From Candidatus Planktophila lacus (GTDB lineage Bacteria; Actinomycetota; Actinomycetes; Nanopelagicales; Nanopelagicaceae), in NCBI RefSeq assembly GCF_002288385.1, contig NZ_CP016783.1:1302001-1366000 (forward strand): 64,000 bases of DNA. Direction: 5' to 3'. Below are positions 1 to 64,000 of this stretch, piece by piece (positions within the stretch are counted from its first letter, which is position 1; each line of letters starts with the position of its first letter). The notes under the pieces are model-generated. The model had not been told where the DNA came from. It saw only the letters and a list, made by a program, of their open reading frames with translations, and made no database searches. The position numbers and the translations under genes were made by a program.

Positions 1-568
1 TCATCAACGCATCTTCAGGTGTTGAGTACAACTTTGCATCGTGCTTTGCTTCAACGCCATCTTCTTCGCCACCAACAACGCCGATTTCGATTTCAAGGAT
101 TGTGCGCGCAGCAACTGACTTTGTTAGAAGTTCATCTGCGATCTTCATGTTTTCATTCATATCAACTGCTGAGCCATCCCACATATGTGAGTTAAAGAGT
201 GGCGCTTGACCGTTCTTGATGCGCTGTGCGCCGATTTCAAGAAGCGGACGCATGTAGCCATCTAGTTTTTCTGCTGGGCAGTGATCTGTGTGGATTGCAA
301 TATTTACGTTGTAGTTCTTTGCAACAACGTGTGCGAACTCAGCGAGCGCAACTGCACCATCAACCATGTTCTTTACTGTTGAGCCAGATGCGTATTCCGC
401 ACCGCCCCATGAAAATTGGATGATTCCATCTGATTCGGCTTCGGCGAAACCACGAAGCGCGGCGATGATGGTTGAAGATGATGAAACGTTAATTGCGGGA
501 TATGCGAATGCGCCAGCTTTCGCGCGATCAAGCATCTCTGCGTAAATTTCAGGGGTTGCAATGGCCAT
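1..568 (-). CDS. fbaA: Class II fructose-bisphosphate aldolase (3' part outside window)
   Basis: Cleaves fructose-1,6-bisphosphate to DHAP and glyceraldehyde-3-phosphate in cytosolic glycolysis/gluconeogenesis. Reading from ATG at 568 the protein begins MAIATPEIYAEMLDRAKAGA and continues for 189 residues to the left edge. It shows the class II N-terminal fold with AINVSSSSTI and the zinc-ligand motif IHTDHCPAEKLDG (about residues 90-102). The C-terminal half is outside the window. The start is preceded by GGAG seven bases upstream (GGAGTCATCATG). The gene is complete at its 5' end, with no sign of damage. Its leader region (569-670) lies downstream of a structured terminator of a separate small gene, so fbaA probably has its own promoter there, though I see no convincing one. 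Confidence 0.95.
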   Translation of the reverse strand, partial: MAIATPEIYAEMLDRAKAGAFAYPAINVSSSSTIIAALRGFAEAESDGIIQFSWGGAEYASGSTVKNMVDGAVALAEFAHVVAKNYNVNIAIHTDHCPAEKLDGYMRPLLEIGAQRIKNGQAPLFNSHMWDGSAVDMNENMKIADELLTKSVAARTILEIEIGVVGGEEDGVEAKHDAKLYSTPEDALM

Positions 569-666
569 GATGACTCCAAATTATCTCGGGGCGTAATCCC
601 TGACCGAGCGCTTCATTGGGCCGCATTCAGGCTTACGCCTAATCCAACCACCTCTGCGGGCGGATG

Positions 667-725
667 AAAAATCGCCATTCCCTATACGCATAGGACCATT
701 CTCTACACGCGTAGGAATTGGCGAT
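667..725 (-). terminator. Branched hairpin terminator of the 32-aa peptide gene
   Basis: On the minus strand ATCGCCAATTC (725-715) pairs with GAATGGCGAT (680-671), with one unpaired base, and a run of five T follows. Two small hairpins lie inside this outer stem: CTAC/GTAG with loop GCGT (714-703) and CCTAT/ATAGG with loop GCGT (694-681). The outer stem plus U-tract has the form of an intrinsic terminator. The two inner hairpins make it a three-way junction rather than a simple stem. It would end a transcript starting upstream of 846 and insulate fbaA. Confidence 0.55.
676..716. repeat. Tandem 20-bp repeat, 21-bp period, each copy palindromic
   Basis: Two copies, CATTCCCTATACGCATAGGA (676-695) and CATTCTCTACACGCGTAGGA (697-716), differ at three positions. 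Each contains a dyad around ACGC (CTAT/ATAG and CTAC/GTAG). Two of the three differences lie at paired positions and preserve the dyad (T-A to C-G). The 21-bp spacing puts the copies on the same DNA face. They could be a double operator between fbaA and acs, or hairpins in RNA. Confidence 0.7.
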
Positions 726-747
726 TCTCCAGCCGGTTCGACTCCTT

Positions 748-846
748 TTACGGATTGAGGGTCTTCTGCAGGAAGGCGATTAGGCCAGCGAGCAGAGCAG
801 GGCTATTGATGATTTTTAGTAAGAGCGCTAGGAACGTTGTAAGCAT
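748..846 (-). CDS. Probable small hydrophobic peptide, 32 aa
   Basis: A minus-strand frame of 32 codons from ATG 846 to TAA 748. The product starts MLTTFLALLLKIINSP and ends LIAFLQKTLNP. It is almost entirely hydrophobic with three Lys, so a single membrane-associated helix is likely. AAAAGGAG stands four bases before the ATG, one of the best Shine-Dalgarno sequences in the window. A structured terminator (667-725) follows 23 bases after the stop. A ribosome site, a short frame and a dedicated terminator in an otherwise empty 400-bp gap argue for a real gene. I do not recognise the family. A type I toxin-like peptide, a small membrane-protein partner or a leader peptide are possibilities I cannot separate. 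Confidence 0.5.
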   Translation of the reverse strand: MLTTFLALLLKIINSPALLAGLIAFLQKTLNP

Positions 847-954
847 TTTTCTCCTTTTCTTAAATAGTTCTTCTCTTGTTCTCGAGACTGGGGATCATCC
901 CTCTTATCTTCTTTGCCACATCGCTAAAGCCTTCCGCCTGTTGATATTCACGGG

Positions 955-960
955 TAATCT
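955..960 (+). promoter_or_regulatory. -10 box of acs, leaderless type
   Basis: TAATCT ends eight bases before the acs ATG at 969 and no Shine-Dalgarno sequence is present, so transcription probably starts at or next to the start codon. No clear -35 is seen. Confidence 0.5.
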
Positions 961-968
961 GCTGAGTT

Positions 969-2951
969 ATGAGCAACCCATCAACCGGTGATTCCAGCGG
1001 CGATTCAATAGAAAACCTCTCCCACGAAAATCGCCACTTTCCTCCGAGCCCAGCCTTTGCAGCTCAGGCCAATGCCAAATCTGATTTATATGCACATGCT
1101 GAAAAAGATCGACTTGCTTTCTGGGAAGAACAAGCGCGCGAGTTAACTTGGGATAAAAGTTGGGAGACAGTTCTTGAGTGGAACTCTCCTTATGCAAAAT
1201 GGTTTATCGGCGGCAAGATAAATGCATCGGTAAATGCTCTCGACCGCCACGTTGCAGCCGGTCGCGGAGACCGAACCGCATTTCATTTTGAAGGAGAACC
1301 TGGCGACACTCGCACAATCACTTATGCGCAGATGTTGGCAGATGTCAGCAAAGCTGCACATGCCTTAACGCAAATTGGAATTAAGGCCGGCGATCGCGTT
1401 GCCATTTATATGCCGATGATTCCTGAAGCAGCGGTTGCGATGTTGGCATGTGCGCGAATCGGTGCAGTGCATTCAGTTGTCTTCGGCGGATTTTCTGCTG
1501 ATGCACTTCTATCTCGTATTCAAGATGCCGATGCCAAGTTGGTAATTACTGCAGATGGTGGATTTCGCAAAGGTGCCGCTTTTGCGCTTAAGCCCGCAGT
1601 TGATGAAGCGCTAAAGGGAAAGCACAACGTCGAGAAGGTTTTAGTTGTAAAGCGCACTGGTCAAGAAACTGCGTGGAACGCAGATCGCGATATCTGGTGG
1701 CACGAGCTCGTTGATAGCCAAAGCAGCGAACATAAGCCTGAATTCTTCGATAGCGAGCGTCCGCTCTTTATTCTCTACACCTCTGGCACAACCGCTAAAC
1801 CAAAGGGAATCTTCCATACAACAGGTGGTTATTTGACTCAGGCGGCGTACACACATCGCGTGGTATTTGATATCAAGCCCGAGAAAGATGTTTATTGGTG
1901 CACCGCAGATGTGGGCTGGATTACCGGCCACTCTTACGTTGTTTACGGTCCGCTAATCAATGGTGCTACTCAAGTTATGTATGAAGGAACACCTGATACT
2001 CCACATAAAGGAAGAATGTTTGAGATCGTTGCAAAGTACGGCGTAACAATTTTGTACACCGCACCAACCTTGATTCGTACCTGGATGAAATGGGGAGATG
2101 AATTTCCTAAGGCGCACAACTTATCTTCACTTCGTTTACTTGGTTCAGTTGGTGAACCGATTAACCCAGAAGCATGGATGTGGTACCGCGAAATTATTGG
2201 TGCAAACAATTGTCCGATTGTTGATACTTGGTGGCAGACCGAAACTGGTGCGATCATGATTTCGCCACTGCCAGGAGTTACATCAACTAAACCAGGCTCT
2301 GCGATGAAAGCCATCCCTGGTATTAGTGCAGTTGTCGTTGATGACAATGCAAACCCTGTTCCAAATGGACATGGTGGTTTCTTGATTTTGGATAAGCCTT
2401 GGCCATCAATGTTGCGTGGTGTTTGGGGCGAGGATGAGCGTTACAAGGAAACTTACTGGTCGCGCTTTAAGGGAATTTACTTTGCAGGAGATGGCGCAAA
2501 GTTAGATGACGAAGGTGCGATCTGGTTGATGGGTCGAGTCGACGACGTCATGAACGTTTCTGGACACCGTATTTCAACAACAGAAGTTGAATCTGCACTT
2601 GTTTCACATGAAGCAGTTGCTGAAGCTGCAGTCGTTGGGGCAGCAGATGAAATGACGGGTCAAGGAATTGTTGCCTTCGTTATCTTGCGCGGCGGTATTC
2701 CTCACGCTGGCGGTGAAGAGTTAGTGAAAGAGCTTCGCGCCCATGTAACTAAGGAAATTGGCGCTATTGCCCGTCCACGTCAGATCATGGTTGTTGCAGA
2801 ATTGCCGAAGACTCGTAGCGGAAAAATCATGCGTCGTTTGCTTAAAGATGTCGCTGAAAATCGCGCAGTTGGCGATGCCACAACGTTGGCAGATCCAAAT
2901 GTTATGAAGTTGATTTCAGAAGGTTTGAATTCTTCTAAAGACGAAGATTAA
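969..2951 (+). CDS. acs: Acetyl-CoA synthetase (AMP-forming)
   Basis: Activates acetate with ATP and CoA to acetyl-CoA in the cytosol. The 660-residue length is typical of bacterial Acs. The adenylate-forming signature YTSGTTAKPKGI is at about 268-279, the Acs-specific DVGWITGHSYVVYGPL about 45 residues later, and WWQTETG in the middle. The C-terminal PKTRSGKIMRR carries the catalytic lysine (about 621) that is acetylated in this family. The usual TSGSTGKPKG has Thr and Ala replacements here. The start is ATG with a leaderless -10. The last 17 bp overlap the convergent cvpA end. It is separated from fbaA by 400 bp holding the repeat pair and the small peptide gene. Confidence 0.97.
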   Translation: MSNPSTGDSSGDSIENLSHENRHFPPSPAFAAQANAKSDLYAHAEKDRLAFWEEQARELTWDKSWETVLEWNSPYAKWFIGGKINASVNALDRHVAAGRGDRTAFHFEGEPGDTRTITYAQMLADVSKAAHALTQIGIKAGDRVAIYMPMIPEAAVAMLACARIGAVHSVVFGGFSADALLSRIQDADAKLVITADGGFRKGAAFALKPAVDEALKGKHNVEKVLVVKRTGQETAWNADRDIWWHELVDSQSSEHKPEFFDSERPLFILYTSGTTAKPKGIFHTTGGYLTQAAYTHRVVFDIKPEKDVYWCTADVGWITGHSYVVYGPLINGATQVMYEGTPDTPHKGRMFEIVAKYGVTILYTAPTLIRTWMKWGDEFPKAHNLSSLRLLGSVGEPINPEAWMWYREIIGANNCPIVDTWWQTETGAIMISPLPGVTSTKPGSAMKAIPGISAVVVDDNANPVPNGHGGFLILDKPWPSMLRGVWGEDERYKETYWSRFKGIYFAGDGAKLDDEGAIWLMGRVDDVMNVSGHRISTTEVESALVSHEAVAEAAVVGAADEMTGQGIVAFVILRGGIPHAGGEELVKELRAHVTKEIGAIARPRQIMVVAELPKTRSGKIMRRLLKDVAENRAVGDATTLADPNVMKLISEGLNSSKDED

Positions 2952-3429
2952 GAAACTCTTCCTTAACCCAATCGTTTGCTTGGGTGATTAGCCCCGGAAT
3001 GTAGGGCTGAACTTTAGGAAGAATCTGGCTATCGGTGATTTGGTTTTGCGCTGCCTGCCATGGTGACCAGAGCAGAACCGTTGCGATCAAGTAAAGCGCG
3101 ATTACGGTGCGCGCGATTTCCAGAAGAGCACCAGCAACAGAATCTAAGAAAGCAATTGGGCCACGAAAAATTGAGGCCCGCAGACCCTTGGCTAGCGCTC
3201 CTGCGATAAATGAACATAAGTAGCCACCGCCAACAATTGATGCGATAACAAAGCCAATTCGCTTTATATCCAGCGACCAATCGTGTGAGAACTTAAGGGA
3301 AAGGTAGATTCCAAGAACTCCGCCTGCAACAAATCCGACAAATTTAAAGAGGGTGCGGATCAAGCCATTGCGGTAGCCAATAATTGTTGAAAAAACTAGC
3401 GCCACGATAATTACTAAGTCAGCAATCAT
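2935..3429 (-). CDS. CvpA-family membrane protein
   Basis: A 164-residue protein with four hydrophobic stretches (about 1-20, 28-50, 58-85 and 100-125), matching the CvpA/colicin V production family. In Mycobacterium the gene in this position (MarP) is a CvpA-like membrane part fused to a periplasmic serine protease; here only the membrane part exists. The ATG overlaps the tlpA stop by one base (TAATG), so it is the third gene of nth-tlpA-cvpA. Its function beyond envelope integrity is not established. The end overlaps acs convergently. Confidence 0.8.
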   Translation of the reverse strand: MIADLVIIVALVFSTIIGYRNGLIRTLFKFVGFVAGGVLGIYLSLKFSHDWSLDIKRIGFVIASIVGGGYLCSFIAGALAKGLRASIFRGPIAFLDSVAGALLEIARTVIALYLIATVLLWSPWQAAQNQITDSQILPKVQPYIPGLITQANDWVKEEFLNLRL

Positions 3430-3959
3430 TAAATCTTCACTCCTAGATGTTTCTCGGTTAAATCTATTAACTCTTGCTCAGATTTTACTTCGCCGATCTT
3501 CTTAAACTTGACATCGCCTTGGGCATCGATAAACCAGGTAACTGGCACGCCCATTCCAAAGTAACTACGAGTTTTGTTCTCGCGATCGTAGAAGTTAGGC
3601 CAACTCATGCCGTTTTCTATGATGAATTTACGAGAATTATCTGGAGATGATTCTTCTACTGCGACGCCGACTAACTGAACTTTGCCTTTAGCTTTCTTAT
3701 AAAAGCTAACAAATTCAGGTGTTTCGGCCAAACAAGTTGAACACCAAGAACCCCAAATGTTGATGATCATCGGACCGCGGAGAGATTCCATGCTGGCACC
3801 GGCCGTGCCATCTAGACATTCAATAGTTGTGCCTTTGGTAATTGATTTATCGAAAGTAATTGACGCACAGGAAATTACTTCGCCTTTTATCGCAACGGGT
3901 TCTGGTGAAGAACATCCAGTAAGAAATAGTGCTGCGACAACAAATAAGGCGCGCTTCAT
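3429..3959 (-). CDS. TlpA-like thioredoxin-fold lipoprotein
   Basis: A 176-residue extracytoplasmic thiol-disulfide protein. The N-terminus has a short hydrophobic stretch ending in lipobox LTGC with the lipid Cys at 16. The redox site is WCSTC (Cys73 and Cys76), a less common CxxC dipeptide, and the cis-proline loop is GVPVTWFID. Two extra Cys (31 and 48) lie near the N-terminus. The gene overlaps the nth stop by four bases (ATGA) and the cvpA start by one, so all three are translationally coupled. It probably serves envelope protein redox or cytochrome maturation; the partner cannot be named from here. Confidence 0.88.
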   Translation of the reverse strand: MKRALFVVAALFLTGCSSPEPVAIKGEVISCASITFDKSITKGTTIECLDGTAGASMESLRGPMIINIWGSWCSTCLAETPEFVSFYKKAKGKVQLVGVAVEESSPDNSRKFIIENGMSWPNFYDRENKTRSYFGMGVPVTWFIDAQGDVKFKKIGEVKSEQELIDLTEKHLGVKI

Positions 3960-4654
3960 CGGAAATCCTCATCGCTTTTAACCAAAGCCTTGGCTTTTAT
4001 TTTATCCATTTCGCCAATTCCGAATGAAGGGCAAATTTTTGCAACAGGACATGCGCCACACGCTGGTTTGCGTGAATGGCAGATGCGCCGGCCGTGCCAG
4101 ATCATCCGTTGCGACAAATTAGTCCATTCTTCTTGAGGGATTAACTCTCCCACTTCGAATTCAACTTTAACGGGATCTTTCGATTCGCTCCACTCAAATC
4201 TTCGAGAAAGGCGACCGAAATGGGTATCGACTGTAATTCCGGGAATATCAAAGGCATGTCCTAGAACAACATTGGCAGTCTTTCGACCTACACCGGGCAG
4301 AGTGATTAACTCTTCCAAAGTTTGTGGAACGTCACCGTCAAAATCCTCGATGATCTTTACAGCAAGACCTTGGATATGGCGAGCCTTGGCGCGAAAGAAA
4401 CCGGTTGTATAAATCAAATCTTCAATATCGTTTAGCGAAGCTTTGGCGTAAGCGAGCACGTTCCTATATTTTTTGAAGAGCGCTGGTGTAACCGCATTGA
4501 CTCGCTTATCAGTGCACTGCGCAGATAAAACTGTTGCAATCGTGAGTTCTAATGGGTTGGAGAAATCTAGTTCGCAGCGCACATTGGGATAAGTTTTGGT
4601 CAATATTCGATATATAGCCCTTGCGCTTTTACGAGTTTCGCTATCGGGGGCCAT
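3956..4654 (-). CDS. nth: Endonuclease III
   Basis: DNA glycosylase/AP lyase for oxidised pyrimidines in base-excision repair. 232 residues. The helix-hairpin-helix LPGVGRKTA carries catalytic Lys125, TVDTHFGR has the catalytic Asp143, and the C-terminal 4Fe-4S loop C-x6-C-x2-C-x5-C (CHSRKPACGACPVAKIC) is intact. The ATG at 4654 is preceded at six bases by the -10 TAGTTT, so the mRNA is probably leaderless. It heads the operon nth-tlpA-cvpA, divergent from crp across only 17 bp. Confidence 0.97.
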   Translation of the reverse strand: MAPDSETRKSARAIYRILTKTYPNVRCELDFSNPLELTIATVLSAQCTDKRVNAVTPALFKKYRNVLAYAKASLNDIEDLIYTTGFFRAKARHIQGLAVKIIEDFDGDVPQTLEELITLPGVGRKTANVVLGHAFDIPGITVDTHFGRLSRRFEWSESKDPVKVEFEVGELIPQEEWTNLSQRMIWHGRRICHSRKPACGACPVAKICPSFGIGEMDKIKAKALVKSDEDFR

Positions 4655-4659
4655 GCGAG

Positions 4660-4666
4660 TAAACTA
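4660..4666. promoter_or_regulatory. Overlapping divergent -10 boxes of nth and crp
   Basis: The heptamer TAAACTA reads TAAACT (4660-4665) six bases before the crp GTG on the plus strand and TAGTTT (4666-4661) six bases before the nth ATG on the minus strand. The two start codons are 17 bp apart, so the two polymerases must compete for one site. Confidence 0.6.
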
Positions 4667-4671
4667 CCCAC

Positions 4672-5355
4672 GTGCCTCAAGAAGATGAAGTCGTACGCAG
4701 AGCCCCGCTCTTTACCGCCCTCGATGACGCTGCCGCAGTATCCCTGCGCGCCTCGATGGATACTGTAAAGATCGCGAAGGGTTCAATCCTCTTTAAAGAA
4801 GGCGATGACGGCGAGCACCTTTATGTAATTATCGAAGGCAAGCTAAAGCTCGGAACCTCCAGCGGAGACGGTCGCGAAAACTTGCTCTCTATCCTCGGGC
4901 CTGGCGAAATGTTTGGCGAACTTTCACTCTTTGATCCCGGCCCACGCACTTCAACTGCAACTGCAGTGACCGATGCAAAATTACTTTCACTTAGCCATGA
5001 AAAAGTTATTCCTTGGCTTAAGCAGAACCCAGAAGTTTCACTGCAATTGCTTGCACGTTTGGCACAGCGCCTACGTCGCACCAATGAAGCGGTCGGCGAT
5101 TTAGTTTTCTCTGATGTTCCAGGTCGCGTTGCTAAAGCCCTGATCGATCTCGGTGATCGCTTTGGAAAGACTACTGCTGAAGGTTTGCTCGTTAACCACG
5201 ATCTAACTCAAGAAGAACTTGCACAGCTTGTTGGCGCATCACGCGAAACAGTAAATAAGGCTCTCGCCGATTTTGCTGGTCGCGGATGGCTAAAGCTTGA
5301 CGGTCGCTCAGTGCTAATTACTGATGTCGAACGTCTGAGCAAGCGCTCTCGCTAA
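4672..5355 (+). CDS. crp: Crp/Fnr-family transcription regulator
   Basis: A 227-residue cAMP-receptor-type regulator, positionally the counterpart of GlxR/Crp next to nth in other actinobacteria. The N-terminal cyclic-nucleotide fold includes GDDGEHLYVIIEGKLKL, and LGPGEMFGELSLFDPGPRTST forms the phosphate-binding cassette. The C-terminal winged helix has LTQEELAQLVGASRETVNKA as the recognition region (about 180-200). The start is GTG at 4672 with the leaderless -10 TAAACT. It is likely a global carbon regulator; I did not find clear TGTGA-N6-TCACA sites in the intergenic regions I read. Confidence 0.93.
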   Translation: MPQEDEVVRRAPLFTALDDAAAVSLRASMDTVKIAKGSILFKEGDDGEHLYVIIEGKLKLGTSSGDGRENLLSILGPGEMFGELSLFDPGPRTSTATAVTDAKLLSLSHEKVIPWLKQNPEVSLQLLARLAQRLRRTNEAVGDLVFSDVPGRVAKALIDLGDRFGKTTAEGLLVNHDLTQEELAQLVGASRETVNKALADFAGRGWLKLDGRSVLITDVERLSKRSR

Positions 5356-5372
5356 GTAATTAGCTAAATTAA

Positions 5373-5834
5373 CTAAGCAACTTCAACGGTGAGTTCAACC
5401 TCAACCGGTGAATTCAAAGGAAGCTCTGCAACGCCAAGTGCGCTACGTGCAGCAATTCCTGGTTCTCCCCAGATATGCATAAATAACTCTGAAGCTCCGT
5501 TTGCAACAAATGGTTGGCTGATAAATCCTGGGGCGCCATTTACATAACAAACTATGCGAACAATCTTGACGATTGAATCAACTGGTGCCACTAACTCAAC
5601 TGCTGCTAAACAATTAAGTGCACAGATTTCTGCAAGCTCTTTTGCTCGTTCTTGAGTAATTTCAGCGCCAACTTTTCCTGTATCAGCCATTGATCCATCA
5701 ACGAGAGGCAACTGGCCTGCGGTGAAAACTATATTTCCGGTGCGTACTGCAGGGACATATGCAGCTACTGGCTTTGCTGCAACTGGAAGTGTTAAACCTT
5801 TTTCGGCCAACTTGGCGCGGACATCAACTGCCAT
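5373..5834 (-). CDS. RidA/YjgF-family protein
   Basis: 153 residues with the RidA fold. VFTAGQLPLVDG and the C-terminal AARSALGVAELPLNSPVEVE match the family, and the Arg in AARSALG is the position that contacts the enamine/imine carboxylate in active RidA. The N-terminus is longer than in the shortest RidA proteins, like the mycobacterial Rv3678c type. It is last in yqeY-(50 aa)-ridA, with a two-base gap from the preceding stop. It probably hydrolyses reactive imines from PLP enzymes. Confidence 0.85.
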   Translation of the reverse strand: MAVDVRAKLAEKGLTLPVAAKPVAAYVPAVRTGNIVFTAGQLPLVDGSMADTGKVGAEITQERAKELAEICALNCLAAVELVAPVDSIVKIVRIVCYVNGAPGFISQPFVANGASELFMHIWGEPGIAARSALGVAELPLNSPVEVELTVEVA

Positions 5835-5836
5835 TT

Positions 5837-5989
5837 TTACTTAACCTCTCGCTTCATGTAAGCAACGAGTTGTTCGCCGCCAGGTGCTGGAATAACTGTT
5901 ACGAGTTCCCATCCATCAGAACCCCAAGTATCGAGAATCTGCTTTGTTGCGTGAGATAGAAGTGGAACGGTGGCATATTCGAATTTCAT
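5837..5989 (-). CDS. Conserved 50-aa protein, DUF4177-like
   Basis: A frame from ATG 5989 to TAA 5837 encodes 50 residues starting MKFEYATVPLLSHATKQ, with the core WGSDGWELVTVI and the end YMKREVK. The order 'aromatic-GWELV' is typical of small DUF4177-type proteins, and a similar short gene lies beside ridA near Mycobacterium crp. GGAGG precedes the ATG by five bases. The ATG overlaps the yqeY stop by one base, and ridA starts two bases after its stop, so the three genes are coupled. Function unknown. Confidence 0.8.
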   Translation of the reverse strand: MKFEYATVPLLSHATKQILDTWGSDGWELVTVIPAPGGEQLVAYMKREVK

Positions 5990-6447
5990 TAATTTCCTCC
6001 GGCTAGCGCTGCTTTAACAAGTGATGAAACCATTGAGCCATCTGCTTTTCCTGCGATCTGTGGCTTGATCGCGCCCATTACCTTGCCCATATCGGCAGGT
6101 CCGGCAGCTCCTGTTGATGCAATCGCTGCAGCAATCAACTTCTTAACATCATCTTCTGAAAGTTGAGCAGGTAAATACTTTGCGATTACTTCGCCTTCGG
6201 CCTTTTCTTCTGCAGCTTTCTCAGGGCGGTTACCTTTTGCAAATTCTTCAGCAGCTTCGCGGCGCTTCTTTGCCTCACGCGAAAGAACCGCGATGATCTC
6301 TTCTTCGCTAAGTGTGCGCGCCTCTTTGCCAGAAACTTCTTCGTTTGTGATCGCGGTTAAAACCATGCGGATCGTGCCTGATACAACCTTGTCGCTGCTG
6401 CGAATCGCCTCAGTTAGGTCGCTCTTAAGTGTCTCTTTAAGTCCCAC
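5989..6447 (-). CDS. yqeY: GatB/YqeY domain protein
   Basis: A 152-residue YqeY-type protein, related to the tail domain of GatB. Conserved features are the N-terminal LKETLKSDLTEAIRS, a helical charged middle EEIIAVLSREAKKRREAA and LPAQLSEDDVKKLI, and the ending GKVMGAIKPQIAGKADG. It probably acts in tRNA or aminoacyl-tRNA handling, but the biochemical role is not established. The start is GTG at 6447 with GGAG eleven bases upstream. First gene of the yqeY-(50 aa)-ridA operon, divergent from the metallophosphoesterase. Confidence 0.88.
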   Translation of the reverse strand: MGLKETLKSDLTEAIRSSDKVVSGTIRMVLTAITNEEVSGKEARTLSEEEIIAVLSREAKKRREAAEEFAKGNRPEKAAEEKAEGEVIAKYLPAQLSEDDVKKLIAAAIASTGAAGPADMGKVMGAIKPQIAGKADGSMVSSLVKAALAGGN

Positions 6448-6517
6448 TTGATTGTTGCTCCAAACCTTTGAATTGCTCGAACCCTTGAATTGCCCGAACC
6501 CTTTAATTACCTAGGTG

Positions 6518-6523
6518 TATCTT
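6518..6523 (+). promoter_or_regulatory. -10 box of metallophosphoesterase gene, leaderless type
   Basis: TATCTT ends eight bases before ATG 6532. This supports starting the protein at 6532 rather than at an upstream in-frame codon (6490). Confidence 0.5.
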
Positions 6524-6531
6524 CTCATGCA

Positions 6532-7347
6532 ATGAGTTATCAACTTCGCCAGGCCGAGATCCCAATCCTGCCCGCTGGCCACGCACCGATCCGCGTTCTG
6601 CACTTCTCGGATCTGCACCTGACCCCTGCGCGCAAGACCGAGATCGCCGATATCAAATCCTTTATCGATCTCTCCCCCGATTTAGTTATCTCAACCGGCG
6701 ATTTTTTGGCACATATGCAAGCAGTTCCGGTCGCACTTGATGCCCTTGATGCACTACTAAACCTTCCTGGTTTATTCGTCTTCGGTTCTAACGATTATTA
6801 CGCACCAAAGCCAAAGAACCCACTTAAGTACTTACTGCCAAATCACGGAAAAAGAATTCACGGTGAAGATCTACCTTGGCCAGATCTAGATAAAGGTCTG
6901 CAATCGCGGGGGTGGATAAATCTAAATCGCTCACGTGCCACAATAAAAATTAAAGATACAACTATCGAAACTCGCGGTACTGATGATGCCCATCTCGAAT
7001 TTGATGATTACTCACTCGTTGCAGGAAAACCTGGTCAGTGTGACATTGCGATCGGTGTAACGCATGCACCTTATTTAAGAATTCTCGAAGGAATGTCGCG
7101 CGATGGTCTGGATGCAATATTTGCTGGCCACACACATGGCGGCCAAGTTCGTTTGCCGATGCCTGGTGGTTCACGTGCACTTACGACTAACTGTGACTTA
7201 CCAACTTGGCGCGCACGCGGCTTAACAAAGTTTGGAAGCGAGCCTTACTTACATGTATCAGCAGGAATGGGAACAAGTCCCTTTGCCCGAATTCGTGTTG
7301 CAAGTCCGCCAGAAGTAAGTTTAGTAACGCTTACTGCAAAGCTTTAA
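6532..7347 (+). CDS. Metallophosphoesterase
   Basis: A 271-residue calcineurin-like phosphoesterase with the full di-metal motif series: HFSDLHL, STGDF, GSNDYY (the usual GNH replaced by GSND), GVTHAPY and [13 protein letters not shown]. It is like the actinobacterial metallophosphoesterase near ponA-type genes (Rv3683 type), although no penicillin-binding protein is adjacent here. The substrate is unknown. I chose ATG 6532 ([10 protein letters not shown]) because of the TATCTT box eight bases upstream. The 3' end overlaps gmd convergently by 17 bp. Confidence 0.88.
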
Positions 7348-8311
7348 TGTCAGCGTCAACCATTAATTCAGCCAACTCTTTCCAATGAGTTGTGGCTTTC
7401 CAACCAAGGGCTTTAGTTGCCTTTGATGGATCTCCGATAAGCGCATCAACTTCAGTTGGGCGGATGTACTTCTTATCGGTCTCAACATGGTCTTGCCAAT
7501 TTAAACCTGCGCGCGAAAATGCTGCTTCAGCAAAGTCTTTAACTGTTGCTCCAACGCCTGTGGCAACCACATAATCTGAAGGCTTATCTTGCTGCAACAT
7601 CAGCCACATAGATTCAACGTATTCCTTGGCATAGCCCCAGTCGCGAACCGCATCGAGATTTCCGAGGAATAACTTGTCCTGCTTGCCAGCTTTGATCGCC
7701 GCAACTGCGCGAGTGATCTTGCGAGTTACGAATGTTTCACCGCGACGTGGAGATTCGTGGTTAAACAAAATTCCGTTTGTGGCATGCATTCCGTAACCAT
7801 CACGGTAGTTAACGGTGCACCAGTACGCCATTAGCTTTGCTGCCGCATATGGAGATTGTGGGCGGAACATAGAAAGTTCGTTCTGTGGTGGTGGAGTTGA
7901 ACCAAAGAGTTCAGATGTTGATGCTTGGTAGAAACGGGTATCAATATCTGCTGAGCGAATTGCTTCAAGGAGACCAACTGCGCCAACCGCATCTACCTGT
8001 CCGGTGTACTGCGGCATGGTGAAAGAAACTTGAACGTGTGACTGTGCGCCAAGGTTATAAACCTCAGTTGGTTTGATTTCACGGATTAAATTGGTAAGCC
8101 CAACACCATCAATTAGATCGCCGTAGTGCAAGAAAAGCTTTGGGTTTTTAGCGTGTGGATCTTCGTAAATATGATCGATACGAGAGGTGTTAAACGTTGA
8201 AGAACGGCGGATAAGACCGTGTACTTCATAGCCTTTAGCTAGTAAGAACTCTGCAAGGTATGAACCGTCTTGGCCGGTAACACCAGTTATGAAGGCAACT
8301 TTTTTACTCAT
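7331..8311 (-). CDS. gmd: GDP-mannose 4,6-dehydratase
   Basis: Converts GDP-D-mannose to GDP-4-keto-6-deoxy-D-mannose, the first step to GDP-L-fucose for surface polysaccharide. 326 residues from ATG 8311. It has the Rossmann motif [14 protein letters not shown], the family signature [14 protein letters not shown], catalytic SELFGS with YxxxK in SPYAAAK, and the NADP-linked [10 protein letters not shown]. The start overlaps the fcl stop by four bases (ATGA), with GGGAG upstream. Operon fcl-gmd. Upstream codons back to 8350 lie inside fcl and are not needed. Confidence 0.96.
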
Positions 8312-9240
8312 CGTCGACTTACTCCCTTTGCAGTTGCATCGATATACCACTCGATTGTTGAAGCGATTCCGTCTCTAAGCGAGATCGCAGGTGACCAACC
8401 TAGCGATTTAACCTTCGTAACATCAAGAACCTTGCGTGGTGTTCCGTCAGGTTTCGATGAATCCCAAGCGATTTCGCCAGTAAAACCCGCAACTTCAGCG
8501 ACTAATTCAGCCAAAGCCTTGATCGTTAGATCTTCGCCGCTGCCGATATTTAAGTGCTGCGCAGAATCATATTTTTCACCCGCGAGAACAACTGCAGAAG
8601 CCAAATCATCTACATGCAAGAACTCGCGCATTGGTGAACCGGTGCCCCATAAAGTTTCTTTAGCGCGACCAGACTCTTTCGCTTCAACAAAGCGGCGGAT
8701 AAATGCTGGCAGTACGTGCGAACCTTGAAGCTCAAAATTATCGTTCGGACCATAAAGATTTGTTGGCATTAGTGAGATCCACTTGCGGTCATACTCTTTA
8801 CGGAAAGATTTAATCAATTCGATGCCCGCAATCTTGGCGATTGCATATGCAGAGTTTGTTTCTTCCAGCGGACCAGTTAATAAATACTCTTCTTTGATTG
8901 GCTGTGCGCAATCGCGTGGATAGATACAACTTGATCCAAGGAAGATGAATTTTTCTACATCTGCCGCATGTGCAGCTTCCATTAAATTACTTTGAATTCG
9001 CACGTTATCGGCTAAGAACTCAACCGGGAAAGCGTTATTAGCCCCGATTCCGCCAACCTTGGCTGCGGCGTCGACAACGATCGAAGGTTTGGCTTTCTTA
9101 ATGAAATCAATGGTGGCATCGCGGTCAAGGAGATCGCAGACGCTGCGATTAATGCCGATTACCTTTTCGCCAGTTTTCTCGTAGGCGCGAACGATTGCTG
9201 AACCAGCAAGACCGGTGGCACCTGCGACAACGATGGTCAT
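8308..9240 (-). CDS. fcl: GDP-L-fucose synthase
   Basis: NADPH-dependent epimerase/reductase that turns GDP-4-keto-6-deoxymannose into GDP-L-fucose. 310 residues. Seen: the N-terminal [14 protein letters not shown], the catalytic [15 protein letters not shown] and the [11 protein letters not shown] pair (Tyr/Lys), and LYGPNDNF. It is the first gene of the pair with gmd, which is the usual pathway partner. A -10 TAGACT lies six bases upstream of the ATG, so it is probably leaderless. Confidence 0.95.
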
Positions 9241-9246
9241 GCGGTG

Positions 9247-9252
9247 AGTCTA
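9247..9252 (-). promoter_or_regulatory. -10 box of fcl-gmd, leaderless type
   Basis: TAGACT (minus strand) ends six bases before the fcl ATG at 9240; no Shine-Dalgarno sequence is seen. Confidence 0.5.
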
Positions 9253-9271
9253 CAGGCGAAGCGTTGCGAAA

Positions 9272-10366
9272 TTAGCGAGTGAATTCAGCGGCAACAAGCT
9301 CTGCGATTTGTGCAGTATTTAACGCTGCACCCTTACGCAAGTTATCGCCGCAGACAAATAAATCAATCGCTTTAGGATTATCCAAAGATTGGCGCACGCG
9401 ACCGACCCAAGTTGGATCAGTACCTACGACATCAGCAGGAGTTGGAAATTCCTTCTTCTCTGGATTGTCGTAAAGGAGAACGCCCTCAGCTTTTTTCAGT
9501 GCGGACTGTGCAGCTTTACGAGTGATTGTCTTTGAGAAGACTGCATGCACAGTAAGTGAGTGTGTTGTGATTACAGGAACGCGTACGCAAGTCACAGCGA
9601 CTTTTAGTTTAGGCATACCGAGAATCTTGCGTGATTCATTGCGAACCTTAAGTTCTTCAGATGAATAACCATCTTCCTTAAGCGAACCTGCCCATGGAAT
9701 AACGTTCATAGCGAGTGGTGCTGGGAACGGTCCAAGATCTTTGACAACGGTGCGGAGATCGCCTGCGACATCACCTAAACCTTTACCGGCAACCTGATCA
9801 ATTTGCGCACGCAGGCTGTCGATTCCTGGTTGTCCGGCGCCTGATGCTGCTTGGTAAGACGAAACAACAAGTTCCTTTAGACCGAACTTCTTATCTAGCG
9901 CACCCATTGCAACAATCATGGAAAGAGTTGTGCAATTTGGGTTAGAGATAATTCCCTTAGGGCGCTTCTTAATATCTTTTGGATTTACCTCTGGAACAAC
10001 CAAAGGAACTTTCTTATCCATGCGGAACGCGCCTGAGTTATCGACAACAACTGCGCCACGAGCTGCCGCGATTGGCGCCCACTCGGCAGAGATCTCATCT
10101 GGAACATCGAACATCGCGATATCAATGCCATCGAATGCTTCAGGTGAGAGTGCAACAACGGTTAGCTCTTCACCGCGGCAAACCAACTTCTTGCCAGCAC
10201 TTCGAGCTGATGCGATCAAACGGATCTCACCGTAAACATTTTTGCGCTTACTCAAGATATCGAGCATCACGGTTCCGACAGCGCCAGTTGCACCGACTAC
10301 TGCCAGTGATGGAAGTTTCTTCGCTGACTTTGCTTTCTTAGCTACTTTGGCTTTTTTCTGAGTCAT
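9272..10366 (-). CDS. asd: Aspartate-semialdehyde dehydrogenase
   Basis: Reduces aspartyl phosphate to aspartate semialdehyde for lysine, diaminopimelate, threonine and methionine. 364 residues. After a Lys/Ala-rich tail ([14 protein letters not shown], residues 3-17) the Rossmann motif [13 protein letters not shown] begins. The active-site Cys is in SNPNCTT, with [13 protein letters not shown] following. The tail looks genuine because the ATG overlaps the lysC stop by four bases (ATGA), so translation must begin there. Such AK-repeat tails are unusual on this enzyme and resemble those of actinobacterial nucleoid proteins. Operon lysC-asd. Confidence 0.96.
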
Positions 10367-10884
10367 CGACCTGTTCCTCCATATACGACTGCTTCGACTT
10401 GATCGGCATCTAATCCGAAGGCGGTATGCGCTGCGCGAACACCCTTTTCGAGATCGCTTTCGCGGCAGATGATTGAGATTCGGATTTCAGATGTTGAAAT
10501 CATTTCAATATTGAGCCCGGCTTCAGCCATTGCTGCAAAAAACGTTGCTGTTACGCCTGGATGTGAACGCATTCCAGCGCCAACCAGCGAGAGCTTGCCG
10601 ATGGAATCGTCGTATTGAATTGAAGCGAAACCAACTTCACCCTGAATGCGCTTCAAGATCGCAGTTGCGTTTGCGCCTTCGGCCTTTGGAACTGTAAATG
10701 AAATATCGGTAAGGCCAGTTGCTGCGGCAGATACGTTCTGCACGATCATGTCGATGTTGATATCGGCATCAGCAATAGCTTGGAAGATGCGTGCAGCAAT
10801 ACCAGTGCGATCAGGTACGCCAACGATCGTGACCTTGGCTTCGGATTTATCGTGTGCGATACCCGAGATGATTGCTTGCTCCAT
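10363..10884 (-). CDS. Aspartate kinase beta chain from internal start
   Basis: Inside lysC, in frame, ATG 10884 is preceded by AAGGAGG (10895-10889) with four bases between. It would give a 173-residue product consisting of the two ACT domains. Alpha/beta aspartate kinases with an internal start at this place are established in Corynebacterium and Bacillus. This is one of the strongest Shine-Dalgarno sequences in a window where most starts have none. Confidence 0.65.
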
Positions 10885-11634
10885 GTTTCCTCCTTCAGGA
10901 TGGTTTTCAACCACCCAGGTTCCTTCGTTTGGTGAAAATGATGAACGTACGTGAATTGGTAAGTTGTAACGACGCGCGTATTCAACGCAGCGCAAGTGCA
11001 GAACTTTTGCGCCAGCTGCAGCAAGTTCCAACATCTCTTCATATGTAACTGTCTTTAACTTGCGCGCAGTGGGAACAACACGTGGATCCGCACTAAAGAC
11101 GCCGTCAACATCTGTGTAAATTTCGCAGACATCTGCATCGAGCGCTGCAGCAAGTGCAACTGCAGTTGTATCTGAACCACCGCGACCTAAAGTTGTGATG
11201 TCTTTTGTATCTTGCGAAATTCCTTGGAAGCCAGCAACGATTGCGATTGCACCGTCGGCGAGCGCTTCTTGAATTCGTCCCGGTGTTACATCGATGATGC
11301 GTGCGCGACCGTGAGCAGAATCTGTAATCACGCCAGCTTGTGAACCGGTGAATGAAAGAGCTTCATGTCCCAAATTTGAAATCGCCATTGCAAGTAGCGC
11401 CATCGAAATGCGCTCACCGGCGGTTAACAACATATCTAGTTCGCGACCGCCAGGAATTGGGGTAACGGCGTTAGCTAAATCGATTAGCTCGTCAGTGGTA
11501 TCGCCCATCGCGCTGACCACCACAACGACCTGATTGCCATCCTTCTTCGCCGCCACGATGCGAGCGGCAACACGCTTCATGCCCTCGGCATCGGCTACGG
11601 AGGATCCGCCATATTTCTGAACGATTAGTCCCAT
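10363..11634 (-). CDS. lysC: Aspartate kinase
   Basis: Phosphorylates aspartate, the committed step of the aspartate family. 423 residues from ATG 11634, beginning [18 protein letters not shown]; an upstream extension to 11706 has no family match. The kinase domain shows [12 protein letters not shown] and [16 protein letters not shown]. Two C-terminal ACT domains follow (about 260-423) with [18 protein letters not shown] and [20 protein letters not shown], the lysine/threonine feedback sites. Coupled to asd by a four-base overlap. An internal start at 10884 would give a separate ACT-only beta chain. Confidence 0.96.
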
Positions 11635-11726
11635 GGCGCAATAGTGAACTAATTCGGGGCGGCTTTCCACCCGATTAGGGAAAATCTCAATATATGGAAC
11701 AGCCATTCGATCAAATAGTGAGACGA

Positions 11727-12338
11727 TCAGCTTTCTACGTTACGACGGCCTTCAAAAGCGCGACCAAGGGTTACTTCATCTGCATATTCGAGATCTCCGC
11801 CAACCGGCAGGCCGCTGGCTAAACGAGAGACGTTGATGCCAAGTGGCTTAATCAAGCGAGCTAAATAAGTAGCCGTTGCTTCGCCTTCGAGGTTCGGGTC
11901 GGTGGCCAAGATGACTTCGGTGATATTTGAGTCAGAGAGTCGAACCATTAATTCGCGGATGCGAAGTTGGTCAGGACCAATTCCATCGATCGGACTAATG
12001 GCGCCACCGAGCACGTGATACTTGCCGCGGAATTCGCGGGTGCGTTCGATTGCGATTACATCTTTGCTCTCTTCAACTACACAAATTTGCGCGGGATCGC
12101 GACGTGGATCGCGACAGATGCGACATTCCGTTTCTTCAGAAACGTTTCCGCATTGGCTGCAGAACTTGACGCGCTCTTTAACGGTGCGGATTGCATCAAC
12201 TAAAGCAATAGCCGCATCACCATCGGTCTGCAAGATATGGAATGCAATTCGTTGTGCGCTCTTTGGACCAATTCCAGGCAGGCGACCTAAAGCATCGATG
12301 AGATCTTGGATCGCACCTTCGTACATCCCTGTGCTCAT
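11727..12338 (-). CDS. recR: Recombination mediator RecR
   Basis: A 203-residue DNA-binding clamp for RecFOR loading of RecA at gaps. Order: helix-hairpin-helix [20 protein letters not shown] (about 17-36), four-Cys zinc site CSQCGN...CRIC, Toprim domain with [12 protein letters not shown], and a C-terminal Walker-like [19 protein letters not shown]. It starts just after the dnaX stop; ATG 12338 or ATG 12326 ([14 protein letters not shown]) are both possible. Operon dnaX-recR is conserved in bacteria. Confidence 0.96.
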
Positions 12339-12340
12339 TA

Positions 12341-14110
12341 TTACTTATTCTTTTCGTTGATCACAGTTGCACCAAGTTCGGCGGCGAGTAGCGCTGCACC
12401 TGATAACAGGTTCTTATCTGATGGCGCTTCATCTTTGCGAACTGCGCGCGCTTCAGGCGTTGAAGTTGTATCGATCGATGCATCAACAACGACTTCTATT
12501 TTACGATCGATGCCAACGATTTCGATAAATGCTTGGCGCAGGATCTCGTCTGATTCAGAGCGCACGAATGAGTCGCGGGCACCGGCGTTGACTATGCCGA
12601 TCGTTATTAGTTTGTCGTCTACGGCGATTATCTGCGCGGAGGCGGAGAGCAAAGACCACGTTAGACGACGGCGCTTCTTAACGTTTTCGATTACATCTGG
12701 CCAAAGGCGACGTAAACCAGCGATGTCCATAACTTTGTTTTTCTCCGAAGCAGGTTGGCTCGTCGACTCGGGAAAAGCTTCTTTAGAGTCTCCTCCGCCA
12801 ACTGCTTTCGGAGAAATAACTTCGGCAACAGGTTCTTCGGCAACTTTCGCTTTTGCTGCTGGTTTCTCTGAAGCCTTTGGCGCATCTTCAACCTTTGCGG
12901 GTGGGGTTGGTGCCGTGGACTTTGCTGGCGTTGGTGAAGGTGTTGCGATGTTTTCGACTCGTTCGAGGCGTTCGATGCGCGAAAGCAATCCCGCTTCGGA
13001 GTTATCGCCGCCAGGTAACAACATGCGGCCGCAAATGAGTTCGAGAATTAATCGTGGTGCTGTTGCACCGCGCATTTGGGTTAAACCTTCTGATGCAATA
13101 TCTGCAGAGCGAGATAAGTTGGCAGCGCCAATGTTGGCGGCTTGTTTGCGCATACGTTCTAGTTGATCATCGGGAAGTCCACGCAAAATTGAGTTTGCAT
13201 TTGTTGCTTCAAGTGCATCAACGATCATTAGATCGCGCAGGCGTTCAAGTAAATCGCCAGCAAAGCGACGTGGATCGTGACCGGATTCGATTACGCGGTC
13301 AACGGTTTTAAATAACGTTGCGCCATCGCGCGCAGCAAGTGCATCAACGGCATCATCCAGTAATGCGCCGTCAGTGAAACCAAGTAATTGGATAGCGATT
13401 TCATAGCTAACTCCATCTGGGCCAGCACCTGCCAGCAGTTGGCCAAGTACAGATAAAGCATCACGCACTGAGCCGCCGCTAGCGCGAACAACAAGTGGGA
13501 TAACGCCTTTAGCAACGGTGACGCCTTCTTCTTTACAAATCTTTTCGAGGTGCTCAGCCAAGATTCCAGGTGGAACTAATCGGAATGGATAGTGGTGAGT
13601 ACGTGAACGAATAGTTGAAATCAACTTTTCAGGTTCGGTTGTAGCGAAGATAAAAATTACGTGAGGAGGTGGTTCTTCAACAACTTTGAGAAGTGCGTTT
13701 GCCGCACCTGGCCCAAGCTGGTGCGCTTCATCGATGATGTAAATCTTGTACTTGCTTTGTACTGGTGCAAAGAATGCTTTATCGCGCAGATCGCGTGCAT
13801 CGTCAACTAAACCGTGGGTGGCCGCATCAAGTTCAATAACATCAAGTGAACCCGGACCATTTGCAACTAAATCTTTACAGGATTGGCAGAGGCCACATGG
13901 AGTTGGTGTTGGGCCTTTTTCGCAGTTAAGGGAGCGCGCCATGATGCGAGCGCTAGAAGTTTTTCCGCAACCACGTGGTCCGCTAAATAAATATGCGTGA
14001 TGTGTTTTTCCAGATGTAAGTGCGTTAGAGAGTGGAACAGTTACATGTTCTTGTCCGATTACATCCGCGAATACAGATGGTCGATACTTGCGATACAACG
14101 CGAGTGACAT
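12341..14110 (-). CDS. dnaX: DNA polymerase III subunit gamma/tau
   Basis: Clamp-loader ATPase. 589 residues from ATG 14110 ([20 protein letters not shown]), preceded by GAGGAG. The Walker A is [16 protein letters not shown], followed by the four-Cys zinc module ([16 protein letters not shown]), IIDEAHQLG (Walker B) and sensor residues. An Ala/Pro/Lys-rich linker runs at about 395-455 and then a C-terminal tau-specific region. Codons upstream of 14110 reach into the SRP RNA gene and are not coding. recR follows directly. I did not see a clear A-rich slippery site for a gamma frameshift. Confidence 0.96.
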
Positions 14111-14175
14111 ATTCACTCCTCTCATCTCGGCTTCAACTACATCACAAACTAAACAGAGTTCACAATACTTAAGGG

Positions 14176-14261
14176 ACCCCTCACGCACCCATCAGAGCAC
14201 GCCTACCCTTGCTGTATTCCTACCCTGGGGGAGTTCAGCGCGGTAATGCCGCGTGAGGGAT
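14176..14261 (-). ncRNA. ffs: Small SRP RNA (4.5S type)
   Basis: The minus-strand RNA of about 86 nt has its ends joined by an 11-bp stem (14261-14251 with 14186-14176). Its core reads CCAGG-GTA-GGAA-TAC-AGCA: a GGAA tetraloop (14220-14217) closed by GUA/UAC, flanked by AGG and AGCA, which are the conserved Ffh-binding residues of domain IV. The location between dnaX and tRNA-Ser is the usual actinobacterial one. A -10-like TATCCT lies at 14275-14270. Exact ends are estimated from the stem. Confidence 0.85.
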
Positions 14262-14319
14262 CTGGCGTAAGGATAGTTGTTACACCTATACCCTTAGCCA
14301 GTCGGGAGCGATCCCGCCA

Positions 14320-14404
14320 GGAGGATTCGCATAGCGGCCGAGTGCGCACGCTTGGAAAGCGTGTAAAGGGCAACCTTTCGAGGGTTCAAATCCCTCATCC
14401 TCCG
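14320..14404 (+). tRNA. tRNA-Ser (anticodon GGA)
   Basis: The acceptor GGAGGAT pairs with ATCCTCC, and the anticodon arm is CACGC-TTGGAAA-GCGTG with anticodon GGA. A long variable arm (class II tRNA) and T loop TTCAAAT follow, with discriminator G. CCA is not encoded. It reads divergently from the SRP RNA. Confidence 0.95.
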
Positions 14405-14470
14405 CAGGGTGTATTTCAGCCATCGCCAATGGGTGGGGATAACCTGATTAAGGTCGTCAGAGCTTTTCTC

Positions 14471-14476
14471 TATTTT
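14471..14476 (+). promoter_or_regulatory. -10 box for orphan gene pair
   Basis: TATTTT ends six bases before ATG 14483, the leaderless arrangement seen elsewhere in this window. It supports the 14483 start over frames that would run through the tRNA. Confidence 0.4.
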
Positions 14477-14482
14477 TCAGGA

Positions 14483-14980
14483 ATGCCAATAACTATTCCT
14501 AAATCATTACTTCTCGTACCTAAAATCCCCAGCATCGCTGTTGTTGGTTTACTAGCAGCCCAATTTCTTATCCTTCAAAGTATTGGAGGTACTGAACCTA
14601 AGTGCACTTTAAATGTCGAGAGGCCACACTATTCAACAAGTTTGTCTGAAAATCAAAACATCGATGCCATTAAACTGAATATCACCTCGATTTGTAATGT
14701 CTCACAAAAATACACTCAACTAAGCGCATCTATACAAAAAATTAAGAATAACCGCGAAATCACTGCCTACTCGTTTGTAAATGAAAGAAGGAGCTCGACC
14801 ACCAAATCACCTAATGTCGCGAGCTTCAAAGAGCTCTTCGGTCCATGTCAGAAGGGGGTATCCGCCGCATATCGTGGCACCGCCCAGGGTTATGTGTACT
14901 TAGAAAATGGCAAAAAACTGGCTGTTAAGGGAGACTCAGGAAAATTTGTAGCGGCAGGATGCTTGATAGGTGCACAATAA
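14483..14980 (+). CDS. Unrecognised membrane-anchored or secreted protein
   Basis: 165 residues from ATG 14483. A hydrophobic segment (about 15-30, PSIAVVGLLAAQFLIL) forms a signal anchor, followed by an exported domain with four cysteines (in PKCTLN, SICNVS, GPCQKG and AAGCLIG) and many Ser/Asn/Lys. The four Cys could form two disulfides. I recognise no family. The next gene overlaps its end by 11 bases. Codon use and AT content differ from the neighbouring core genes, and the pair sits directly behind a tRNA-Ser, so acquisition by transfer is plausible. The open frame extends back over the tRNA but cannot be coding there. Confidence 0.6.
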   Translation: MPITIPKSLLLVPKIPSIAVVGLLAAQFLILQSIGGTEPKCTLNVERPHYSTSLSENQNIDAIKLNITSICNVSQKYTQLSASIQKIKNNREITAYSFVNERRSSTTKSPNVASFKELFGPCQKGVSAAYRGTAQGYVYLENGKKLAVKGDSGKFVAAGCLIGAQ

Positions 14981-15488
14981 AGGTGTGAGTTATTTTGAAG
15001 AGTGCTTAACATCTGGTGGTCTTCTTTTCCAAGAAGAAAGAAGAGCTCTTTATAAGTACCTGCTTGAAATAAACAAGGACTTTTATGTTAATCAAGCAAA
15101 CATGCTTCTAGAGAAAGGTATTACAAGTAGAAGTATCGCTAATGGTGAAGCTACTTATTTCCTTAAGGGTAGAAAAGTGAATTACTCCGCAAGAGAGTTA
15201 AACTCTGATGAAATTCAATCTGAAGTTCGGGAAATCAAATTGACTAGGATTAGAAAATACAACATTAGAAAACTTGAGAAGTTTTTCGCGCAATGCGATG
15301 TAGACGTAATCTCGAACTTTCCTATCCCTGGACAAATTCCGAAGGCAGAATCAGGATACGGCTTTAATACATACCCTTTCTACACTCTTGCTTATTACGC
15401 CGACGGTAGGAACTACATAAAGGGAATAGTCAAAAAACTTAGGACAAATGACAACGAGATTCTTACAAAGCTTCGAACAGTGATTTAA
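14970..15488 (+). CDS. Unrecognised AT-rich protein
   Basis: 172 residues from GTG 14970, or 167 from GTG 14985, which lies four bases after the upstream stop and may be the better start. The protein is Lys/Arg/Glu-rich and soluble, with YFEECLTSGG near the N-terminus, a helical charged middle (EVREIKLTRIRKYNIRKLEK) and a Tyr/Phe-rich stretch YPFYTLAYYADGRNY. No motif I know. It is translationally linked to the membrane-anchored protein upstream, so the two probably act together. Base composition is unlike the flanking genes. Confidence 0.55.
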   Translation: MHNKGVSYFEECLTSGGLLFQEERRALYKYLLEINKDFYVNQANMLLEKGITSRSIANGEATYFLKGRKVNYSARELNSDEIQSEVREIKLTRIRKYNIRKLEKFFAQCDVDVISNFPIPGQIPKAESGYGFNTYPFYTLAYYADGRNYIKGIVKKLRTNDNEILTKLRTVI

Positions 15489-15522
15489 TCTATTTGATGA
15501 AATAAATTGGTTTAAATGTAAG

Positions 15523-16941
15523 TTAGATTTCGACGCCGATGTATTTCGTCTCGAGGAATTCGTGGATACCGTCGAAGCCACCTTCGCGACCAAGACCGCT
15601 CTGCTTTACGCCACCGAATGGCGCTGCTGGATCTGAAATCATTCCGCGGTTGATTGCAACCATTCCGGATTCAAGGGCTTCCGAAATCTGGATCGCGCGC
15701 TTTAGATCTTCAGAGTAAACGTAGCTAATTAGTCCGAAGTCAGTGCTATTTGCGAGTTCAATCGCTTCAGCATCGGTATCGAAGATAACCACTGGTGCAA
15801 CCGGTCCGAAGACTTCGTGGTTAAGAATTTCCGCTGTTTTTTCTACTTCTAGAACTGTTGCTGGGTAGAAAGCGCCTGGACCATCAGGGGTCTTGCCGCC
15901 TGTTAATACCTTGGCTCCAGACTTAACTGAGTTATCAACTAGCTCTGCAATCTTGTTGCGTTCTTTAATTGAAACACTTGCGCCAAGTTGTACACCAGCA
16001 TCGCGACCGCGTCCCATAACAAAAGTTCCCATTGCTTCAGCAAACTTTTGCATAAATTCTGCGGCTACCTTGCGTTGCACATAAACTCGGTTTGCTGCAG
16101 TACAAGCAGCTCCACCATTGCGCATCTTTGCCAACATCAAACCTTTAATTGCTTCATCAATATTGGCGTCATCCATAACAACAAACGGTGCATTTCCCCC
16201 GAGCTCCATAGAGCAACGAATTACATTATCGGCCGCTTCTTTAAGAATGATTCGACCAACTTCAGTAGAACCAGTAAATGAAAGATTCTTAACACGTGGA
16301 TCATGCAACATCTTGGCGATCGCAGGACCAGTTGGTGTTGGAAGAATTAAATTAACTACGCCCTTTGGAACGCCTGCGCGATCAAGGATGTCCATGATGG
16401 CGAGCGCGGTCAGAGGTGTTTCACCGGCTGGCTTCAAAATCATTGTGCAACCTGCAGCAATTGCGGGACCAATTTTACGTGTTGCCATTCCGGCAGGGAA
16501 GTTCCAAGGAGTAATAAGAAGTGAGAGACCAACAGGTTGGTGTGTAACTAAAATTCGCTTATCGCCACTAGGTGACATGCGGAAATCTCCTGCAATGCGT
16601 ACTGCTTCTTCAGAGAACCAGCGGAAGAATTCTGCGGCGTAGGCAACTTCACCTTTTGCATCAGGTAGCGCCTTGCCATTTTCTTTGGAAATCAACTCTG
16701 CTAAGTAATCTGCTTCTTGAATCATTAACTCAAATGCTTTACGTAGCATCTCTGCGCGCACGCGGGGCGCGGTCTTGGCCCAGGCAGGTGCGGCGCGGTG
16801 GGCGGCAGCTAGGGCGGCCTCGATCTGCGCATCTCCGGCGGTGGCTACCTTGGCAATTACTGAGCCATCACTGGGATCTGTTACATCTAAAGTGCCATTT
16901 CCATCTACCCATTGACCATCTATATATAACTGAGTGCGCAT
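15523..16941 (-). CDS. NAD(P)-dependent succinate-semialdehyde dehydrogenase-type ALDH
   Basis: 472 residues, ALDH superfamily. TPWNFPAGMATRKIGPAIAAG, the catalytic Glu in MELGGNAPFVV and the catalytic Cys in GGAACTAANRVYV are present. The C-terminal FGGVKQSGLGREGG matches SSADH (GabD) enzymes more than betaine or general ALDHs. It probably oxidises succinate semialdehyde to succinate; other semialdehydes are possible. The ATG has the -10 TATGCT six bases upstream, and the start is 24 bp from the divergent APC permease start. Confidence 0.85.
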   Translation of the reverse strand: MRTQLYIDGQWVDGNGTLDVTDPSDGSVIAKVATAGDAQIEAALAAAHRAAPAWAKTAPRVRAEMLRKAFELMIQEADYLAELISKENGKALPDAKGEVAYAAEFFRWFSEEAVRIAGDFRMSPSGDKRILVTHQPVGLSLLITPWNFPAGMATRKIGPAIAAGCTMILKPAGETPLTALAIMDILDRAGVPKGVVNLILPTPTGPAIAKMLHDPRVKNLSFTGSTEVGRIILKEAADNVIRCSMELGGNAPFVVMDDANIDEAIKGLMLAKMRNGGAACTAANRVYVQRKVAAEFMQKFAEAMGTFVMGRGRDAGVQLGASVSIKERNKIAELVDNSVKSGAKVLTGGKTPDGPGAFYPATVLEVEKTAEILNHEVFGPVAPVVIFDTDAEAIELANSTDFGLISYVYSEDLKRAIQISEALESGMVAINRGMISDPAAPFGGVKQSGLGREGGFDGIHEFLETKYIGVEI

Positions 16942-16947
16942 AAGATG

Positions 16948-16957
16948 AGCATACTAA
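16948..16957. promoter_or_regulatory. Overlapping divergent -10 boxes (ALDH / APC permease)
   Basis: AGCATACTAA reads TATGCT on the minus strand, six bases before ATG 16941, and TACTAA on the plus strand, eight bases before ATG 16966. The minus box fits TANNNT well; the plus box is weaker. Confidence 0.45.
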
Positions 16958-16965
16958 ATAGTTAA

Positions 16966-19341
16966 ATGGACGCGCTAGCCGCGGTAACTGAAGGAGTTTT
17001 TGTGCCCAAGTCGTGGACAGATGGTGCGCCTGAACCAGTTGCTCTCCAAGAAACTGCGCATGTAAAAGATCCGCTTAGCTACAAGGTAAAGCGCCGTCTT
17101 TTAGGTAATGCGCTTAACCGACATTCGCTCGGACATCAACGTTTATCAAAGCGCTACGCACTCGGAATTCTCTCTTCCGACTGTATTTCATCTTCGGCTT
17201 ACGGTACTGAACAGATTCTTATTGCGCTCTTGCCAGCATTTGGATTAGCAGCTTTCGCAATATTGATGCCAATGACAGCGGTTGTTTTGGTAATTCTTAC
17301 CATAATTACACTTTCATACCGCAATGTGATCGATGTTTATACAAAAACTGGTGGCGCATACATTGTCGCGCGAGATAATTTCGGACCTGTAACAGCGCAG
17401 ATTGCAGCAGTTGCTTTGATTCTTGATTACGTCGTAACAGTTGCAATTCAATCTGCAGCAGGTGTTGCCGCAATCATTTCTACATTCCCATCACTCGATC
17501 CATGGAAAATTCCAATGATCTTGTTGGTAATCGTTCTACTTACTTACGGAAATCTCCGCGGTGTTAAAGAAGCTGGAAAAGCTTTTGCATTCCCAACTTA
17601 CTTCTTCGTCGGTTGTATGTTGATTGTCTTCGGAATGGGTTTCTGGCGACTCTTCAACGGAACGCTTCCAGTCCTTGCAACTGATCTACCCGGTGCGGTT
17701 GAAGTTGGACAAGAGCAAGGACTTTTAACGGCAGCTGCAATCTTTATCCTGCTTCGTGCATTTGCAAATGGCGGATCTTCACTAACTGGTTTGGAAGCAA
17801 TTTCCGATGGCGTTGCGCTCTTTAAGACACCAGAACATGTAAACGCAAAACGCACACTCGTGATCATGAGCTGCATCCTTGGAACTCTCGTACTTGGAGT
17901 TTCTTACTTTGCTCATCACATTCAAGCAATGCCTTATGAATCAGGAACTCCTACAGTTATTTCGCAGATCGCCAAGGCTGCAATCGGTGGTGGTGCTTTC
18001 GGCAGCTTTATGTTCGTAATGGTTCAGCTTGCAACGATGCTTATTCTCTTTGCTGGCGCTAACACCACATACAGCGCTTTCCCACTGCTCTGTAACTTTG
18101 TTGCAACTGATGGCTACCTTCCACGCCAATTAACTAAGCGCGGCCACCGCCTGGCTTTCTCAAATGGCATCTTGCTACTTGCCGGTGGTGGAATTGTCTT
18201 GGTTTTGATTACCGCAGGTTCGGTTGAGCATCTAGTCGCTTTCTATGCACTCGGCGTATTTACTGGTTTTGCACTGGCCGGTTTCGGTATGACCAAGCAT
18301 TCAATTCGAGTAAAACCCGACGGCTGGAGAGTACGAGTTGTAATTAATTTCCTTGCGGGATCTGTCTCACTCGTAATTGTGATCATCTTCTCTGTTGTGA
18401 AATTTACACAAGGCGCTTGGTTGGTTCTGGTGGTTGCTCCGATCATGGTTGTTTCATTCTTACGCTTACGTCGCCAATACACTCGCGAACAAGATGCTTT
18501 ATTAGTCCGACGTGAACAAGAGCGTGCTACAACGATCGTTCGCCACAACGTTACAGTTCTGGTCGATAACGTGGATTTAGCAACAGTTGGAGCCATTCGG
18601 TATGCGCGTAGTTTGAAACCAAGAAATCTCAGCGCTGTTCACTTCGTAATCGATGATCGTCGAGCAGAAGCAATTAAAGAGGCCTGGGCCAAGTCAGATG
18701 CGCTAGATGATGTCACTCTCGAGTTAATCGACTGCCCTGATAGACGACTTGCAAATTCAGCGCTCGACTATGCAATCCGCATGACGGAAAAGAACGATGT
18801 CGAGTTGACGCTTCTGCTTCCTCGTCGTGCATATTCTGGTTTCCTTGGCCGCTTGTTGCATGATCAAACAGCGGAAGAAATTGCCGCACCTATTTCTCAA
18901 TTGCAACGCGTTGTTGCAACTATCGTTCCTTTCGACGTGGATCGCATTACATCTGCAACACAATTAACAGTTGCGCCTCAAGGTGAAGCAAAACCAGCGG
19001 CAACTCCAGTTGCAAAATTTAAGCCTGTTGAAGATGTAATAAAGAACGTCGAACCAATTAGCCATTACGCAGAAAATATGACGCCAATTGGTGAAATCCA
19101 GTGGCGCAAGCGGGCTCATGTTCAGGGTCGCGTAACTGCAATTAAAAGCGCGCCGCGAGGATCTGCGCCAATTCTTCAGGTAGAAGTTTGGGATCAGACC
19201 GGTGGGGTTACTCTGCAATTCTTGGGACGTCGCGAGATTGCAGGCTTAGAAGTCGGTTCGCAACTACGCGCCGAAGGAATGGTCGGAGAAGAAGAAGGCG
19301 CTTTGACTATCTTGAACCCTTCTTACGAACTTCTTGTTTAG
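16966..19341 (+). CDS. APC-family permease fused to a C-terminal OB-fold domain
   Basis: 791 residues. About 75-500 is an amino acid/polyamine/cation (APC) permease with roughly 12 membrane segments. The motif LSSDCISSSAYGTEQILI starts TM1, as in the large actinobacterial APC proteins (Rv2690c type). About 515-650 is cytosolic with VTVLVDNVDLATVGAIRYAR, resembling a universal-stress-like module. The last 90 residues (from about 700) form an OB-fold: HVQGRVTAI, LQVEVWDQTGGVTLQFLG and EGMVGEEEGALTILNP, resembling the stand-alone protein coded near the permease in Mycobacterium (Rv2694c type). The fusion is uninterrupted in frame. The substrate is unknown. Confidence 0.8.
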   Translation: MDALAAVTEGVFVPKSWTDGAPEPVALQETAHVKDPLSYKVKRRLLGNALNRHSLGHQRLSKRYALGILSSDCISSSAYGTEQILIALLPAFGLAAFAILMPMTAVVLVILTIITLSYRNVIDVYTKTGGAYIVARDNFGPVTAQIAAVALILDYVVTVAIQSAAGVAAIISTFPSLDPWKIPMILLVIVLLTYGNLRGVKEAGKAFAFPTYFFVGCMLIVFGMGFWRLFNGTLPVLATDLPGAVEVGQEQGLLTAAAIFILLRAFANGGSSLTGLEAISDGVALFKTPEHVNAKRTLVIMSCILGTLVLGVSYFAHHIQAMPYESGTPTVISQIAKAAIGGGAFGSFMFVMVQLATMLILFAGANTTYSAFPLLCNFVATDGYLPRQLTKRGHRLAFSNGILLLAGGGIVLVLITAGSVEHLVAFYALGVFTGFALAGFGMTKHSIRVKPDGWRVRVVINFLAGSVSLVIVIIFSVVKFTQGAWLVLVVAPIMVVSFLRLRRQYTREQDALLVRREQERATTIVRHNVTVLVDNVDLATVGAIRYARSLKPRNLSAVHFVIDDRRAEAIKEAWAKSDALDDVTLELIDCPDRRLANSALDYAIRMTEKNDVELTLLLPRRAYSGFLGRLLHDQTAEEIAAPISQLQRVVATIVPFDVDRITSATQLTVAPQGEAKPAATPVAKFKPVEDVIKNVEPISHYAENMTPIGEIQWRKRAHVQGRVTAIKSAPRGSAPILQVEVWDQTGGVTLQFLGRREIAGLEVGSQLRAEGMVGEEEGALTILNPSYELLV

Positions 19342-19769
19342 CGCTGACCTTCAAAGAAATCTCGCAGTAAATCAGCGCATTCACTTTCGCAGATTCCTGC
19401 TGTTACATCTAGCTTGTAAAGCGAACGTGGATCACGAATAACATCCCAAACTGAGCCAACTGCGCCGCCTTTGGCATCCCATGCGCCAAATATCAGATGT
19501 GAAATTCTTGATTGGGCAATGGCTCCGGCACACATTGGACAAGGCTCCAAAGTTACAACAAGCGTGCAACCATCTAAACGTGAATTTTGTAATCGTGCGG
19601 CAGCGTTGCGAATTGCAACAATTTCAGCGTGTGCAGTCGGATCATTATTTGCTTCTCTTTCATTAGATCCCGTGCCAATAACTACGCCATCTTTATTGAT
19701 TACTAAAGCACCGACAGGAACATCTCCAGTAGCGGTTGCTTGACGTGCAATTGCGATCGCTTCTTGCAT
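19338..19769 (-). CDS. tadA: tRNA adenosine(34) deaminase
   Basis: Deaminates A34 to inosine in tRNA-Arg(ACG), and that tRNA is encoded at 55784-55856 in this same window. 143 residues. The zinc motif is HAE (in DPTAHAEIVAI) and PCPMCAGAI. The N-terminus at ATG 19769 is a few residues short of many TadA proteins and I find no other ATG/GTG upstream in frame. It follows the tadA-associated gene by 29 bases. The last four bases overlap the permease end. Confidence 0.93.
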   Translation of the reverse strand: MQEAIAIARQATATGDVPVGALVINKDGVVIGTGSNEREANNDPTAHAEIVAIRNAAARLQNSRLDGCTLVVTLEPCPMCAGAIAQSRISHLIFGAWDAKGGAVGSVWDVIRDPRSLYKLDVTAGICESECADLLRDFFEGQR

Positions 19770-19798
19770 CAGCGATTCAGGCGTGTGGGTAGAAATTC

Positions 19799-20323
19799 TT
19801 ATAGCTCCAATAACTCCGCAAATTGATCTGCGAATCCTAAGCGACTAGCAATTGCTTCGAGTTGTTCATCAGGGAAAAGTTCTGCATCATCACAGAGAGC
19901 AGAGATCTCCATTGAGTTAACGCCAAGGTCTGCCAAAATTTCTAGATGTCCAACCGGAAGTGGTTCATCATCTTCTTCTGGTGAATCTAAATCACAAAGC
20001 TCTAAGAATTCTGCAGCAACTTCATAATCAAGTGCGCAGGTTACATCGCTTAAAAACATACTTATATGTGAACCTAAAACACGAATCAACATAAAAAATT
20101 CTTCATCAATTGCTAGAAGCGCTATCGCGCCGCCATTTGTTTGTTGTGATTTAAGTCGATCAATAATGTGCGGCAGATCATGTGCGTCAGGTAACAACGC
20201 TAGGTTCCAGCGCCCCTCCTCGTGCCAGGCAGCAACGGCGATATCAACCTCGTTAGCCGCGACAGCCCCGTCGGAACTTGCTTCGTAATTTGCATCACTC
20301 ACATCAGACATATTGGCACTCAT
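19799..20323 (-). CDS. tRNA adenosine deaminase-associated protein
   Basis: 174 residues, acidic. It matches the actinobacterial family found directly upstream of tad[21 protein letters not shown], then LRS-like strand/helix units and [31 protein letters not shown] near the C-terminus. The biochemical role is unknown. ATG 20323 or 20311 are both possible starts. It is divergent from upp across 34 bp. Confidence 0.85.
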
Positions 20324-20344
20324 TGGGCTAGATGAAAACCCCTG

Positions 20345-20350
20345 TAAGGT
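20345..20350 (+). promoter_or_regulatory. -10 box of upp, leaderless type
   Basis: TAAGGT ends seven bases before ATG 20358. It decides the upp start, since an upstream in-frame codon at 20313 would lie inside the divergent gene's 5' end. Confidence 0.5.
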
Positions 20351-20357
20351 AAGCGCT

Positions 20358-20996
20358 ATGAAAGTTCACGTCGCCGACCACCCGCTTATCACTCATAAGT
20401 TGACCGTCCTGCGCGATGAAAGAACTGATTCACCAACTTTCCGTCACTTGGTAGAAGAACTTGTGACCCTGCTTGCCTACGAGGCTACGCGTGAAGTCAG
20501 AACTGAAAAAGTTTCTATAAAGACTCCAGTCACGCAGACGACTGGCTTAAAACTCTCTGATCCCCGTCCGGTTGTTGTTCCAATCTTGCGCGCTGGCCTT
20601 GGAATGCTTGAAGGCATGACGCGTTTGATTCCAACTGCAGAAGTCGGATTCTTAGGCATGGTTCGCGATGAAAAAACTTTAAAGGCAAGCACCTATGCAA
20701 ATCGTCTCCCTGAAAATTTAGCTGGGCGTCAATGCTTTGTTTTAGATCCGATGTTGGCAACTGGTGGAACTTTAGTTGCTGCAATTAACTTCCTAATCGA
20801 GCGCGGTGCAGATGACATAACTGCAATCTGTATTCTCTCGGCGCCTGAAGGAATTAAAGTTTTGGAAGATGCCTTTGCAAAATCTGGCGTTCCAATTACT
20901 TTAGTTACTGGCGCACTTGATGAAAAGCTAAACGAACACGGGTACATCGTTCCCGGTCTTGGCGATGCCGGCGATCGTCTTTATGGTGTTGTTTAA
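20358..20996 (+). CDS. upp: Uracil phosphoribosyltransferase
   Basis: Salvages uracil with PRPP to UMP. 212 residues from ATG 20358 ([20 protein letters not shown]), the normal length. The PRPP loop [11 protein letters not shown] is at about 128-138, and [14 protein letters not shown] and the C-terminal [15 protein letters not shown] are present. The malic enzyme GTG follows immediately after the stop, so upp, malic enzyme and dedA (each abutting the next) form one transcript. Confidence 0.96.
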
Positions 20997-22316
20997 GTGG
21001 CCTCAACTTCCCCGGGATACGGAATCACAATCCGTGTTGAAGGTTCACCTGAACTTCAACCTGTTGCCTTAATTACTGCAACCATTACTGGCGCAGGTGC
21101 AACTATCACTGCACTTGACGTTGTTGAGTCACTTCTTGAAAGAGTTGTCATCGACGTAACTTGCGACACCATTGATGCTGATCATGCACAAGAAATAAAT
21201 TTGGCTTTAACCGCACATAAAGGGCTAACGGTTCGCAAGGTTAGCGATCGAACATTTCTACTCCACCTTGGTGGGAAACTCGAGGTTCAATCAAAGGTCC
21301 CACTAAAGACTCGTGATGACCTTTCGCGCGCGTACACACCTGGTGTTGCGCGAATCTGTCAGGCGATTGTTGATGATCCAGCAGATGTGCGTCGCCTAAC
21401 CATGAAGCGAAATACCGTCGCTGTTGTCACTGATGGTTCTGCAGTTCTCGGGCTTGGAAACATTGGACCAGCAGCTGCCTTGCCAGTTATGGAAGGCAAG
21501 GCTGCGCTCTTTAAGCGCTTTGCAGATGTGGATGCTTGGCCAGTTTGTCTTGACACCCAAGATGTTGATGAGATTGTCCGCACAGTTCAATTGATTGCAC
21601 CTGTATACGGTGGAATCAACTTGGAAGATATCTCCGCTCCACGTTGTTTTGAAATCGAAGAACGTTTGCGCGAATTGTTAGATATTCCAGTTTTTCATGA
21701 TGATCAACATGGCACAGCGATTGTCGTACTTGCGGCACTCACTAACTCACTCAAGCTGGTCAAGAAGAAGATGAATGAGATCACTATTGTTATGAGCGGT
21801 GCTGGCGCCGCCGGAACTGCAATTGCGCGGCTGTTAACCAAGAGTGGCGCCTCAAAGATAATTGCTTTCGATAAAGATGGTTGCGTCACTCCTGGATTTT
21901 CGGGAAAAATTTCAGATGCCATAAAGGGAGCCGATGTCTTTATTGGCGTTAGCGCTCCAAATGTATTGACTGAAGAAGATGTCGCTGGAATGGCTAAGGG
22001 CTCTATTGTCTTTGCACTGGCTAATCCAGATCCAGAGATTGATCCAGTTATCGCCCGCAAATATGCAGCGGTTGTTGCAACAGGTCGAAGCGATCAACCA
22101 AATCAAATTAACAATGTGCTCGCCTTCCCCGGAATCTTCCGTGGGCTACTAGATGCCAATGCCAACAAGATCACGGACGAATTACTGATTGCCGCAGCCG
22201 AGGCAATTGCATCTTGTGTATCCGAGTCTCAGTTAAATGCCTCTTTTATCGTTCCTAGCGTCTTCGATTCTCAGGTCGTCGCAAAGGTGGCGGCAGCAGT
22301 TAAAAAGAGCGTTTAA
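20997..22316 (+). CDS. NAD-type malic enzyme with N-terminal ACT domain
   Basis: Oxidatively decarboxylates malate to pyruvate. 439 residues from GTG 20997. An ACT-like domain occupies about 1-85 (YGITIRVEGSPELQPVALI), the malic domain has SRAYTPGVARIC (catalytic Tyr) and GKAALFKRFADVDAWP (Lys), the metal-binding DDQHGTAIV follows, and then an NAD-binding GAGAAGTAIARLL. ACT-fused malic enzymes occur in several Gram-positive groups and suggest amino-acid control. It abuts upp and dedA without gaps. Confidence 0.92.
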   Translation: MASTSPGYGITIRVEGSPELQPVALITATITGAGATITALDVVESLLERVVIDVTCDTIDADHAQEINLALTAHKGLTVRKVSDRTFLLHLGGKLEVQSKVPLKTRDDLSRAYTPGVARICQAIVDDPADVRRLTMKRNTVAVVTDGSAVLGLGNIGPAAALPVMEGKAALFKRFADVDAWPVCLDTQDVDEIVRTVQLIAPVYGGINLEDISAPRCFEIEERLRELLDIPVFHDDQHGTAIVVLAALTNSLKLVKKKMNEITIVMSGAGAAGTAIARLLTKSGASKIIAFDKDGCVTPGFSGKISDAIKGADVFIGVSAPNVLTEEDVAGMAKGSIVFALANPDPEIDPVIARKYAAVVATGRSDQPNQINNVLAFPGIFRGLLDANANKITDELLIAAAEAIASCVSESQLNASFIVPSVFDSQVVAKVAAAVKKSV

Positions 22317-22937
22317 ATGGAGTTTGCAGCCTCTTTTGATGCACAACTCTCCACGCTCGCACCATTTATCTTCTATGTAGTAGTTGCCGGGATTGTCTTT
22401 ATTGAAACGGGCCTGCTATTCGGGTTCTTCTTGCCGGGTGATTCGATTCTCTTTAGCGCCGGACTTGTGGCGGCTATCCATGGAAATATAAATATCGTAA
22501 TTCTGATATCTGCGATCTTTCTCGCCGCATTCTTCGGTGATCAAGTTGGATTCGTAATTGGTCGAGTTGTAGGTCGTCCTTATTTAGATAAGCGCGAATC
22601 TCTGCGCGTACAGAAAATGATTAAAAACGCCGAAGATTTCTATGAAAGAACTGGCTGGTGGGCTGTTGTCGCCGCTCGATTCTTCCCATGGATTCGCACC
22701 TTCGTTCCACCAATCGCCGGCGCAGCGAAGATGAATTACTACCGTTTCTTATCGGCAAACGTTCTTGGCGCACTTTTATGGGGCGTGGGAATAACTCTCG
22801 CCGGGTACTACGCAGCTTCTATTCCTTGGGTTAAGAGTTTTTCCTACGCAATCGCCGCTTTCTTTATTGGCGCTTCAGCAATCTCCGCTTTTGTGAATTA
22901 CCGACGCCACCGACAACCACGCCCAGATAAGTCATAA
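22317..22937 (+). CDS. DedA-family membrane protein
   Basis: 206 residues, inner-membrane. It shows the DedA/SNARE-associated pattern: GLLFGFFLPGDSILFSAG in the first re-entrant part, then the conserved FYERTGWWAVVAARFFPWIRTFVPPIAGAAKM with the functional Arg residues, and two C-terminal membrane helices. DedA proteins are linked to lipid carrier flipping and proton-driven homeostasis. The ATG directly follows the malic enzyme stop. The final 74 bases overlap the convergent YdcZ-like gene, an unusually long overlap. Confidence 0.9.
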   Translation: MEFAASFDAQLSTLAPFIFYVVVAGIVFIETGLLFGFFLPGDSILFSAGLVAAIHGNINIVILISAIFLAAFFGDQVGFVIGRVVGRPYLDKRESLRVQKMIKNAEDFYERTGWWAVVAARFFPWIRTFVPPIAGAAKMNYYRFLSANVLGALLWGVGITLAGYYAASIPWVKSFSYAIAAFFIGASAISAFVNYRRHRQPRPDKS

Positions 22938-23823
22938 GAATTCCAGTTACTAAGTAAGCGCTAATCTGCACACCTTGAGTTGGTGAGTAAAGGTCAATAA
23001 GTAAAGAACCAACGAGCTGCCCACCCACGCTAATTAAAGTAAATGTCAGAACACCTAAATGTTGAACAATTGTTGAAGTAAATGCGATGTAGATAACTCC
23101 GATTGTTCCGCCGGTGTACATCCACCAAGCACCAGATGGAAGTGCGACTATTTCAACCTGAGTCACTAGCGCCGCAACGATTAGGAATACAAGTAGAAAT
23201 GTTGTACCCATGATGAAGTTGAGCAAAGAAGTTGTGAAACTTTGTTGGGTGCTCTCGTTAATCTGACCATTTAACGCTCTTTGAACGCCAACAATCGCTC
23301 CTGCAAAAACACCGAAAAAGACTGCAAATAGCGAGAGATTTCGCGCATCAATTCGATCAATTACCGAAACCAAGACGGCAAATACAGTTACAAACGCTGC
23401 CAAAACTCGACGCTTGGTGATCGCTTTCTTGCCACCGCCGGTTAACCCGATCCGGTCAACAAATAGCGATGATGCAGTCTGTCCTGCAATAGATGCCACT
23501 GAATAGATTGCAACGCCAACTATTGGAACTACCTGCGTTTGAAAAGCGACAAAACTGCCGCCGAGCATTCCTGCAAAGAGAGTCCAGATTGGAATCTCTT
23601 TCTTTGTCACAGCGCTCTTTAGATTGCGAATGCCTTGCTTAATTGCAGGATTAAAGGCGGCGATTACCGAAATCACAATTAGACCAGAGCCAAATGAAAC
23701 TAGCGCTGCTTCAATTGGGTTTCCCATACGATGTGAAAGTTCGCCATTAGCGCGCGCTTGCAGCGCGATCATTACACCGGAGATAGCCGCTAAAAAATTT
23801 AGGCGGGGATTACTTTTATTCAC
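22864..23823 (-). CDS. DMT-superfamily transporter, duplicated YdcZ/DUF606 type
   Basis: 319 residues with about ten membrane helices in two homologous halves. The first half starts LAAISGVMIALQARANGELS, the second SLFAVFFGVFAGAIVGVQRALNGQI; both carry the 'QxxxNGxL/I' feature of the DUF606/YdcZ family, which usually has single five-helix units. The substrate is not known. The 3' end overlaps dedA by 74 bp in antiparallel orientation. It begins one base inside the yqhA stop, so the two are coupled. Confidence 0.82.
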   Translation of the reverse strand: MNKSNPRLNFLAAISGVMIALQARANGELSHRMGNPIEAALVSFGSGLIVISVIAAFNPAIKQGIRNLKSAVTKKEIPIWTLFAGMLGGSFVAFQTQVVPIVGVAIYSVASIAGQTASSLFVDRIGLTGGGKKAITKRRVLAAFVTVFAVLVSVIDRIDARNLSLFAVFFGVFAGAIVGVQRALNGQINESTQQSFTTSLLNFIMGTTFLLVFLIVAALVTQVEIVALPSGAWWMYTGGTIGVIYIAFTSTIVQHLGVLTFTLISVGGQLVGSLLIDLYSPTQGVQISAYLVTGILMTYLGVVVGGVGNSQKRRLLKRQ

Positions 23824-24353
23824 TACTTATGAGTGCCGACAAATTCACGCTTATCTGCGATCCAATCCATCAGAGCGAAAAGAACGCCAGAGACAACAAA
23901 TGTTAGGTGGATTGCGATTCGCCAGATGGTGCCTTCACCGACTTCAGCTTCACCAGCTAGTTCGATGAAATCTTTGAGAAGTTCGATTACCGAAATAGCA
24001 ACTAGCGATCCAATTAACTTGATCTTAAGCCCACTAAAATCAATGGTTCCCATCCAATGTGGACGATCTTTCGATTCAGTTGCAATATCAATTCGAGAGA
24101 CAAAGTTTTCATAACCGGCGAAGATAACCATCAAAATCAAGTTAGCTAGTAGCGTTAAATCGAGAAGTGCAAGAAGCGCCAAGGTGAATTCGCTGGCGTT
24201 CATTGAAGCTGTCTTCTCCGCCAAATGCCAAAATTCAATTACGAAGCGGTAGGCAAGTAGTCCGAGCGCCCCGACTAAACCTAAGTAAAGAGGCGCCAGT
24301 AAGAAACGGCTGCGAAAGAGAATGGCTTCAACGGCATGGGATATACGACTCAT
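23823..24353 (-). CDS. YqhA / UPF0114 family membrane protein
   Basis: 176 residues, four membrane helices. The family signature is clear: FENF-like YENFVSRIDIATESKDRPHW followed by DFSGLKIKLIGSLVAISVIELLKDF, and the C-terminal helix ending in DWIADKREF. Function unknown. The start is ATG 24353, with a -10 TAAAAT six bases upstream. It leads the pair with the YdcZ-like transporter. Confidence 0.88.
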   Translation of the reverse strand: MSRISHAVEAILFRSRFLLAPLYLGLVGALGLLAYRFVIEFWHLAEKTASMNASEFTLALLALLDLTLLANLILMVIFAGYENFVSRIDIATESKDRPHWMGTIDFSGLKIKLIGSLVAISVIELLKDFIELAGEAEVGEGTIWRIAIHLTFVVSGVLFALMDWIADKREFVGTHK

Positions 24354-24359
24354 AACTTT

Positions 24360-24365
24360 ATTTTA
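24360..24365 (-). promoter_or_regulatory. -10 box of yqhA, leaderless type
   Basis: TAAAAT (minus strand) ends six bases before ATG 24353, in the short gap after the ABC-F stop at 24368. Confidence 0.5.
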
Positions 24366-24367
24366 AC

Positions 24368-26137
24368 TCAAAGGCCAAGTTGAAGGGTGATTTCTAACCA
24401 TTCTTCTTCGCGAGAGTTGATTTCTGCGCGTTGTGTTTCTAGTTCTGCGCTGATCCGAATCAACTCTGTCGGGTCGAATGCGGCTTTTTCTTGCGCGCTT
24501 TCAAGCTCTGCGATCTTTTCCTTAGCCTTCTGAATCTGTCTTTCGACGCGAACCAAATCTTTTTTCAATTGTCGCTGCTCCGCCGCAGAAGATTGAGATT
24601 TTCCTTTTGCTGCTTCAGCTGGTTTTTGCAGCGACTGCGCTCGTTGTTCCAAGTATTGATCAACACCACGTGGCAAATCGCATAATTCTTTATCTCCTAG
24701 CAGCCCAACGAAACGATCACAGACGCGTTCCAGGAAATATCGATCGTGTGAGATGACTATAAGTGTTCCACCGTAGCTATCCAAAAGATCTTCAAGTTCA
24801 GTTAGCGTCTCAATATCAAAATCATTTGTTGGTTCATCAAGTAATAAAACATTTGGGGAATCCATTAACAAGCGCGTTAGTTGTAAGCGACGTTTCTCTC
24901 CCCCAGATAGATCTCCTACAGGAGTCCATTGCGAGTCTTTATCAAAGCCAAGACGTTCGCAGAGTTGTGATGCAGAAAGTGACTTACCATTTCCAAGTTC
25001 GATATGTGAAGCAACCTTTTCAACCGCCTCTAAAACTCGCCAAGTTGGATTTAACTCATCAAGATGCTGCGTCAGGAATGCCGCTTTAACAGTGACACCG
25101 GTTACGAGTTTTCCAGCATATGGTGGAATTTCCCCCGCCAGCGTGCGCATTAAGGTGGTTTTTCCAGCACCGTTTACGCCGACAATTCCTATGCGGTCGC
25201 CAGGACCAACGTTCCAGTAGAGATCGTCGATCAACTCTTTCTCACCGGCGCGAATTTGCGCATGGTGAGCTTCATAAACAGTGTTACCTAATCGGTTACG
25301 TGCAAATTTCAACAGTTCACCTTGATCGCGCGGCGCAGGTTCCTCAGCAATCAATACATTTGCGGCATCTACTCTAAATTTCGGTTTTGTTGTTCGCGCA
25401 GGAGCACCGCGGCGCAGCCACGCCAATTCTTTACGAATCAAGTTATTTCGACGCGCATCCATCGCACTTGCTTGTCGGGAACGTTCAGCCTTAGCCAAGA
25501 CGAATGCAGAATAGCCACCGTCATACTCTTCTACTTTGCCACCAACAACTTCCCACGTTCTATCAGTGACCGCATCAAGAAACCAACGATCGTGAGTAAT
25601 AACTAGGACCGCTAAATTCTTTCGTTGGTTTAAATGCTCTGCCAACCAAGCAACGCCTTCCACATCTAAATGGTTTGTCGGTTCATCCAACAGAATTAGA
25701 TCAAGGTCATCGATCAGAAGTTTGGCTAATCCAACACGGCGTTTTTCACCGCCAGAAAGTGTGGCAAATTTTCTTTCAAATAAGTGATCGTCAAAGCCAC
25801 CGAATAGCCCAGTAAAAACTTCTCGGATTCCAGAATCACTTGCCCATTCATGTTTTGCTCTATCGCCAATTACTACATCGCCAACTGTTGAATTGGGATC
25901 TGCTTTATCAACTTGGGAAAGCAGCCCGATATTCACGCTATTTGCTTTAGTTACGCGGCCTTGATCTGGTTGTTCAACAGCAGCAATAATCTTCATTAGC
26001 GTGCTTTTTCCAGAACCGTTACGGCCAACGATTCCGATGCGATCGCCTTCAGAAACGCCAAGTGAAACTCTTTCAAGCAGCGCTCTAATATCAAAGGCCT
26101 TTGAGACCTCTTCGATATTGACAAGATTGCGCGCCAC
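24368..26137 (-). CDS. ABC-F family ATPase (Uup-like)
   Basis: 589 residues, soluble, two ABC cassettes: Walker A GIVGRNGSGKSTLMK and GIVGVNGAGKTTLMR, signatures LSGGEKRRVGL and LSGGEKRRLQL, Walker B LLDEPTNHLDVEG and LLDEPTNDFDIET. The linker between them carries the ABC-F signature Arg/Pro-rich segment (RRGAPARTTKPKFRV). The C-terminal coiled coil (about 510-589) is as in Uup, which binds DNA or ribosomes. It probably acts on translating ribosomes. GTG start with overlapping divergent promoter. Confidence 0.93.
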   Translation of the reverse strand: MARNLVNIEEVSKAFDIRALLERVSLGVSEGDRIGIVGRNGSGKSTLMKIIAAVEQPDQGRVTKANSVNIGLLSQVDKADPNSTVGDVVIGDRAKHEWASDSGIREVFTGLFGGFDDHLFERKFATLSGGEKRRVGLAKLLIDDLDLILLDEPTNHLDVEGVAWLAEHLNQRKNLAVLVITHDRWFLDAVTDRTWEVVGGKVEEYDGGYSAFVLAKAERSRQASAMDARRNNLIRKELAWLRRGAPARTTKPKFRVDAANVLIAEEPAPRDQGELLKFARNRLGNTVYEAHHAQIRAGEKELIDDLYWNVGPGDRIGIVGVNGAGKTTLMRTLAGEIPPYAGKLVTGVTVKAAFLTQHLDELNPTWRVLEAVEKVASHIELGNGKSLSASQLCERLGFDKDSQWTPVGDLSGGEKRRLQLTRLLMDSPNVLLLDEPTNDFDIETLTELEDLLDSYGGTLIVISHDRYFLERVCDRFVGLLGDKELCDLPRGVDQYLEQRAQSLQKPAEAAKGKSQSSAAEQRQLKKDLVRVERQIQKAKEKIAELESAQEKAAFDPTELIRISAELETQRAEINSREEEWLEITLQLGL

Positions 26138-26145
26138 GATGGGAG

Positions 26146-26155
26146 AGCGTACCTT
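26146..26155. promoter_or_regulatory. Overlapping divergent -10 boxes (ABC-F / kynU)
   Basis: AGCGTACCTT reads TACGCT on the minus strand, eight bases before the ABC-F GTG (26137), and TACCTT on the plus strand, six bases before the kynU ATG (26162). The starts are 24 bp apart. Confidence 0.55.
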
Positions 26156-26161
26156 TCAACT

Positions 26162-27436
26162 ATGAAAGCCACGGACCGACAATTTGCCATCGATCTTGAT
26201 GAACGCGATCCATTAGCGCGCTTCCGTTCGCAATTTGTGATCAGCGATCCAAATATCTGTTATCTGGATGGCAATTCGCTAGGTCGTTTGCCTCTTTCAA
26301 CGATCGAGGCAGTCAACTCCTTTATGCGAGATGAATGGGGTCCCGAAGTAGTTACCGGTTGGGGACACTGGGTTGATGAAGCGCAACCAACTGGCGATCT
26401 AATTGGTCGGTCGACTCTTGGAGCTGCGGCCGGACAAGTCTTGGCTTGCGATACAACATCCGTCAATTTCTATCAGTTAGCACTGGCTGCAATTAACGCC
26501 CGCCCAGGACGCAAAACAATAATTACCGATGCTGCAAATTTTCCGACAGATCGCTACATACTTGAAGGAATTGCAAAACAGTTAGGGCTTAAATTAATAA
26601 TTATTGATAACGAAACGCCAGGCAAAGCAGAGAACGAGCGAATAACTCCTGAAATCTTGGAACCTTACTTAAGTGACGATGTAGCACTAGTTACCCTCGA
26701 AGTTATTCAGTATCGCTCAGGTGCGCGCAATGACATCAAGCCCTTAACTGACTTAGTCCGCAAATACGGGGCGCTCATGCTCTGGGATGCCAGTCATGCA
26801 GTTGGTGCGATTGAGATGGACTTTGATAAGAATGGCGTTGATATCGCGGTCGGTTGTACATATAAATATGGAAATTCAGGACCTGGTTCCCCCGCTTGGT
26901 TATATGTAAATAAGAAGGTGCAGGCCGAACTTCAGGTTCCAATTCAAGGTTGGTTCTCTCAAGGTGATCAATTTGCAATGGGTCCAGTATTTGAAAAGGC
27001 GGAAGGGATTCGTGGTTTCCAAATTGCTAGCCCTTCACTCATTGGGCTTCGCTGTATAAAGAGCGCGTTTACGATGATCGAAGAAGCAGGTATCGGCGCT
27101 ATCTCTGAAAAAGCAGCGATCGGAACCGAGATGATGATTCAGCTTTACGATGCGTGGCTGGCAGAACTTGGATTCACTTTACTTACTTCACGAAATCCCC
27201 AAGAACGTGGTGGGCACATTTCACTTGGCCATCCAGATGCTGCGCGTATTTGTGTTGCGCTACGCGAGTTCGCAGATGTAATCCCTGACTACCGCACTCC
27301 AGATTCAATACGTCTAGCGATAGCGCCACTGCCAACTTCTTATGTTGAAGTTTGGGATGGTTTTGCGCGCATTAGAGATCTAGTTTCATCACGGCAATAC
27401 GAAAAGATTGAAAAAACAGATTCGCGTGTGACATGA
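26162..27436 (+). CDS. kynU: Kynureninase
   Basis: PLP enzyme that cleaves kynurenine to anthranilate and alanine. 424 residues. The N-terminal FYLDGNSLGRLP-like ICYLDGNSLGRLPLS is diagnostic, with WDASHAVGAIE and the PLP lysine in GCTYKYGNSGPGSPAW (about 232). It overlaps kynA by four bases (ATGA). The intermediate enzyme kynurenine formamidase (kynB) is not in this operon, so it must be elsewhere or be replaced. Leaderless -10 TACCTT. Confidence 0.95.
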   Translation: MKATDRQFAIDLDERDPLARFRSQFVISDPNICYLDGNSLGRLPLSTIEAVNSFMRDEWGPEVVTGWGHWVDEAQPTGDLIGRSTLGAAAGQVLACDTTSVNFYQLALAAINARPGRKTIITDAANFPTDRYILEGIAKQLGLKLIIIDNETPGKAENERITPEILEPYLSDDVALVTLEVIQYRSGARNDIKPLTDLVRKYGALMLWDASHAVGAIEMDFDKNGVDIAVGCTYKYGNSGPGSPAWLYVNKKVQAELQVPIQGWFSQGDQFAMGPVFEKAEGIRGFQIASPSLIGLRCIKSAFTMIEEAGIGAISEKAAIGTEMMIQLYDAWLAELGFTLLTSRNPQERGGHISLGHPDAARICVALREFADVIPDYRTPDSIRLAIAPLPTSYVEVWDGFARIRDLVSSRQYEKIEKTDSRVT

Positions 27437-28245
27437 GCGATCAAGATTTCGATTCTGCACTTACCTACACTTCGTATCTGGCAGTCGATGAACTTTTAAA
27501 GTTACAAAAGCCACTATCTAAAAGTACAGATTCAGAAGGTCCCGAGCATGATGAAATGTTATTCATCATCATCCATCAAAGTTACGAACTCTGGTTTAAA
27601 CAGTTAATTCATGAATTTGAGGCGGCTGCAAAATCTCTTGAAGCCGGAGATACCCACCGCTCTCTTGCAATTCTAGGGCGTATTCGCACGATCTTAAAAG
27701 TCTGCGTAACACAGGTGGATATTTTAGAAACTATGACTCCCCTTCAGTTCAACGCTTTCCGCGGTTATCTTTCATCATCAAGTGGTTTTCAATCTGCACA
27801 ATTTAGAAAAGTTGAGGCGCTCTTAGGTCGCAGAGATTCCAAGATGGCTTCGCACCTTCCTATCGATGTTCAGGAAGAAATCCGCGAAATCACTTCACGA
27901 AATTCGATCTGGGATTCAACTCTCGCCTACCTTGCAAAGCGCGGACATAAGATTCCTAGCGATGTCTTGGAACGCGATAAAAGCACTCATTACCAATCCG
28001 ATCCACGAGTACTCGAGGCGCTCCTTGAAGTACACCGTAGCGATCCTGAATCTGCAATGGTTTGTGAGCGATTAGTAGATATCGATGAGGGCTTACAAGA
28101 ATGGCGCTATCGCCACGTGAAAATGGTGGAGCGAACTATTGGCCATAAAGTGGGCACGGGTGGTTCAGATGGCGTTAAATACTTAGCAAGTACTTTATTT
28201 AATCCGGTCTTTAAAGATCTCTGGGAGATCCGATCTCAATTTTAA
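27433..28245 (+). CDS. kynA: Tryptophan 2,3-dioxygenase
   Basis: Haem dioxygenase opening the tryptophan indole ring to N-formylkynurenine. 270 residues, normal for the bacterial type. The N-terminal LTYTSYLAVDELLKLQ, HDEMLFIIIHQSYELWFKQ with the distal His, and FRGYLSSSSGFQSAQFR are present. The haem-ligand His lies in WRYRHVKMVERTIGHKVGTGGSDG. Coupled to kynU; together they catabolise tryptophan to anthranilate. Confidence 0.96.
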   Translation: MSDQDFDSALTYTSYLAVDELLKLQKPLSKSTDSEGPEHDEMLFIIIHQSYELWFKQLIHEFEAAAKSLEAGDTHRSLAILGRIRTILKVCVTQVDILETMTPLQFNAFRGYLSSSSGFQSAQFRKVEALLGRRDSKMASHLPIDVQEEIREITSRNSIWDSTLAYLAKRGHKIPSDVLERDKSTHYQSDPRVLEALLEVHRSDPESAMVCERLVDIDEGLQEWRYRHVKMVERTIGHKVGTGGSDGVKYLASTLFNPVFKDLWEIRSQF

Positions 28246-28252
28246 TAAGTAG

Positions 28253-28582
28253 TTAAATTCTTCCCGTTGAGACAAGGAAGATAATCACAATTATAGAAAT
28301 AACAGCGCCAACAGCGATCAGCGCTAATTGAGCCCACTTTGGTATGCCGGCTTTATCTGCAGCTTTTTGGGCGTAAGTTCTTGTGTGAACCATTACTCGC
28401 GCCGCCCATGCAAATTCTGTCGCCAAGATTCCTAGTCCAGCTAAAACGATCAGAATTCCAGGTCCTGGACCAACTAGAGCAATTGCGCCAGCAACAGTTA
28501 TAGCACCGCCAATCATACCAATAATTATTCGCCAAACTAAGCGACCGATTACTGTTTTCTTAAACCAAGTTCTGATTCTCAT
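28253..28582 (-). CDS. Small PGPGW-type membrane protein
   Basis: 109 residues with two N-terminal membrane stretches around the family motif LVGPGPGILIVLAGLGILATEFAWA (positions about 37-61) and one C-terminal helix. It matches the PGPGW / TIGR02611 type of actinobacterial membrane proteins (here PGPGI). Function unknown. The ATG overlaps the glycosyltransferase stop by four bases, so it is the second gene of that pair. Confidence 0.8.
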   Translation of the reverse strand: MRIRTWFKKTVIGRLVWRIIIGMIGGAITVAGAIALVGPGPGILIVLAGLGILATEFAWAARVMVHTRTYAQKAADKAGIPKWAQLALIAVGAVISIIVIIFLVSTGRI

Positions 28583-29994
28583 TTTTTTCTTATTCCCTCA
28601 GTTAGTTCTCCGTAAGCGGCATCTGCAATTTCTCTACGTCGCATTTTATAACTTTCAGATGCGCCAGTTATTAAATGTTCAAAACGTCTATTACCTTTTA
28701 TTAGCGGGTGAAGGCTTTTTGCAGTGTTCTCTTCTCCCCAAATTGGAGGTTCTTCGCGAGTAGTTTCAACGTTCGCATGCGGGCGTAGTTTGCGATAAAC
28801 AAGTGCGAGTCTGCGCAAACCAAGATATGCAACATGGCGCAGACCGCGATTTAAATGTTCTTGGATATTTAAGCGGATAAAGGTGGCTCGAGAAGGACGC
28901 ACTGGCTCTTTTGCCGTAGCTAGCTCGTAGAGAATCTTTGCAATCTCGGCACCACCAGTTGTTTCGGGAAGCTCTGCACATTTAGCGCTTAACGCAGCCC
29001 TTACTTGTGGGTTCTGTAGTTCGCGCACCTTCGCAGAAATATCTGCTAAATCTGCTTGATCGGCGCGAAGTGCAAAGCCAAAGTCATGGCACCACTTGGC
29101 GCGGGCATCTTGATCATCGGTCCCGCGAATATTTGAGACAAAGACTGTTGGCACCAACGCCGGCAAGAGTTCATGAACTCCGTTGTAGCCAGTCGCACAA
29201 ACGCTGGCATCAAATGCGTGAAGAACTTTGGCTAGCGGGAAGTAGCGAACCACCCGGATATCTAGCCCTTCTGGAGCCAGAGATTTTCCATCTTTATCTA
29301 AAGGTTGCTTGGTAAGGATTACTTGCAGATCTTTCCAACCTAAGAGCCCTGAAAGCGCTGCGGTCATCTTCTCGTTGACATCGCTATCGCCAGTTCCGAG
29401 CTGAACCAATACAGCAGGGCGGTTTAAATCTAACCCCAGAATCTGGCGGGCCTCATCGCGGCTAAATGCAGTGCTCTTATCAAAGAGTGAAACCGGCGAA
29501 GTTAGCGTTGCATCTTTGCGAGTTGCAGTTGGCCCAAAATCATATGCGCGCGCAATATCTCCTGGTTCAACGATGTGATCCATCATCTTTGATTGCAAAC
29601 CTAAGACAAATCTCTGCGGTTTCTTCTGCCAGAGACCGCGACGTACCCATACTAAAGAAAGTTTTGGATGGCTAAATTTTGCAGCAATAACACCTGGGTA
29701 CGGAACTACTCCATCAAAAGATAGAACTCGTGCACCAGTTTCATCAACTAACGCTAGTAAACGATCACGCAAGTAAATATCCCAGTTATCGCGCGTCATC
29801 CACATTCGATCTTTACCAGGAATGTATTCGCAACGTATTCCCATAAAGTCCGGAACTTCTGCTATTCCGCCAGCCATAGAAACAATAATTGGATTTGCAA
29901 TCTCTTTTAGAGAATATGCAATTGCAGATGCACGAGCTAAATGGCCCATTCCTACGCCATTGCTTGTTGCAAGAATTATTGTTGGTTTTTCCAT
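28579..29994 (-). CDS. Glycosyltransferase, MurG-like fold
   Basis: 471 residues. The N-terminal GVGMGHLARASAIAYSL fits the donor-side glycine loop of MurG/GT28-type transferases. The second domain begins PAVLVQLGTGDSDVNEKMT and contains CATGYNGVHELLPALVPTVFVSN, the nucleotide-sugar binding Gly/Glu pattern. A basic C-terminal tail (about 400-471) is extra. The acceptor is unknown; an envelope or surface polymer is likely given the coupled membrane protein. ATG start with AT-rich upstream DNA. Confidence 0.75.
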   Translation of the reverse strand: MEKPTIILATSNGVGMGHLARASAIAYSLKEIANPIIVSMAGGIAEVPDFMGIRCEYIPGKDRMWMTRDNWDIYLRDRLLALVDETGARVLSFDGVVPYPGVIAAKFSHPKLSLVWVRRGLWQKKPQRFVLGLQSKMMDHIVEPGDIARAYDFGPTATRKDATLTSPVSLFDKSTAFSRDEARQILGLDLNRPAVLVQLGTGDSDVNEKMTAALSGLLGWKDLQVILTKQPLDKDGKSLAPEGLDIRVVRYFPLAKVLHAFDASVCATGYNGVHELLPALVPTVFVSNIRGTDDQDARAKWCHDFGFALRADQADLADISAKVRELQNPQVRAALSAKCAELPETTGGAEIAKILYELATAKEPVRPSRATFIRLNIQEHLNRGLRHVAYLGLRRLALVYRKLRPHANVETTREEPPIWGEENTAKSLHPLIKGNRRFEHLITGASESYKMRRREIADAAYGELTEGIRKK

Positions 29995-30006
29995 AACGCC
30001 CTAAAG

Positions 30007-30038
30007 TTTATGAGAAACGCCCGAACTTCTCGCATAAA
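30007..30038. repeat. Imperfect inverted repeat between divergent genes
   Basis: TTTATGAGAA (30007-30016) faces TTCTCGCATAAA (30027-30038), complementary except for a two-base insertion. It lies in the 103-bp gap between the glycosyltransferase and the aminotransferase and could be an operator for either. Confidence 0.35.
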
Positions 30039-30097
30039 ATGGCCTAGGGGTTGCAACTTTTTTTGACTTCAGAGATACTTAACCCACATTCGAAAGA

Positions 30098-31561
30098 ATG
30101 AAAGGATCGGGAGAGTACTTCTCAAACGAGTTTCTAAATCAGAAACCTTTGCCGTACAGCTTTAAAATGATTACACAATCGCATCATGCGGAAAGTTTTA
30201 GATTAGTACCAGCAACATCAACGCCTGTCTCGCCTGAAAAAGTAGCCTCTTTACTTGCCTCAGAGTGGGAGTTATTTACTAAGAACACTAAGGGATCGCT
30301 CGCTGAGAGCGCACGCTCCATGAAATCCCTTCCTTTAGGCGTTACCTCAAGTTTCCAACACTGGGATCCATATCCAATTTCAATTGTCTCTGCGCAAGGC
30401 GCATGGATGACCGATGTTGATGGTCGTCAGCTGCTCGATCTTTCAATGGGCTTCGGAGCAATGCTCGCTGGCCACTTAAACCCAGTCGTCGTTGAAGAAG
30501 TTAAGGCATCGCTCGATACCGGGATGCTCTTTGTCACCCCTTCACCTATCTCAACCGATGCTGCTGAACGTATCTGCCGTCGCTTCGGTATTGATCAGGT
30601 TCGCTTTACTAACTCTGGCACCGAATCAACTATGTATGCCGTTCGCGTGGCTCGGTCTGCAACTGGTAAGCGCGATATCGTAAAAGTTGAGGGCGGTTAT
30701 CACGGAAGTTACGACCCATTTGTAGTTTCAGCAAAACCAAAACTTGATGCTGCTGGCGATGCTGATTTCCCAACCGCTGTGGTTGATGAGAATTTAGTTG
30801 CCGGAAATGTTCACGTTGTTCCTTATAACAATCCTGAATCGCTAGAACAAATTTTCGCTAAGCACGCATCTACCATCGCTTGCTTCATCGTTGAACCAGT
30901 TCTCGAAAATATCGGAATTGTTCTTCCAGATGCCGGTTACCTAGAACGTGTTCGCGAACTCTGCGATCAATACGGAATTGTCTTAATCTTTGATGAGGTA
31001 AAGACTGGTTTAACTGCTGGCCATCAAGGTGCAGCGCAACGTCTTGGCGTTAAGCCAGATTTGATTACTCTTGCAAAATCAATTGGTGGCGGATTAACTC
31101 TCGCTGCATTTGGTGGCAAGCAGAAATATATGGATTTCGTTGTAAATGGAAAGATGGCTCACTTCGGAACATTTAACGGCAACCCGCTTGCCATGGCCGG
31201 AATTCGCGCTGTCGATAAAATTTGTACCGCCGAAACTTTGGCTGCTGCTGAAGCGCTTAATCAACAAGCGCTAGAGCGCATCTCAGAGATTATCGAGGAG
31301 TATCAACTACCTGCACACACCGTTGGATTCGGTGTTAAGGGCTGTATTACTTGGTCGACAACTCCAGTGCGCAACTACCGCGATTACAAAGCAACCGACT
31401 TTGGCGTAGCCGAACTCTCTTGGCTCTGGTCACTTAACCGCGGAATCATTACGCCTCCGGGACTTGATGAGCAATGGTTGATCAGTTTGGCTCACGGACA
31501 GAAAGAGATCGACATCTTGGTCGAAGATTTCCGTTCACTTGCCGCAGCGCTTCGTAGCTAA
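30098..31561 (+). CDS. Class III PLP aminotransferase / glutamate-1-semialdehyde mutase-like
   Basis: 487 residues. It has MGFGAMLAGHLNPVVV, TNSGTESTMYAVRVAR, the PLP Asp in LIFDEVKTGL and the PLP lysine in LAKSIGGGLTLAAFGG. The overall pattern resembles glutamate-1-semialdehyde aminomutase and related aminotransferases. It is not next to heme genes, so a catabolic or sugar-amine role is possible. ATG 30098 and ATG 30167 (MITQSHHAES) are both candidate starts; the first 23 residues have no family match. It stands alone between divergent and convergent neighbours. Confidence 0.78.
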   Translation: MKGSGEYFSNEFLNQKPLPYSFKMITQSHHAESFRLVPATSTPVSPEKVASLLASEWELFTKNTKGSLAESARSMKSLPLGVTSSFQHWDPYPISIVSAQGAWMTDVDGRQLLDLSMGFGAMLAGHLNPVVVEEVKASLDTGMLFVTPSPISTDAAERICRRFGIDQVRFTNSGTESTMYAVRVARSATGKRDIVKVEGGYHGSYDPFVVSAKPKLDAAGDADFPTAVVDENLVAGNVHVVPYNNPESLEQIFAKHASTIACFIVEPVLENIGIVLPDAGYLERVRELCDQYGIVLIFDEVKTGLTAGHQGAAQRLGVKPDLITLAKSIGGGLTLAAFGGKQKYMDFVVNGKMAHFGTFNGNPLAMAGIRAVDKICTAETLAAAEALNQQALERISEIIEEYQLPAHTVGFGVKGCITWSTTPVRNYRDYKATDFGVAELSWLWSLNRGIITPPGLDEQWLISLAHGQKEIDILVEDFRSLAAALRS

Positions 31562-31572
31562 TTACTTTTTAG

Positions 31573-32208
31573 CTAATCGATCCGAACTACGAAATCTGCT
31601 CGCGCACGCCCGCGTTCGATTAATTGGGCATTTGCTTCATCAGTTCCCTTTGCCCACGCTTTGGCAGCTTCTGGTTCTTTTCCGTAAGCGATATGGCGCG
31701 AGATTAAGCGAGCAATTCTCTTATCGTCATCTACATCAACCATCCAACTCTCATCCAATAAGTCTTTTACCGCTTCCCAACCGCCAGCATCGTGTAATAA
31801 GTAATTACCTTCAATAATTACAACCTTGGTATCTGATGTAACTACGCCCTGAGCCGCGATTGATTCTTCAATAGCACGATCAAATATTGGATAGTAAATA
31901 CTCTGTGTTTGCTCAGATCTAATTCGCTTTACAAGGGATGCAAAACCTGCAACATCAAAGGTATCTGGAGCGCCTTTTCGATCAGCGCGCTTTAGATCCT
32001 TTAAAACCTTATTGCTTAAGTGATAACCATCCATCGGGACAACAGTTACAAACTCTTTGGGAAGTTTGCTCATTAAGAACTTTGAGAGCGTGGATTTTCC
32101 GGCGCCAGGTTTGCCAATTATTCCGATAAGCACGCGCTCAGTTGAGTCAGAGAGAAAGCCTTGAATCCTTGCTAGAGCCACCTGTTGGTTTGCTAATTGT
32201 TCGGGCAC
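31573..32208 (-). CDS. P-loop sugar/nucleoside kinase, FrcK-like
   Basis: 211 residues. The Walker A is GIIGKPGAGKSTLSKFL, followed by VPMDGYHLSNKVL (uridine kinase / pantothenate kinase-like) and VVIIEGNYLLHDAGGW. RHIAYGKEPEAAKAWAKGTDEANA is typical of the FrcK group coded beside fructose ABC transporters in rhizobia. Here the FrcBCA-like transporter is 14 kb away. GTG start with -10 TAAACT six bases upstream. Divergent from rbsD. Confidence 0.78.
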   Translation of the reverse strand: MPEQLANQQVALARIQGFLSDSTERVLIGIIGKPGAGKSTLSKFLMSKLPKEFVTVVPMDGYHLSNKVLKDLKRADRKGAPDTFDVAGFASLVKRIRSEQTQSIYYPIFDRAIEESIAAQGVVTSDTKVVIIEGNYLLHDAGGWEAVKDLLDESWMVDVDDDKRIARLISRHIAYGKEPEAAKAWAKGTDEANAQLIERGRARADFVVRID

Positions 32209-32214
32209 TTTTCA

Positions 32215-32220
32215 AGTTTA
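32215..32220 (-). promoter_or_regulatory. -10 box of FrcK-like gene, leaderless type
   Basis: TAAACT (minus strand) ends six bases before GTG 32208. Confidence 0.45.
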
Positions 32221-32259
32221 GCGCTTGAACTTAACGCAATACTAGGGAATCATAATTTC

Positions 32260-32649
32260 ATGATAAAAAACGGAATCATCAACGGAGATCTCGCCTCACT
32301 TCTAGCCAGATTTCGCCATGTAAACACCATTGCGATTGTTGATGGCCCATTTCCGACTTATCCGAACGTTGAAACCATCGACCTCGCACTAGTCATGGGA
32401 ACTCCAACGGTTTCACAGGTACTCGACGCGATTTTGCCGCACCTAGATTTAACTGGAATGTACTTAGCTGCAGAGTTTGAGGCGAAGGTAGATGCAGCGA
32501 AAGTTGCTGAATACAAAACTCATCATCGCGGATTAGCAACTACGGTAATTCCTCACGAAGAATTTAAAGTAAAAGTTGGCCAAGCGCTAGGAATTATTCA
32601 TACCGGCGATGCTGTTCCGTACAGCAGCGTTATTTTACGATCAGGCTGA
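32260..32649 (+). CDS. RbsD/FucU-family sugar mutarotase
   Basis: 129 residues from ATG 32260 (MIKNGIINGDLASLLARF); the upstream in-frame extension lacks family match. It interconverts pyranose and furanose forms of ribose (RbsD) or related sugars so that kinases can use them. IVDGPFPTYPNVETIDLALVMGTP is characteristic, and the C-terminal GIIHTGDAVPYSSVILRSG matches the family end. The last 20 bases overlap the convergent ribokinase gene. Confidence 0.88.
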   Translation: MIKNGIINGDLASLLARFRHVNTIAIVDGPFPTYPNVETIDLALVMGTPTVSQVLDAILPHLDLTGMYLAAEFEAKVDAAKVAEYKTHHRGLATTVIPHEEFKVKVGQALGIIHTGDAVPYSSVILRSG

Positions 32650-33550
32650 AATCAATCTCTTCAATTTTTGGATAAGAAGACTGCGCTCCCTTTCGGGTAA
32701 CGCTCTTGGTTGCACAATCGATTCCAAATTGAACTGCTGATTCTTCGCTTGCACCCGATGCTAACGCAGCGGCAAATGCGCCAATAAAGCAATCGCCTGC
32801 ACCAGTTGTATCCGTCGCCGTTACTTTCTTAGCTGCGAATCGCTTAACAGAACCGTCTGCAGTTACTAGCGCTGCCCCATCGCTTCCCAAAGTTACGATC
32901 GTGCGGCCAGTTTTGCGAAGCGATGCAATAACTGCATCTGAATCCGGTGCACGATGGGTCTTATCGAGTTCAGCAAATTCAATCTCGTTAGGTATTAACC
33001 AATCTGTTAACTCGAGCAGGTCATCTGTAAGTGGTTGATAAGGCGCAGGATTAAGGATTGTTGTGATCCCAAGTTCCTGAGCGGTACGAAAAGCAGCCAA
33101 CGTTACTTCTTGGGGAATTTCACATTGCGCAATTAATACGCTGACTTCCTTTAACTTGGAGACTTCATCAATTGCGTTCTGTGGCGTCAGCGCAAAATTT
33201 GCACCTGGAACAATTGAAATTCGATTCTGGCCTTGGCCATCTACCCAAATATGTGCAACGCCTGTGTGTGTTGGTAATTGCAGAACGGAAGTTGTATCAA
33301 TTCCACAATTCTTAAAGTTAGCCAAGCTTTCGCTACCAAATCCATCGTTTCCGACGCCGGTGATCATTGCGACTTTAGCGCCAGTACGGGCTGCCATTAC
33401 CGCTTGATTGGCGCCTTTTCCACCGAATCCAGTTGTAAAACTTTCTCCAAAGCGGGTTTCACCGGCGGCCGGAAGAATGTCTGCATAGACAGTTAAATCC
33501 ATCATGGTGCTGCCGATTACAGCGATCTTGGTTTTGGAAAAGTCTTGCAT
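32630..33550 (-). CDS. rbsK: Ribokinase-type PfkB kinase
   Basis: 306 residues. The PfkB signatures are both present: GGKGANQAVMAAR (N-terminal) and DTTGAGDCFIGAFAAALASG (C-terminal, catalytic Asp). ADILPAAGETRFGES matches ribokinase. It is third in an operon behind an aldolase and a Gfo/Idh dehydrogenase (two-base gap), so the physiological substrate may be a polyol-derived keto sugar instead of ribose. The rbsD gene converges on it. Confidence 0.88.
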   Translation of the reverse strand: MQDFSKTKIAVIGSTMMDLTVYADILPAAGETRFGESFTTGFGGKGANQAVMAARTGAKVAMITGVGNDGFGSESLANFKNCGIDTTSVLQLPTHTGVAHIWVDGQGQNRISIVPGANFALTPQNAIDEVSKLKEVSVLIAQCEIPQEVTLAAFRTAQELGITTILNPAPYQPLTDDLLELTDWLIPNEIEFAELDKTHRAPDSDAVIASLRKTGRTIVTLGSDGAALVTADGSVKRFAAKKVTATDTTGAGDCFIGAFAAALASGASEESAVQFGIDCATKSVTRKGAQSSYPKIEEIDFSLIVK

Positions 33551-33552
33551 CT

Positions 33553-34689
33553 TTACAACGCAACTTCCGTACGAGTTTCATGTGATTTCATCGCTGCTGC
33601 AAATGTGCGATGCGAATCAACAACTTCAGAAACGGAGGCGCAAGCAAATTTATCGCCAAGTTTCCCTTCGCGTTCTGCGAAGTATGCAGCCCACATCTGC
33701 AATAGCGCATCAGGAAAACCAAACTCAAAGATATGTCCGGTGATTACTGGCCAATTTGAAACGTGGCCTGGTTGGATCTCTGACCAGACTTGTTCTCCGT
33801 TACGCAGCGCAAAGGTGTGATAAACCGCAGGGTTCTTTGTACTAAAGCGAACTCCCCCGGTCATTCCAATTGCGCTAAAGAAGAAGGTGTTGCTTTCGCC
33901 GGGTGCGATTCGCTTCATCTCCCAGAACATTGGAAATTCACGATCGTTGTCGGGGTTGGCAGCGCGCATCGCTAAAACTGCATTATCAAAAGTATCGCAA
34001 GGCACTTGCTCGCCTGCAGCGCTTTCACGATGCGTAACGATGTCATCAAGAATTGCAAAAACCTTAGTTGGTTTATATCCCAAGCGAAGTGGAATATGCG
34101 CTGCATGCATTCCAAGATCACCAAGTACGCCGATATCCCCGCAGAATTTACGTTGGCGTTTCCAGTTAATTTTCTTCTTGCGATCTATATCTGATGAATG
34201 AAGCAACCCTGAACGAACTTCAACTATTTCTCCTAGATTGCCGCTGCGAGCTTCGCGAATAGCAGCCTGTGCGCCCGGAAAGAATGGCAGTTCGCTAGAT
34301 ACGCGTACGAAATTTTTCTTACCGACTAGCGCTGCCTCAATCTTTTCTGCAGCTGCTAGATCGATTCCGAATGGTTTTTCACCTAGAAAATCTTTACCAG
34401 CGTTTATAGCGGCGATATAGATTTCTTCATGCAGGTTATGCGGAACGGCGATGTAAACCACATCAACGTTAGGGCTAGCCAATAACTCTTTGTAATCACT
34501 GTATGACTCAGAAACTCCCGCGTTGGTAAAGAATTCGCGCACTGCATCGGAAGTATCTGCGATCGCGGTAATTACTGGGCGAACTGGATGATCTAGGAGC
34601 GCATCCCAGCGCCCAACTAGAGCAAGTAGTTCACGGCCCATTAGGCCACCGCCGATAATTCCGACCTTTACCGTCTTCTGTGTAGACAT
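33553..34689 (-). CDS. Gfo/Idh/MocA-family oxidoreductase
   Basis: 378 residues from ATG 34689 (a TTG at 34704 would add five). NAD(P)-binding IIGGGLMGRELLALVGR, catalytic EKPFGIDL (Lys), and DLGMHAAHIPLRLG with the catalytic His. It oxidises a sugar, polyol or lactone; the substrate is unknown. The ATG is one base after the aldolase stop and the ribokinase start is two bases after its own stop, giving the tight module aldolase-dehydrogenase-kinase. Confidence 0.85.
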   Translation of the reverse strand: MSTQKTVKVGIIGGGLMGRELLALVGRWDALLDHPVRPVITAIADTSDAVREFFTNAGVSESYSDYKELLASPNVDVVYIAVPHNLHEEIYIAAINAGKDFLGEKPFGIDLAAAEKIEAALVGKKNFVRVSSELPFFPGAQAAIREARSGNLGEIVEVRSGLLHSSDIDRKKKINWKRQRKFCGDIGVLGDLGMHAAHIPLRLGYKPTKVFAILDDIVTHRESAAGEQVPCDTFDNAVLAMRAANPDNDREFPMFWEMKRIAPGESNTFFFSAIGMTGGVRFSTKNPAVYHTFALRNGEQVWSEIQPGHVSNWPVITGHIFEFGFPDALLQMWAAYFAEREGKLGDKFACASVSEVVDSHRTFAAAMKSHETRTEVAL

Positions 34690-34690
34690 A

Positions 34691-35521
34691 TCAAGCAGAG
34701 ACAATCTTTAGCGCATCCTGTGCGGATGTGCCTTTATGTAACATCGCCATCAACGCTTGAGTCATCTTCGCTGGTTTTGGATGGGCGATGATATTTCGAC
34801 CATAAACAATTCCGGCTGCGCCTTGCTTTAGAACTTCGGCGGTGCGATTTAGCAGGTCCTCATCAGAGACACGTCCACCACCACGAACTAGAACTGGTAC
34901 TGAACCCGCAGTTTGAATGACGTGGTGATAATCAGCTGCGATATCTGTTGGATCTGCCTTAATTACATCCGCGCCTAATTCAATTGCCTGTCGCACAAGT
35001 GGGACAACTTTTTCAAGCTCACCATCTGATGTGTATCCGCCGGTTGTTGCATCCTTCATAACTAGAGGCTCAACCATTAGCGGCATTCCGTAATGCTCGC
35101 ATTGCGCCTTAAGAGTCATGATGTTGCGAATACAAGAATCGCGAAGTTCGGGGCGGCCCGGAAGATCAAGTAAGTTCACAACCACAATCGCGGCATCAAG
35201 ACGAACTGCCTGCAGCACCGCATCTTCAAGCAAAATACTAAAGAGATGATCCGGAATTACCTTGCCATAAACGTTTGCGACATCCGTGCGCAACACCAGC
35301 GCCGGTTTATTTGGTTTCGGATTGTTTTGTAGGTGCTTGGCTTGCCCTAGGGTCAATTGAATTGCATCAGGTGCAGCATCGATCAAGGTATTAACTGCAG
35401 CGCCCATATCTTCAATGCCTGCAAGGAATGTTCCTTCACCAAAGAAGCCATGGTCAACTGCGATATCGAAGCAGCGGCCATTGTTAAATAAGCGCTTTAG
35501 GCGAATTGATACATCAGACAT
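34691..35521 (-). CDS. DeoC/LacD-type aldolase, Cgl0158-like
   Basis: 276 residues, (beta/alpha)8 barrel. It starts LFNNGRCFDIAVDHGFFGEG and carries the Schiff-base type lysine in GADVIKADPTDIAAD, with VPVLVRGGGRVSDEDLL at the C-terminal phosphate site. This layout is like the aldolase coded inside the myo-inositol cluster of Corynebacterium (Cgl0158 family). It probably cleaves a keto-sugar phosphate made by the dehydrogenase and kinase that follow. TGGAG lies nine bases before the ATG. First gene of the three. Confidence 0.75.
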   Translation of the reverse strand: MSDVSIRLKRLFNNGRCFDIAVDHGFFGEGTFLAGIEDMGAAVNTLIDAAPDAIQLTLGQAKHLQNNPKPNKPALVLRTDVANVYGKVIPDHLFSILLEDAVLQAVRLDAAIVVVNLLDLPGRPELRDSCIRNIMTLKAQCEHYGMPLMVEPLVMKDATTGGYTSDGELEKVVPLVRQAIELGADVIKADPTDIAADYHHVIQTAGSVPVLVRGGGRVSDEDLLNRTAEVLKQGAAGIVYGRNIIAHPKPAKMTQALMAMLHKGTSAQDALKIVSA

Positions 35522-35564
35522 TAAGTGGCTCCATTTTCGCTGGTAATTTCATTAACTCTGCAAG

Positions 35565-35570
35565 TAGTCT
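35565..35570 (+). promoter_or_regulatory. -10 box of PMI-like gene, leaderless type
   Basis: TAGTCT ends six bases before ATG 35577. Confidence 0.45.
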
Positions 35571-35576
35571 AGAACC

Positions 35577-36611
35577 ATGTCACAGAGTTCAACCACCCCT
35601 TCCAAGCTACCTTCTAATCAATTTGATCACTTTTATCGCGGTGGCAATCGAATCGGCGCCTTACGTCACGGCCCCGGAGGACCAATGCGTCCTGAAGAGT
35701 GGATCGGTTCGATCACAACTCGTTTTGGTGAAGCAGAGCAAGGGCTTTCACGTTTAAGTGATGGCACTTTGCTACGCGATGCAATCAAGAACGATTCTGA
35801 TGGTTGGTTGGGTGCAGATCACGTAAAGAACTTTGGCTTAAGTACAGAAATTTTAATCAAGTTGCTAGATCCAGATCAGCGCCTTCCAGTTCATTACCAT
35901 CCAAATAAAGCCTTTGCGAAAACTCATCTCGGTTTAGATCATGGAAAAACGGAAGCGTGGATTATCTTGGAAGCGCCCGCTGGTTCTGGAGTTGGACTCG
36001 GATTCGCACAGAAACAGAATAAAGAAGATCTACTTAAATTGGTTCGCGCGCAAGATTCTGCGGCTCTTCTTGCATCACTTCGTCGCACCGAAGTTCAAGT
36101 TGGCGATGCGGTTTTAGTTCCAGCAGGAGTTGCACATGCAATTGATGCTGGAATATTTGTTTTGGAACTACAAGAGCCAACTGATTTATCAGCGCTTCTT
36201 GAATGGGAAGGCTTTGCAGTGGATGGAATCAAAGATGGCCATCTCGGTTTAGGTTTTGAAACCGTTACCGACGCGCTGCTACTTGATCCTTTAACTGATT
36301 CTGAATTTGATTCACTAATTACTCATAACGTCTTTTCGGGTGGGGCGCTTCGTTCGGTTCTGCCTCTGAAATCAGATGGGTACTTCCGAGCGCATTTAGC
36401 GCCTGGTTCTGGTGATTTCCAAGCTGGCTTTGCCGTCGCACTTGTCTTAGATGGATCAGGATCAATTTCCTTCGCTAACGCACCAGAAATGGGGATAACT
36501 AAAGGCGATGCCATTGTGATTCCACATAGCGCTGGTGCGTTTGCTTTCAGTGGAGCGAACGCGATTGTCTGTCGCCCACCACTTGCAGAACTGGCGCGAG
36601 TTGCGCCGTAA
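35577..36611 (+). CDS. Mannose-6-phosphate isomerase-like cupin
   Basis: 344 residues. The class I PMI metal site is visible: LPVHYHPNKAFAKTHLG (His-x-His), GKTEAWIILEAPAG (Glu), and VPAGVAHAIDAGIFVLELQEPTD for the remaining His. The sequence IGALRHGPGGPMRPEEWIGS in the N-terminal part differs from standard ManA, so the substrate may be another aldose or a phosphorylated sugar. The FGGY kinase gene starts 14 bases after its stop, suggesting an isomerase-kinase pair. Confidence 0.8.
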   Translation: MSQSSTTPSKLPSNQFDHFYRGGNRIGALRHGPGGPMRPEEWIGSITTRFGEAEQGLSRLSDGTLLRDAIKNDSDGWLGADHVKNFGLSTEILIKLLDPDQRLPVHYHPNKAFAKTHLGLDHGKTEAWIILEAPAGSGVGLGFAQKQNKEDLLKLVRAQDSAALLASLRRTEVQVGDAVLVPAGVAHAIDAGIFVLELQEPTDLSALLEWEGFAVDGIKDGHLGLGFETVTDALLLDPLTDSEFDSLITHNVFSGGALRSVLPLKSDGYFRAHLAPGSGDFQAGFAVALVLDGSGSISFANAPEMGITKGDAIVIPHSAGAFAFSGANAIVCRPPLAELARVAP

Positions 36612-36625
36612 GCGTCACGATTAAA

Positions 36626-37939
36626 ATGTCTCAACAAATTTTGATCGGTGTCGATATCGGCACATCTCGAATCAAGGCAGTTGCAACAGATATTGATTTA
36701 AAGGTAATCGCTGAGTACGCCGAGCCAACTCCTTGGCGCCATGAGAAAAACAATAGCGATATAGATATGTTGCTCTTGGCTAAGACGGTCACCGCAGTTG
36801 CAGCGAAAGCGGCAGAACTTGCTGGTGGGAAAGTCGCAGCAATTGGTTTCACCGGCTTTAGCGAAACCGGAGTTTTGATTGATGGTGCTGGTAAGCCACT
36901 GGCACCTGGTTTAGCGTGGCACGATCCGCGTGGCTTAACTGAACCAATCATCAAAGAGCTTGGCGATTACGAATTTAGAGCGCGCGCTGGTGCACTGCTA
37001 AATGAAATTGCATCGATTTCAAAAACGCTCTGGTTAAATCAGGAATACCCTGAAACGCGCAAAGCCAAACACTTTCTCTCAGCGCCAGAATGGGTTGCTT
37101 ACTGCCTTGGCGCAGATTTGGTAAATGAACTTTCACTAGTAAGCAGAACCGGTTTCTACGATGTCGAAGCGCGTGCACCTTGGCGTGAAGCAATGGCGTT
37201 AGTTGGCGGAGGAGAAGATTTCTTAGCTCGTTTAGTTGTGGCAGGCGAACCAATTGGAGTTGTTAATAACGATGCCCCAGAAGTTTTGCGTGGTGCAGTC
37301 ATCACTATTGCTGGACATGATCATTTCACTGCTGCGTATTACTGCGGTGCGATAAATGAAGGATCGCTCTTTGATTCGATGGGGACCGCTGAGGCTTTAC
37401 TACGCACATTTAAGAAGCCGTTATCTCGAGATGCCATCGCTGAATTAGCGGCAGCCAACGTTGGATTAAGCGCTTCGGTAATTGCAGATCACTTCACTTT
37501 GCTTGGCGCACTGCCAACTGGCCTAACACTTGAAAGAGTTTGTTCGCTCGTTGGCGTTTCAACGCGAGATGAGAAGATTGCACTTGGTGAAGCAGCGTTA
37601 AAGACAGATCCAAAAGCTAGTGCGCTACGGGTTAACAATGATTATCACGGTCTCTCTGTCACAAACCTTGATGATGCCGTCTCGCCTGCCGCGCTCTTTC
37701 GAGCAACTGCTGAACATCTCGTTGATGAGTCGGCGAAGATGGTCTCGCTGATTGAAAAGTTCACCGGACCTGCGACAGAGGTAGTTATCGCCGGTGGTTG
37801 GGTAAAAAATCCAATGATTGCAAGTGCGAAGAAGAAACAATTTGGAAGTTACAAAGTCTCTGATGCCACCGAGGCTGGTGCAACAGGCGCCGCTGAGTTC
37901 GCGGGAATTGCTGCAGGAATACTTAATTTAAGAAGTTAG
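36626..37939 (+). CDS. FGGY-family carbohydrate kinase
   Basis: 437 residues, shorter than xylulokinase or glycerol kinase (about 480-500). The first FGGY domain starts ILIGVDIGTSRIKAVATDID. The substrate region includes LAWHDPRGLTEPII, and GHDHFTAAYYCGAI holds the catalytic Asp. The C-terminal domain has TEVVIAGGWVKNPMI. Substrate unknown; the upstream PMI-like isomerase implies that it phosphorylates the ketose formed there, or a related sugar. Confidence 0.82.
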   Translation: MSQQILIGVDIGTSRIKAVATDIDLKVIAEYAEPTPWRHEKNNSDIDMLLLAKTVTAVAAKAAELAGGKVAAIGFTGFSETGVLIDGAGKPLAPGLAWHDPRGLTEPIIKELGDYEFRARAGALLNEIASISKTLWLNQEYPETRKAKHFLSAPEWVAYCLGADLVNELSLVSRTGFYDVEARAPWREAMALVGGGEDFLARLVVAGEPIGVVNNDAPEVLRGAVITIAGHDHFTAAYYCGAINEGSLFDSMGTAEALLRTFKKPLSRDAIAELAAANVGLSASVIADHFTLLGALPTGLTLERVCSLVGVSTRDEKIALGEAALKTDPKASALRVNNDYHGLSVTNLDDAVSPAALFRATAEHLVDESAKMVSLIEKFTGPATEVVIAGGWVKNPMIASAKKKQFGSYKVSDATEAGATGAAEFAGIAAGILNLRS

Positions 37940-38707
37940 CTATTTATATTGTTCAAGAGTCCAGGCGCGAACACCGCCGGCTACTCCTGCTGCATTTGGA
38001 ACGATAACAACTTCATCGCCCATACGATCTAGATCTGCTTGGCGAATACAGCGCGCATTTCCGCCGCCGATATAAAGGCGATCCCACATAAATACTGGGC
38101 GAAGTTCATCAACCATGGCGCGAATACGGCGTGACCAGAATGCATTTCCGAGGCGACGACGTTCGTGTTCGCCGATCCATGTGTCATAAGTAGTTGCGCG
38201 ACGAACTGGCGCATGTGAAAACTCAATGTGTGGTGAGAGTGATCCACCGTAGAAGATTGCAAAGCCAAGTCCAGTTCCGAGCGTGATCACAACTTCATAA
38301 CCAGAGCCCGAGATAATTCCGGCGCCATGAACTTCAGCATCATTTAAAACGCGAGTTGGCATCTCTAACTTTTTAGTTAGTGCGTTTTGCATATCAAATC
38401 CGCTCCACAGTTCTTGGAGTTCTGGATCGATCTTTGTGCGTGGACCAGATTTAGTCATGTAATGCGGTGTCGAGATAACAACGCCATGACGGATCATTCC
38501 GGGCATACCAACGGTTGCACGGTATGCCGATGGAAGTGAATCGGCGATTCCCTTAATGGTTTCGATAAAGCGATCTGGTGAAAGCGGGTAAGGAGTTTCA
38601 ATTCGACTTGGCTTTGAGTGCATTGTGCCTGACTCATCGAGTACGCAACTCTTTAGAAAGAGTCCACCGCAGTCGACGGATAGCGTTAAGCGCTCATCGT
38701 TGGCCAT
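37940..38707 (-). CDS. ROK kinase, polyphosphate-glucokinase-like
   Basis: 255 residues from ATG 38707, with GGGAG nine bases upstream. LSVDCGGLFLKSCVLD forms the phosphate-binding loop, VLNDAEVHGAGI the catalytic Asp, and VITLGTGLGFAIF the sugar loop. The GEHERRRLGNAFWSRRIRAM and RLYIGGGNARCI segments closely follow actinobacterial polyphosphate/ATP glucokinases (PPGK). Glucose or mannose phosphorylation from polyphosphate or ATP is likely. The stop abuts the end of the convergent FGGY kinase gene. Confidence 0.75.
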   Translation of the reverse strand: MANDERLTLSVDCGGLFLKSCVLDESGTMHSKPSRIETPYPLSPDRFIETIKGIADSLPSAYRATVGMPGMIRHGVVISTPHYMTKSGPRTKIDPELQELWSGFDMQNALTKKLEMPTRVLNDAEVHGAGIISGSGYEVVITLGTGLGFAIFYGGSLSPHIEFSHAPVRRATTYDTWIGEHERRRLGNAFWSRRIRAMVDELRPVFMWDRLYIGGGNARCIRQADLDRMGDEVVIVPNAAGVAGGVRAWTLEQYK

Positions 38708-38760
38708 TGGAAAATTCTCCCACAACCCTTGCTACAACTGAAATTCTTATTTGGCTACGC

Positions 38761-39423
38761 TTATTTCCCGCGTTGGCCGTAGATATTTTGATAGCGGTCA
38801 AACAACTTATCGACGCTCTCTTGATCAATTAACTGCAAGGTCCCGAGTGATTTCGCAATCCAAGTTGTCTTTGCTACATCTTCACACATCACTGCAGATT
38901 TAACAGCTGCTGTTGCATCTTTACCGATTGAAAAGACGCCATGGTTCTTCATTATTACTGCTGAAGAACGGTGTCCTGTAAGGGTTTCAACAACACCTTT
39001 GCCAATTGCATCGTTGCCGATGAGTGCAAATGGACCGAGAGGGATTTCGCCACCAAATTCGTCAGCCATTGCAGTTAAGGCACATGGAATTGCGCTGTGT
39101 ACCGCGCTCCATGCAGCAGCGTAATTCGAGTGAGTGTGCACAACTCCGCCCACATCTTTCATGTGGCGATAGATATAGGCGTGGGTGTGGGTATCACTCG
39201 AAGGTGATAGTTCGCCTTCTAAAACATTTCCGTCGAGATCACAAATAATCATCTGTGACGGTTTCAGATCTTCGTAACTAACTCCGCTTGGTTTAATCAT
39301 GAAGCGTTTGCCATCTGACATGCGCTCTGAGACGTTGCCGGCGGTCCAGGCAACTAATCCGTAACGTTGTAGATCAATATTTAACTTGCAGACTTTCTCG
39401 CGCAACTCTTTCTTGGAACTCAT
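38761..39423 (-). CDS. araD: L-ribulose-5-phosphate 4-epimerase
   Basis: 220 residues, class II aldolase fold. The metal-binding His motifs are SDTHTHAYIYRHM and VVHTHSNYAAAWS; the NxS/phosphate loop WTAGNVSERMSDGKRFMIKP and KNHGVFSIGKDATAAV are typical of AraD. It yields D-xylulose-5-phosphate for the pentose phosphate route. The ATG overlaps the araB stop by one base. Members for L-fuculose or L-xylulose phosphates are close relatives, but pairing with araB supports AraD. Confidence 0.9.
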   Translation of the reverse strand: MSSKKELREKVCKLNIDLQRYGLVAWTAGNVSERMSDGKRFMIKPSGVSYEDLKPSQMIICDLDGNVLEGELSPSSDTHTHAYIYRHMKDVGGVVHTHSNYAAAWSAVHSAIPCALTAMADEFGGEIPLGPFALIGNDAIGKGVVETLTGHRSSAVIMKNHGVFSIGKDATAAVKSAVMCEDVAKTTWIAKSLGTLQLIDQESVDKLFDRYQNIYGQRGK

Positions 39424-41108
39424 TACTTTCCTTCCGTAGATGTGAGCGCACGATCTCGGATCGCACGAAGTGAATGCATCGCACCGTTGTGGCCGAAGCT
39501 TTCATAAAGATCGTTGTAGTGCTTGTAAAGATCGTTGTAGACCTTAGCGTTTGCCGGGTTTGGCTGATAACGCTCATCTGCCACTCCGCCCATCGCAGCA
39601 GCGGCAGTTTGTACATCTTTATATGCACCCGCGGCAACAGCTGCGTGAATTGCCGAACCAAGCGCTGGACCTTGGGCAGATTTAATAATTGTTATTGGCA
39701 TATTCAATACATCGGCATAGATCTGCATAACGAAACTATTTTTAATGAGCCCGCCAGCGGCGATAAATTCTTTAACGGGTACGCCTGATTCATTAAAGGT
39801 CTGCACGATTTTGCGCGCACCATATGCCGTTGATTCAACGATTGCGCGATAGATCTCTTCCGGCTTGGTTGAAAGAGTTAAACCCATAATCAAGCCAGAA
39901 AGTTGATGATCAACCAGAGTTGAGCGGTTGCCGCTCTGCCAATCCAAGGCAACTAGGCCATGTGCGCCAACTGGTTGCGCACTTGCTAGTTGAGATAGAT
40001 AGGTATGTATATCAACGCCTTTTGCTGCTGCAGCTGCGGTGTATTCAGCCGGCGCATAGTTATTGGCAAACCATCCGAAGATATCGCCGACTCCTGATTG
40101 GCCAGCTTCGTAACCAAGTGCGCCATCGATAATTCCGCCATCGACTACGCCGCACATGCCTGGAACTTCTGCGAATTCTTCAGAGACCATTACATGGCAG
40201 GTTGAAGTTCCCATGATCGCAACCATCTGTCCTGGGTTAACCGCATTTGCCGCGGCAGAAGTTACATGAGCATCCACGTTACCAACTGCAACTGCAATTC
40301 CTTCAGGAAGGCCAGTCCATTTCGCTGCTTCAGCGGTTAACGTTCCAGCACATGCACCTAGCGCACCAAGTTCATGCTCTAATTTTTCTGCAATAAATTT
40401 TTCAAACTTTGGATTGAGCGCCGCTAGATATTCTTTTGTTGGGTACTTTCCATCTTGATAAATACCTTTATATCCCGCAGTGCAGATATTGCGCACATAC
40501 TTGCCGCAGAGTTGCCAGATAATCCAATCGGCAGCTTCTACCCATTTATCCATCGCTTGATAAATTTCAGGCGCTTCTTCTAAAACTTGGAGCGCTTTAG
40601 CAAACTCCCATTCCGAAGAAATCTTTCCACCATAGCGAGAGATCCAAGGCTCTTTGCGCGCATGGGCAAGTTCATTTATGCGATCGGCATGTGACTGCGC
40701 AGAATGGTGTTTCCATAATTTAACGAAGGCATGTGGGTTATTAGAAAATTCTGGAAGTTCGCAGAGCGGGGTTCCATCGCTCTTAACGGGAAGAACTGTG
40801 CACGCTGTGAAATCTGTGGTTATCCCAATGACCGATTTAGGATCGATTCCTGATTCCTTAAGAACTGCCGGCACGGTAACTTTCAAAACATCTACGTAAT
40901 CAGAGGGAACTTGTAGCGCCCAATCAGGTGGCAACTTTGCACCGGATGTTGGGAGTTTCTCCTCTATTACAGCGTGTGGGTATTCATAAACCGCTGTTGC
41001 AATTTCGGCGCCATCAGAGACGCGAACTAATAGCGCGCGCCCAGAAAGCGTTCCGTAATCAACGCCAATGACATATTTATTACTTAAATCGCTAGTTAAA
41101 TCTGGCAC
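39423..41108 (-). CDS. araB: L-ribulokinase
   Basis: 561 residues, FGGY family, the usual AraB length. VIGVDYGTLSGRALLVRVSDG is the AraB-type N-terminus and VDAHVTSAAANAVNPGQMVAIMGTSTCH is diagnostic of ribulokinase. The C-terminal FIAAGGLIKNSFVMQIYADV is also typical. GTG start with -10 TAGGCT six bases upstream. No L-arabinose isomerase (araA) follows araD, so either araA is elsewhere or the substrate enters as a ketose. Confidence 0.93.
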   Translation of the reverse strand: MPDLTSDLSNKYVIGVDYGTLSGRALLVRVSDGAEIATAVYEYPHAVIEEKLPTSGAKLPPDWALQVPSDYVDVLKVTVPAVLKESGIDPKSVIGITTDFTACTVLPVKSDGTPLCELPEFSNNPHAFVKLWKHHSAQSHADRINELAHARKEPWISRYGGKISSEWEFAKALQVLEEAPEIYQAMDKWVEAADWIIWQLCGKYVRNICTAGYKGIYQDGKYPTKEYLAALNPKFEKFIAEKLEHELGALGACAGTLTAEAAKWTGLPEGIAVAVGNVDAHVTSAAANAVNPGQMVAIMGTSTCHVMVSEEFAEVPGMCGVVDGGIIDGALGYEAGQSGVGDIFGWFANNYAPAEYTAAAAAKGVDIHTYLSQLASAQPVGAHGLVALDWQSGNRSTLVDHQLSGLIMGLTLSTKPEEIYRAIVESTAYGARKIVQTFNESGVPVKEFIAAGGLIKNSFVMQIYADVLNMPITIIKSAQGPALGSAIHAAVAAGAYKDVQTAAAAMGGVADERYQPNPANAKVYNDLYKHYNDLYESFGHNGAMHSLRAIRDRALTSTEGK

Positions 41109-41114
41109 TCGCAG

Positions 41115-41120
41115 AGCCTA
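41115..41120 (-). promoter_or_regulatory. -10 box of araB-araD, leaderless type
   Basis: TAGGCT (minus strand) ends six bases before GTG 41108. Confidence 0.45.
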
Positions 41121-41147
41121 CCGCAGGGGTTATGGCTACTGCTAGAG

Positions 41148-41190
41148 TTGAAAAAGTTAATTAATAAAATACATAAAAAAATATATGAGG
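41148..41190 (+). promoter_or_regulatory. AT-rich promoter and ribosome site of the oxidoisomerase operon
   Basis: TTGAAA (41148-41153) and TACATA (41170-41175) are separated by 16 bases in a stretch of almost pure A/T (41151-41186), including the palindrome TTAATTAA. GAGGAG follows and ends six bases before ATG 41198. This operon therefore has a leadered, Shine-Dalgarno type start, unlike most neighbours. Confidence 0.5.
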
Positions 41191-41197
41191 AGTTTTC

Positions 41198-42043
41198 ATG
41201 ACTGTCATTACGATTTTAGGCGCCGGCGGCAAAATGGGTAATCGTGTTACCCAGCCACTTCTTGATACAAAGAAGTACGAGCTTCGCTTTGTAGAAAAAT
41301 CTGAGGCTGGGCAAGCGCGAATCCGCGAAGCCGGAAATACAGTTATGGAATTAGATGACGCCCTTAAGGGAACAGATGTAGTTATCTTTACAACCCCTGA
41401 TGCGTTAGTGCGCCAAATTTCTGATGAAGTTGTTCCAAAATTAGATCCTGGTACAAAGATTCTCTTCCTTGACCCAGCAGCAATCGCGGCAGATCGCGTC
41501 AAGCATCGCGCAGATATCAGTTGCTTTGTCTGCCATCCAACTCATCCACCGGTATTTAGTTTGCTTGGTGAGACAGATCCTGCAGCGCGTCGCGATTATT
41601 GGGGTGGCGGCCTTGCAACTCAAGCTCTGGTATTTGCAATTGCCTGGGGAACTGAAGAAGAAGCAGATCTCGTCGAAACAATTGCAACTGAAATGTTTGC
41701 GCCAATTAGCGCAAGCCACCGTATTACCGTTCAGCAGATGGCACTTCTTGAGCCGGCTCTTAGCGAGACTCTAATTAACGGTTGCGTCGAAGTAATTACT
41801 CAAGGTTTGCAGAAGGTTATCGATCTTGGAGTTCCTGAGGCTGCTGCCAAAGATTTCTGCATGGGCCATTTGCAGATCAGCATCGCGCTCTTGTTTGAAG
41901 AGTTGAATTGGAAGCTATCTGATGGCGCACTTATGGCGCTCAAGAACGCTCAAGGTTCACTCTTTCGCGATGATTGGGATGCCATCTTTAAGCCCGAAAA
42001 TGTGCTCGCTAGCGTTAAGCAGATAACTGGCGGAGATAAGTAA
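41198..42043 (+). CDS. D-apionate oxidoisomerase-like protein (ApnO family)
   Basis: 281 residues. The N-terminal Rossmann domain is ITILGAGGKMGNRVTQPLLD, followed by a C-terminal all-helical domain of the 6-phosphogluconate-dehydrogenase type (SHRITVQQMALLEPALSETL). CHPTHPPVFS and FCMGHLQISIALLFEELNW are, from memory, characteristic of the apionate oxidoisomerase group, which converts D-apionate to 3-oxo-isoapionate with NAD. The next gene (xylose-isomerase-like barrel) and the lactonase-like gene at 43576 fit the same pathway. The substrate could also be another branched or linear aldonate. Confidence 0.68.
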   Translation: MTVITILGAGGKMGNRVTQPLLDTKKYELRFVEKSEAGQARIREAGNTVMELDDALKGTDVVIFTTPDALVRQISDEVVPKLDPGTKILFLDPAAIAADRVKHRADISCFVCHPTHPPVFSLLGETDPAARRDYWGGGLATQALVFAIAWGTEEEADLVETIATEMFAPISASHRITVQQMALLEPALSETLINGCVEVITQGLQKVIDLGVPEAAAKDFCMGHLQISIALLFEELNWKLSDGALMALKNAQGSLFRDDWDAIFKPENVLASVKQITGGDK

Positions 42044-42047
42044 TTAA

Positions 42048-42860
42048 ATGAAGCTCGGAGTCTCCAGTTTCACCTTTCCCTGGGCGATCGGCGGGATTGA
42101 GCCTGAGCATCCAGTTGTGATGAGCGCCTTTGAACTATTGGAGCGCGCCCACGATTTAAAAGCTGATGTGCTGCAGATCGCCGATAACTTGCCGATTGGC
42201 GAGCTTGCAGAAGCCGAACTTCTTAAGTTAAAGGCACAAGCCGATAGTTATGCAATCGCTCTAGAAGTTGGAACTCGCGGAAATAAGAGCGAGAACATTG
42301 AGAATTTTCTACGCATCGCCCAATTACTGAGTTCACCGATTCTGCGAGTTGTCATTGATAGCAAAGGCCACGAACCCGCAATCCCCGAAATAGTTCAACT
42401 ACTTAAACCTTTCGAAGCTAAATTTAAGCAAGCGCAGATCAAGCTAGCGATCGAAAACCACGATCGCTTAACCTGCGCAGAATTTAACGAGATTATTGAT
42501 CAAGTTGGCTCTGATTGGGTCGGAATTTGTCTTGACACTGTTAACTCACTTGGCGCAGTTGAAGCTCCCAATACAGTTATTCCTGCACTGGCTCCGCGGG
42601 CGATCAACGTGCATATGAAAGATTTTGAAATTGTTCGAACCAACGGGCAGATGGGATTTACCGTTCGAGGAACAGCGCTCGGCGAAGGCCGGTTAGATAT
42701 TGCTGAGGTCATCGCCGCTGTAGGTGGAACAAAGCGCGAGATCACCGCAGTTATCGAACTTTGGACTCCACGCCAGGATAGTTATGAAGCAACCGTTGCT
42801 TTAGAGAACGATTGGGCAAAGATCAGCGTTACTAATTTACGGAAATCGATAGGATCTTAA
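42048..42860 (+). CDS. Xylose-isomerase-like TIM barrel, OiaC-like
   Basis: 270 residues. LGVSSFTFPWAIGG opens the barrel, and DVLQIADNLPIGELAEAELL and ALEVGTRGNKSENI follow. Metal ligands appear in AIENHDRLTCAEF (Glu), GICLDTVNSLG (Asp), NVHMKDFEI (His/Asp) and AVIELWTP (Glu). It starts four bases after the ApnO-like stop. This type includes 3-oxo-isoapionate decarboxylase (OiaC), which makes L-erythrulose; that assignment rests on neighbours and remembered motifs. A plain sugar epimerase is the alternative. Confidence 0.65.
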   Translation: MKLGVSSFTFPWAIGGIEPEHPVVMSAFELLERAHDLKADVLQIADNLPIGELAEAELLKLKAQADSYAIALEVGTRGNKSENIENFLRIAQLLSSPILRVVIDSKGHEPAIPEIVQLLKPFEAKFKQAQIKLAIENHDRLTCAEFNEIIDQVGSDWVGICLDTVNSLGAVEAPNTVIPALAPRAINVHMKDFEIVRTNGQMGFTVRGTALGEGRLDIAEVIAAVGGTKREITAVIELWTPRQDSYEATVALENDWAKISVTNLRKSIGS

Positions 42861-42862
42861 CT

Positions 42863-43579
42863 ATGGAGTTAACGGGCTATAACGTTGTCGTAACCGGCGG
42901 AAGCGGCGGTATTGGTTCCGCTTTGATTACTGGCCTTATCCAATCTGGCGCCAGCGTTCATAACCTTGATCTGCAAAGTCCGGCCCCCTCAGATGCAAAA
43001 TTTTATAAGACTGATTTAACTGACGAAAATTCTGTAAAGGCATCTCTCTCTTCTATTAAACCAATTGATGCGCTAATTGTTTGTGCAGGTGTGCAGTTGG
43101 TGGGTGCAGATTCCAAGATTGCTGATGTTGCGCTAGATACTTGGCAGAAAACTATTGATATCAATATGACTGGTGCTTTTTTATCGGTTAAGCACGCAAT
43201 GCCTGGGTTGATTCAATCTGGCAGAGGTTCAGTTATTTTGATCGGTTCTCCAACAGGTATGACGATGGAAGGCGCGGGCTACACAGCATATGGCGCATCT
43301 AAAGCCGGAATGATGGGGCTTTCGCGCATCATCGCCGTTGATTATAAAGAGCAAGGTGTTCGTTCCAATGTGGTTGTTCCCGGAACTATGTCGACACCTT
43401 TGATTCAGAAGATTTGGGATGACCCAGAGAAAGGCCCTGATTTAATTCGCCGAACTCCGCTTGGGCGAATGGGTAAGCCAAGTGATCTGGTTGGTTTAGT
43501 TAATTGGTTGGTCTCTGATCAATCTTCCTTTGCAACAGGTGCAATGTACGCAGTCGATGGCGGAATGACTGCGCGATGA
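42863..43579 (+). CDS. SDR-family oxidoreductase
   Basis: 238 residues. Cofactor loop VVTGGSGGIGSALITGL, then NIDINMTGAFLSVKHAMPGL, the catalytic Tyr/Lys in YTAYGASKAGMMGLSR, and a C-terminal SSFATGAMYAVDGGMTAR. It starts two bases after the TIM-barrel stop and ends with a four-base overlap into the lactonase-like gene, so all four genes are one coupled operon. It probably oxidises a sugar to its lactone, or reduces the keto product; the sequence does not decide. Confidence 0.82.
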   Translation: MELTGYNVVVTGGSGGIGSALITGLIQSGASVHNLDLQSPAPSDAKFYKTDLTDENSVKASLSSIKPIDALIVCAGVQLVGADSKIADVALDTWQKTIDINMTGAFLSVKHAMPGLIQSGRGSVILIGSPTGMTMEGAGYTAYGASKAGMMGLSRIIAVDYKEQGVRSNVVVPGTMSTPLIQKIWDDPEKGPDLIRRTPLGRMGKPSDLVGLVNWLVSDQSSFATGAMYAVDGGMTAR

Positions 43580-45357
43580 GTAAGAATTTCTGGCCGGATA
43601 CCCAACGGGTTGAGCACGCCGGATTTACAGTTGATCTCGCACGCGCTGCTATCAGAAACGTTACTTACCAAGGCGCGCAAATAATTGATCTGCTCTACAC
43701 CGCAATTCGTCCTTGGGATTGGTCAACTCTTGATCCAGATGAACATAGCGAAGTTGTTGAAATATCAGGTGAAAATTGTCTTATAACAATTACTGATTTA
43801 TTTGTAGGTTCGATGCAGGGGAAGACGGTTCTAACTCTGCAACCTAATGGGAAATTTTCAGTTGATTACCAGCTTACCGGTTTGGGGAAATTTGAAATCC
43901 AACGGTGGGGTGTTTGTTTCTGTCTACATACTGGCGACTGGATGGGTTCAACAGTTAGCGCCAGCGGCAATACCTATTCATTGCTTAAAGAGATATCACC
44001 GCAGCGCGTTATCGATGGTGTGACGCAAGGGTTATTTCCGGCTAGTAACGATATGTACTTCGTTGCCCCGGATAAGAGATCTTTAAAAGTCCTATCAACT
44101 GGCAAGGTTTTAGAAGCGGAAGATCAACGCAACTGGACCGATAACACCTACAAAATTTATAGCGGTTCGTTAGCCGAACCCCGTCCTTTTGTAATTGAAA
44201 AAGGAGCACAGTGGGAACAACGAGTCGAATTTGAAGTCACGCCGCCTGCAACTTCGATCCCTGATGGATCAAAGATCATTGCCAAAGAGATTGCTGCTCT
44301 GCCACGCATTGGAGTTCAATTTAATGGTGAGCCATTACTGCCGAGCGATGACCTCGAAAAGGCGCTATTTATTCTCGATATCGACCACATCCGCGTCAAT
44401 GAAGAGTGGCTAACCGCCCAAAAGATTGCCACCGTAAGCAAGAGTGGACTCACTCTCGAAGCAGCGCTGTTGTCATCAAATGACGGTGGCGAACTAGCTA
44501 GGGAGGTCGAACATTTAAGCGCACGAGTCCCCGCAGGTTCACGTTTATTGATTCATCGCCAAGGTCGTCAAATTGTTCAAGAATCAGATCTGCCAAAGAA
44601 TGAAACGTTAAATTCTTATATTCCAGGAAGCGATGCTTACTTAGTTGATCTACATCGCGAGAAATTTGAGTTCGGAGACGCAGTCTCGTATTCAATGGTT
44701 CCGACAGTTCATTCATCGGATCCGGAGACCATCTTTAAAACTCTCTACACCCAGAAAGAGTCGATTGAGTTTGCTCAAAAGTTTGTAGCGCCACAAGTAA
44801 GTGTTTCTCCAATTACCTTTTCTACTCGCGGAAATCCTGAGACCGGACATCTCCGTGAGAACCGAATTAACTTTGCCCAACCAGGGATGGCAGAACAGAT
44901 CAAAGGGTTATCTGCCGCCGCTTGGACTTTAGGTTCTGTATTTGCACTTGCGAGCGCAGGTGCATATTCGGGAACATGGCACGAACTATTTGGCGAACAC
45001 GGCCTTATTTACAATGAAGGTTCGGCAATTAAGTTCTCACCAACTTTCCACGCACTCTCAGCGCTAGGTGCGCATCACGCACATGAAATTACAATTGCAA
45101 CTTCGCTAGATGGTTCATGGGTGGCTTTCGAAGACCGTGAATCACGAAAGATGGTTGTGGCTTCACAGCGACCATGGGTTGTTGAAATTACCCCCAAGGT
45201 TTTGGCTGGGTATAAATCGATTCAGAGCCTGCACGCCGATGAATGCGAAAAGGCGAGCCAGATCATGGATTGGTGGTCATATGCTGAGATAAATCCACTT
45301 CTCGGCGATATTCCGCTATCGATCACCCCTTTTGAGATCCTTCTCCTGCGTGGCTAA
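43576..45357 (+). CDS. D-apionate lactonase-like protein (ApnL family)
   Basis: 593 residues, cytosolic, no signal peptide. The N-terminal beta domain has NVTYQGAQIIDLLYTAIRPW and DWSTLDPDE, and the segment LEAEDQRNWTDNTYKIYSG is, to my recollection, the hallmark of the D-apionate lactonase family. A TIM-barrel-like middle and a small C-terminal beta domain (WVVEITPKVLAGYKSIQSL) follow. The length agrees with the family (about 600). It would open apionolactone or a related sugar lactone. ATG overlaps the SDR stop by four bases. Last gene before the transporter operon. Confidence 0.65.
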   Translation: MSKNFWPDTQRVEHAGFTVDLARAAIRNVTYQGAQIIDLLYTAIRPWDWSTLDPDEHSEVVEISGENCLITITDLFVGSMQGKTVLTLQPNGKFSVDYQLTGLGKFEIQRWGVCFCLHTGDWMGSTVSASGNTYSLLKEISPQRVIDGVTQGLFPASNDMYFVAPDKRSLKVLSTGKVLEAEDQRNWTDNTYKIYSGSLAEPRPFVIEKGAQWEQRVEFEVTPPATSIPDGSKIIAKEIAALPRIGVQFNGEPLLPSDDLEKALFILDIDHIRVNEEWLTAQKIATVSKSGLTLEAALLSSNDGGELAREVEHLSARVPAGSRLLIHRQGRQIVQESDLPKNETLNSYIPGSDAYLVDLHREKFEFGDAVSYSMVPTVHSSDPETIFKTLYTQKESIEFAQKFVAPQVSVSPITFSTRGNPETGHLRENRINFAQPGMAEQIKGLSAAAWTLGSVFALASAGAYSGTWHELFGEHGLIYNEGSAIKFSPTFHALSALGAHHAHEITIATSLDGSWVAFEDRESRKMVVASQRPWVVEITPKVLAGYKSIQSLHADECEKASQIMDWWSYAEINPLLGDIPLSITPFEILLLRG

Positions 45358-45494
45358 TCCGGTTTTATAACGCCCTTTTCTGCCTCTCGTAACGGTTCGG
45401 TAACGATCCAATTTTCATCAAAAAACCCTTTTATTGAGCGGGGTGGCTATGTACTATCGGTATCGCTTGACCCCACCTATAGGAGGAAATACAT
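45358..45494 (+). promoter_or_regulatory. Upstream region of the sugar ABC operon
   Basis: The 137-bp gap contains a direct repeat CGTAACGGTT/CGGTAACGAT (about 45388-45407), which could be a regulator site, and an AT-rich part ending in TATGTACTAT (45448-45457). AGGAGG (45481-45486) lies eight bases before ATG 45495, the strongest ribosome site in the window. No -35/-10 pair with normal spacing is convincing. Confidence 0.4.
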
Positions 45495-46562
45495 ATGGCA
45501 AAGCTTTTCTCACGCCGCACTGCAGCAGTTGTTGCTGTAGCCGCAGCGTCAATGCTTGTGCTTTCTGCATGTTCAAATAGCGACAGCGGAAGCGGAGACA
45601 CTGTAAAGGTCTCACTAATTACAAAAGATCAGTCAAACCCATTCTTCGTTGCGATGATCAAGGGTGCAACTGAGAAGGCTGAAACTCTCGGCGTAGAACT
45701 AACTGTTACATCTGGTGTAGATGAGTCAGATTACGCAGGACAGATCACAGCGATTGAAAACGCAATCTCTGCAAAGCACGCTGGTATCTTGATCGTTCCA
45801 GTATCAACAGAAGTTAACGCAGCGATCACAAAGGCACGCGAAGCGGGCCTTTACATCATCGCTCTTGACACAGCACCAGATCCTGCTGACATCGTAGATA
45901 TCACTTTCGCAACAGATAACCGCGAAGCTGGTCTTCTAATCGGTCAGTGGACAGCTGCAAAGCTTGCTGGCAAGAAGGCAACAATTGCACTTCTAGACAT
46001 CTTCGATGACCGCATTGTGTCTGTTGACTACATGCGCGATAACGGATTCCTTGCAGGTATGGGAATTGATGTTAAGGATCCAAACAAGATGGGTGACGAA
46101 GCCAAGACTGGCAAGTACTCAGGCGGCGACTATGAGATCGTTGGAAACGTAGCAACAGGTGCTAACGAAGACGGCGGCCGTACAGGTATGGAACAACTTC
46201 TTGCTAAGAACAAGAAGATCAACGTTGTTTACACAATCAACGAGCCAACAGCAATCGGTGCATGTGCTGCAGCAGCTGCTGCTGGTATCAAGCTCGATGT
46301 AATGGTTTCTGTTGACGGTGGCGGCGCTGGTATCAACGCTGTTAAGTCAGGTTGCATCAACGCAACTTCACAGCAGTACCCATTGTTGATGGCTGACCTT
46401 GGCGTCCAAGCTATCTACGACATCGTGAAGAACGGTACAAAGCCAACTACTTCAGAAGGCCTTGACTTCTTCAACACCGGCGTTAAGTTGATTACTGATG
46501 ACCCACAAGAGGGTGTCCCATCAGAGACAACTGAATACGGTCTAGCAAACGCTTGGGGTTAA
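45495..46562 (+). CDS. Sugar ABC transporter substrate-binding lipoprotein (FrcB/RbsB type)
   Basis: 355 residues, anchored outside the membrane. Signal peptide with Arg-Arg and lipobox LSAC, lipid Cys26, followed by a Ser/Gly/Asn linker. The type I periplasmic-binding fold (PF13407-like) starts VSLITKDQSNPFFVAMIKGA, and AIENAISAKHAGILIVPVST and IIALDTAPDPADIVDITFATD closely resemble fructose/ribose-binding FrcB. The reported D-apiose binders belong to the same broad family. Codon use looks strongly biased, and an AGGAGG ribosome site suggests very high expression. A terminator hairpin follows. Confidence 0.92.
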   Translation: MAKLFSRRTAAVVAVAAASMLVLSACSNSDSGSGDTVKVSLITKDQSNPFFVAMIKGATEKAETLGVELTVTSGVDESDYAGQITAIENAISAKHAGILIVPVSTEVNAAITKAREAGLYIIALDTAPDPADIVDITFATDNREAGLLIGQWTAAKLAGKKATIALLDIFDDRIVSVDYMRDNGFLAGMGIDVKDPNKMGDEAKTGKYSGGDYEIVGNVATGANEDGGRTGMEQLLAKNKKINVVYTINEPTAIGACAAAAAAGIKLDVMVSVDGGGAGINAVKSGCINATSQQYPLLMADLGVQAIYDIVKNGTKPTTSEGLDFFNTGVKLITDDPQEGVPSETTEYGLANAWG

Positions 46563-46597
46563 TCCCAGTTCTTTAGTGAATAACTAAAGAAGAGTGT

Positions 46598-46635
46598 TTA
46601 AAGAGGGCGGCTGCTTCGGCAGTCGCCCTCTTTAA
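46598..46635 (+). terminator. Strong hairpin between binding protein and permease
   Basis: TTAAAGAGGGCGGCTGC (46598-46614) and GCAGTCGCCCTCTTTAA (46619-46635) form a 17-bp stem with a single G-U pair and a TTCG tetraloop. It is a terminator/attenuator that would reduce permease mRNA relative to binding protein, or protect the upstream message from decay. There is no long U-tract after it. Confidence 0.8.
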
Positions 46636-46642
46636 CACAATC

Positions 46643-46671
46643 TTGAAAGTGAATATATAAAGAAATAGATT
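46643..46671 (+). promoter_or_regulatory. Internal promoter for permease and ATPase
   Basis: TTGAAA (46643-46648) and TAGATT (46666-46671) with a 17-base spacer, just behind the hairpin and 57 bases before the permease GTG. Confidence 0.5.
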
Positions 46672-46728
46672 TGAATAAGTTTCAGCAAAGTAAGTTAGAG
46701 TTCAAATAAAGTTTCGAAAGGACCAAAA

Positions 46729-47769
46729 GTGAGTCAAGAGACGACAAACTACGATGCGGCGTCCGAATTCCAGGACCGTGCAACGTTTAGTCAGAAAATG
46801 CAGGCGGTGCTCCATAAGTATCCGTGGCTTAGCTCCACAATGGTGCTTGTTGTAGCATCAATTACCTTTAGTTTTTTCAATGAAAACTTCTTAACACCGT
46901 CTAACTTCTCACTCATCTTGCAGCAAGTAGCGATCGTTGGCGCTGTTGCAACTGGTCAGACTTTAATTATTCTTACCGCGGGCATCGATCTTTCATGTGG
47001 TGCGATCGCGATCTTCTCTTCAATGGCGATGGCTAAACTTGTACAAGGAACTCCTGCAGTTGAAGGCGATGGCCTTTCAATCTGGATCGCGTTCCCAGCA
47101 GGTCTACTCGTAGGTGCATTTGCCGGAGCAATTAATGGCTTCCTAGTTACCAAGGTTAAGTTGCCACCATTTATCGTTACCTTGGGAACTTTCAATATCT
47201 TCCTTGCATTCACACTCACCTTCACAAAGGGAACTGTTCCTGCAAATGAAATGCCGCCGTTCCTACTAACCCTTGGAAACTATGTAAATCTCGGACCTTT
47301 CCGAGTTACTACTGGTGTTCTCTTCATGATCGCTATGTATATCGTCTTAGCTTTTGCTCTGCGTTACACATCATGGGGCCGTCACGTATACGCAGTTGGT
47401 GATGACATTGATGCAGCTCGCTTGGCTGGTATCTCAGTTAACCGCGTTCTCATGAGCGTGTATGTAGTCGCTGGAGTCACTTTTGCACTTGCCGCCTGGA
47501 TTGTTATCGGCCGCGTAACTGTTGCTAGCCCGAATACGGGTGGAGATCTAAACCTCGATGCGATCACTGCGGTGGTTATCGGCGGTACTTCTCTATTCGG
47601 CGGCCGCGGCACAATCTTCGGATCCCTAATCGGAGCGGTAATCGTGGGTGTTTTCCGTAACGGCCTAACACTTGCTGGCGTGGATCTGTACTTCCAGCTG
47701 ATGGCAATCGGAATCCTGATTATCTTCGCTGTCTCTGTCGACCAATGGATCAGAAAGGCACGCAAATGA
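46729..47769 (+). CDS. Sugar ABC transporter permease (FrcC/RbsC type)
   Basis: 346 residues with about ten hydrophobic segments. The family core GQTLIILTAGIDLSCGAIAIFSS and the loop RHVYAVGDDIDAARLAGISVNR (EAA-like) are present, as is VIGGTSLFGGRGTIFGSLIGA near the C-terminus. GTG start with AAAGGA four to ten bases upstream. The stop overlaps the ATPase ATG by four bases (ATGA). It forms the membrane channel, probably as a homodimer. Confidence 0.93.
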   Translation: MSQETTNYDAASEFQDRATFSQKMQAVLHKYPWLSSTMVLVVASITFSFFNENFLTPSNFSLILQQVAIVGAVATGQTLIILTAGIDLSCGAIAIFSSMAMAKLVQGTPAVEGDGLSIWIAFPAGLLVGAFAGAINGFLVTKVKLPPFIVTLGTFNIFLAFTLTFTKGTVPANEMPPFLLTLGNYVNLGPFRVTTGVLFMIAMYIVLAFALRYTSWGRHVYAVGDDIDAARLAGISVNRVLMSVYVVAGVTFALAAWIVIGRVTVASPNTGGDLNLDAITAVVIGGTSLFGGRGTIFGSLIGAVIVGVFRNGLTLAGVDLYFQLMAIGILIIFAVSVDQWIRKARK

Positions 47770-48560
47770 GTAAGTCACCAATTCTTCAAGCAGTTGGAGT
47801 TACCAAGGCTTATGGTCGCGTTATCGCACTTGATGGCGCCGATCTAGAACTATTTCCTGGTGAAGTTCTCGCAGTAGTAGGCGATAACGGTGCTGGTAAA
47901 TCAACTCTGATCAAATGTCTTTCAGGCGCTGAAGTACCTGACCACGGTCAGATAATTCTCGAAGGTCAAGAAATGTCATTTAAGCGACCACAAGATGGGC
48001 GCCATGCCGGAATCGAAACTGTGTATCAGACACTTGCTGTTGCACCAGCTCTCGATATCGCATCCAACCTCTTCCTTGGCCGCGAAATGCGCAAGGCAGG
48101 TCCGTTGGGATCTGTTCTTCGTATGATCGATAGCTCTGGAATGCGCAAGGCAGCGAAAGAACATATCTCTGCTCTTGGTATCGGAACAATTCAGAATATT
48201 TCACAAGCCGTTGAAACTCTTTCAGGTGGTCAGCGTCAGGCTGTTGCAGTTGCTCGCGCCGCTGCATTCGGTCAGAAGTTGATTATCCTCGATGAACCAA
48301 CAGCTGCACTCGGAGTTCGTGAATCACGTCAGGTTCTAAAACTTATTGAGTCACTACGTGAACGCGGTATGCCAGTTATCTTGATTTCACACAACATGCC
48401 ACAGGTATTTGAAGTAGCAGATCGCATCCAGGTTCAACGCCTCGGAAAGCGCGCTGCTGTTGTTACTCCAAAGTCCCACACCATGAACGATGTCGTTGCA
48501 ATCATGACTGGTGCAATGACAGTAGATAAGAAAGACCAAGCGCTTTCTTCAGTACGTTAA
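47766..48560 (+). CDS. Sugar ABC transporter ATPase (FrcA type, single domain)
   Basis: 264 residues from ATG 47766, chosen because it overlaps the permease stop by four bases; an upstream in-frame start at 47745 would lie within the permease. Walker A VVGDNGAGKSTLIKCL, signature LSGGQRQAVAVARAA and Walker B LIILDEPTAALGV. A single cassette, as in FrcA, rather than the double-domain RbsA/XylG form. The C-terminal region has the short extra segment of that group. Confidence 0.93.
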   Translation: MSKSPILQAVGVTKAYGRVIALDGADLELFPGEVLAVVGDNGAGKSTLIKCLSGAEVPDHGQIILEGQEMSFKRPQDGRHAGIETVYQTLAVAPALDIASNLFLGREMRKAGPLGSVLRMIDSSGMRKAAKEHISALGIGTIQNISQAVETLSGGQRQAVAVARAAAFGQKLIILDEPTAALGVRESRQVLKLIESLRERGMPVILISHNMPQVFEVADRIQVQRLGKRAAVVTPKSHTMNDVVAIMTGAMTVDKKDQALSSVR

Positions 48561-48592
48561 TTGCAAATAAATAACTAAAAGAGATTAAAACA

Positions 48593-50086
48593 ATGGCCAC
48601 TCCGGTTCGTATTGAATCGGATGTGGTCATTGTTGGTTCTGGGATAGGTGGCGCTACAACCGCCTACGCATTGGCGCAAAAGGGCGTTAAAACGCTTGTT
48701 TTAGAGCGTGGCGAACGAATGCCGCGTGAGCCTGAAAACTGGTCGCCATCTGAAATATTTATGAAGACTCGCTACAAGCCAAATGAAAAATGGGTTGATG
48801 AAAAGGGAAATGAGTTTGTTCCTGGTGTTCATTACTTCGTTGGTGGAAATAGCAAGGTTTACGGTGCATCTCTGCCACGCTTTAGCCGTTATGACTTTGG
48901 CGTAATCAAACATCAAGAAGGTATTTCACCTGCTTGGCCATTTACCTACGATGACCTCGAGCCTTTCTATTACAAAGCCGAAGAGTTGTACCGCGTTCAC
49001 GGCGATGCGCAGAATATTTATGGCAACAACCGCACGACTCCATTTCCATATCCTGCGATGAAGCACGAGCCATACGTTGAAGAACTAGGCAAACGTTTAA
49101 CCAAGGCAGGCGTACACCCGCATTCAAATTCAATGGGAATTGATCTAGGTCCAGGAGGAAAATGTATTCGCTGCAAAACTTGTGATGGCTTTGTTTGTAA
49201 GTTAGATGCCAAGAGCGATGCTGAAGTAAATGCACTTAATCCGGCGATTGCAACAGGCCATGTAACTCTCATGACTTCAGTGCAGGTTAATCGCATTGTG
49301 CTTAGCGCTGATGGAAAATCAGTCAGCCATCTAGAAGCAACTAAAGGCGATGAAGCGCTAGAGATTTACGGAAAAAACTTTGTAATCGCAGCTGGATCGG
49401 TAAACACCGCAGCCTTACTGCTTCGCTCTGGTGTTGCTAACTCTTCAGATCAAGTGGGCCGTAACTTTATGATGCATAACAACAGCCATATCGCAGCCGT
49501 GGATATGCGCCGCAAGAACGATGTCACATTCCAGAAGACCCTTTCCTTCACCGATTGGTATCTCGATGGTGGAAAGGGTTATCCACTTGGCGCCGTGCAG
49601 TTAATTGGCAAGGTGCAAGGAATCATGATGAAATCTTTTGCTAAGCGTGTTCCACTGCCGCTACTTAATCTGGTCTCTGATCACAGCGTGGAATTCGTGG
49701 TCATGTCTGAGGACCTGCCACACCCAGATAACCGCGTAACCATTGATGAAAATGGGGCGATCAAGATCGCTCGCAAATCAGTTGGTATGAAGACCCACTT
49801 TGAACTTCTGCGCCGGGCTAAGAAAGTACTTCGTAAAACGGGTTATCAGGCAATCTTTAGACAACCTTTTGATATTTCCATGAACTCACATCAATGTGGA
49901 ACAACCGTTGCTGGCAACGATCCACGTACCAGCGTTGTCGATGGTTACTGTCGCAGCCATGATCACCATAATCTTTATCTAATTGATGGTGGATTCTTCC
50001 CGTCATCTGCAGCAATGAACCCAGCGCTGACAATTGCCGCACAGGCGCTGCGCGTTGTCGAGCATTCAGATCTCGCTAAAGTTTAA
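48593..50086 (+). CDS. GMC-family FAD-dependent oxidoreductase
   Basis: 497 residues. FAD loop DVVIVGSGIGGATTAYALA, then VGGNSKVYGASLPRFSRYDF and SPAWPFTYDDLEPFYYKAEELY, which mark a GMC subgroup related to sugar/polyol oxidoreductases. Four cysteines (CIRCKTCDGFVC, about 190-201) may bind a metal or Fe-S centre or form disulfides. The C-terminal MNSHQCGTTVAGNDPRTSVV and MNPALTIAAQALRVVE carry the catalytic His/Asn. No signal peptide, so it is cytosolic. It lies 32 bases behind the importer ATPase and probably oxidises the imported compound, perhaps at C3 of a glycoside. Confidence 0.85.
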   Translation: MATPVRIESDVVIVGSGIGGATTAYALAQKGVKTLVLERGERMPREPENWSPSEIFMKTRYKPNEKWVDEKGNEFVPGVHYFVGGNSKVYGASLPRFSRYDFGVIKHQEGISPAWPFTYDDLEPFYYKAEELYRVHGDAQNIYGNNRTTPFPYPAMKHEPYVEELGKRLTKAGVHPHSNSMGIDLGPGGKCIRCKTCDGFVCKLDAKSDAEVNALNPAIATGHVTLMTSVQVNRIVLSADGKSVSHLEATKGDEALEIYGKNFVIAAGSVNTAALLLRSGVANSSDQVGRNFMMHNNSHIAAVDMRRKNDVTFQKTLSFTDWYLDGGKGYPLGAVQLIGKVQGIMMKSFAKRVPLPLLNLVSDHSVEFVVMSEDLPHPDNRVTIDENGAIKIARKSVGMKTHFELLRRAKKVLRKTGYQAIFRQPFDISMNSHQCGTTVAGNDPRTSVVDGYCRSHDHHNLYLIDGGFFPSSAAMNPALTIAAQALRVVEHSDLAKV

Positions 50087-50946
50087 GCAAGACCTAAGAC
50101 GCGCAATAGTTCATCATTTAAATCCTTGGCATCAACATCTACGCCAGTCCAATACTTAATTCCGATCACCGCTTGATTTACAACCATACCTAAACCTTGC
50201 AGAGTTGTTGCTCCGCGCTTACCCGCTTCATCTAAGAAGTAAGTCTGAGGTGGATTAACAATTACATCGGCAGCCAACATTCCTGGGCGGATCGAATCGA
50301 AATCGATATCCTGCTTGCCTTCGGTATTAACCATGCCCATTGAGGTCGAGTTGATTACAACTTCGGCATCGGCCGGAATTGAATAACTCTTATTCCATTC
50401 TACAAATTCTGCAGTGGCAGAAGTCTTATCGTTGAGCAGCGCAGTTAGCTCTTCACCGCGAGCGCGTGAACGGTTTACAACATAGAACTTAGTCGCACCA
50501 GCGAGCGCGAGTTCTACGGCAATTGCACGCGCAGCACCACCTGCACCGAGCAGAACAATTGTTTTACCTGTTGCCGGTGTAATTTCTAGAAATGATTTTA
50601 AAAATCCTTTGCCATCGGTATTTTCACCGATTAACTTGCCGTCGCGATTGACCGCACAGTTAACGGCGCCGATTAGAGCAGCTGACTCCCCTAGGCCATC
50701 TAAATACTTAATTACTTCGACCTTGTGAGGGATAGAGCAGTTAAAACCCTTCCAATTCATCGCTCTGGCGCCTTTTACAGCCGCTTCCAATTGGTCTGGG
50801 TTAACTTCACAGTTAACGTAGCGATAGTGCAGGTTATTGGCCTTGTAAGAGGCTTCCACCATGGCAACTGTTGGGTTGGAGTCCGAACCCTGTGAAAAGC
50901 TTCCAGTTAATTCATGTCGGAAAGATCCGCCGATATCCATGGTCAT
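50083..50946 (-). CDS. Shikimate dehydrogenase-like enzyme
   Basis: 287 residues. The catalytic Lys (CSIPHKVEVI) and Asp (GENTDGKGF) of AroE are kept, and the NAD(P) loop is VLLGAGGAARAIAVEL. The N-terminal substrate site that normally reads like HSxSPxMHN is GSFSQGSDSNPTVAMVEASY here, so recognition of the shikimate carboxylate is probably altered. In this carbohydrate region it may act on a cyclic polyol or quinate-like compound; housekeeping AroE cannot be excluded. Leaderless -10 TAAGGT. Convergent with the GMC gene (four-base overlap). Confidence 0.78.
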   Translation of the reverse strand: MTMDIGGSFRHELTGSFSQGSDSNPTVAMVEASYKANNLHYRYVNCEVNPDQLEAAVKGARAMNWKGFNCSIPHKVEVIKYLDGLGESAALIGAVNCAVNRDGKLIGENTDGKGFLKSFLEITPATGKTIVLLGAGGAARAIAVELALAGATKFYVVNRSRARGEELTALLNDKTSATAEFVEWNKSYSIPADAEVVINSTSMGMVNTEGKQDIDFDSIRPGMLAADVIVNPPQTYFLDEAGKRGATTLQGLGMVVNQAVIGIKYWTGVDVDAKDLNDELLRVLGLA

Positions 50947-50952
50947 GTTCAG

Positions 50953-50974
50953 ACCTTACCTTGCAAGTTATGAT
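50953..50974. promoter_or_regulatory. Divergent leaderless promoters (AroE-like / IolE-like)
   Basis: TAAGGT (minus, 50958-50953) ends six bases before ATG 50946, and TATGAT (plus, 50969-50974) ends six bases before ATG 50981. The 34-bp gap leaves room for one shared regulator site. Confidence 0.5.
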
Positions 50975-50980
50975 CAGCCA

Positions 50981-51892
50981 ATGGCTACTCCATTCTTACA
51001 ACGCATCGCATCCGCACCTATTTCATGGGGAATCTGTGAAGTACCGGGTTGGGGCGCGATGTTGCCCACTAAGCGCGTGCTCTCAGAGATGACCAGTCTT
51101 GGGCTACCTGCAACCGAACTCGGCGCACCAGGTTTCTTCTCTGATGATTCTGCAGAACTCAAGGATCAGCTAGCAGAATTTAATATGTCGATGATTGGTG
51201 GCTTCACACCCGTTGTGCTGCATGACAAGTCACAAGAAAAAGCAACAATTGAAATGGCTCTGACCACCAGCAAAAAGTTTCAAGAGATCGGTGCAACTCA
51301 CTTTGTTTCCTGCCCAGTACAAACTTGGGACTGGGCTAACCCTGAAGAGTTAAGCAAAGATGAAGTAACGCAATTCTTTAAGATGCTCGCTGAGGTAGAT
51401 CAGATTTGTAAAGATCATGGCCTCGTACAAGTGGTTCACCCACATTTGCAAACAGTTGTTGAGACTAAAAAAGATATTGATATGGTGGTCGATAACTCTG
51501 AAGTTATGTGGTGCCTAGATACCGGTCACATGACCATCGGCGGACAAGACACCGTTGAATTTGCGAAGAAGTACGCCAGCCGCGTTGGTCACGTTCACCT
51601 TAAAGATGTAAATATGAAATCTGTTCCGCCAGTTCTATCGCGTCAGCAGAGCATCATGGAAGGTGTACAGAAAGGTTTGTTTACACCTCTTGGGCAAGGC
51701 GATGTTCCGATTCTCGACACAATTCTCGCGCTGGAAGCGGCCGGATATCAGGGTTGGTATGTCATCGAACAAGATGTCGCAATTACTGGTGAAATGCCAG
51801 GAATTGGCGAGGGCCCAATTAGCGGAATGAAGCAATCAGTTGATTATCTTCATAACGTTGTAGCACCAGCGCTAGCTAAAATCGGCAAATAA
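50981..51892 (+). CDS. IolE-like sugar isomerase/epimerase or dehydratase
   Basis: 303 residues from ATG 50981 (MATPFLQRIASAPISWGICE), chosen by the TATGAT box; the upstream open frame lies over the divergent gene. The start is like inosose dehydratase IolE (ANAPVSWGV...), with GLPATELGAPGFF matching TELGPWGYF. Metal ligands are expected in QVVHPHLQTVVET, WCLDTGHMTIGG and HVHLKDVN, and Glu in WYVIEQDV. It starts an operon with a NagB-like gene (three-base gap). Dehydration or elimination of a keto-cyclitol or keto-glycoside is plausible. Confidence 0.8.
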   Translation: MATPFLQRIASAPISWGICEVPGWGAMLPTKRVLSEMTSLGLPATELGAPGFFSDDSAELKDQLAEFNMSMIGGFTPVVLHDKSQEKATIEMALTTSKKFQEIGATHFVSCPVQTWDWANPEELSKDEVTQFFKMLAEVDQICKDHGLVQVVHPHLQTVVETKKDIDMVVDNSEVMWCLDTGHMTIGGQDTVEFAKKYASRVGHVHLKDVNMKSVPPVLSRQQSIMEGVQKGLFTPLGQGDVPILDTILALEAAGYQGWYVIEQDVAITGEMPGIGEGPISGMKQSVDYLHNVVAPALAKIGK

Positions 51893-51895
51893 AAA

Positions 51896-52687
51896 TTGCA
51901 ACAGATAAATCCCATTGTTTTGCCCGATGATTTCTCGGTTGGCCACTACGCCGCTGAAATTATCTTCACCGAATTAGTTCGCGCTAAATCTGAAGGACGC
52001 CCATTTGTTCTGGGTTGTCCAGGCGGACGCACTCCACGCAGTACATATAACGCACTTGCTGCAATGATCAAGGCCGGTAAGCAAGATATTTCCCATGTAG
52101 TTATTGCGATGATGGATGAATATCTGCAAGATAACGCTGACGGCTCACATTCAAATCATGGCGAAGATAAACACTTTAGTTGTGTGCGCTTTGCCAAGTT
52201 AGAAATCTTTGATGTTCTCAATTCGGGAGCTCCTGAAGGCGGAAAAATTCCTGCAGAAAACGTGCGCTTTCCCGATGCCTCAGATCCACAAGGCTATGAA
52301 GATTACCTACGCAAAGTTGGTGTGAACGTCTTTCTTATGGCTAGCGGTGGATCTGATGGCCACGTCGCATTTAATCCACCAGGGACTGAAAAAAGCGCAC
52401 GTACCCGCATTGTGAGAATTGCAGATGAAACTCGCCAGGATAACCTAGGAACTTTTCCAGATTTTAAGGATGTAAGTGAAGTGCCAATGTACGGAGTTAG
52501 CGTTGGTCCAACCACAATGATTGATGTATCTGACATTGTGATTATGGAGCTCATCGGGTCCCATAAAAATAAAGCCTTTAAACGTATCTCGGCGGCAACC
52601 GGATATGAAAGTGATTGGCCTTCTACAGTTGTGCGCGAATGTAAGGATTACTACATCCTTGCTGACAATGCTGCAGCTAACTCTTAA
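51896..52687 (+). CDS. Glucosamine-6-phosphate deaminase-like protein
   Basis: 263 residues from TTG 51896, three bases after the IolE-like stop; no ATG is in reach. NagB family motifs: LGCPGGRTPRSTYNALA, AMMDEYLQ (catalytic Asp) and ASGGSDGHVAFNPPGTE. The latter keeps the DGHxAFN triad residues of deaminase/isomerase, but the length and a DGSHSNHGEDKHFSC insertion differ from NagB. Coupling to an IolE-like protein implies a substrate other than glucosamine-6-phosphate, perhaps an amino or lactone sugar. Confidence 0.72.
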   Translation: MQQINPIVLPDDFSVGHYAAEIIFTELVRAKSEGRPFVLGCPGGRTPRSTYNALAAMIKAGKQDISHVVIAMMDEYLQDNADGSHSNHGEDKHFSCVRFAKLEIFDVLNSGAPEGGKIPAENVRFPDASDPQGYEDYLRKVGVNVFLMASGGSDGHVAFNPPGTEKSARTRIVRIADETRQDNLGTFPDFKDVSEVPMYGVSVGPTTMIDVSDIVIMELIGSHKNKAFKRISAATGYESDWPSTVVRECKDYYILADNAAANS

Positions 52688-53565
52688 TTAGCTGCGATCG
52701 CTGCGCCAATTACGGCAGCGTTACTTCCGGCGACTGAGTTAATAACTTCGGGCGCTTTTCTACGCTTGGTCACGTTCTTTTCATAACTAGATAGAACTAA
52801 ACCACGGTACAGATCACTGCCTAGCCATAGCCCACCACCAATAACGATCTTTGCTGGATCTAGAAAATCAACCATTGCTGCCAATGATTTACCTAGAACA
52901 GCCGCTGCTGAGCCAATAATCTCTTTTGCAATTGGATCTTTCTCGTATTGGGCAAAGACAACTTCAGTGCTCGTTACATCTGCGTTGGTCGCCTTTTGAT
53001 AACGCCTGGCAATTCCTAGTCCAGATGAGAATTGTTCAAGGATCGGGCTCTCTTGTGAATTATCAATCTGGGTTATTCCAAAACCGATTGCTTCACCCGT
53101 TGCACCAGCCCAAGGTTTTCCAGCAACAACCAGCGCATGCGAGATCCCTGAACTAACAGTTACAAATAAGAAATCTCTAACATCTGCTGCGCGTGCTTCA
53201 GCCAGAGCCATTGCGCGCACATCAGACTCGATTGTCCAGGCAAATCCAGTTAGTGCAGCAAAATCTTCTTTCGGCTGCGCAGACCAAGCGATCTGATCTT
53301 TGCTATTTAACAGCTGATCTGGGGTTACATATTCAGCAAAGCATGCGCCGCCTTTTGTAACTTCCAGATTCTTCTCATTAGCGATCTGGAGTAGCGCTTT
53401 TATTAAAGCCTTCGTGATCGCCAATTCTGGATCGGCATCACCGTACAAAGCTGTTCTTGCAGGGACAATCTCGTTATGCAGGATTTCAAATGATTCACCG
53501 ACGAGTGCGCCTGAAATTTTGGAGGCCCCAACATCTATTGCAAGGGCGGCCCTAGTTGAATTCAT
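52684..53565 (-). CDS. ROK-family protein without zinc motif
   Basis: 293 residues. LAIDVGASKISGALVGES is the ROK phosphate loop, IESDVRAMALAEARA carries the catalytic Asp, and GATGEAIGFGITQI occupies the place of the GxxGHxxG segment. The CxCGxxGC zinc motif of ROK kinases and repressors is missing; the sequence goes straight to ILEQFSSGLGIA. No N-terminal DNA-binding helix, so a sugar kinase is likelier than a repressor. A -10 TATTCT lies eight bases upstream of the ATG. Convergent with the NagB-like gene (four-base overlap). Confidence 0.75.
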   Translation of the reverse strand: MNSTRAALAIDVGASKISGALVGESFEILHNEIVPARTALYGDADPELAITKALIKALLQIANEKNLEVTKGGACFAEYVTPDQLLNSKDQIAWSAQPKEDFAALTGFAWTIESDVRAMALAEARAADVRDFLFVTVSSGISHALVVAGKPWAGATGEAIGFGITQIDNSQESPILEQFSSGLGIARRYQKATNADVTSTEVVFAQYEKDPIAKEIIGSAAAVLGKSLAAMVDFLDPAKIVIGGGLWLGSDLYRGLVLSSYEKNVTKRRKAPEVINSVAGSNAAVIGAAIAAN

Positions 53566-53573
53566 AATTCATA

Positions 53574-53579
53574 AGAATA
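53574..53579 (-). promoter_or_regulatory. -10 box of ROK gene, leaderless type
   Basis: TATTCT (minus strand) ends eight bases before ATG 53565. Confidence 0.4.
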
Positions 53580-53653
53580 GTCCCTATCCGTTAGAAAGGC
53601 TTTTGAGTAGACTAAATAACATTAAATAGTCTTTTTAAACTAGGGAGTCTTTC

Positions 53654-54640
53654 GTGTCTGATATTCGTGTTGGAATCATCGGTGTTGGAATCATGGGCGC
53701 AGGACATGCGCGTTACTTAACTGAGCATGTAGACGGTGCTGTAGTTACCGCTCTCTTTGATCTAGATGGCCCACGTATGGATGCACTTGCTAAAGAGTTA
53801 AGTGCCAAGTCCGGTGCGACGATCAACCAACATGGATCCGTTGAGGCCTTGGTAAGTGATTCCAATGTGGATGCTGTAATCATCTGCTCACCTGATGGGT
53901 TGCATCCAGAGCATTTAACTCTCTCAATTAACGCTGGCAAGCACACGCTCTGCGAAAAGCCACTTGCTCCAAAGTCAGCAGATGCCAAGAAGGTTGCCGA
54001 TCTTGCAAATGCTTCAGGTTTAAATATTACCCTTGGATTTATGCGTCGTTTTGATCCTTCATATATTGAGTTGAAGAAGGAGATTCAATCTGGCAAGTAC
54101 GGCAAAGTTCTACATCTTCGCTGCATCTCTCGTAACGTTAGCTCGCTAACGGCAACGACTCCAATGTTGTTAACAAATGTTGCCGTTCACGAAGTCGATA
54201 TCGCTCGCTGGTTACTTGGTGAAGAGTTTGTTTCTATGACTACAGTTGCAATGAAGCGCAGCAAATATGCCAATGACCAACTGCAAGATCCACTAACTGT
54301 TTTAGCGCACACCGAATCTGGCGTGTTGATGACAGTTGATATCGCCGCCAATAGCACTTACGGCTATGAAGTCCGCATGGAAGCGCTTATGGAGAATGGC
54401 TCACTTGAGATCGATAACTTAGGTGGAGTTTCAATCTCATACGATTTCAACTTACCGCCACGCACTCATGGCAAGTTGTACGAAAACTGGATGGGTCGCT
54501 TTGAGCAGGCATATATCAACGAACTAACCGCTTGGGTTGGATCAATTAAGACCGGCGTGCGTCATCCAGATCTAGCGACAGCTAATGATGGTCTTGCATC
54601 ATCAATTGCTTGCGAAATGGGAGTTGCTTCGCTTAAGTAA
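53654..54640 (+). CDS. Inositol 2-dehydrogenase-like Gfo/Idh oxidoreductase
   Basis: 328 residues from GTG 53654 (GGGAG seven bases upstream). NAD loop VGIIGVGIMGAGHARYL, catalytic Lys in LCEKPLAPK, GFMRRFDPSYIELKKEI, and NVAVHEVDIARWLLGEEF with catalytic Asp/His. This run closely follows IolG inositol dehydrogenases. Inositol, scyllo-inositol, or another polyol or levoglucosan-type substrate are possible. It is single, between divergent ROK and convergent SDR genes. Confidence 0.85.
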   Translation: MSDIRVGIIGVGIMGAGHARYLTEHVDGAVVTALFDLDGPRMDALAKELSAKSGATINQHGSVEALVSDSNVDAVIICSPDGLHPEHLTLSINAGKHTLCEKPLAPKSADAKKVADLANASGLNITLGFMRRFDPSYIELKKEIQSGKYGKVLHLRCISRNVSSLTATTPMLLTNVAVHEVDIARWLLGEEFVSMTTVAMKRSKYANDQLQDPLTVLAHTESGVLMTVDIAANSTYGYEVRMEALMENGSLEIDNLGGVSISYDFNLPPRTHGKLYENWMGRFEQAYINELTAWVGSIKTGVRHPDLATANDGLASSIACEMGVASLK

Positions 54641-54651
54641 TTTAGCGAGCG

Positions 54652-55386
54652 TTATGACTGCTGCTGCATAGACCAGAGCGTCCAAATATGTGTTCGCACC
54701 GTTAGCGGTTGACGCATGATTTGTACGATCTGGAAAGCAACATCATCTGGGCGCAAGTAACTAGCAAGTTTTGGTTCACCCGCTGTACGTCCAGCTTCAA
54801 TCGCAAATTGAGTATCTGTTCCGGCAGGACATACCAACGCTACGCGCACACCTTTTTCGCGAAGTTCGCGATCGAGTCCGCCTGCAAAACCAACCTGTGC
54901 ATGCTTAGTACCAGCATAAATTGATTCATCTCCGCCGCCACGGAAGCCTGCAACTGATGAAACCATGATGATATCGCCAGCTTTTTTAGCAAGCATCGTT
55001 GGCAGAGCCGCGCGAACAATGTGCACGCTTCCTTCGTAGTTTGTGCGCATCATGCGATTTACTTCATCATCGCTGTAATCAAGGACTGATCCATACATTC
55101 CAATGCCAGCGTTAGGAACAAGGCAATCAATAGTTCCGAATGCATCTAACGCCTTCTTTGCAACAGCGCGAGCAACATCTGGAATCGACGAATCTCCCGC
55201 TAAATATGCAGCGTTATCGGCGCCAAGTGAGGCAACCATCTCTTGAAGCTTTGCTTCGTTGCGCGCATTTAGAACTACTTTGCAACCTAACTCAACGAGT
55301 TGCTTTGCGGCTGCAGCACCGATTCCGGTTGTTGCGCCAGTGATTACTACTACTGAACCTTTGATATCTCTTAGTTGATAAGTCAT
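54652..55386 (-). CDS. SDR-family oxidoreductase
   Basis: 244 residues. VVITGATTGIGAAAAKQLV cofactor site, NAG in VPNAGIGMYGS, catalytic Ser in MVSSVAGFRGGG and the Tyr/Lys pair in SIYAGTKHAQVGFAGGLDRE. The substrate is unknown. -10 TAGTAT lies six bases before the ATG. It is not tightly linked to the IolG-like gene, which converges on it. Confidence 0.83.
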   Translation of the reverse strand: MTYQLRDIKGSVVVITGATTGIGAAAAKQLVELGCKVVLNARNEAKLQEMVASLGADNAAYLAGDSSIPDVARAVAKKALDAFGTIDCLVPNAGIGMYGSVLDYSDDEVNRMMRTNYEGSVHIVRAALPTMLAKKAGDIIMVSSVAGFRGGGDESIYAGTKHAQVGFAGGLDRELREKGVRVALVCPAGTDTQFAIEAGRTAGEPKLASYLRPDDVAFQIVQIMRQPLTVRTHIWTLWSMQQQS

Positions 55387-55392
55387 GCAGGA

Positions 55393-55398
55393 ATACTA
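55393..55398 (-). promoter_or_regulatory. -10 box of SDR gene, leaderless type
   Basis: TAGTAT (minus strand) ends six bases before ATG 55386. Confidence 0.45.
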
Positions 55399-55418
55399 AG
55401 ACAGGTCACAGCTAATTT

Positions 55419-55706
55419 CTAGAGGGCATCCATAAGGGTAATAGTCTCGCCGAAGACATAGTTCGGGCCAATCGCCTGCCATGCCTTGCTGTTTTCGTTG
55501 ACCATGTGGGCATCCCAAGATGGGCGATCGCTCCAGATCTCCCAGACATTTACAACATCTGGCTTTTGAGTATCGCGGTAGATATCAATAAATTCGCAAC
55601 CAGCCTCAGTTCGGATAACCGCGATATGGCTCTTGAGTTTTGAAACAAACTCATCAAATTGGCCCGGTTTAACATTTACTTCAACGAATAGAAAGACTTT
55701 GCTCAT
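55419..55706 (-). CDS. ABM-family putative quinol monooxygenase
   Basis: 95 residues, ferredoxin-like ABM fold (antibiotic biosynthesis monooxygenase). FLFVEVNVKPGQFDEFVSKL, EAGCEFIDIYRDTQKPDVV and WEIWSDRPSWDAHM are typical of this small dimeric family. The reaction is unknown. -10 TAACGT six bases before the ATG gives it its own promoter. It lies 32 bases before the SDR start on the same strand, so cotranscription is also possible. Confidence 0.85.
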   Translation of the reverse strand: MSKVFLFVEVNVKPGQFDEFVSKLKSHIAVIRTEAGCEFIDIYRDTQKPDVVNVWEIWSDRPSWDAHMVNENSKAWQAIGPNYVFGETITLMDAL

Positions 55707-55712
55707 AGCCGA

Positions 55713-55718
55713 ACGTTA
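55713..55718 (-). promoter_or_regulatory. -10 box of ABM gene, leaderless type
   Basis: TAACGT (minus strand) ends six bases before ATG 55706. Confidence 0.4.
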
Positions 55719-55745
55719 TCCCTTTTCAGGATGAATAAAAAGAAA

Positions 55746-55776
55746 AGCCTTCCGGTGTGAAAGGCACCGAAAGGCT
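55746..55776 (-). terminator. Terminator behind tRNA-Arg
   Basis: AGCCTTTCGGTG and CACCGGAAGGCT (minus strand, with one G-U pair) make a 12-bp stem followed by a T-rich tail, eight bases after the tRNA 3' end. Confidence 0.75.
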
Positions 55777-55783
55777 CATCTCG

Positions 55784-55856
55784 TGCGCGCGAAGGGATTC
55801 GAACCCCTAACCTTCTGATCCGTAGTCAGATGCTCTATCCGTTGAGCTACGCACGC
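55784..55856 (-). tRNA. tRNA-Arg (anticodon ACG)
   Basis: The acceptor GCGTGCG pairs with CGCGCGC, the anticodon arm is TCTGA-CTACGGA-TCAGA with anticodon ACG, and the T loop is TTCGAAT. CCA is not encoded. A34 is the target of TadA, whose gene is at 19338. Confidence 0.95.
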
Positions 55857-55930
55857 TTAATTGGTAGTGAAGTTGAATAATACCCGCTTTTGATACATCA
55901 CCCAAATGGGCTAAAACCCTTATAGACAAG

Positions 55931-55966
55931 CGTAAAGGGCGCCCGATTACTCGAGCGCCCTTTACG
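55931..55966. terminator. Symmetric hairpin after the 5'-nucleotidase gene
   Basis: CGTAAAGGGCGC (55931-55942) and GCGCCCTTTACG (55955-55966) are perfectly complementary with a 12-base loop. It lies 14 bases behind the nucleotidase stop and serves as its terminator; the lack of a U-tract makes Rho-independent action uncertain. Confidence 0.65.
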
Positions 55967-55980
55967 TTATTGCTTACTTA

Positions 55981-57996
55981 TTAGCCAACTTTCTTTACTC
56001 GCCCATCAAGTACAGGAAGTTGTGTGACCTTTCCGGCGGCCATATCTGCCTTCAGTGCATCTACAAATACATCAAGTAGCGCTCCGTAGACCTTCGCCTT
56101 TGCAGGTGAGAACACTTCCAGATATCCATCTCCACCGTAAATGATGAAGTCAAGAGTTGTAAGTGTGTATTCCTTGCTGTCTTTAGCAATTGCAGTTCCA
56201 TCAAGCTTTGTTACTTCAACGATTCGGCTACCTACTGGCTTTGAAGAATCGAATGAGAACTTGATACCTGAAACTTGTGGGAAGCGACCATCGGCTGGAT
56301 AGTTTCCGCCAACGCCATTCTCCAGCGCCTTCCAAAGATTTGTGCCTGTAACAACAGTTGTTGCTACCTGGTTACCGAATGGGTAAACAGTTAACGCATC
56401 ACCAAGAGTTACATCCAGTGGACCAGAGCCTGTGCGAACAAGTGCTGTGTTAGCTGGGATGTAGGTCTTGGCTGGGAATGTATCGCGGATACCGCCACCA
56501 TTTGTGATTGCGATATCTGTCTTGTACTTAGCGCGTAGCAAGTCAGCGATGTAATTACCCATTGGGTTCTCACCTGAACGTTCAACCGCTGGAGTACCTC
56601 CGCGTGGGAATACTGCGGATACTTGACCGATCTTTACATCAAGCTTTCCTGTTAGTTGATCTTTGTACTTCTTAACTAGCGCAGCACCTGCTGTGTCCTG
56701 AGTTGTTACAGTACTTACAACTCCAGTGTTTATCGTTGGCGCCGCAGCCTTTAGTACGTGCTGCAATGAAGATCCAACAACTTTGCCAGCCTTTAAGCAG
56801 ATCTGTGATCGTGTGTACTCAACGCCTGCGTTACGCGTTTGGCCAAGTAGTACCGGTGTAGCATTACGAGCTGTCGAAGGAATCAAGGTTGAGAAAGTTT
56901 GGTGGCTGTGGCCACCGTAAATAGCATCTGCACCCTTAATCTCTGCAGCAAGGTTGTTGTAAAGACCCTTCGCTACGCCATCTGAGTTCTCAGTCCAACC
57001 CTGGTGGATCAAAACTGCCACTACTTCTGCACCTGCGGCGCGGGCTTCGGCTACAGCCTTATTGATTCCAGCCACGCCTGGTTCGATTTGAATCGTCTTC
57101 TTAGCGCCTGCTGAATCCTTGTAATCCAGGTTACCTGGGAAAACTTGTTCAATTGTTTCAGGTGTATTTGCTCCGACTACGCCAATCTTTACGCCACCGC
57201 GTTCAATGATTGTGTATGCCTTTGCTTCTTTGGTACCTGACTTAAGAACCTTTAGTGACTCATCACCATAGTTTGCAGTGACCCACTGGAAAGTTGATGC
57301 GCCAATTACTTTCTGAACGTGCTCAAGGTTGCGGTCGTGTTCGTGATTACCAAACGCTGAAACATCGAGCTTGATTAGGTTTAGAGATTCGATGGTCGAC
57401 ATCTCTTCAAACTCAGTTGAAATAGGTGGCGCTGCACCGATGTTGTCACCTGAAGACAGCGCAACAGTTGCTGCAGATGCCTTGCGGTCTGCATCCCAGT
57501 TGCTAGCGAGCAGCGCTGTACCAAATGAGTTACCAACTTCGATTGCACCGTGTAAATCACTTAGCTGAAGTAATTGCACATTCTTATTGCTAGATGATGC
57601 AACCTTCGCCAATTGAGCAGCGGTGTAGCTAGTTGTTGATGCAGTTGGTTTAGAGAAACCGTAAGCATTTACTGCCTGAACAACTGGAGTACCTGCAGGT
57701 TGACCAACAACGACCGGCATCAAGACGATATTGCCGCGCTTCTTTGCTGGAACAAAGACTGGACATGATCCGGCGCCAGCCGAAACAACATATCCAGTAA
57801 CTGCTGGAGTTACATCGTCAGCGGGCGTCCAACGAACGACTATGCCTGTTGAGCCGAATTTAGAAGTGACAGATGTCGGTGCATTTGGCAGCGAGTATGT
57901 TGCCGCTTGTGCTGTGGGTACTAGTAATGAAACCAATAGGGATGTGGCTAGAGCTATAGAGCCCAAGCCGAGAATTTTGCTAAATTTAATATTCAT
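55981..57996 (-). CDS. Secreted 5'-nucleotidase / metallophosphatase with Fn3-like domain
   Basis: 671 residues from ATG 57996 (a TTG two codons earlier is less likely). Signal peptide with cleavage after PTAQA, then a fibronectin-III-like domain (about 37-120; APTSVTSKFGSTGIVVRWTP). The metallophosphatase domain has LLQLSDLHG, SSGDNIGA, FGNHEHD and YGGHSHQ, and the C-terminal 5'-nucleotidase domain has ENPMGNYIADLLRAKY, NGGGIRDTF and YGGDGY. It releases phosphate and nucleosides outside the cell, useful in phosphorus-poor water. No sortase or lipid anchor seen. Possible promoter TTGCAT-16-TACTTA just upstream. Confidence 0.9.
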   Translation of the reverse strand: MNIKFSKILGLGSIALATSLLVSLLVPTAQAATYSLPNAPTSVTSKFGSTGIVVRWTPADDVTPAVTGYVVSAGAGSCPVFVPAKKRGNIVLMPVVVGQPAGTPVVQAVNAYGFSKPTASTTSYTAAQLAKVASSSNKNVQLLQLSDLHGAIEVGNSFGTALLASNWDADRKASAATVALSSGDNIGAAPPISTEFEEMSTIESLNLIKLDVSAFGNHEHDRNLEHVQKVIGASTFQWVTANYGDESLKVLKSGTKEAKAYTIIERGGVKIGVVGANTPETIEQVFPGNLDYKDSAGAKKTIQIEPGVAGINKAVAEARAAGAEVVAVLIHQGWTENSDGVAKGLYNNLAAEIKGADAIYGGHSHQTFSTLIPSTARNATPVLLGQTRNAGVEYTRSQICLKAGKVVGSSLQHVLKAAAPTINTGVVSTVTTQDTAGAALVKKYKDQLTGKLDVKIGQVSAVFPRGGTPAVERSGENPMGNYIADLLRAKYKTDIAITNGGGIRDTFPAKTYIPANTALVRTGSGPLDVTLGDALTVYPFGNQVATTVVTGTNLWKALENGVGGNYPADGRFPQVSGIKFSFDSSKPVGSRIVEVTKLDGTAIAKDSKEYTLTTLDFIIYGGDGYLEVFSPAKAKVYGALLDVFVDALKADMAAGKVTQLPVLDGRVKKVG

Positions 57997-58063
57997 GGGC
58001 AAATTTAAGTACCAGTTACGGTTTTTTATGCAATGGAATGGTTACAAAATAGTGGCTATTAGG

Positions 58064-59338
58064 TTAACTTTTTGCGATTCGAATTAACTCATCCCTATTA
58101 ACGACCTTCAGGCGGGGTTTGCCCAACGGCTCTCCCGCCGCTACTTCAGCGGCATTAATTGCCTCCCAATGGGACTGCGAAATGACTTTGGTCGCGGGCA
58201 AAATATCTGCGATATCGCCACCGTTTTTTGCACCCTTTAAATCTTCAACTAATAACTTCATGACATCTGCAGCATCTGATTTATTTGTGCCAATTACACC
58301 TGATGGTCCGCGCTTTGCCCACCCAACTACGTACATGCCTTCATTTACGCGGCCCTCGTTATTTACAACTTTCCCGCGCTCGTAAGGAATGCCAGGGATG
58401 CTCGCTGCTTCATAGCCAATTGCAGTGATAACTAACCCGCAGTTAATACTAAATCTCTCATCACTGCCGGTTTTTTGGAAAATAACTTCTTCCACTTTTC
58501 CATTTCCTTTAAATTCAACAGGTGTAGCAAGGAATTGAAACTTCATTGTGCGGTCGTGGTTTGTCGCCTCTTTTTCAGAGATCAACAACATCGCATCAAG
58601 ATTGCTCTTGGTGTCTTTCTCGATCTCATCCCCTGCTCGAGAAATCGCGGCTTCGATATCCGAATTAGCCATCAAAACGTTGGTGTGCTCTAACTTCGGA
58701 AGTTCGCGAAGTTCAGGAGATGTAAAGGCAGCATGTTCTGGTCCGCGGCGAGCGCTAATCACAACTTCGCGGATCGAGGATTCTTTAAGCACTGCAATCG
58801 CGTGATCTGCAGTATCCGTTGGGTCTAGCTCACTTGGTTCAAGCGCCAACATACGCGCCACATCCATGGCCACGTTTCCGGCACCGATCACAACTGCAGT
58901 GGTGCAATTTAAATTAATTTTGAAATCTGCAAAGTCTGGGTGTGCGTTATACCAAGGTACAAAGTGAGCCGCAGATATCGATCCTGGTAGATCTTCTCCA
59001 GGAATGCCAAGCTTTTTGCCCACTGCTGAACCTGTTGCAATAACAACTGCGTCATACATTTCGTTTAACTGCTCGATCGAAACATCGGTGCCAAGTTCAA
59101 CGTTGCCAAATAAGCGGAAGTTTCCAGCGGTAGCGATCTTTTCAAAGACTTTCGCCACCGTTTTGATCTTTGGATGATCGGGTGCCACACCACTGCGAAC
59201 CAATCCCCATGGGGTTGGTAGGCGTTCAATCATGTCGATGGAAAATTGCAGATCATCGGTCTGCAGATTCTGAAGTGCTTGCGCCGCAAAGTAGCCGGCC
59301 GGACCTGCACCGACGATCGCTACTTTGTAATTTTGCAT
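58064..59338 (-). CDS. fprA: Ferredoxin/adrenodoxin-type NADP+ reductase (FprA family)
   Basis: 424 residues. FAD loop VAIVGAGPAGYFAAQAL, RLPTPWGLVRSGVAPDHPK (diagnostic for the adrenodoxin-reductase family), NADP loop VVIGAGNVAMDVARML, and VGWAKRGPSGVIGTNKSDA at the C-terminal FAD site. It moves electrons between NADPH and ferredoxin. The C-terminus runs about 30 residues past the barrel. -10 TAGAAT lies six bases before the ATG. Divergent from the toxin-antitoxin pair. Confidence 0.93.
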   Translation of the reverse strand: MQNYKVAIVGAGPAGYFAAQALQNLQTDDLQFSIDMIERLPTPWGLVRSGVAPDHPKIKTVAKVFEKIATAGNFRLFGNVELGTDVSIEQLNEMYDAVVIATGSAVGKKLGIPGEDLPGSISAAHFVPWYNAHPDFADFKINLNCTTAVVIGAGNVAMDVARMLALEPSELDPTDTADHAIAVLKESSIREVVISARRGPEHAAFTSPELRELPKLEHTNVLMANSDIEAAISRAGDEIEKDTKSNLDAMLLISEKEATNHDRTMKFQFLATPVEFKGNGKVEEVIFQKTGSDERFSINCGLVITAIGYEAASIPGIPYERGKVVNNEGRVNEGMYVVGWAKRGPSGVIGTNKSDAADVMKLLVEDLKGAKNGGDIADILPATKVISQSHWEAINAAEVAAGEPLGKPRLKVVNRDELIRIAKS

Positions 59339-59344
59339 GTGCCT

Positions 59345-59350
59345 ATTCTA
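59345..59350 (-). promoter_or_regulatory. -10 box of fprA, leaderless type
   Basis: TAGAAT (minus strand) ends six bases before ATG 59338. Confidence 0.5.
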
Positions 59351-59370
59351 TTCATGGCTACTGGCATCTC

Positions 59371-59399
59371 TGTACATTTTTAAGGTTTTTATGTACACT
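59371..59399 (+). promoter_or_regulatory. Antitoxin operators (two TGTACA) and -10 box
   Basis: TGTACA palindromes at 59371-59376 and 59392-59397 are 21 bp apart. The second overlaps the -10 TACACT (59394-59399), which ends six bases before ATG 59406. TGTACA is the core of the published yefM-yoeB operators, so autorepression is likely. Confidence 0.65.
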
Positions 59400-59405
59400 T
59401 TATTT

Positions 59406-59654
59406 ATGAAGTCATTTCCCTTAACCGATGCTCGTCGTGAGTTGCCCACGCTCGTGGATAAATCAGCGAAAGAGCCAATTCTTATCACTCGCCATGGTGA
59501 GGAAGCTGCAGTGCTGCTCTCTCCCTCACTTTACGAAAAAATGCTTGACGCCATGGAAGAACTTGAAGATATCGCCGCCTATGATGCCGCTAAAGCCAGA
59601 CGTGAAGATTCAACGCTTTGGCAAGATGCACGTAAGGAACTTGGCTTGGTTTGA
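59406..59654 (+). CDS. Phd/YefM-family antitoxin
   Basis: 82 residues from ATG 59406 (MKSFPLTDARRELPTLVDKS); upstream codons in the same frame cross the operators. The N-terminal ARRELPTLVDK and PILITRHGEEAAVLLSPSLYEKM are typical of the DNA-binding domain of this family. The C-terminal half (EELEDIAAYDAAKARRED) is the helical toxin-binding part. It heads the operon with the toxin and probably represses it through the TGTACA sites. Confidence 0.88.
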   Translation: MKSFPLTDARRELPTLVDKSAKEPILITRHGEEAAVLLSPSLYEKMLDAMEELEDIAAYDAAKARREDSTLWQDARKELGLV

Positions 59655-59911
59655 GCGAGTTCACCTTAAGAATCGAAAAAACCCCACGCAAGTTTCTGAA
59701 AACGTTAAATCTCAGCGATAAACGACGGATCGACATCGCCCTTTCTTTGCTTTCGGAGAACCCAATCCCTCCTAAGGCTAAGAAGCTTTCAGGGAGAAAT
59801 GGCTACAGAATAAGGGTCGGAGACTTTCGAATAATCTATGAAATCCAGAAAAGCATCCTTGTAGTTCTTGTAATCGATATTGGCCACCGGCGCGAAATTT
59901 ATAGAAAGTGA
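59651..59911 (+). CDS. RelE/ParE-family toxin
   Basis: 86 residues from TTG 59651, overlapping the antitoxin stop by four bases. RIEKTPRKFLKTLNLSDKRRI, KKLSGRNGYRIRVGDFRIIYEI and the C-terminal VIDIGHRREIYRK follow the RelE pattern, including the catalytic Arg/His/Tyr-rich tail. Probably an mRNA interferase acting at the ribosome. The frame is intact. Confidence 0.88.
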   Translation: MSEFTLRIEKTPRKFLKTLNLSDKRRIDIALSLLSENPIPPKAKKLSGRNGYRIRVGDFRIIYEIQKSILVVLVIDIGHRREIYRK

Positions 59912-59971
59912 AAGATTCCAGAAAGTGAATTTATATCGTTTACACATTAGCGCTAATTAGCAAGGCGCCCC

Positions 59972-60649
59972 CTATAGAGATAAAGCAAGGCTTCTTAAAT
60001 TAATGTTGGTTCCTTGAAAACTTACCGAAAGTCCTTTTGGCCCGATGGATACAGATTTAACTTTTAAGCCCGCTGGAACCCTTAAGTCCTTTACAGTTCG
60101 ACTCTTGATTTGCTCCTGAATGTCTGCGGGAAGCGATGAGGCTGGAATTGGACTGCCCATTATCGAAACACTTTTTATCTGTAAGTAAATCTGATTGTTT
60201 GAATACTGCGGAACTATTAATGCTTTACCAAGCCCACCTGCTCCAACTGATATTTGCAAAGCATTATCAACTATTTCCGCATCGTTGAAACCAGATTCAG
60301 CTAGTAGCTGTGAAATAGCGACTGTTGTTTTGATTTCCAAAGATCCGATCCGCGTGGATGAAGATTTACTAATTTCTTTCGCAGAAATTTCTATTGAGGA
60401 TTTTCTGCCACTGCTCTTCAACGTGTAGTCAGCAATATCGATTTTTACCTCTTTGATTAAATCTGAGTTTAAGATACTCGGCAAATCTGTTAGAGGCACA
60501 GAGGCGCTTATTCCTGAGGCGCTTGGAAGCTGTTGTTGTACACGGGATTCAATCTTTGATGAGACAGCACTTTCGGCGGCTAAAGCTGCGGTGCCTAATA
60601 GAACTAAGACAGTTGTTGCAACGATTACGGCAGATTTTTTACGCTTCAT
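59972..60649 (-). CDS. LmeA-like / DUF2993 protein
   Basis: 225 residues from ATG 60649. A signal anchor (KKSAVIVATTVLVLLGTAALA) is followed by a beta-rich lipid-binding domain (VQQQLPSASGISASVPLTDL, IADYTLKSSGRKSSIEISAK, RVPAGLKVKSVSIGPKGLSV). This matches the DUF2993/LmeA family of actinobacterial envelope phospholipid-binding proteins. -10 TAGTCT (60662-60657) lies seven bases before the ATG and favours it over TTG 60667. It lies just downstream of tRNA-Ser on the same strand. Confidence 0.82.
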   Translation of the reverse strand: MKRKKSAVIVATTVLVLLGTAALAAESAVSSKIESRVQQQLPSASGISASVPLTDLPSILNSDLIKEVKIDIADYTLKSSGRKSSIEISAKEISKSSSTRIGSLEIKTTVAISQLLAESGFNDAEIVDNALQISVGAGGLGKALIVPQYSNNQIYLQIKSVSIMGSPIPASSLPADIQEQIKSRTVKDLRVPAGLKVKSVSIGPKGLSVSFQGTNINLRSLALSL

Positions 60650-60656
60650 TCGCGGG

Positions 60657-60662
60657 AGACTA
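60657..60662 (-). promoter_or_regulatory. -10 box of DUF2993 gene, leaderless type
   Basis: TAGTCT (minus strand) ends seven bases before ATG 60649. Confidence 0.45.
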
Positions 60663-60690
60663 CACAAGTTAGATGAAGAATCCCTGAGAG

Positions 60691-60779
60691 CGGAGACGAG
60701 GAGATTTGAACTCCTGAAGGGTTTAACCCCTTACCTCGTTAGCAGTGAGGCGCACTCGACCGGGCTATGCGACGTCTCC
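60691..60779 (-). tRNA. tRNA-Ser (anticodon GCT)
   Basis: The acceptor GGAGACG pairs with CGTCTCC. The anticodon arm is CCTCA-CTGCTAA-CGAGG (anticodon GCT, with one A-C mismatch at the base of the loop), and the variable arm GGGGTTAAACCCC is long. T loop TTCAAAT; CCA is not encoded. Confidence 0.93.
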
Positions 60780-60809
60780 AAGTACAGGTGTGAGTTTACA
60801 GGTAGATGA

Positions 60810-61802
60810 CTACCGCGTGAAACGCTTCTCCTGCATCAAGGCATCCCAGATAACCGCCTGTGCGGCCAACGCATCTTGCGAGTTCTGAGCCTGATTTAGG
60901 GCTGCGATATCAACGCGATCACAGACTTCTTCAAGGTAGGTAATGATTTCAATACTGCGAGTTAGCGCGCGCACTGGATCTTCGCGGAATGGGAATTGAT
61001 CAAGTAACACTGGATCAGTCCAATTGATGCTGCGAAGTGCCAACATATATTCGATAGTTTCAAATAAGTGGACTGATGCAACAGGTAGATCATCATCCCA
61101 GCCGCGCCAGTTATCGTTTAGCTCAGCGCTAACTAACTTGCCGTGGCGATGGATAAGCAGAAGTGATTCAGCTGGTGTCTCTTGCGCCATCAGTGAATGA
61201 CCAAAGTCCATCACGATTCCGACGTTATCAACTTTCATCTCGCTGATTGCAAGAAGGGTTTTAGCCGCTGTTGCCAGAGTCATTCGTACGCGCGGTTCTT
61301 TGCATTTATATTCAATCGCAAACTGCACCTTAGGGTTTTCATTTGCCAGATCGCGGATACCGTTGATGGTGTAGTCCCAGATTTGCAGGTAATTTGCTTG
61401 CAGTGGGAAATCAAAACCATCTTGGCCGGGCCAGAATTTTACGTAAGTTGCGCCAAGTATTTCTGCTGCAGCAATTGCTTCGCGAACACGATCTTTAGTT
61501 TGTGAACGAAGTTTGGTATCTGGGTTGGTAAATGAACCCTTTACATATTCGCGCATGTAGATATGTGGAGTTGTCGCGCGGCAGATAAGTCCGTTGTCAT
61601 CGAGCATCTTCTTGATCTCAATTGCGGTGCGCTCTGGAATATCAAATGGCACATTTATATCGAGGTGCTTTAGGCCAGGTACCTTGGCGGCATCTTCAAT
61701 CATCTGCTGGCTGGTGCGCGTTGGGCCGTAACCGTCTCCGGCATAGCGATCAACAAATTGGCCAAAGGCCCAGATGCCTGCTCCGTAAGTTAGTTTTCCC
61801 AT
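60810..61802 (-). CDS. Xylose-isomerase-like TIM-barrel protein
   Basis: 330 residues from ATG 61802 (MGKLTYGAGIWAFGQFVDRY), with AAGAAGG 8-14 bases upstream. Metal ligands are seen in FAIEYKCKEPRVRM (Glu), GIVMDFGHSLMA (Asp/His) and SAELNDNWRGWDDDLP. YVKFWPGQDGFDFPL supports a sugar isomerase/epimerase. It is the last gene of an operon with an FGGY kinase and split transketolase, so it probably isomerises a free or phosphorylated sugar in the same pathway. Codons upstream to 61910 overlap the kinase gene and are unlikely. Confidence 0.82.
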   Translation of the reverse strand: MGKLTYGAGIWAFGQFVDRYAGDGYGPTRTSQQMIEDAAKVPGLKHLDINVPFDIPERTAIEIKKMLDDNGLICRATTPHIYMREYVKGSFTNPDTKLRSQTKDRVREAIAAAEILGATYVKFWPGQDGFDFPLQANYLQIWDYTINGIRDLANENPKVQFAIEYKCKEPRVRMTLATAAKTLLAISEMKVDNVGIVMDFGHSLMAQETPAESLLLIHRHGKLVSAELNDNWRGWDDDLPVASVHLFETIEYMLALRSINWTDPVLLDQFPFREDPVRALTRSIEIITYLEEVCDRVDIAALNQAQNSQDALAAQAVIWDALMQEKRFTR

Positions 61803-61867
61803 TTCCGCGCCTTCTTTCTTCGTTGTTGTTGAAATCTTACGAGTTAAAACAGTTGGTGAATAGGGCT

Positions 61868-63286
61868 TTAGCGATCTTTCATGCGTGATGCAGCCAAGGC
61901 TTTTCGCCATGTTTTAAGGGCTTTTTCGCGCTCTTCATCAGAAAGGTGCGGTGAATACTCATCGTATTTAAGTTCAATCTTTTCGATATCTGTAATGGTG
62001 GCAAGGCCGGCACCTAATGCGGCAACCATCGCTGCACCAAAGGCGGAGAGTTCAAGTAGTTGTGAAGATTTAATTTTCTTTCCGCTTAGATCGGCGAGCA
62101 TCTGCATTAAGTATTGATTGCGCGCTCCACCACCATCGGCATAAAGCGAATCTATTTTGATTCCAGATTTAGCAAAATCTTCGAGGACATCGTTTATTTG
62201 AGCAGCGGTTGATCTAAGTGCGGCTGCTGCAAGATCTGCGCGGCTGCTACCTCGGGTTAGCCCTGCGATGATTCCAGTTGCTTCACGATCCCACCAAGGC
62301 GCACCAAGACCGTTAAAGGCAGGAACTATTTCAACCTGCTGTGTTGATTCGGGTGCAAGTTTGGCAAGTTCATCGGGGGTTGTATCGAGCAGTTGTGCCA
62401 ACCAAACCAGAGTCGAGCCAGATGAAAGAATATTTGCCTCTGCAGCTCGAGTTATCTTCTCTCCAAGTGACCAGGCAATTGTTTGTGGATTTGTCTCGGT
62501 AAGACCCATGAGCGATGTACCAGTGCCGAAAGTTGCTTTGAAGTTACCGGAGATCCAACCTTTGTGAGCAAAAAGCGCGGCGTGCGAATCTCCCATAATG
62601 CCCGAAAGCGGTACATCGTTAGTTAGGCCGAGCTCTTTCATATTTGTGCAGAGGTGTTTCTCATCTGAAGAGCAAACCTTTGGCAAAGTTTTTATATCTA
62701 TCTTGAAGAGATCGAGAAGTTCTTGGCTCCACTGACCAGTTTTGATATCCAGCAACTGGGTTCGGCTAGCGCTACCTGATTCGATGATGTGGCCGGCGCC
62801 TAATTTGAATGCGATCCATGAATCAATAGTTCCGATACAGATTTCCCCGTTGAGGTTATGGTTCTCTAACAACCATTGAGCTTTAAGCGCTGAGAACATG
62901 GAGTCTAGTTCAAGCCCAGTTATCTCCTTCGCGCGGGCAGCGTTTTTCGCTGATTTTTCCGCTAAATCAGAGGCTCTGCGATCCTGCCAAGTGATCACAT
63001 TGGTGAGCGCCGTGCCAGTTGTGCGATCCCAGAAGAGAACTGATTCGCGTTGAATACTTAAGCCAACTGCTGAAATTTTATGAGCTTTCGTTATTTGAAG
63101 TGATGCTGCAATAACCGAGCGCCAAATTTCTTCGGGATCTTGTTCAACCCAACCAGGTTGCGGAAAAGTTGTTTCAATCTTTACCTCTGCTTGGGCAAGA
63201 ACTTCGCCCTTTAAATTAATGGCTAGAGCCTTGGTGGAACCACTGCCTTGATCGATAGCCAGAATTATTGGCGAGCTATTTTCCAT
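61868..63286 (-). CDS. FGGY-family kinase (glycerol/erythritol kinase-like)
   Basis: 472 residues. IILAIDQGSGSTKALAINLK opens the first domain and TFPQPGWVEQDPEEIWRSV is typical of the glycerol kinase branch. The Asp in GIMGDSHAALF takes the place of the usual GDQQAAL, indicating a different substrate pocket. The C-terminal GLGAPWWDREATGIIAGLTRGSSRADL agrees with the family. Overlaps the transketolase stop by 11 bases. The substrate is probably a C4-C6 keto sugar or polyol. Confidence 0.85.
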   Translation of the reverse strand: MENSSPIILAIDQGSGSTKALAINLKGEVLAQAEVKIETTFPQPGWVEQDPEEIWRSVIAASLQITKAHKISAVGLSIQRESVLFWDRTTGTALTNVITWQDRRASDLAEKSAKNAARAKEITGLELDSMFSALKAQWLLENHNLNGEICIGTIDSWIAFKLGAGHIIESGSASRTQLLDIKTGQWSQELLDLFKIDIKTLPKVCSSDEKHLCTNMKELGLTNDVPLSGIMGDSHAALFAHKGWISGNFKATFGTGTSLMGLTETNPQTIAWSLGEKITRAAEANILSSGSTLVWLAQLLDTTPDELAKLAPESTQQVEIVPAFNGLGAPWWDREATGIIAGLTRGSSRADLAAAALRSTAAQINDVLEDFAKSGIKIDSLYADGGGARNQYLMQMLADLSGKKIKSSQLLELSAFGAAMVAALGAGLATITDIEKIELKYDEYSPHLSDEEREKALKTWRKALAASRMKDR

Positions 63287-64000
63287 GCTTTAAGAGTTCT
63301 CGAGCAGAGGCAACGATTGAATCTGCAGTAAGTCCGTAATGTTCAAGAAGATAAGAAACTGAACCAGTTGGTGCAAAGGTATCTGTGCCAAGTAATTTCA
63401 TAGCAACTGGATGGTTCTGGACCACAAACTCGGCGATTGCTCCGCCGACGCCACCACGAGTAACCGATTCTTCTGCGGTGATTATTGCTTTTGTTTCTTT
63501 CGCTGCAAGAAGGATTTCAGTGGTATCAAGTGGTGAAACAGTTGAAAGGTTTATCACACGAGCAGAAATACCTTCACTCTTTAATAGGTGGGCTGCGGCA
63601 ACTGCGCGTGAGACCAGTGTGCCCGTTGCAATAATTGTTATGTCGTTGCCATCGATGATGCGCATCGCTTTATTCGGGACAAATGCTGGGCTCTGTCCTT
63701 GCGATACTGATGGAACTTTAAATCGGCCAATTCGCATAAAGACTGGGCCGGTTGTATTTGCCGCCCAGGTCACAGCTTCTTTAGTCTGTGCTTCATCAGC
63801 AGGTAGAACAATTGGAAGTGAATCAAGTGCGCGCATCCAAGCAATATCTTCAATTGAATGATGTGTTGGTCCGAGTTCGCCGTAAGAAACTCCGGGGCTC
63901 ATGCCGCAGAGCTTTACATTTGTGCGGGTATAGACCACATCGGCTTTGATCTGCTCGAGTGCACGACCCGTTAAAAACGGGGATGCGGCACATACAAATG
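63276..64000 (-). CDS. Transketolase C-terminal subunit (5' end outside window)
   Basis: The open frame runs off the right edge; about 240 residues are visible. PFLTGRALEQIKADVVYTRT, CGMSPGVSYGELGPTHHSIE (pyrimidine-domain motif), PVFMRIGRFKVPSVSQGQSP, and a C-terminal transketolase domain GNDITIIATGTLVSRAVAAA belong to the second half of split transketolases, or to DXPS-like proteins. The N-terminal subunit should lie just outside the window. A GTG at 63938 is internal and not the start. Operon with FGGY kinase and TIM-barrel isomerase. Confidence 0.9.
   Translation of the reverse strand, partial: FVCAASPFLTGRALEQIKADVVYTRTNVKLCGMSPGVSYGELGPTHHSIEDIAWMRALDSLPIVLPADEAQTKEAVTWAANTTGPVFMRIGRFKVPSVSQGQSPAFVPNKAMRIIDGNDITIIATGTLVSRAVAAAHLLKSEGISARVINLSTVSPLDTTEILLAAKETKAIITAEESVTRGGVGGAIAEFVVQNHPVAMKLLGTDTFAPTGSVSYLLEHYGLTADSIVASARELLKHGK

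Follow-up and report, generated by a model that had tools for sequence, protein, structure and literature searches.

The region analysed here is probably a junction of three units, in which a ketohexose branch abuts part of a split inositol pathway and a NagB-like/ROK gene pair. It lies within a stretch of 64,000 nucleotides (the window) from the complete, 1.41 Mb genome of a streamlined freshwater bacterium of the Planktophila type.

Table 1. Genes of the region, with window coordinates and the basis of each assignment
Gene product	Position	Strand	Basis
CUT2-type sugar-binding protein (RbsB/FrcB-like)	45495..46562	+	PF13407 126 bits; generic ribose/allose-type matches only; order kept in relatives
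CUT2 permease (RbsC/FrcC-like)	46729..47769	+	ribose permease model 201 bits, cut-off 398
Single-domain CUT2 ATPase, 271 aa (RbsA/FrcA-like)	47745..48560	+	matches N-terminal half only of two-domain models
GMC flavin dehydrogenase	48593..50086	+	PF00732/PF05199
AroE-family protein, predicted 5-ketofructose reductase class	50083..50946	-	7COK/7COL match, clade, loop and motifs
IolE, predicted inosose dehydratase	50981..51892	+	TIGR04379 168 bits; tree; IolD co-occurrence
NagB-like protein, strain-variable	51896..52687	+	TIGR00502 119 vs 237 bits
ROK-family kinase-like protein without zinc cysteines	52684..53565	-	PF00480 116 bits
IolG-like Gfo/Idh/MocA protein	53654..54640	+	inositol dehydrogenase model 192 vs 540 bits

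The first unit (45495-50946, perhaps with the IolG-like gene) would form the ketohexose branch. The CUT2 importer would take up a sugar, which the GMC flavin dehydrogenase would oxidise to a 5-keto-hexulose, and the AroE-family 5-ketofructose reductase would convert this into D-fructose at the expense of NADPH. If the reduction takes place from the face opposite to the oxidation, a hydroxyl would be epimerised; the obvious candidate substrate for the GMC enzyme is L-sorbose. The second unit is IolE, which would catalyse inosose dehydration in a conventional myo-inositol pathway, with the remaining steps encoded at ~380 kb and 444 kb. The third is the strain-variable NagB-like/ROK pair, which also turns up in inositol-linked clusters. 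The first two units would work separately.

A first-pass annotation had instead grouped five genes (AroE-like, IolE-like, NagB-like, ROK and IolG-like) into one new pathway. All five genes are real. As they lie on alternating strands, however, a single transcript is impossible, and the interval chosen excluded the recurrent partners of the AroE-like gene, namely the GMC gene (48593-50086) and the CUT2 transporter (45495-48560).

The AroE-family protein and its partners

Comparison with solved and annotated proteins gives good support for placing the AroE homologue in the 5-ketofructose reductase class. It matches structures 7COK/7COL, which we take to be from Gluconobacter, with 306 bits, versus 160 for the best shikimate dehydrogenase, and is 52% identical to the solved 5-ketofructose reductase (279 columns) but only 22% identical to AroE of the same genome. 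In a tree, 30 reductase-class rows, including the solved enzyme, split from 28 AroE rows at a branch supported at 100/100; the tree program flagged one row (L111 of genome G220) and the own-genome AroE as long branches. The changed substrate loop pointed out in the first-pass annotation is indeed there: TGSFSxxxxxNPTV replaces the HSLSP-type loop, as in the solved enzyme, and the catalytic Lys and Asp motifs are kept. Shikimate dehydrogenases bind the carboxylate through Ser-x-Ser of the HSLSP region, a motif lacking in the AroE-family protein, which barely passes TIGR00507 (200.9 vs 200.2 bits). A canonical aroE is found with aroC, aroK and aroB elsewhere in the genome (C1:737.7 kb), bearing out the earlier view that the homologue is not the biosynthetic enzyme and ruling it out as the sole shikimate dehydrogenase. 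Three annotated plasmid copies of the reductase bear the label aroE. In the host, the substrate may be 5-keto-D-fructose; PMC7954740 describes a homologue of shikimate dehydrogenase from Clostridium, 48% similar to 5-ketofructose reductase (KFR), that was inactive on the KFR substrate.

The GMC protein has no N-terminal extension ahead of its FAD motif and carries a C-x2-C-x2-C-x4-C motif, retained in aligned relatives with the exception of L146. Its best solved relatives are FAD-glucose dehydrogenase (130 bits) and the fructose dehydrogenase large subunit (111 bits); this distant likeness to fructose dehydrogenase, slightly exceeded by that to the glucose enzyme, counts against the three-unit model. 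Neither gene adjoining the window GMC gene encodes the cytochrome c or small subunit of a three-subunit fructose dehydrogenase.

Transporter, GMC and reductase genes are adjacent, in rearranged orders, in 10 of the 20 fetched reductase-family loci, while in nine, some of them close to contig ends, the reductase gene stands without GMC genes or those of this type of transporter. GMC lies immediately upstream of the reductase in all four plasmid copies with >50% identity. On a Rhizobium gallicum plasmid the pair adjoins a fructose dehydrogenase operon, comprising a large subunit (1064 bits to 7W2J), a cytochrome c and an FAD-SLDH-type small subunit. In another actinobacterium (L148), the 5-ketofructose-reductase-class gene is accompanied by CUT2 genes and a fructokinase-like PfkB gene (142 bits, cut-off 450), and the CUT2 ATPase there is 68% identical to that of the window. 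We infer a ketohexose as substrate of the GMC enzyme and as cargo of the transporter. A search with the binding protein for the transporter substrate returned generic ribose/allose-type matches only. RbsK/RbsD genes adjoin the transporter in two loci (L189 and L193), which would fit a ribose cargo, and in L223 the transporter adjoins iol genes, the 13 kb fetched there containing neither a GMC nor a reductase gene; a ketohexose is thus one candidate cargo among several.

Inositol genes and the variable neighbours

The window IolE is predicted, with good support, to be an inosose dehydratase of a dispersed inositol pathway. (The mechanical start of its open reading frame is at 50861; the homologous part begins at the ATG at 50981.) It belongs to a 12-row clade (100/99) with L019-L022, L223 and L224, IolE of intact iol operons. 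Its score on TIGR04379 (167-168 bits) is below the cut-off of 290, which does not separate here because operon IolE of L020-L022 score 169-171. IolD is also found in 49 of 51 genomes with a match to the window-type IolE, and in 13 of 13 genomes it scores above cut-off (IolB in 12 of 13). Planktophila genomes with IolD and without the window-type IolE have a different IolE directly behind IolD (8 of 8 tested). In the window's genome, IolB at 379 kb has next to it an IolC-type kinase as well as a Cgl0159-type protein, with a Gfo/Idh protein also there (~380 kb), and IolD at 444 kb is accompanied by an MmsA-like dehydrogenase; IolC and MmsA were assigned by eye and similarity. The pathway had been called absent for want of IolB, IolC and IolD. 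These are missing from the window only, and their presence elsewhere rules absence out. According to PMC9430895, an inositol survey required three core genes in one cluster; such a survey would miss a pathway split over three loci.

The NagB-like and ROK genes form a movable pair, a conclusion that is well supported. They are present in three and missing in eight of the 11 Planktophila-type loci whose contig extends past IolE (fragment L079 included), and in all 11 other fetched loci (L108, L144, L145, L215-L222) a ROK gene adjoins the NagB-like gene or is one gene away. The NagB-like protein keeps Asp72, Asp141 and His143. Glu148 of E. coli NagB is replaced by Pro in the window and in five aligned relatives (L007, L012, L014, L144, L145), breaking the triad that we take to be Asp141-His143-Glu148 in the NagB numbering that we assume; we therefore doubt that the protein is a plain glucosamine-6-phosphate (GlcN6P) deaminase. 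The ROK protein (293 aa) is ROK domain across nearly its whole length, has no DNA-binding domain and carries IESDVRA with the catalytic Asp, in line with the (N/S)DxRA motif that we regard as the mark of ROK sugar kinases. Motif comparison revealed no cysteines at what we take to be the usual zinc-motif site of ROK kinases, as the first-pass annotation had noticed.

The surroundings vary between strains. The NagB/ROK genes and the block at 41198-45357 are present in some strains and missing in others, and the IolG-like allele is either 94-96% or 65-68% identical among otherwise collinear strains. Inositol dehydrogenase has the catalytic triad Lys97, Asp172 and His176, according to PMC9603128. 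The window IolG-like protein retains Lys and His and has Asn in place of Asp172, as do 16 other rows of the alignment, among which L020 and L193 represent the same contig. The distant copies on plasmids (L144-L146) depart from this pattern, and a piece of the L196 sequence could not be read. On the model for levoglucosan dehydrogenase the window protein attains just 66 of 650 bits, and we found no support for the proposed levoglucosan use, which we reject. The IolG2-type protein of L021, whose counterpart lies outside the window, reaches 251 bits on the same model.

Alternative readings of the region

The region could be one inositol-isomer system, in which GMC would convert one inositol isomer into an inosose, to be reduced to a different isomer by the reductase, feeding IolE. 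A keto-hexulose in ring form resembles an inosose, and L021 and L193 have transporter, GMC, reductase, IolG-like, IolD, IolE, IolC and IolB genes in one run. Moreover, reductase and IolE are adjacent in all 12 Planktophila-type loci showing both (L007-L018), and 27 of 39 reductase-bearing genomes, counted irrespective of kinship, have IolD, which could mean a single inositol-related system. We nevertheless consider this rather unlikely. The solved 5-ketofructose reductase falls inside the reductase class; no iol core gene occurs in the fetched stretch around the transporter-GMC-reductase block of L180, L182, L184, L187, L189, L194, L196 and L197; four Alphaproteobacteria have the GMC-reductase pair with no recognised iol genes within 9 kb, one beside fructose dehydrogenase; and the RhaM- and RbsD-type mutarotase genes of L021 point to a reducing sugar.

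The same AroE-like/IolE adjacency speaks for an undescribed five-gene pathway acting on a cyclic polyol, a glycoside or levoglucosan, as does the clustering of an IolE-type barrel, NagB-like, ROK and Gfo/Idh proteins on Shinella and Ensifer plasmids. The pathway is highly improbable, however, given the absence of NagB-like/ROK from most close loci, the IolB, IolC and IolD genes of the host and, in sister genera, AroE-like genes with GMC and transporter partners and without IolE. The first-pass annotation had named as fatal to it that the genes scatter and that the AroE homologue is the only shikimate dehydrogenase; the NagB-like/ROK pair is indeed movable, and the canonical aroE contradicts the second part. 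An aminoshikimate-type set (RifI/RifN/RifL-like) was weighed as a further reading and not adopted. Recombination alone, that is, a flexible island swapping functionally unlinked sugar genes, would suit the alternating strands, the divergent IolG-like alleles and the variable blocks. It is improbable as a full account, as the transporter, GMC and reductase genes remain neighbours in several genera even where their order has changed, and the GMC-reductase pairing recurs in another phylum.

If the three-unit reading is extended, GMC and the reductase-class enzyme may perform a cytoplasmic two-step redox epimerisation of a ketohexose (for example, L-sorbose via 5-keto-D-fructose to D-fructose), served by a dedicated importer and distributed over abundant Actinobacteria of fresh water as well as some Alphaproteobacteria; NagB-like/ROK may handle the sugar moiety of glycosides or glycerophosphodiesters that contain inositol. 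We offer this joint proposal tentatively, as a possibility that we would not bet on.

Significance and comparison with known systems

Actinobacteria of the Planktophila type rank among the most abundant bacteria of fresh water, and it is difficult to deduce from annotation which carbon sources they use. A gene automatically annotated as shikimate dehydrogenase would here instead mark a keto-sugar route, and a split inositol pathway would elude surveys that rely on clustered iol genes. A search of titles and abstract openings, covering part of the literature, found no description of a GMC/ketofructose-reductase/CUT2 cluster or of inositol catabolism in Planktophila; PMC12381374 mentions inositol as a vitamin of the medium.

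The window GMC protein shares with fructose dehydrogenase (FdhL, 7W2J) and FAD-glucose dehydrogenase (6A2U) the GMC fold family, a cysteine-rich stretch in the matching place and a ketofructose reductase as genomic partner. It differs in its low scores, its cysteine spacing and an operon without small or cytochrome subunit. The NagB-like protein resembles GlcN6P deaminase NagB in family and in three active-site residues, but not at Glu148. Rhizopine (moc) and levoglucosan (lgd) genes presumably share RbsB-type, IolE-type and Gfo/Idh families with the window; the levoglucosan dehydrogenase model aside, we liken them by description only. Of myo-inositol catabolism (IolG-E-D-B-C-J-A, and actinobacterial operons with a Cgl0159-type protein), the genome has IolE, IolD, IolB, IolC-type, Cgl0159-type and MmsA-like genes, but spread over three distant loci, unlike the clustered operons. 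The AroE-family protein resembles the NADPH 5-ketofructose reductases of the shikimate dehydrogenase superfamily (7COK/7COL; Tatumella KFR, PMC7954740) in identity, loop, Lys/Asp motifs and clade. In contrast to known systems of this kind, its partners are a GMC protein that lacks any obvious signal peptide, together with a CUT2 importer, rather than a periplasmic fructose dehydrogenase, and its substrate is a predicted one.

Composition of the locus

The window (G000:C1:1302001-1366000, G000:C1 denoting its own genome) belongs to a complete genome of 1.41 Mb, and its IolE shares 99% identity with the protein of Candidatus Planktophila lacus MMS-21-148. The five genes named in the first-pass annotation exist, on alternating strands, but they do not form the single undescribed pathway for a cyclic polyol, levoglucosan or glycoside proposed there. 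Instead, three known parts meet in this region: a module built on a ketofructose reductase, a single gene from a dispersed inositol pathway, and a NagB-like/ROK pair that is mobile.

Coordinates of the features discussed (L, fetched loci of relatives)
Feature	Location	Remark
CUT2 transporter genes	window 45495-48560 (+)	
GMC flavin dehydrogenase	window 48593-50086 (+)	
AroE-like	window 50083-50946 (-)	
IolE	window 50981-51892 (+)	
NagB-like	window 51896-52687 (+)	
ROK	window 52684-53565 (-)	
IolG-like	window 53654-54640 (+)	two diverged alleles
PGDH_C-type dehydrogenase, TIM barrel, SDR, 593 aa protein	window 41198-45357	one block
Kynureninase-like and tryptophan 2,3-dioxygenase-like genes	window 26162-28245	adjacent; both under model cut-offs
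IolD	own genome 443.8-445.6 kb	834 bits, above cut-off
MmsA-like dehydrogenase	own genome, adjoins IolD	named by eye
IolB	own genome 379.4-380.2 kb	222.5 bits, above cut-off
Cgl0159-type protein, PfkB kinase, Gfo/Idh protein	own genome, adjoin IolB	
GDPD-inositol monophosphatase fusion	L215 12579-14093; L219 6236-7783	between ABC transporter and ROK/NagB-like pair
Fructose dehydrogenase genes	L142 9908-13677	Rhizobium gallicum plasmid, outside acetic acid bacteria
Rhamnose-mutarotase-type gene (PF05336, 102 bits)	L021 5159-5488	sister lineage; between GMC and reductase
Second IolE homologue, MGH1-like glycoside hydrolase, Gfo/Idh protein	L105 7470-10796	histidine-degradation-like neighbours downstream (by eye)

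The 593 aa protein bears a weak likeness to D-apionate lactonase (80 of 750 bits), and its block, whose presence varies among relatives, is perhaps a branched-sugar-acid route.

The ketofructose-reductase module

The genome carries a canonical aroE at 737.7 kb, in the run mltG-aroE-aroC-aroK-aroB (the genes around aroE were identified by eye, from sequence), which bears out the earlier suggestion that the AroE homologue of the window is non-biosynthetic. The latter passes the NCBIfam aroE cut-off marginally (200.9 versus 200.2 bits). Among solved proteins it is closest to 5-ketofructose reductase (7COK/7COL, 306 bits), as against 160 bits for the best shikimate dehydrogenase match; identity is 52% to 7COK (279 columns) and 22% to the genome's own AroE. 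The odd substrate loop noted earlier is real: in a 67-protein alignment the reductase class has, with few exceptions, a loop starting TG(S/C)F and ending NP(T/S)V, an N-x-S-x-P-(H/N)-K motif and a P-x-x-T stretch that lacks the AroE Tyr, whereas the AroE proteins show a loop of (H/Y)(S/T)xSP type and motifs of NxTxPxK type. The catalytic Lys and Asp are retained in both. A branch (100/100) separates 30 class members, including 7COK, in a tree of 58 of these proteins (the nine omitted were fragments, near-copies and a single row with a slight truncation), which carries a long-branch warning that includes own AroE and L111 (from actinobacterium G220). Reductase matches (E≤1e-60) occur in 39 of 296 genomes of the order, all in the same family and in 4 of 17 genera.

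We surveyed the partners at 20 of 42 listed reductase places (17 own-family genomes, two in the same genus). GMC lies next to the reductase in 10 and the CUT2 transporter in 11, in differing gene orders; neither is present at nine, some of them near contig ends. Among 12 Planktophila-type loci with the reductase, only L018 is without GMC. Four of 25 matches listed from plasmid records exceed 50% identity, at 52-54% with the following match at 38%, and in all four GMC is directly upstream of the reductase, with an AraC-type regulator pointing away. The arrangement is annotated in three of these records; in R. gallicum it is recognised by homology to those (50-52%).

In R. gallicum the GMC-reductase pair adjoins fructose dehydrogenase genes, which encode a large subunit (1064 bits against the solved enzyme 7W2J), a cytochrome c and an FAD-SLDH-type small subunit. 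In G220 the reductase is beside CUT2 permease and ATPase genes and a PfkB kinase, whose best model is fructokinase (142 bits; cut-off 450). These gene neighbourhoods support 5-keto-D-fructose as the substrate of the reductase and D-fructose as its product. Since oxidation of fructose followed by back-reduction would be idle, the GMC enzyme would act on a different ketohexose, for example L-sorbose. The window GMC protein has its FAD motif almost at the N-terminal start and carries a C-x2-C-x2-C-x4-C motif, which is retained in the aligned GMC relatives, L146 excepted; by parallel with fructose dehydrogenase, the protein would hold an iron-sulfur cluster.

The NagB-like/ROK pair

Among 11 Planktophila-type loci with contigs that extend beyond IolE, three (L007, L012, L014) contain the pair. 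NagB-like matches (E≤1e-30) occur in 12 of the 296 genomes, 10 of which have IolD (a count not corrected for relatedness). In sister genera (L215-L219) the pair accompanies an ABC transporter, a 505-520 aa protein, IolE-family genes, IolB and IolD; the 505-520 aa protein is the GDPD-inositol monophosphatase fusion in L215 (by HMM) and L219 (by eye), a neighbourhood that looks like glycerophosphoinositol use. The pair's neighbours on plasmids of Shinella and Ensifer are an ABC transporter, a Gfo/Idh protein and an IolE-family barrel; no iol genes are in view beside the pair in L220, L221 and L222. All six NagB-like proteins compared have Pro at the position of E. coli NagB Glu148. A fair guess at the role of the pair is the use of glycosides or glycerophosphodiesters that contain inositol.

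A split inositol pathway

The 79 IolE relatives comprise 13 Planktophila-type loci and 66 others. Within the fetched stretch, at least one of IolB, IolC, IolD and a Cgl0159-type gene is found in 58 of the 66, at least two in 53, and none in eight. In the window's genome, IolD and IolB lie elsewhere (table); in the near relative G001, the PfkB kinase of the IolB neighbourhood is 49% identical to IolC of L021. Among the 296 genomes, IolD (E≤1e-150) accompanies the window-type IolE (E≤1e-60) in 49 of 51; the two others, G497 and G592, are incomplete.

In all eight Planktophila genomes tested (including L225-L230; a subset of those with IolD but without the window-type IolE), another IolE-family gene is directly behind IolD. 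This type is far in the tree from the window IolE, whose clade (12 rows, 100/99) takes in IolE from intact operons, so one IolE has replaced another in this lineage. In four genomes chosen as lacking IolD, a search for an IolE-family gene gave no match in three and a 37-bit match in one. A distant IolE homologue at 301 kb of the same genome (115 bits), beside a glycoside hydrolase, is a possible backup. The L105 glycoside hydrolase scores 156 of 550 bits against the glucosylglycerate hydrolase model.

The IolG-like gene is present in 10 of the 11 loci extending beyond IolE. Of the catalytic triad Lys97/Asp172/His176 given in PMC9603128, Lys97 and His176 are retained in the window protein and in those closely related to it, with Asn at the position of Asp172. 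The Gfo/Idh protein adjoining IolB retains a D-x3-H stretch, and the true enzyme of the first step may be this one. Identity of the window IolG-like allele to its counterparts in otherwise collinear strains is either 94-96% or 65-68%. The comparison with L007, L014, L015 and L017 shows two diverged alleles (65-68%), which points to local recombination.

The survey of PMC9430895 required at least three of four core inositol genes in one determinant, spaced no more than 10 kb apart; since that rule needs clustered genes, it would miss a pathway dispersed like this one.
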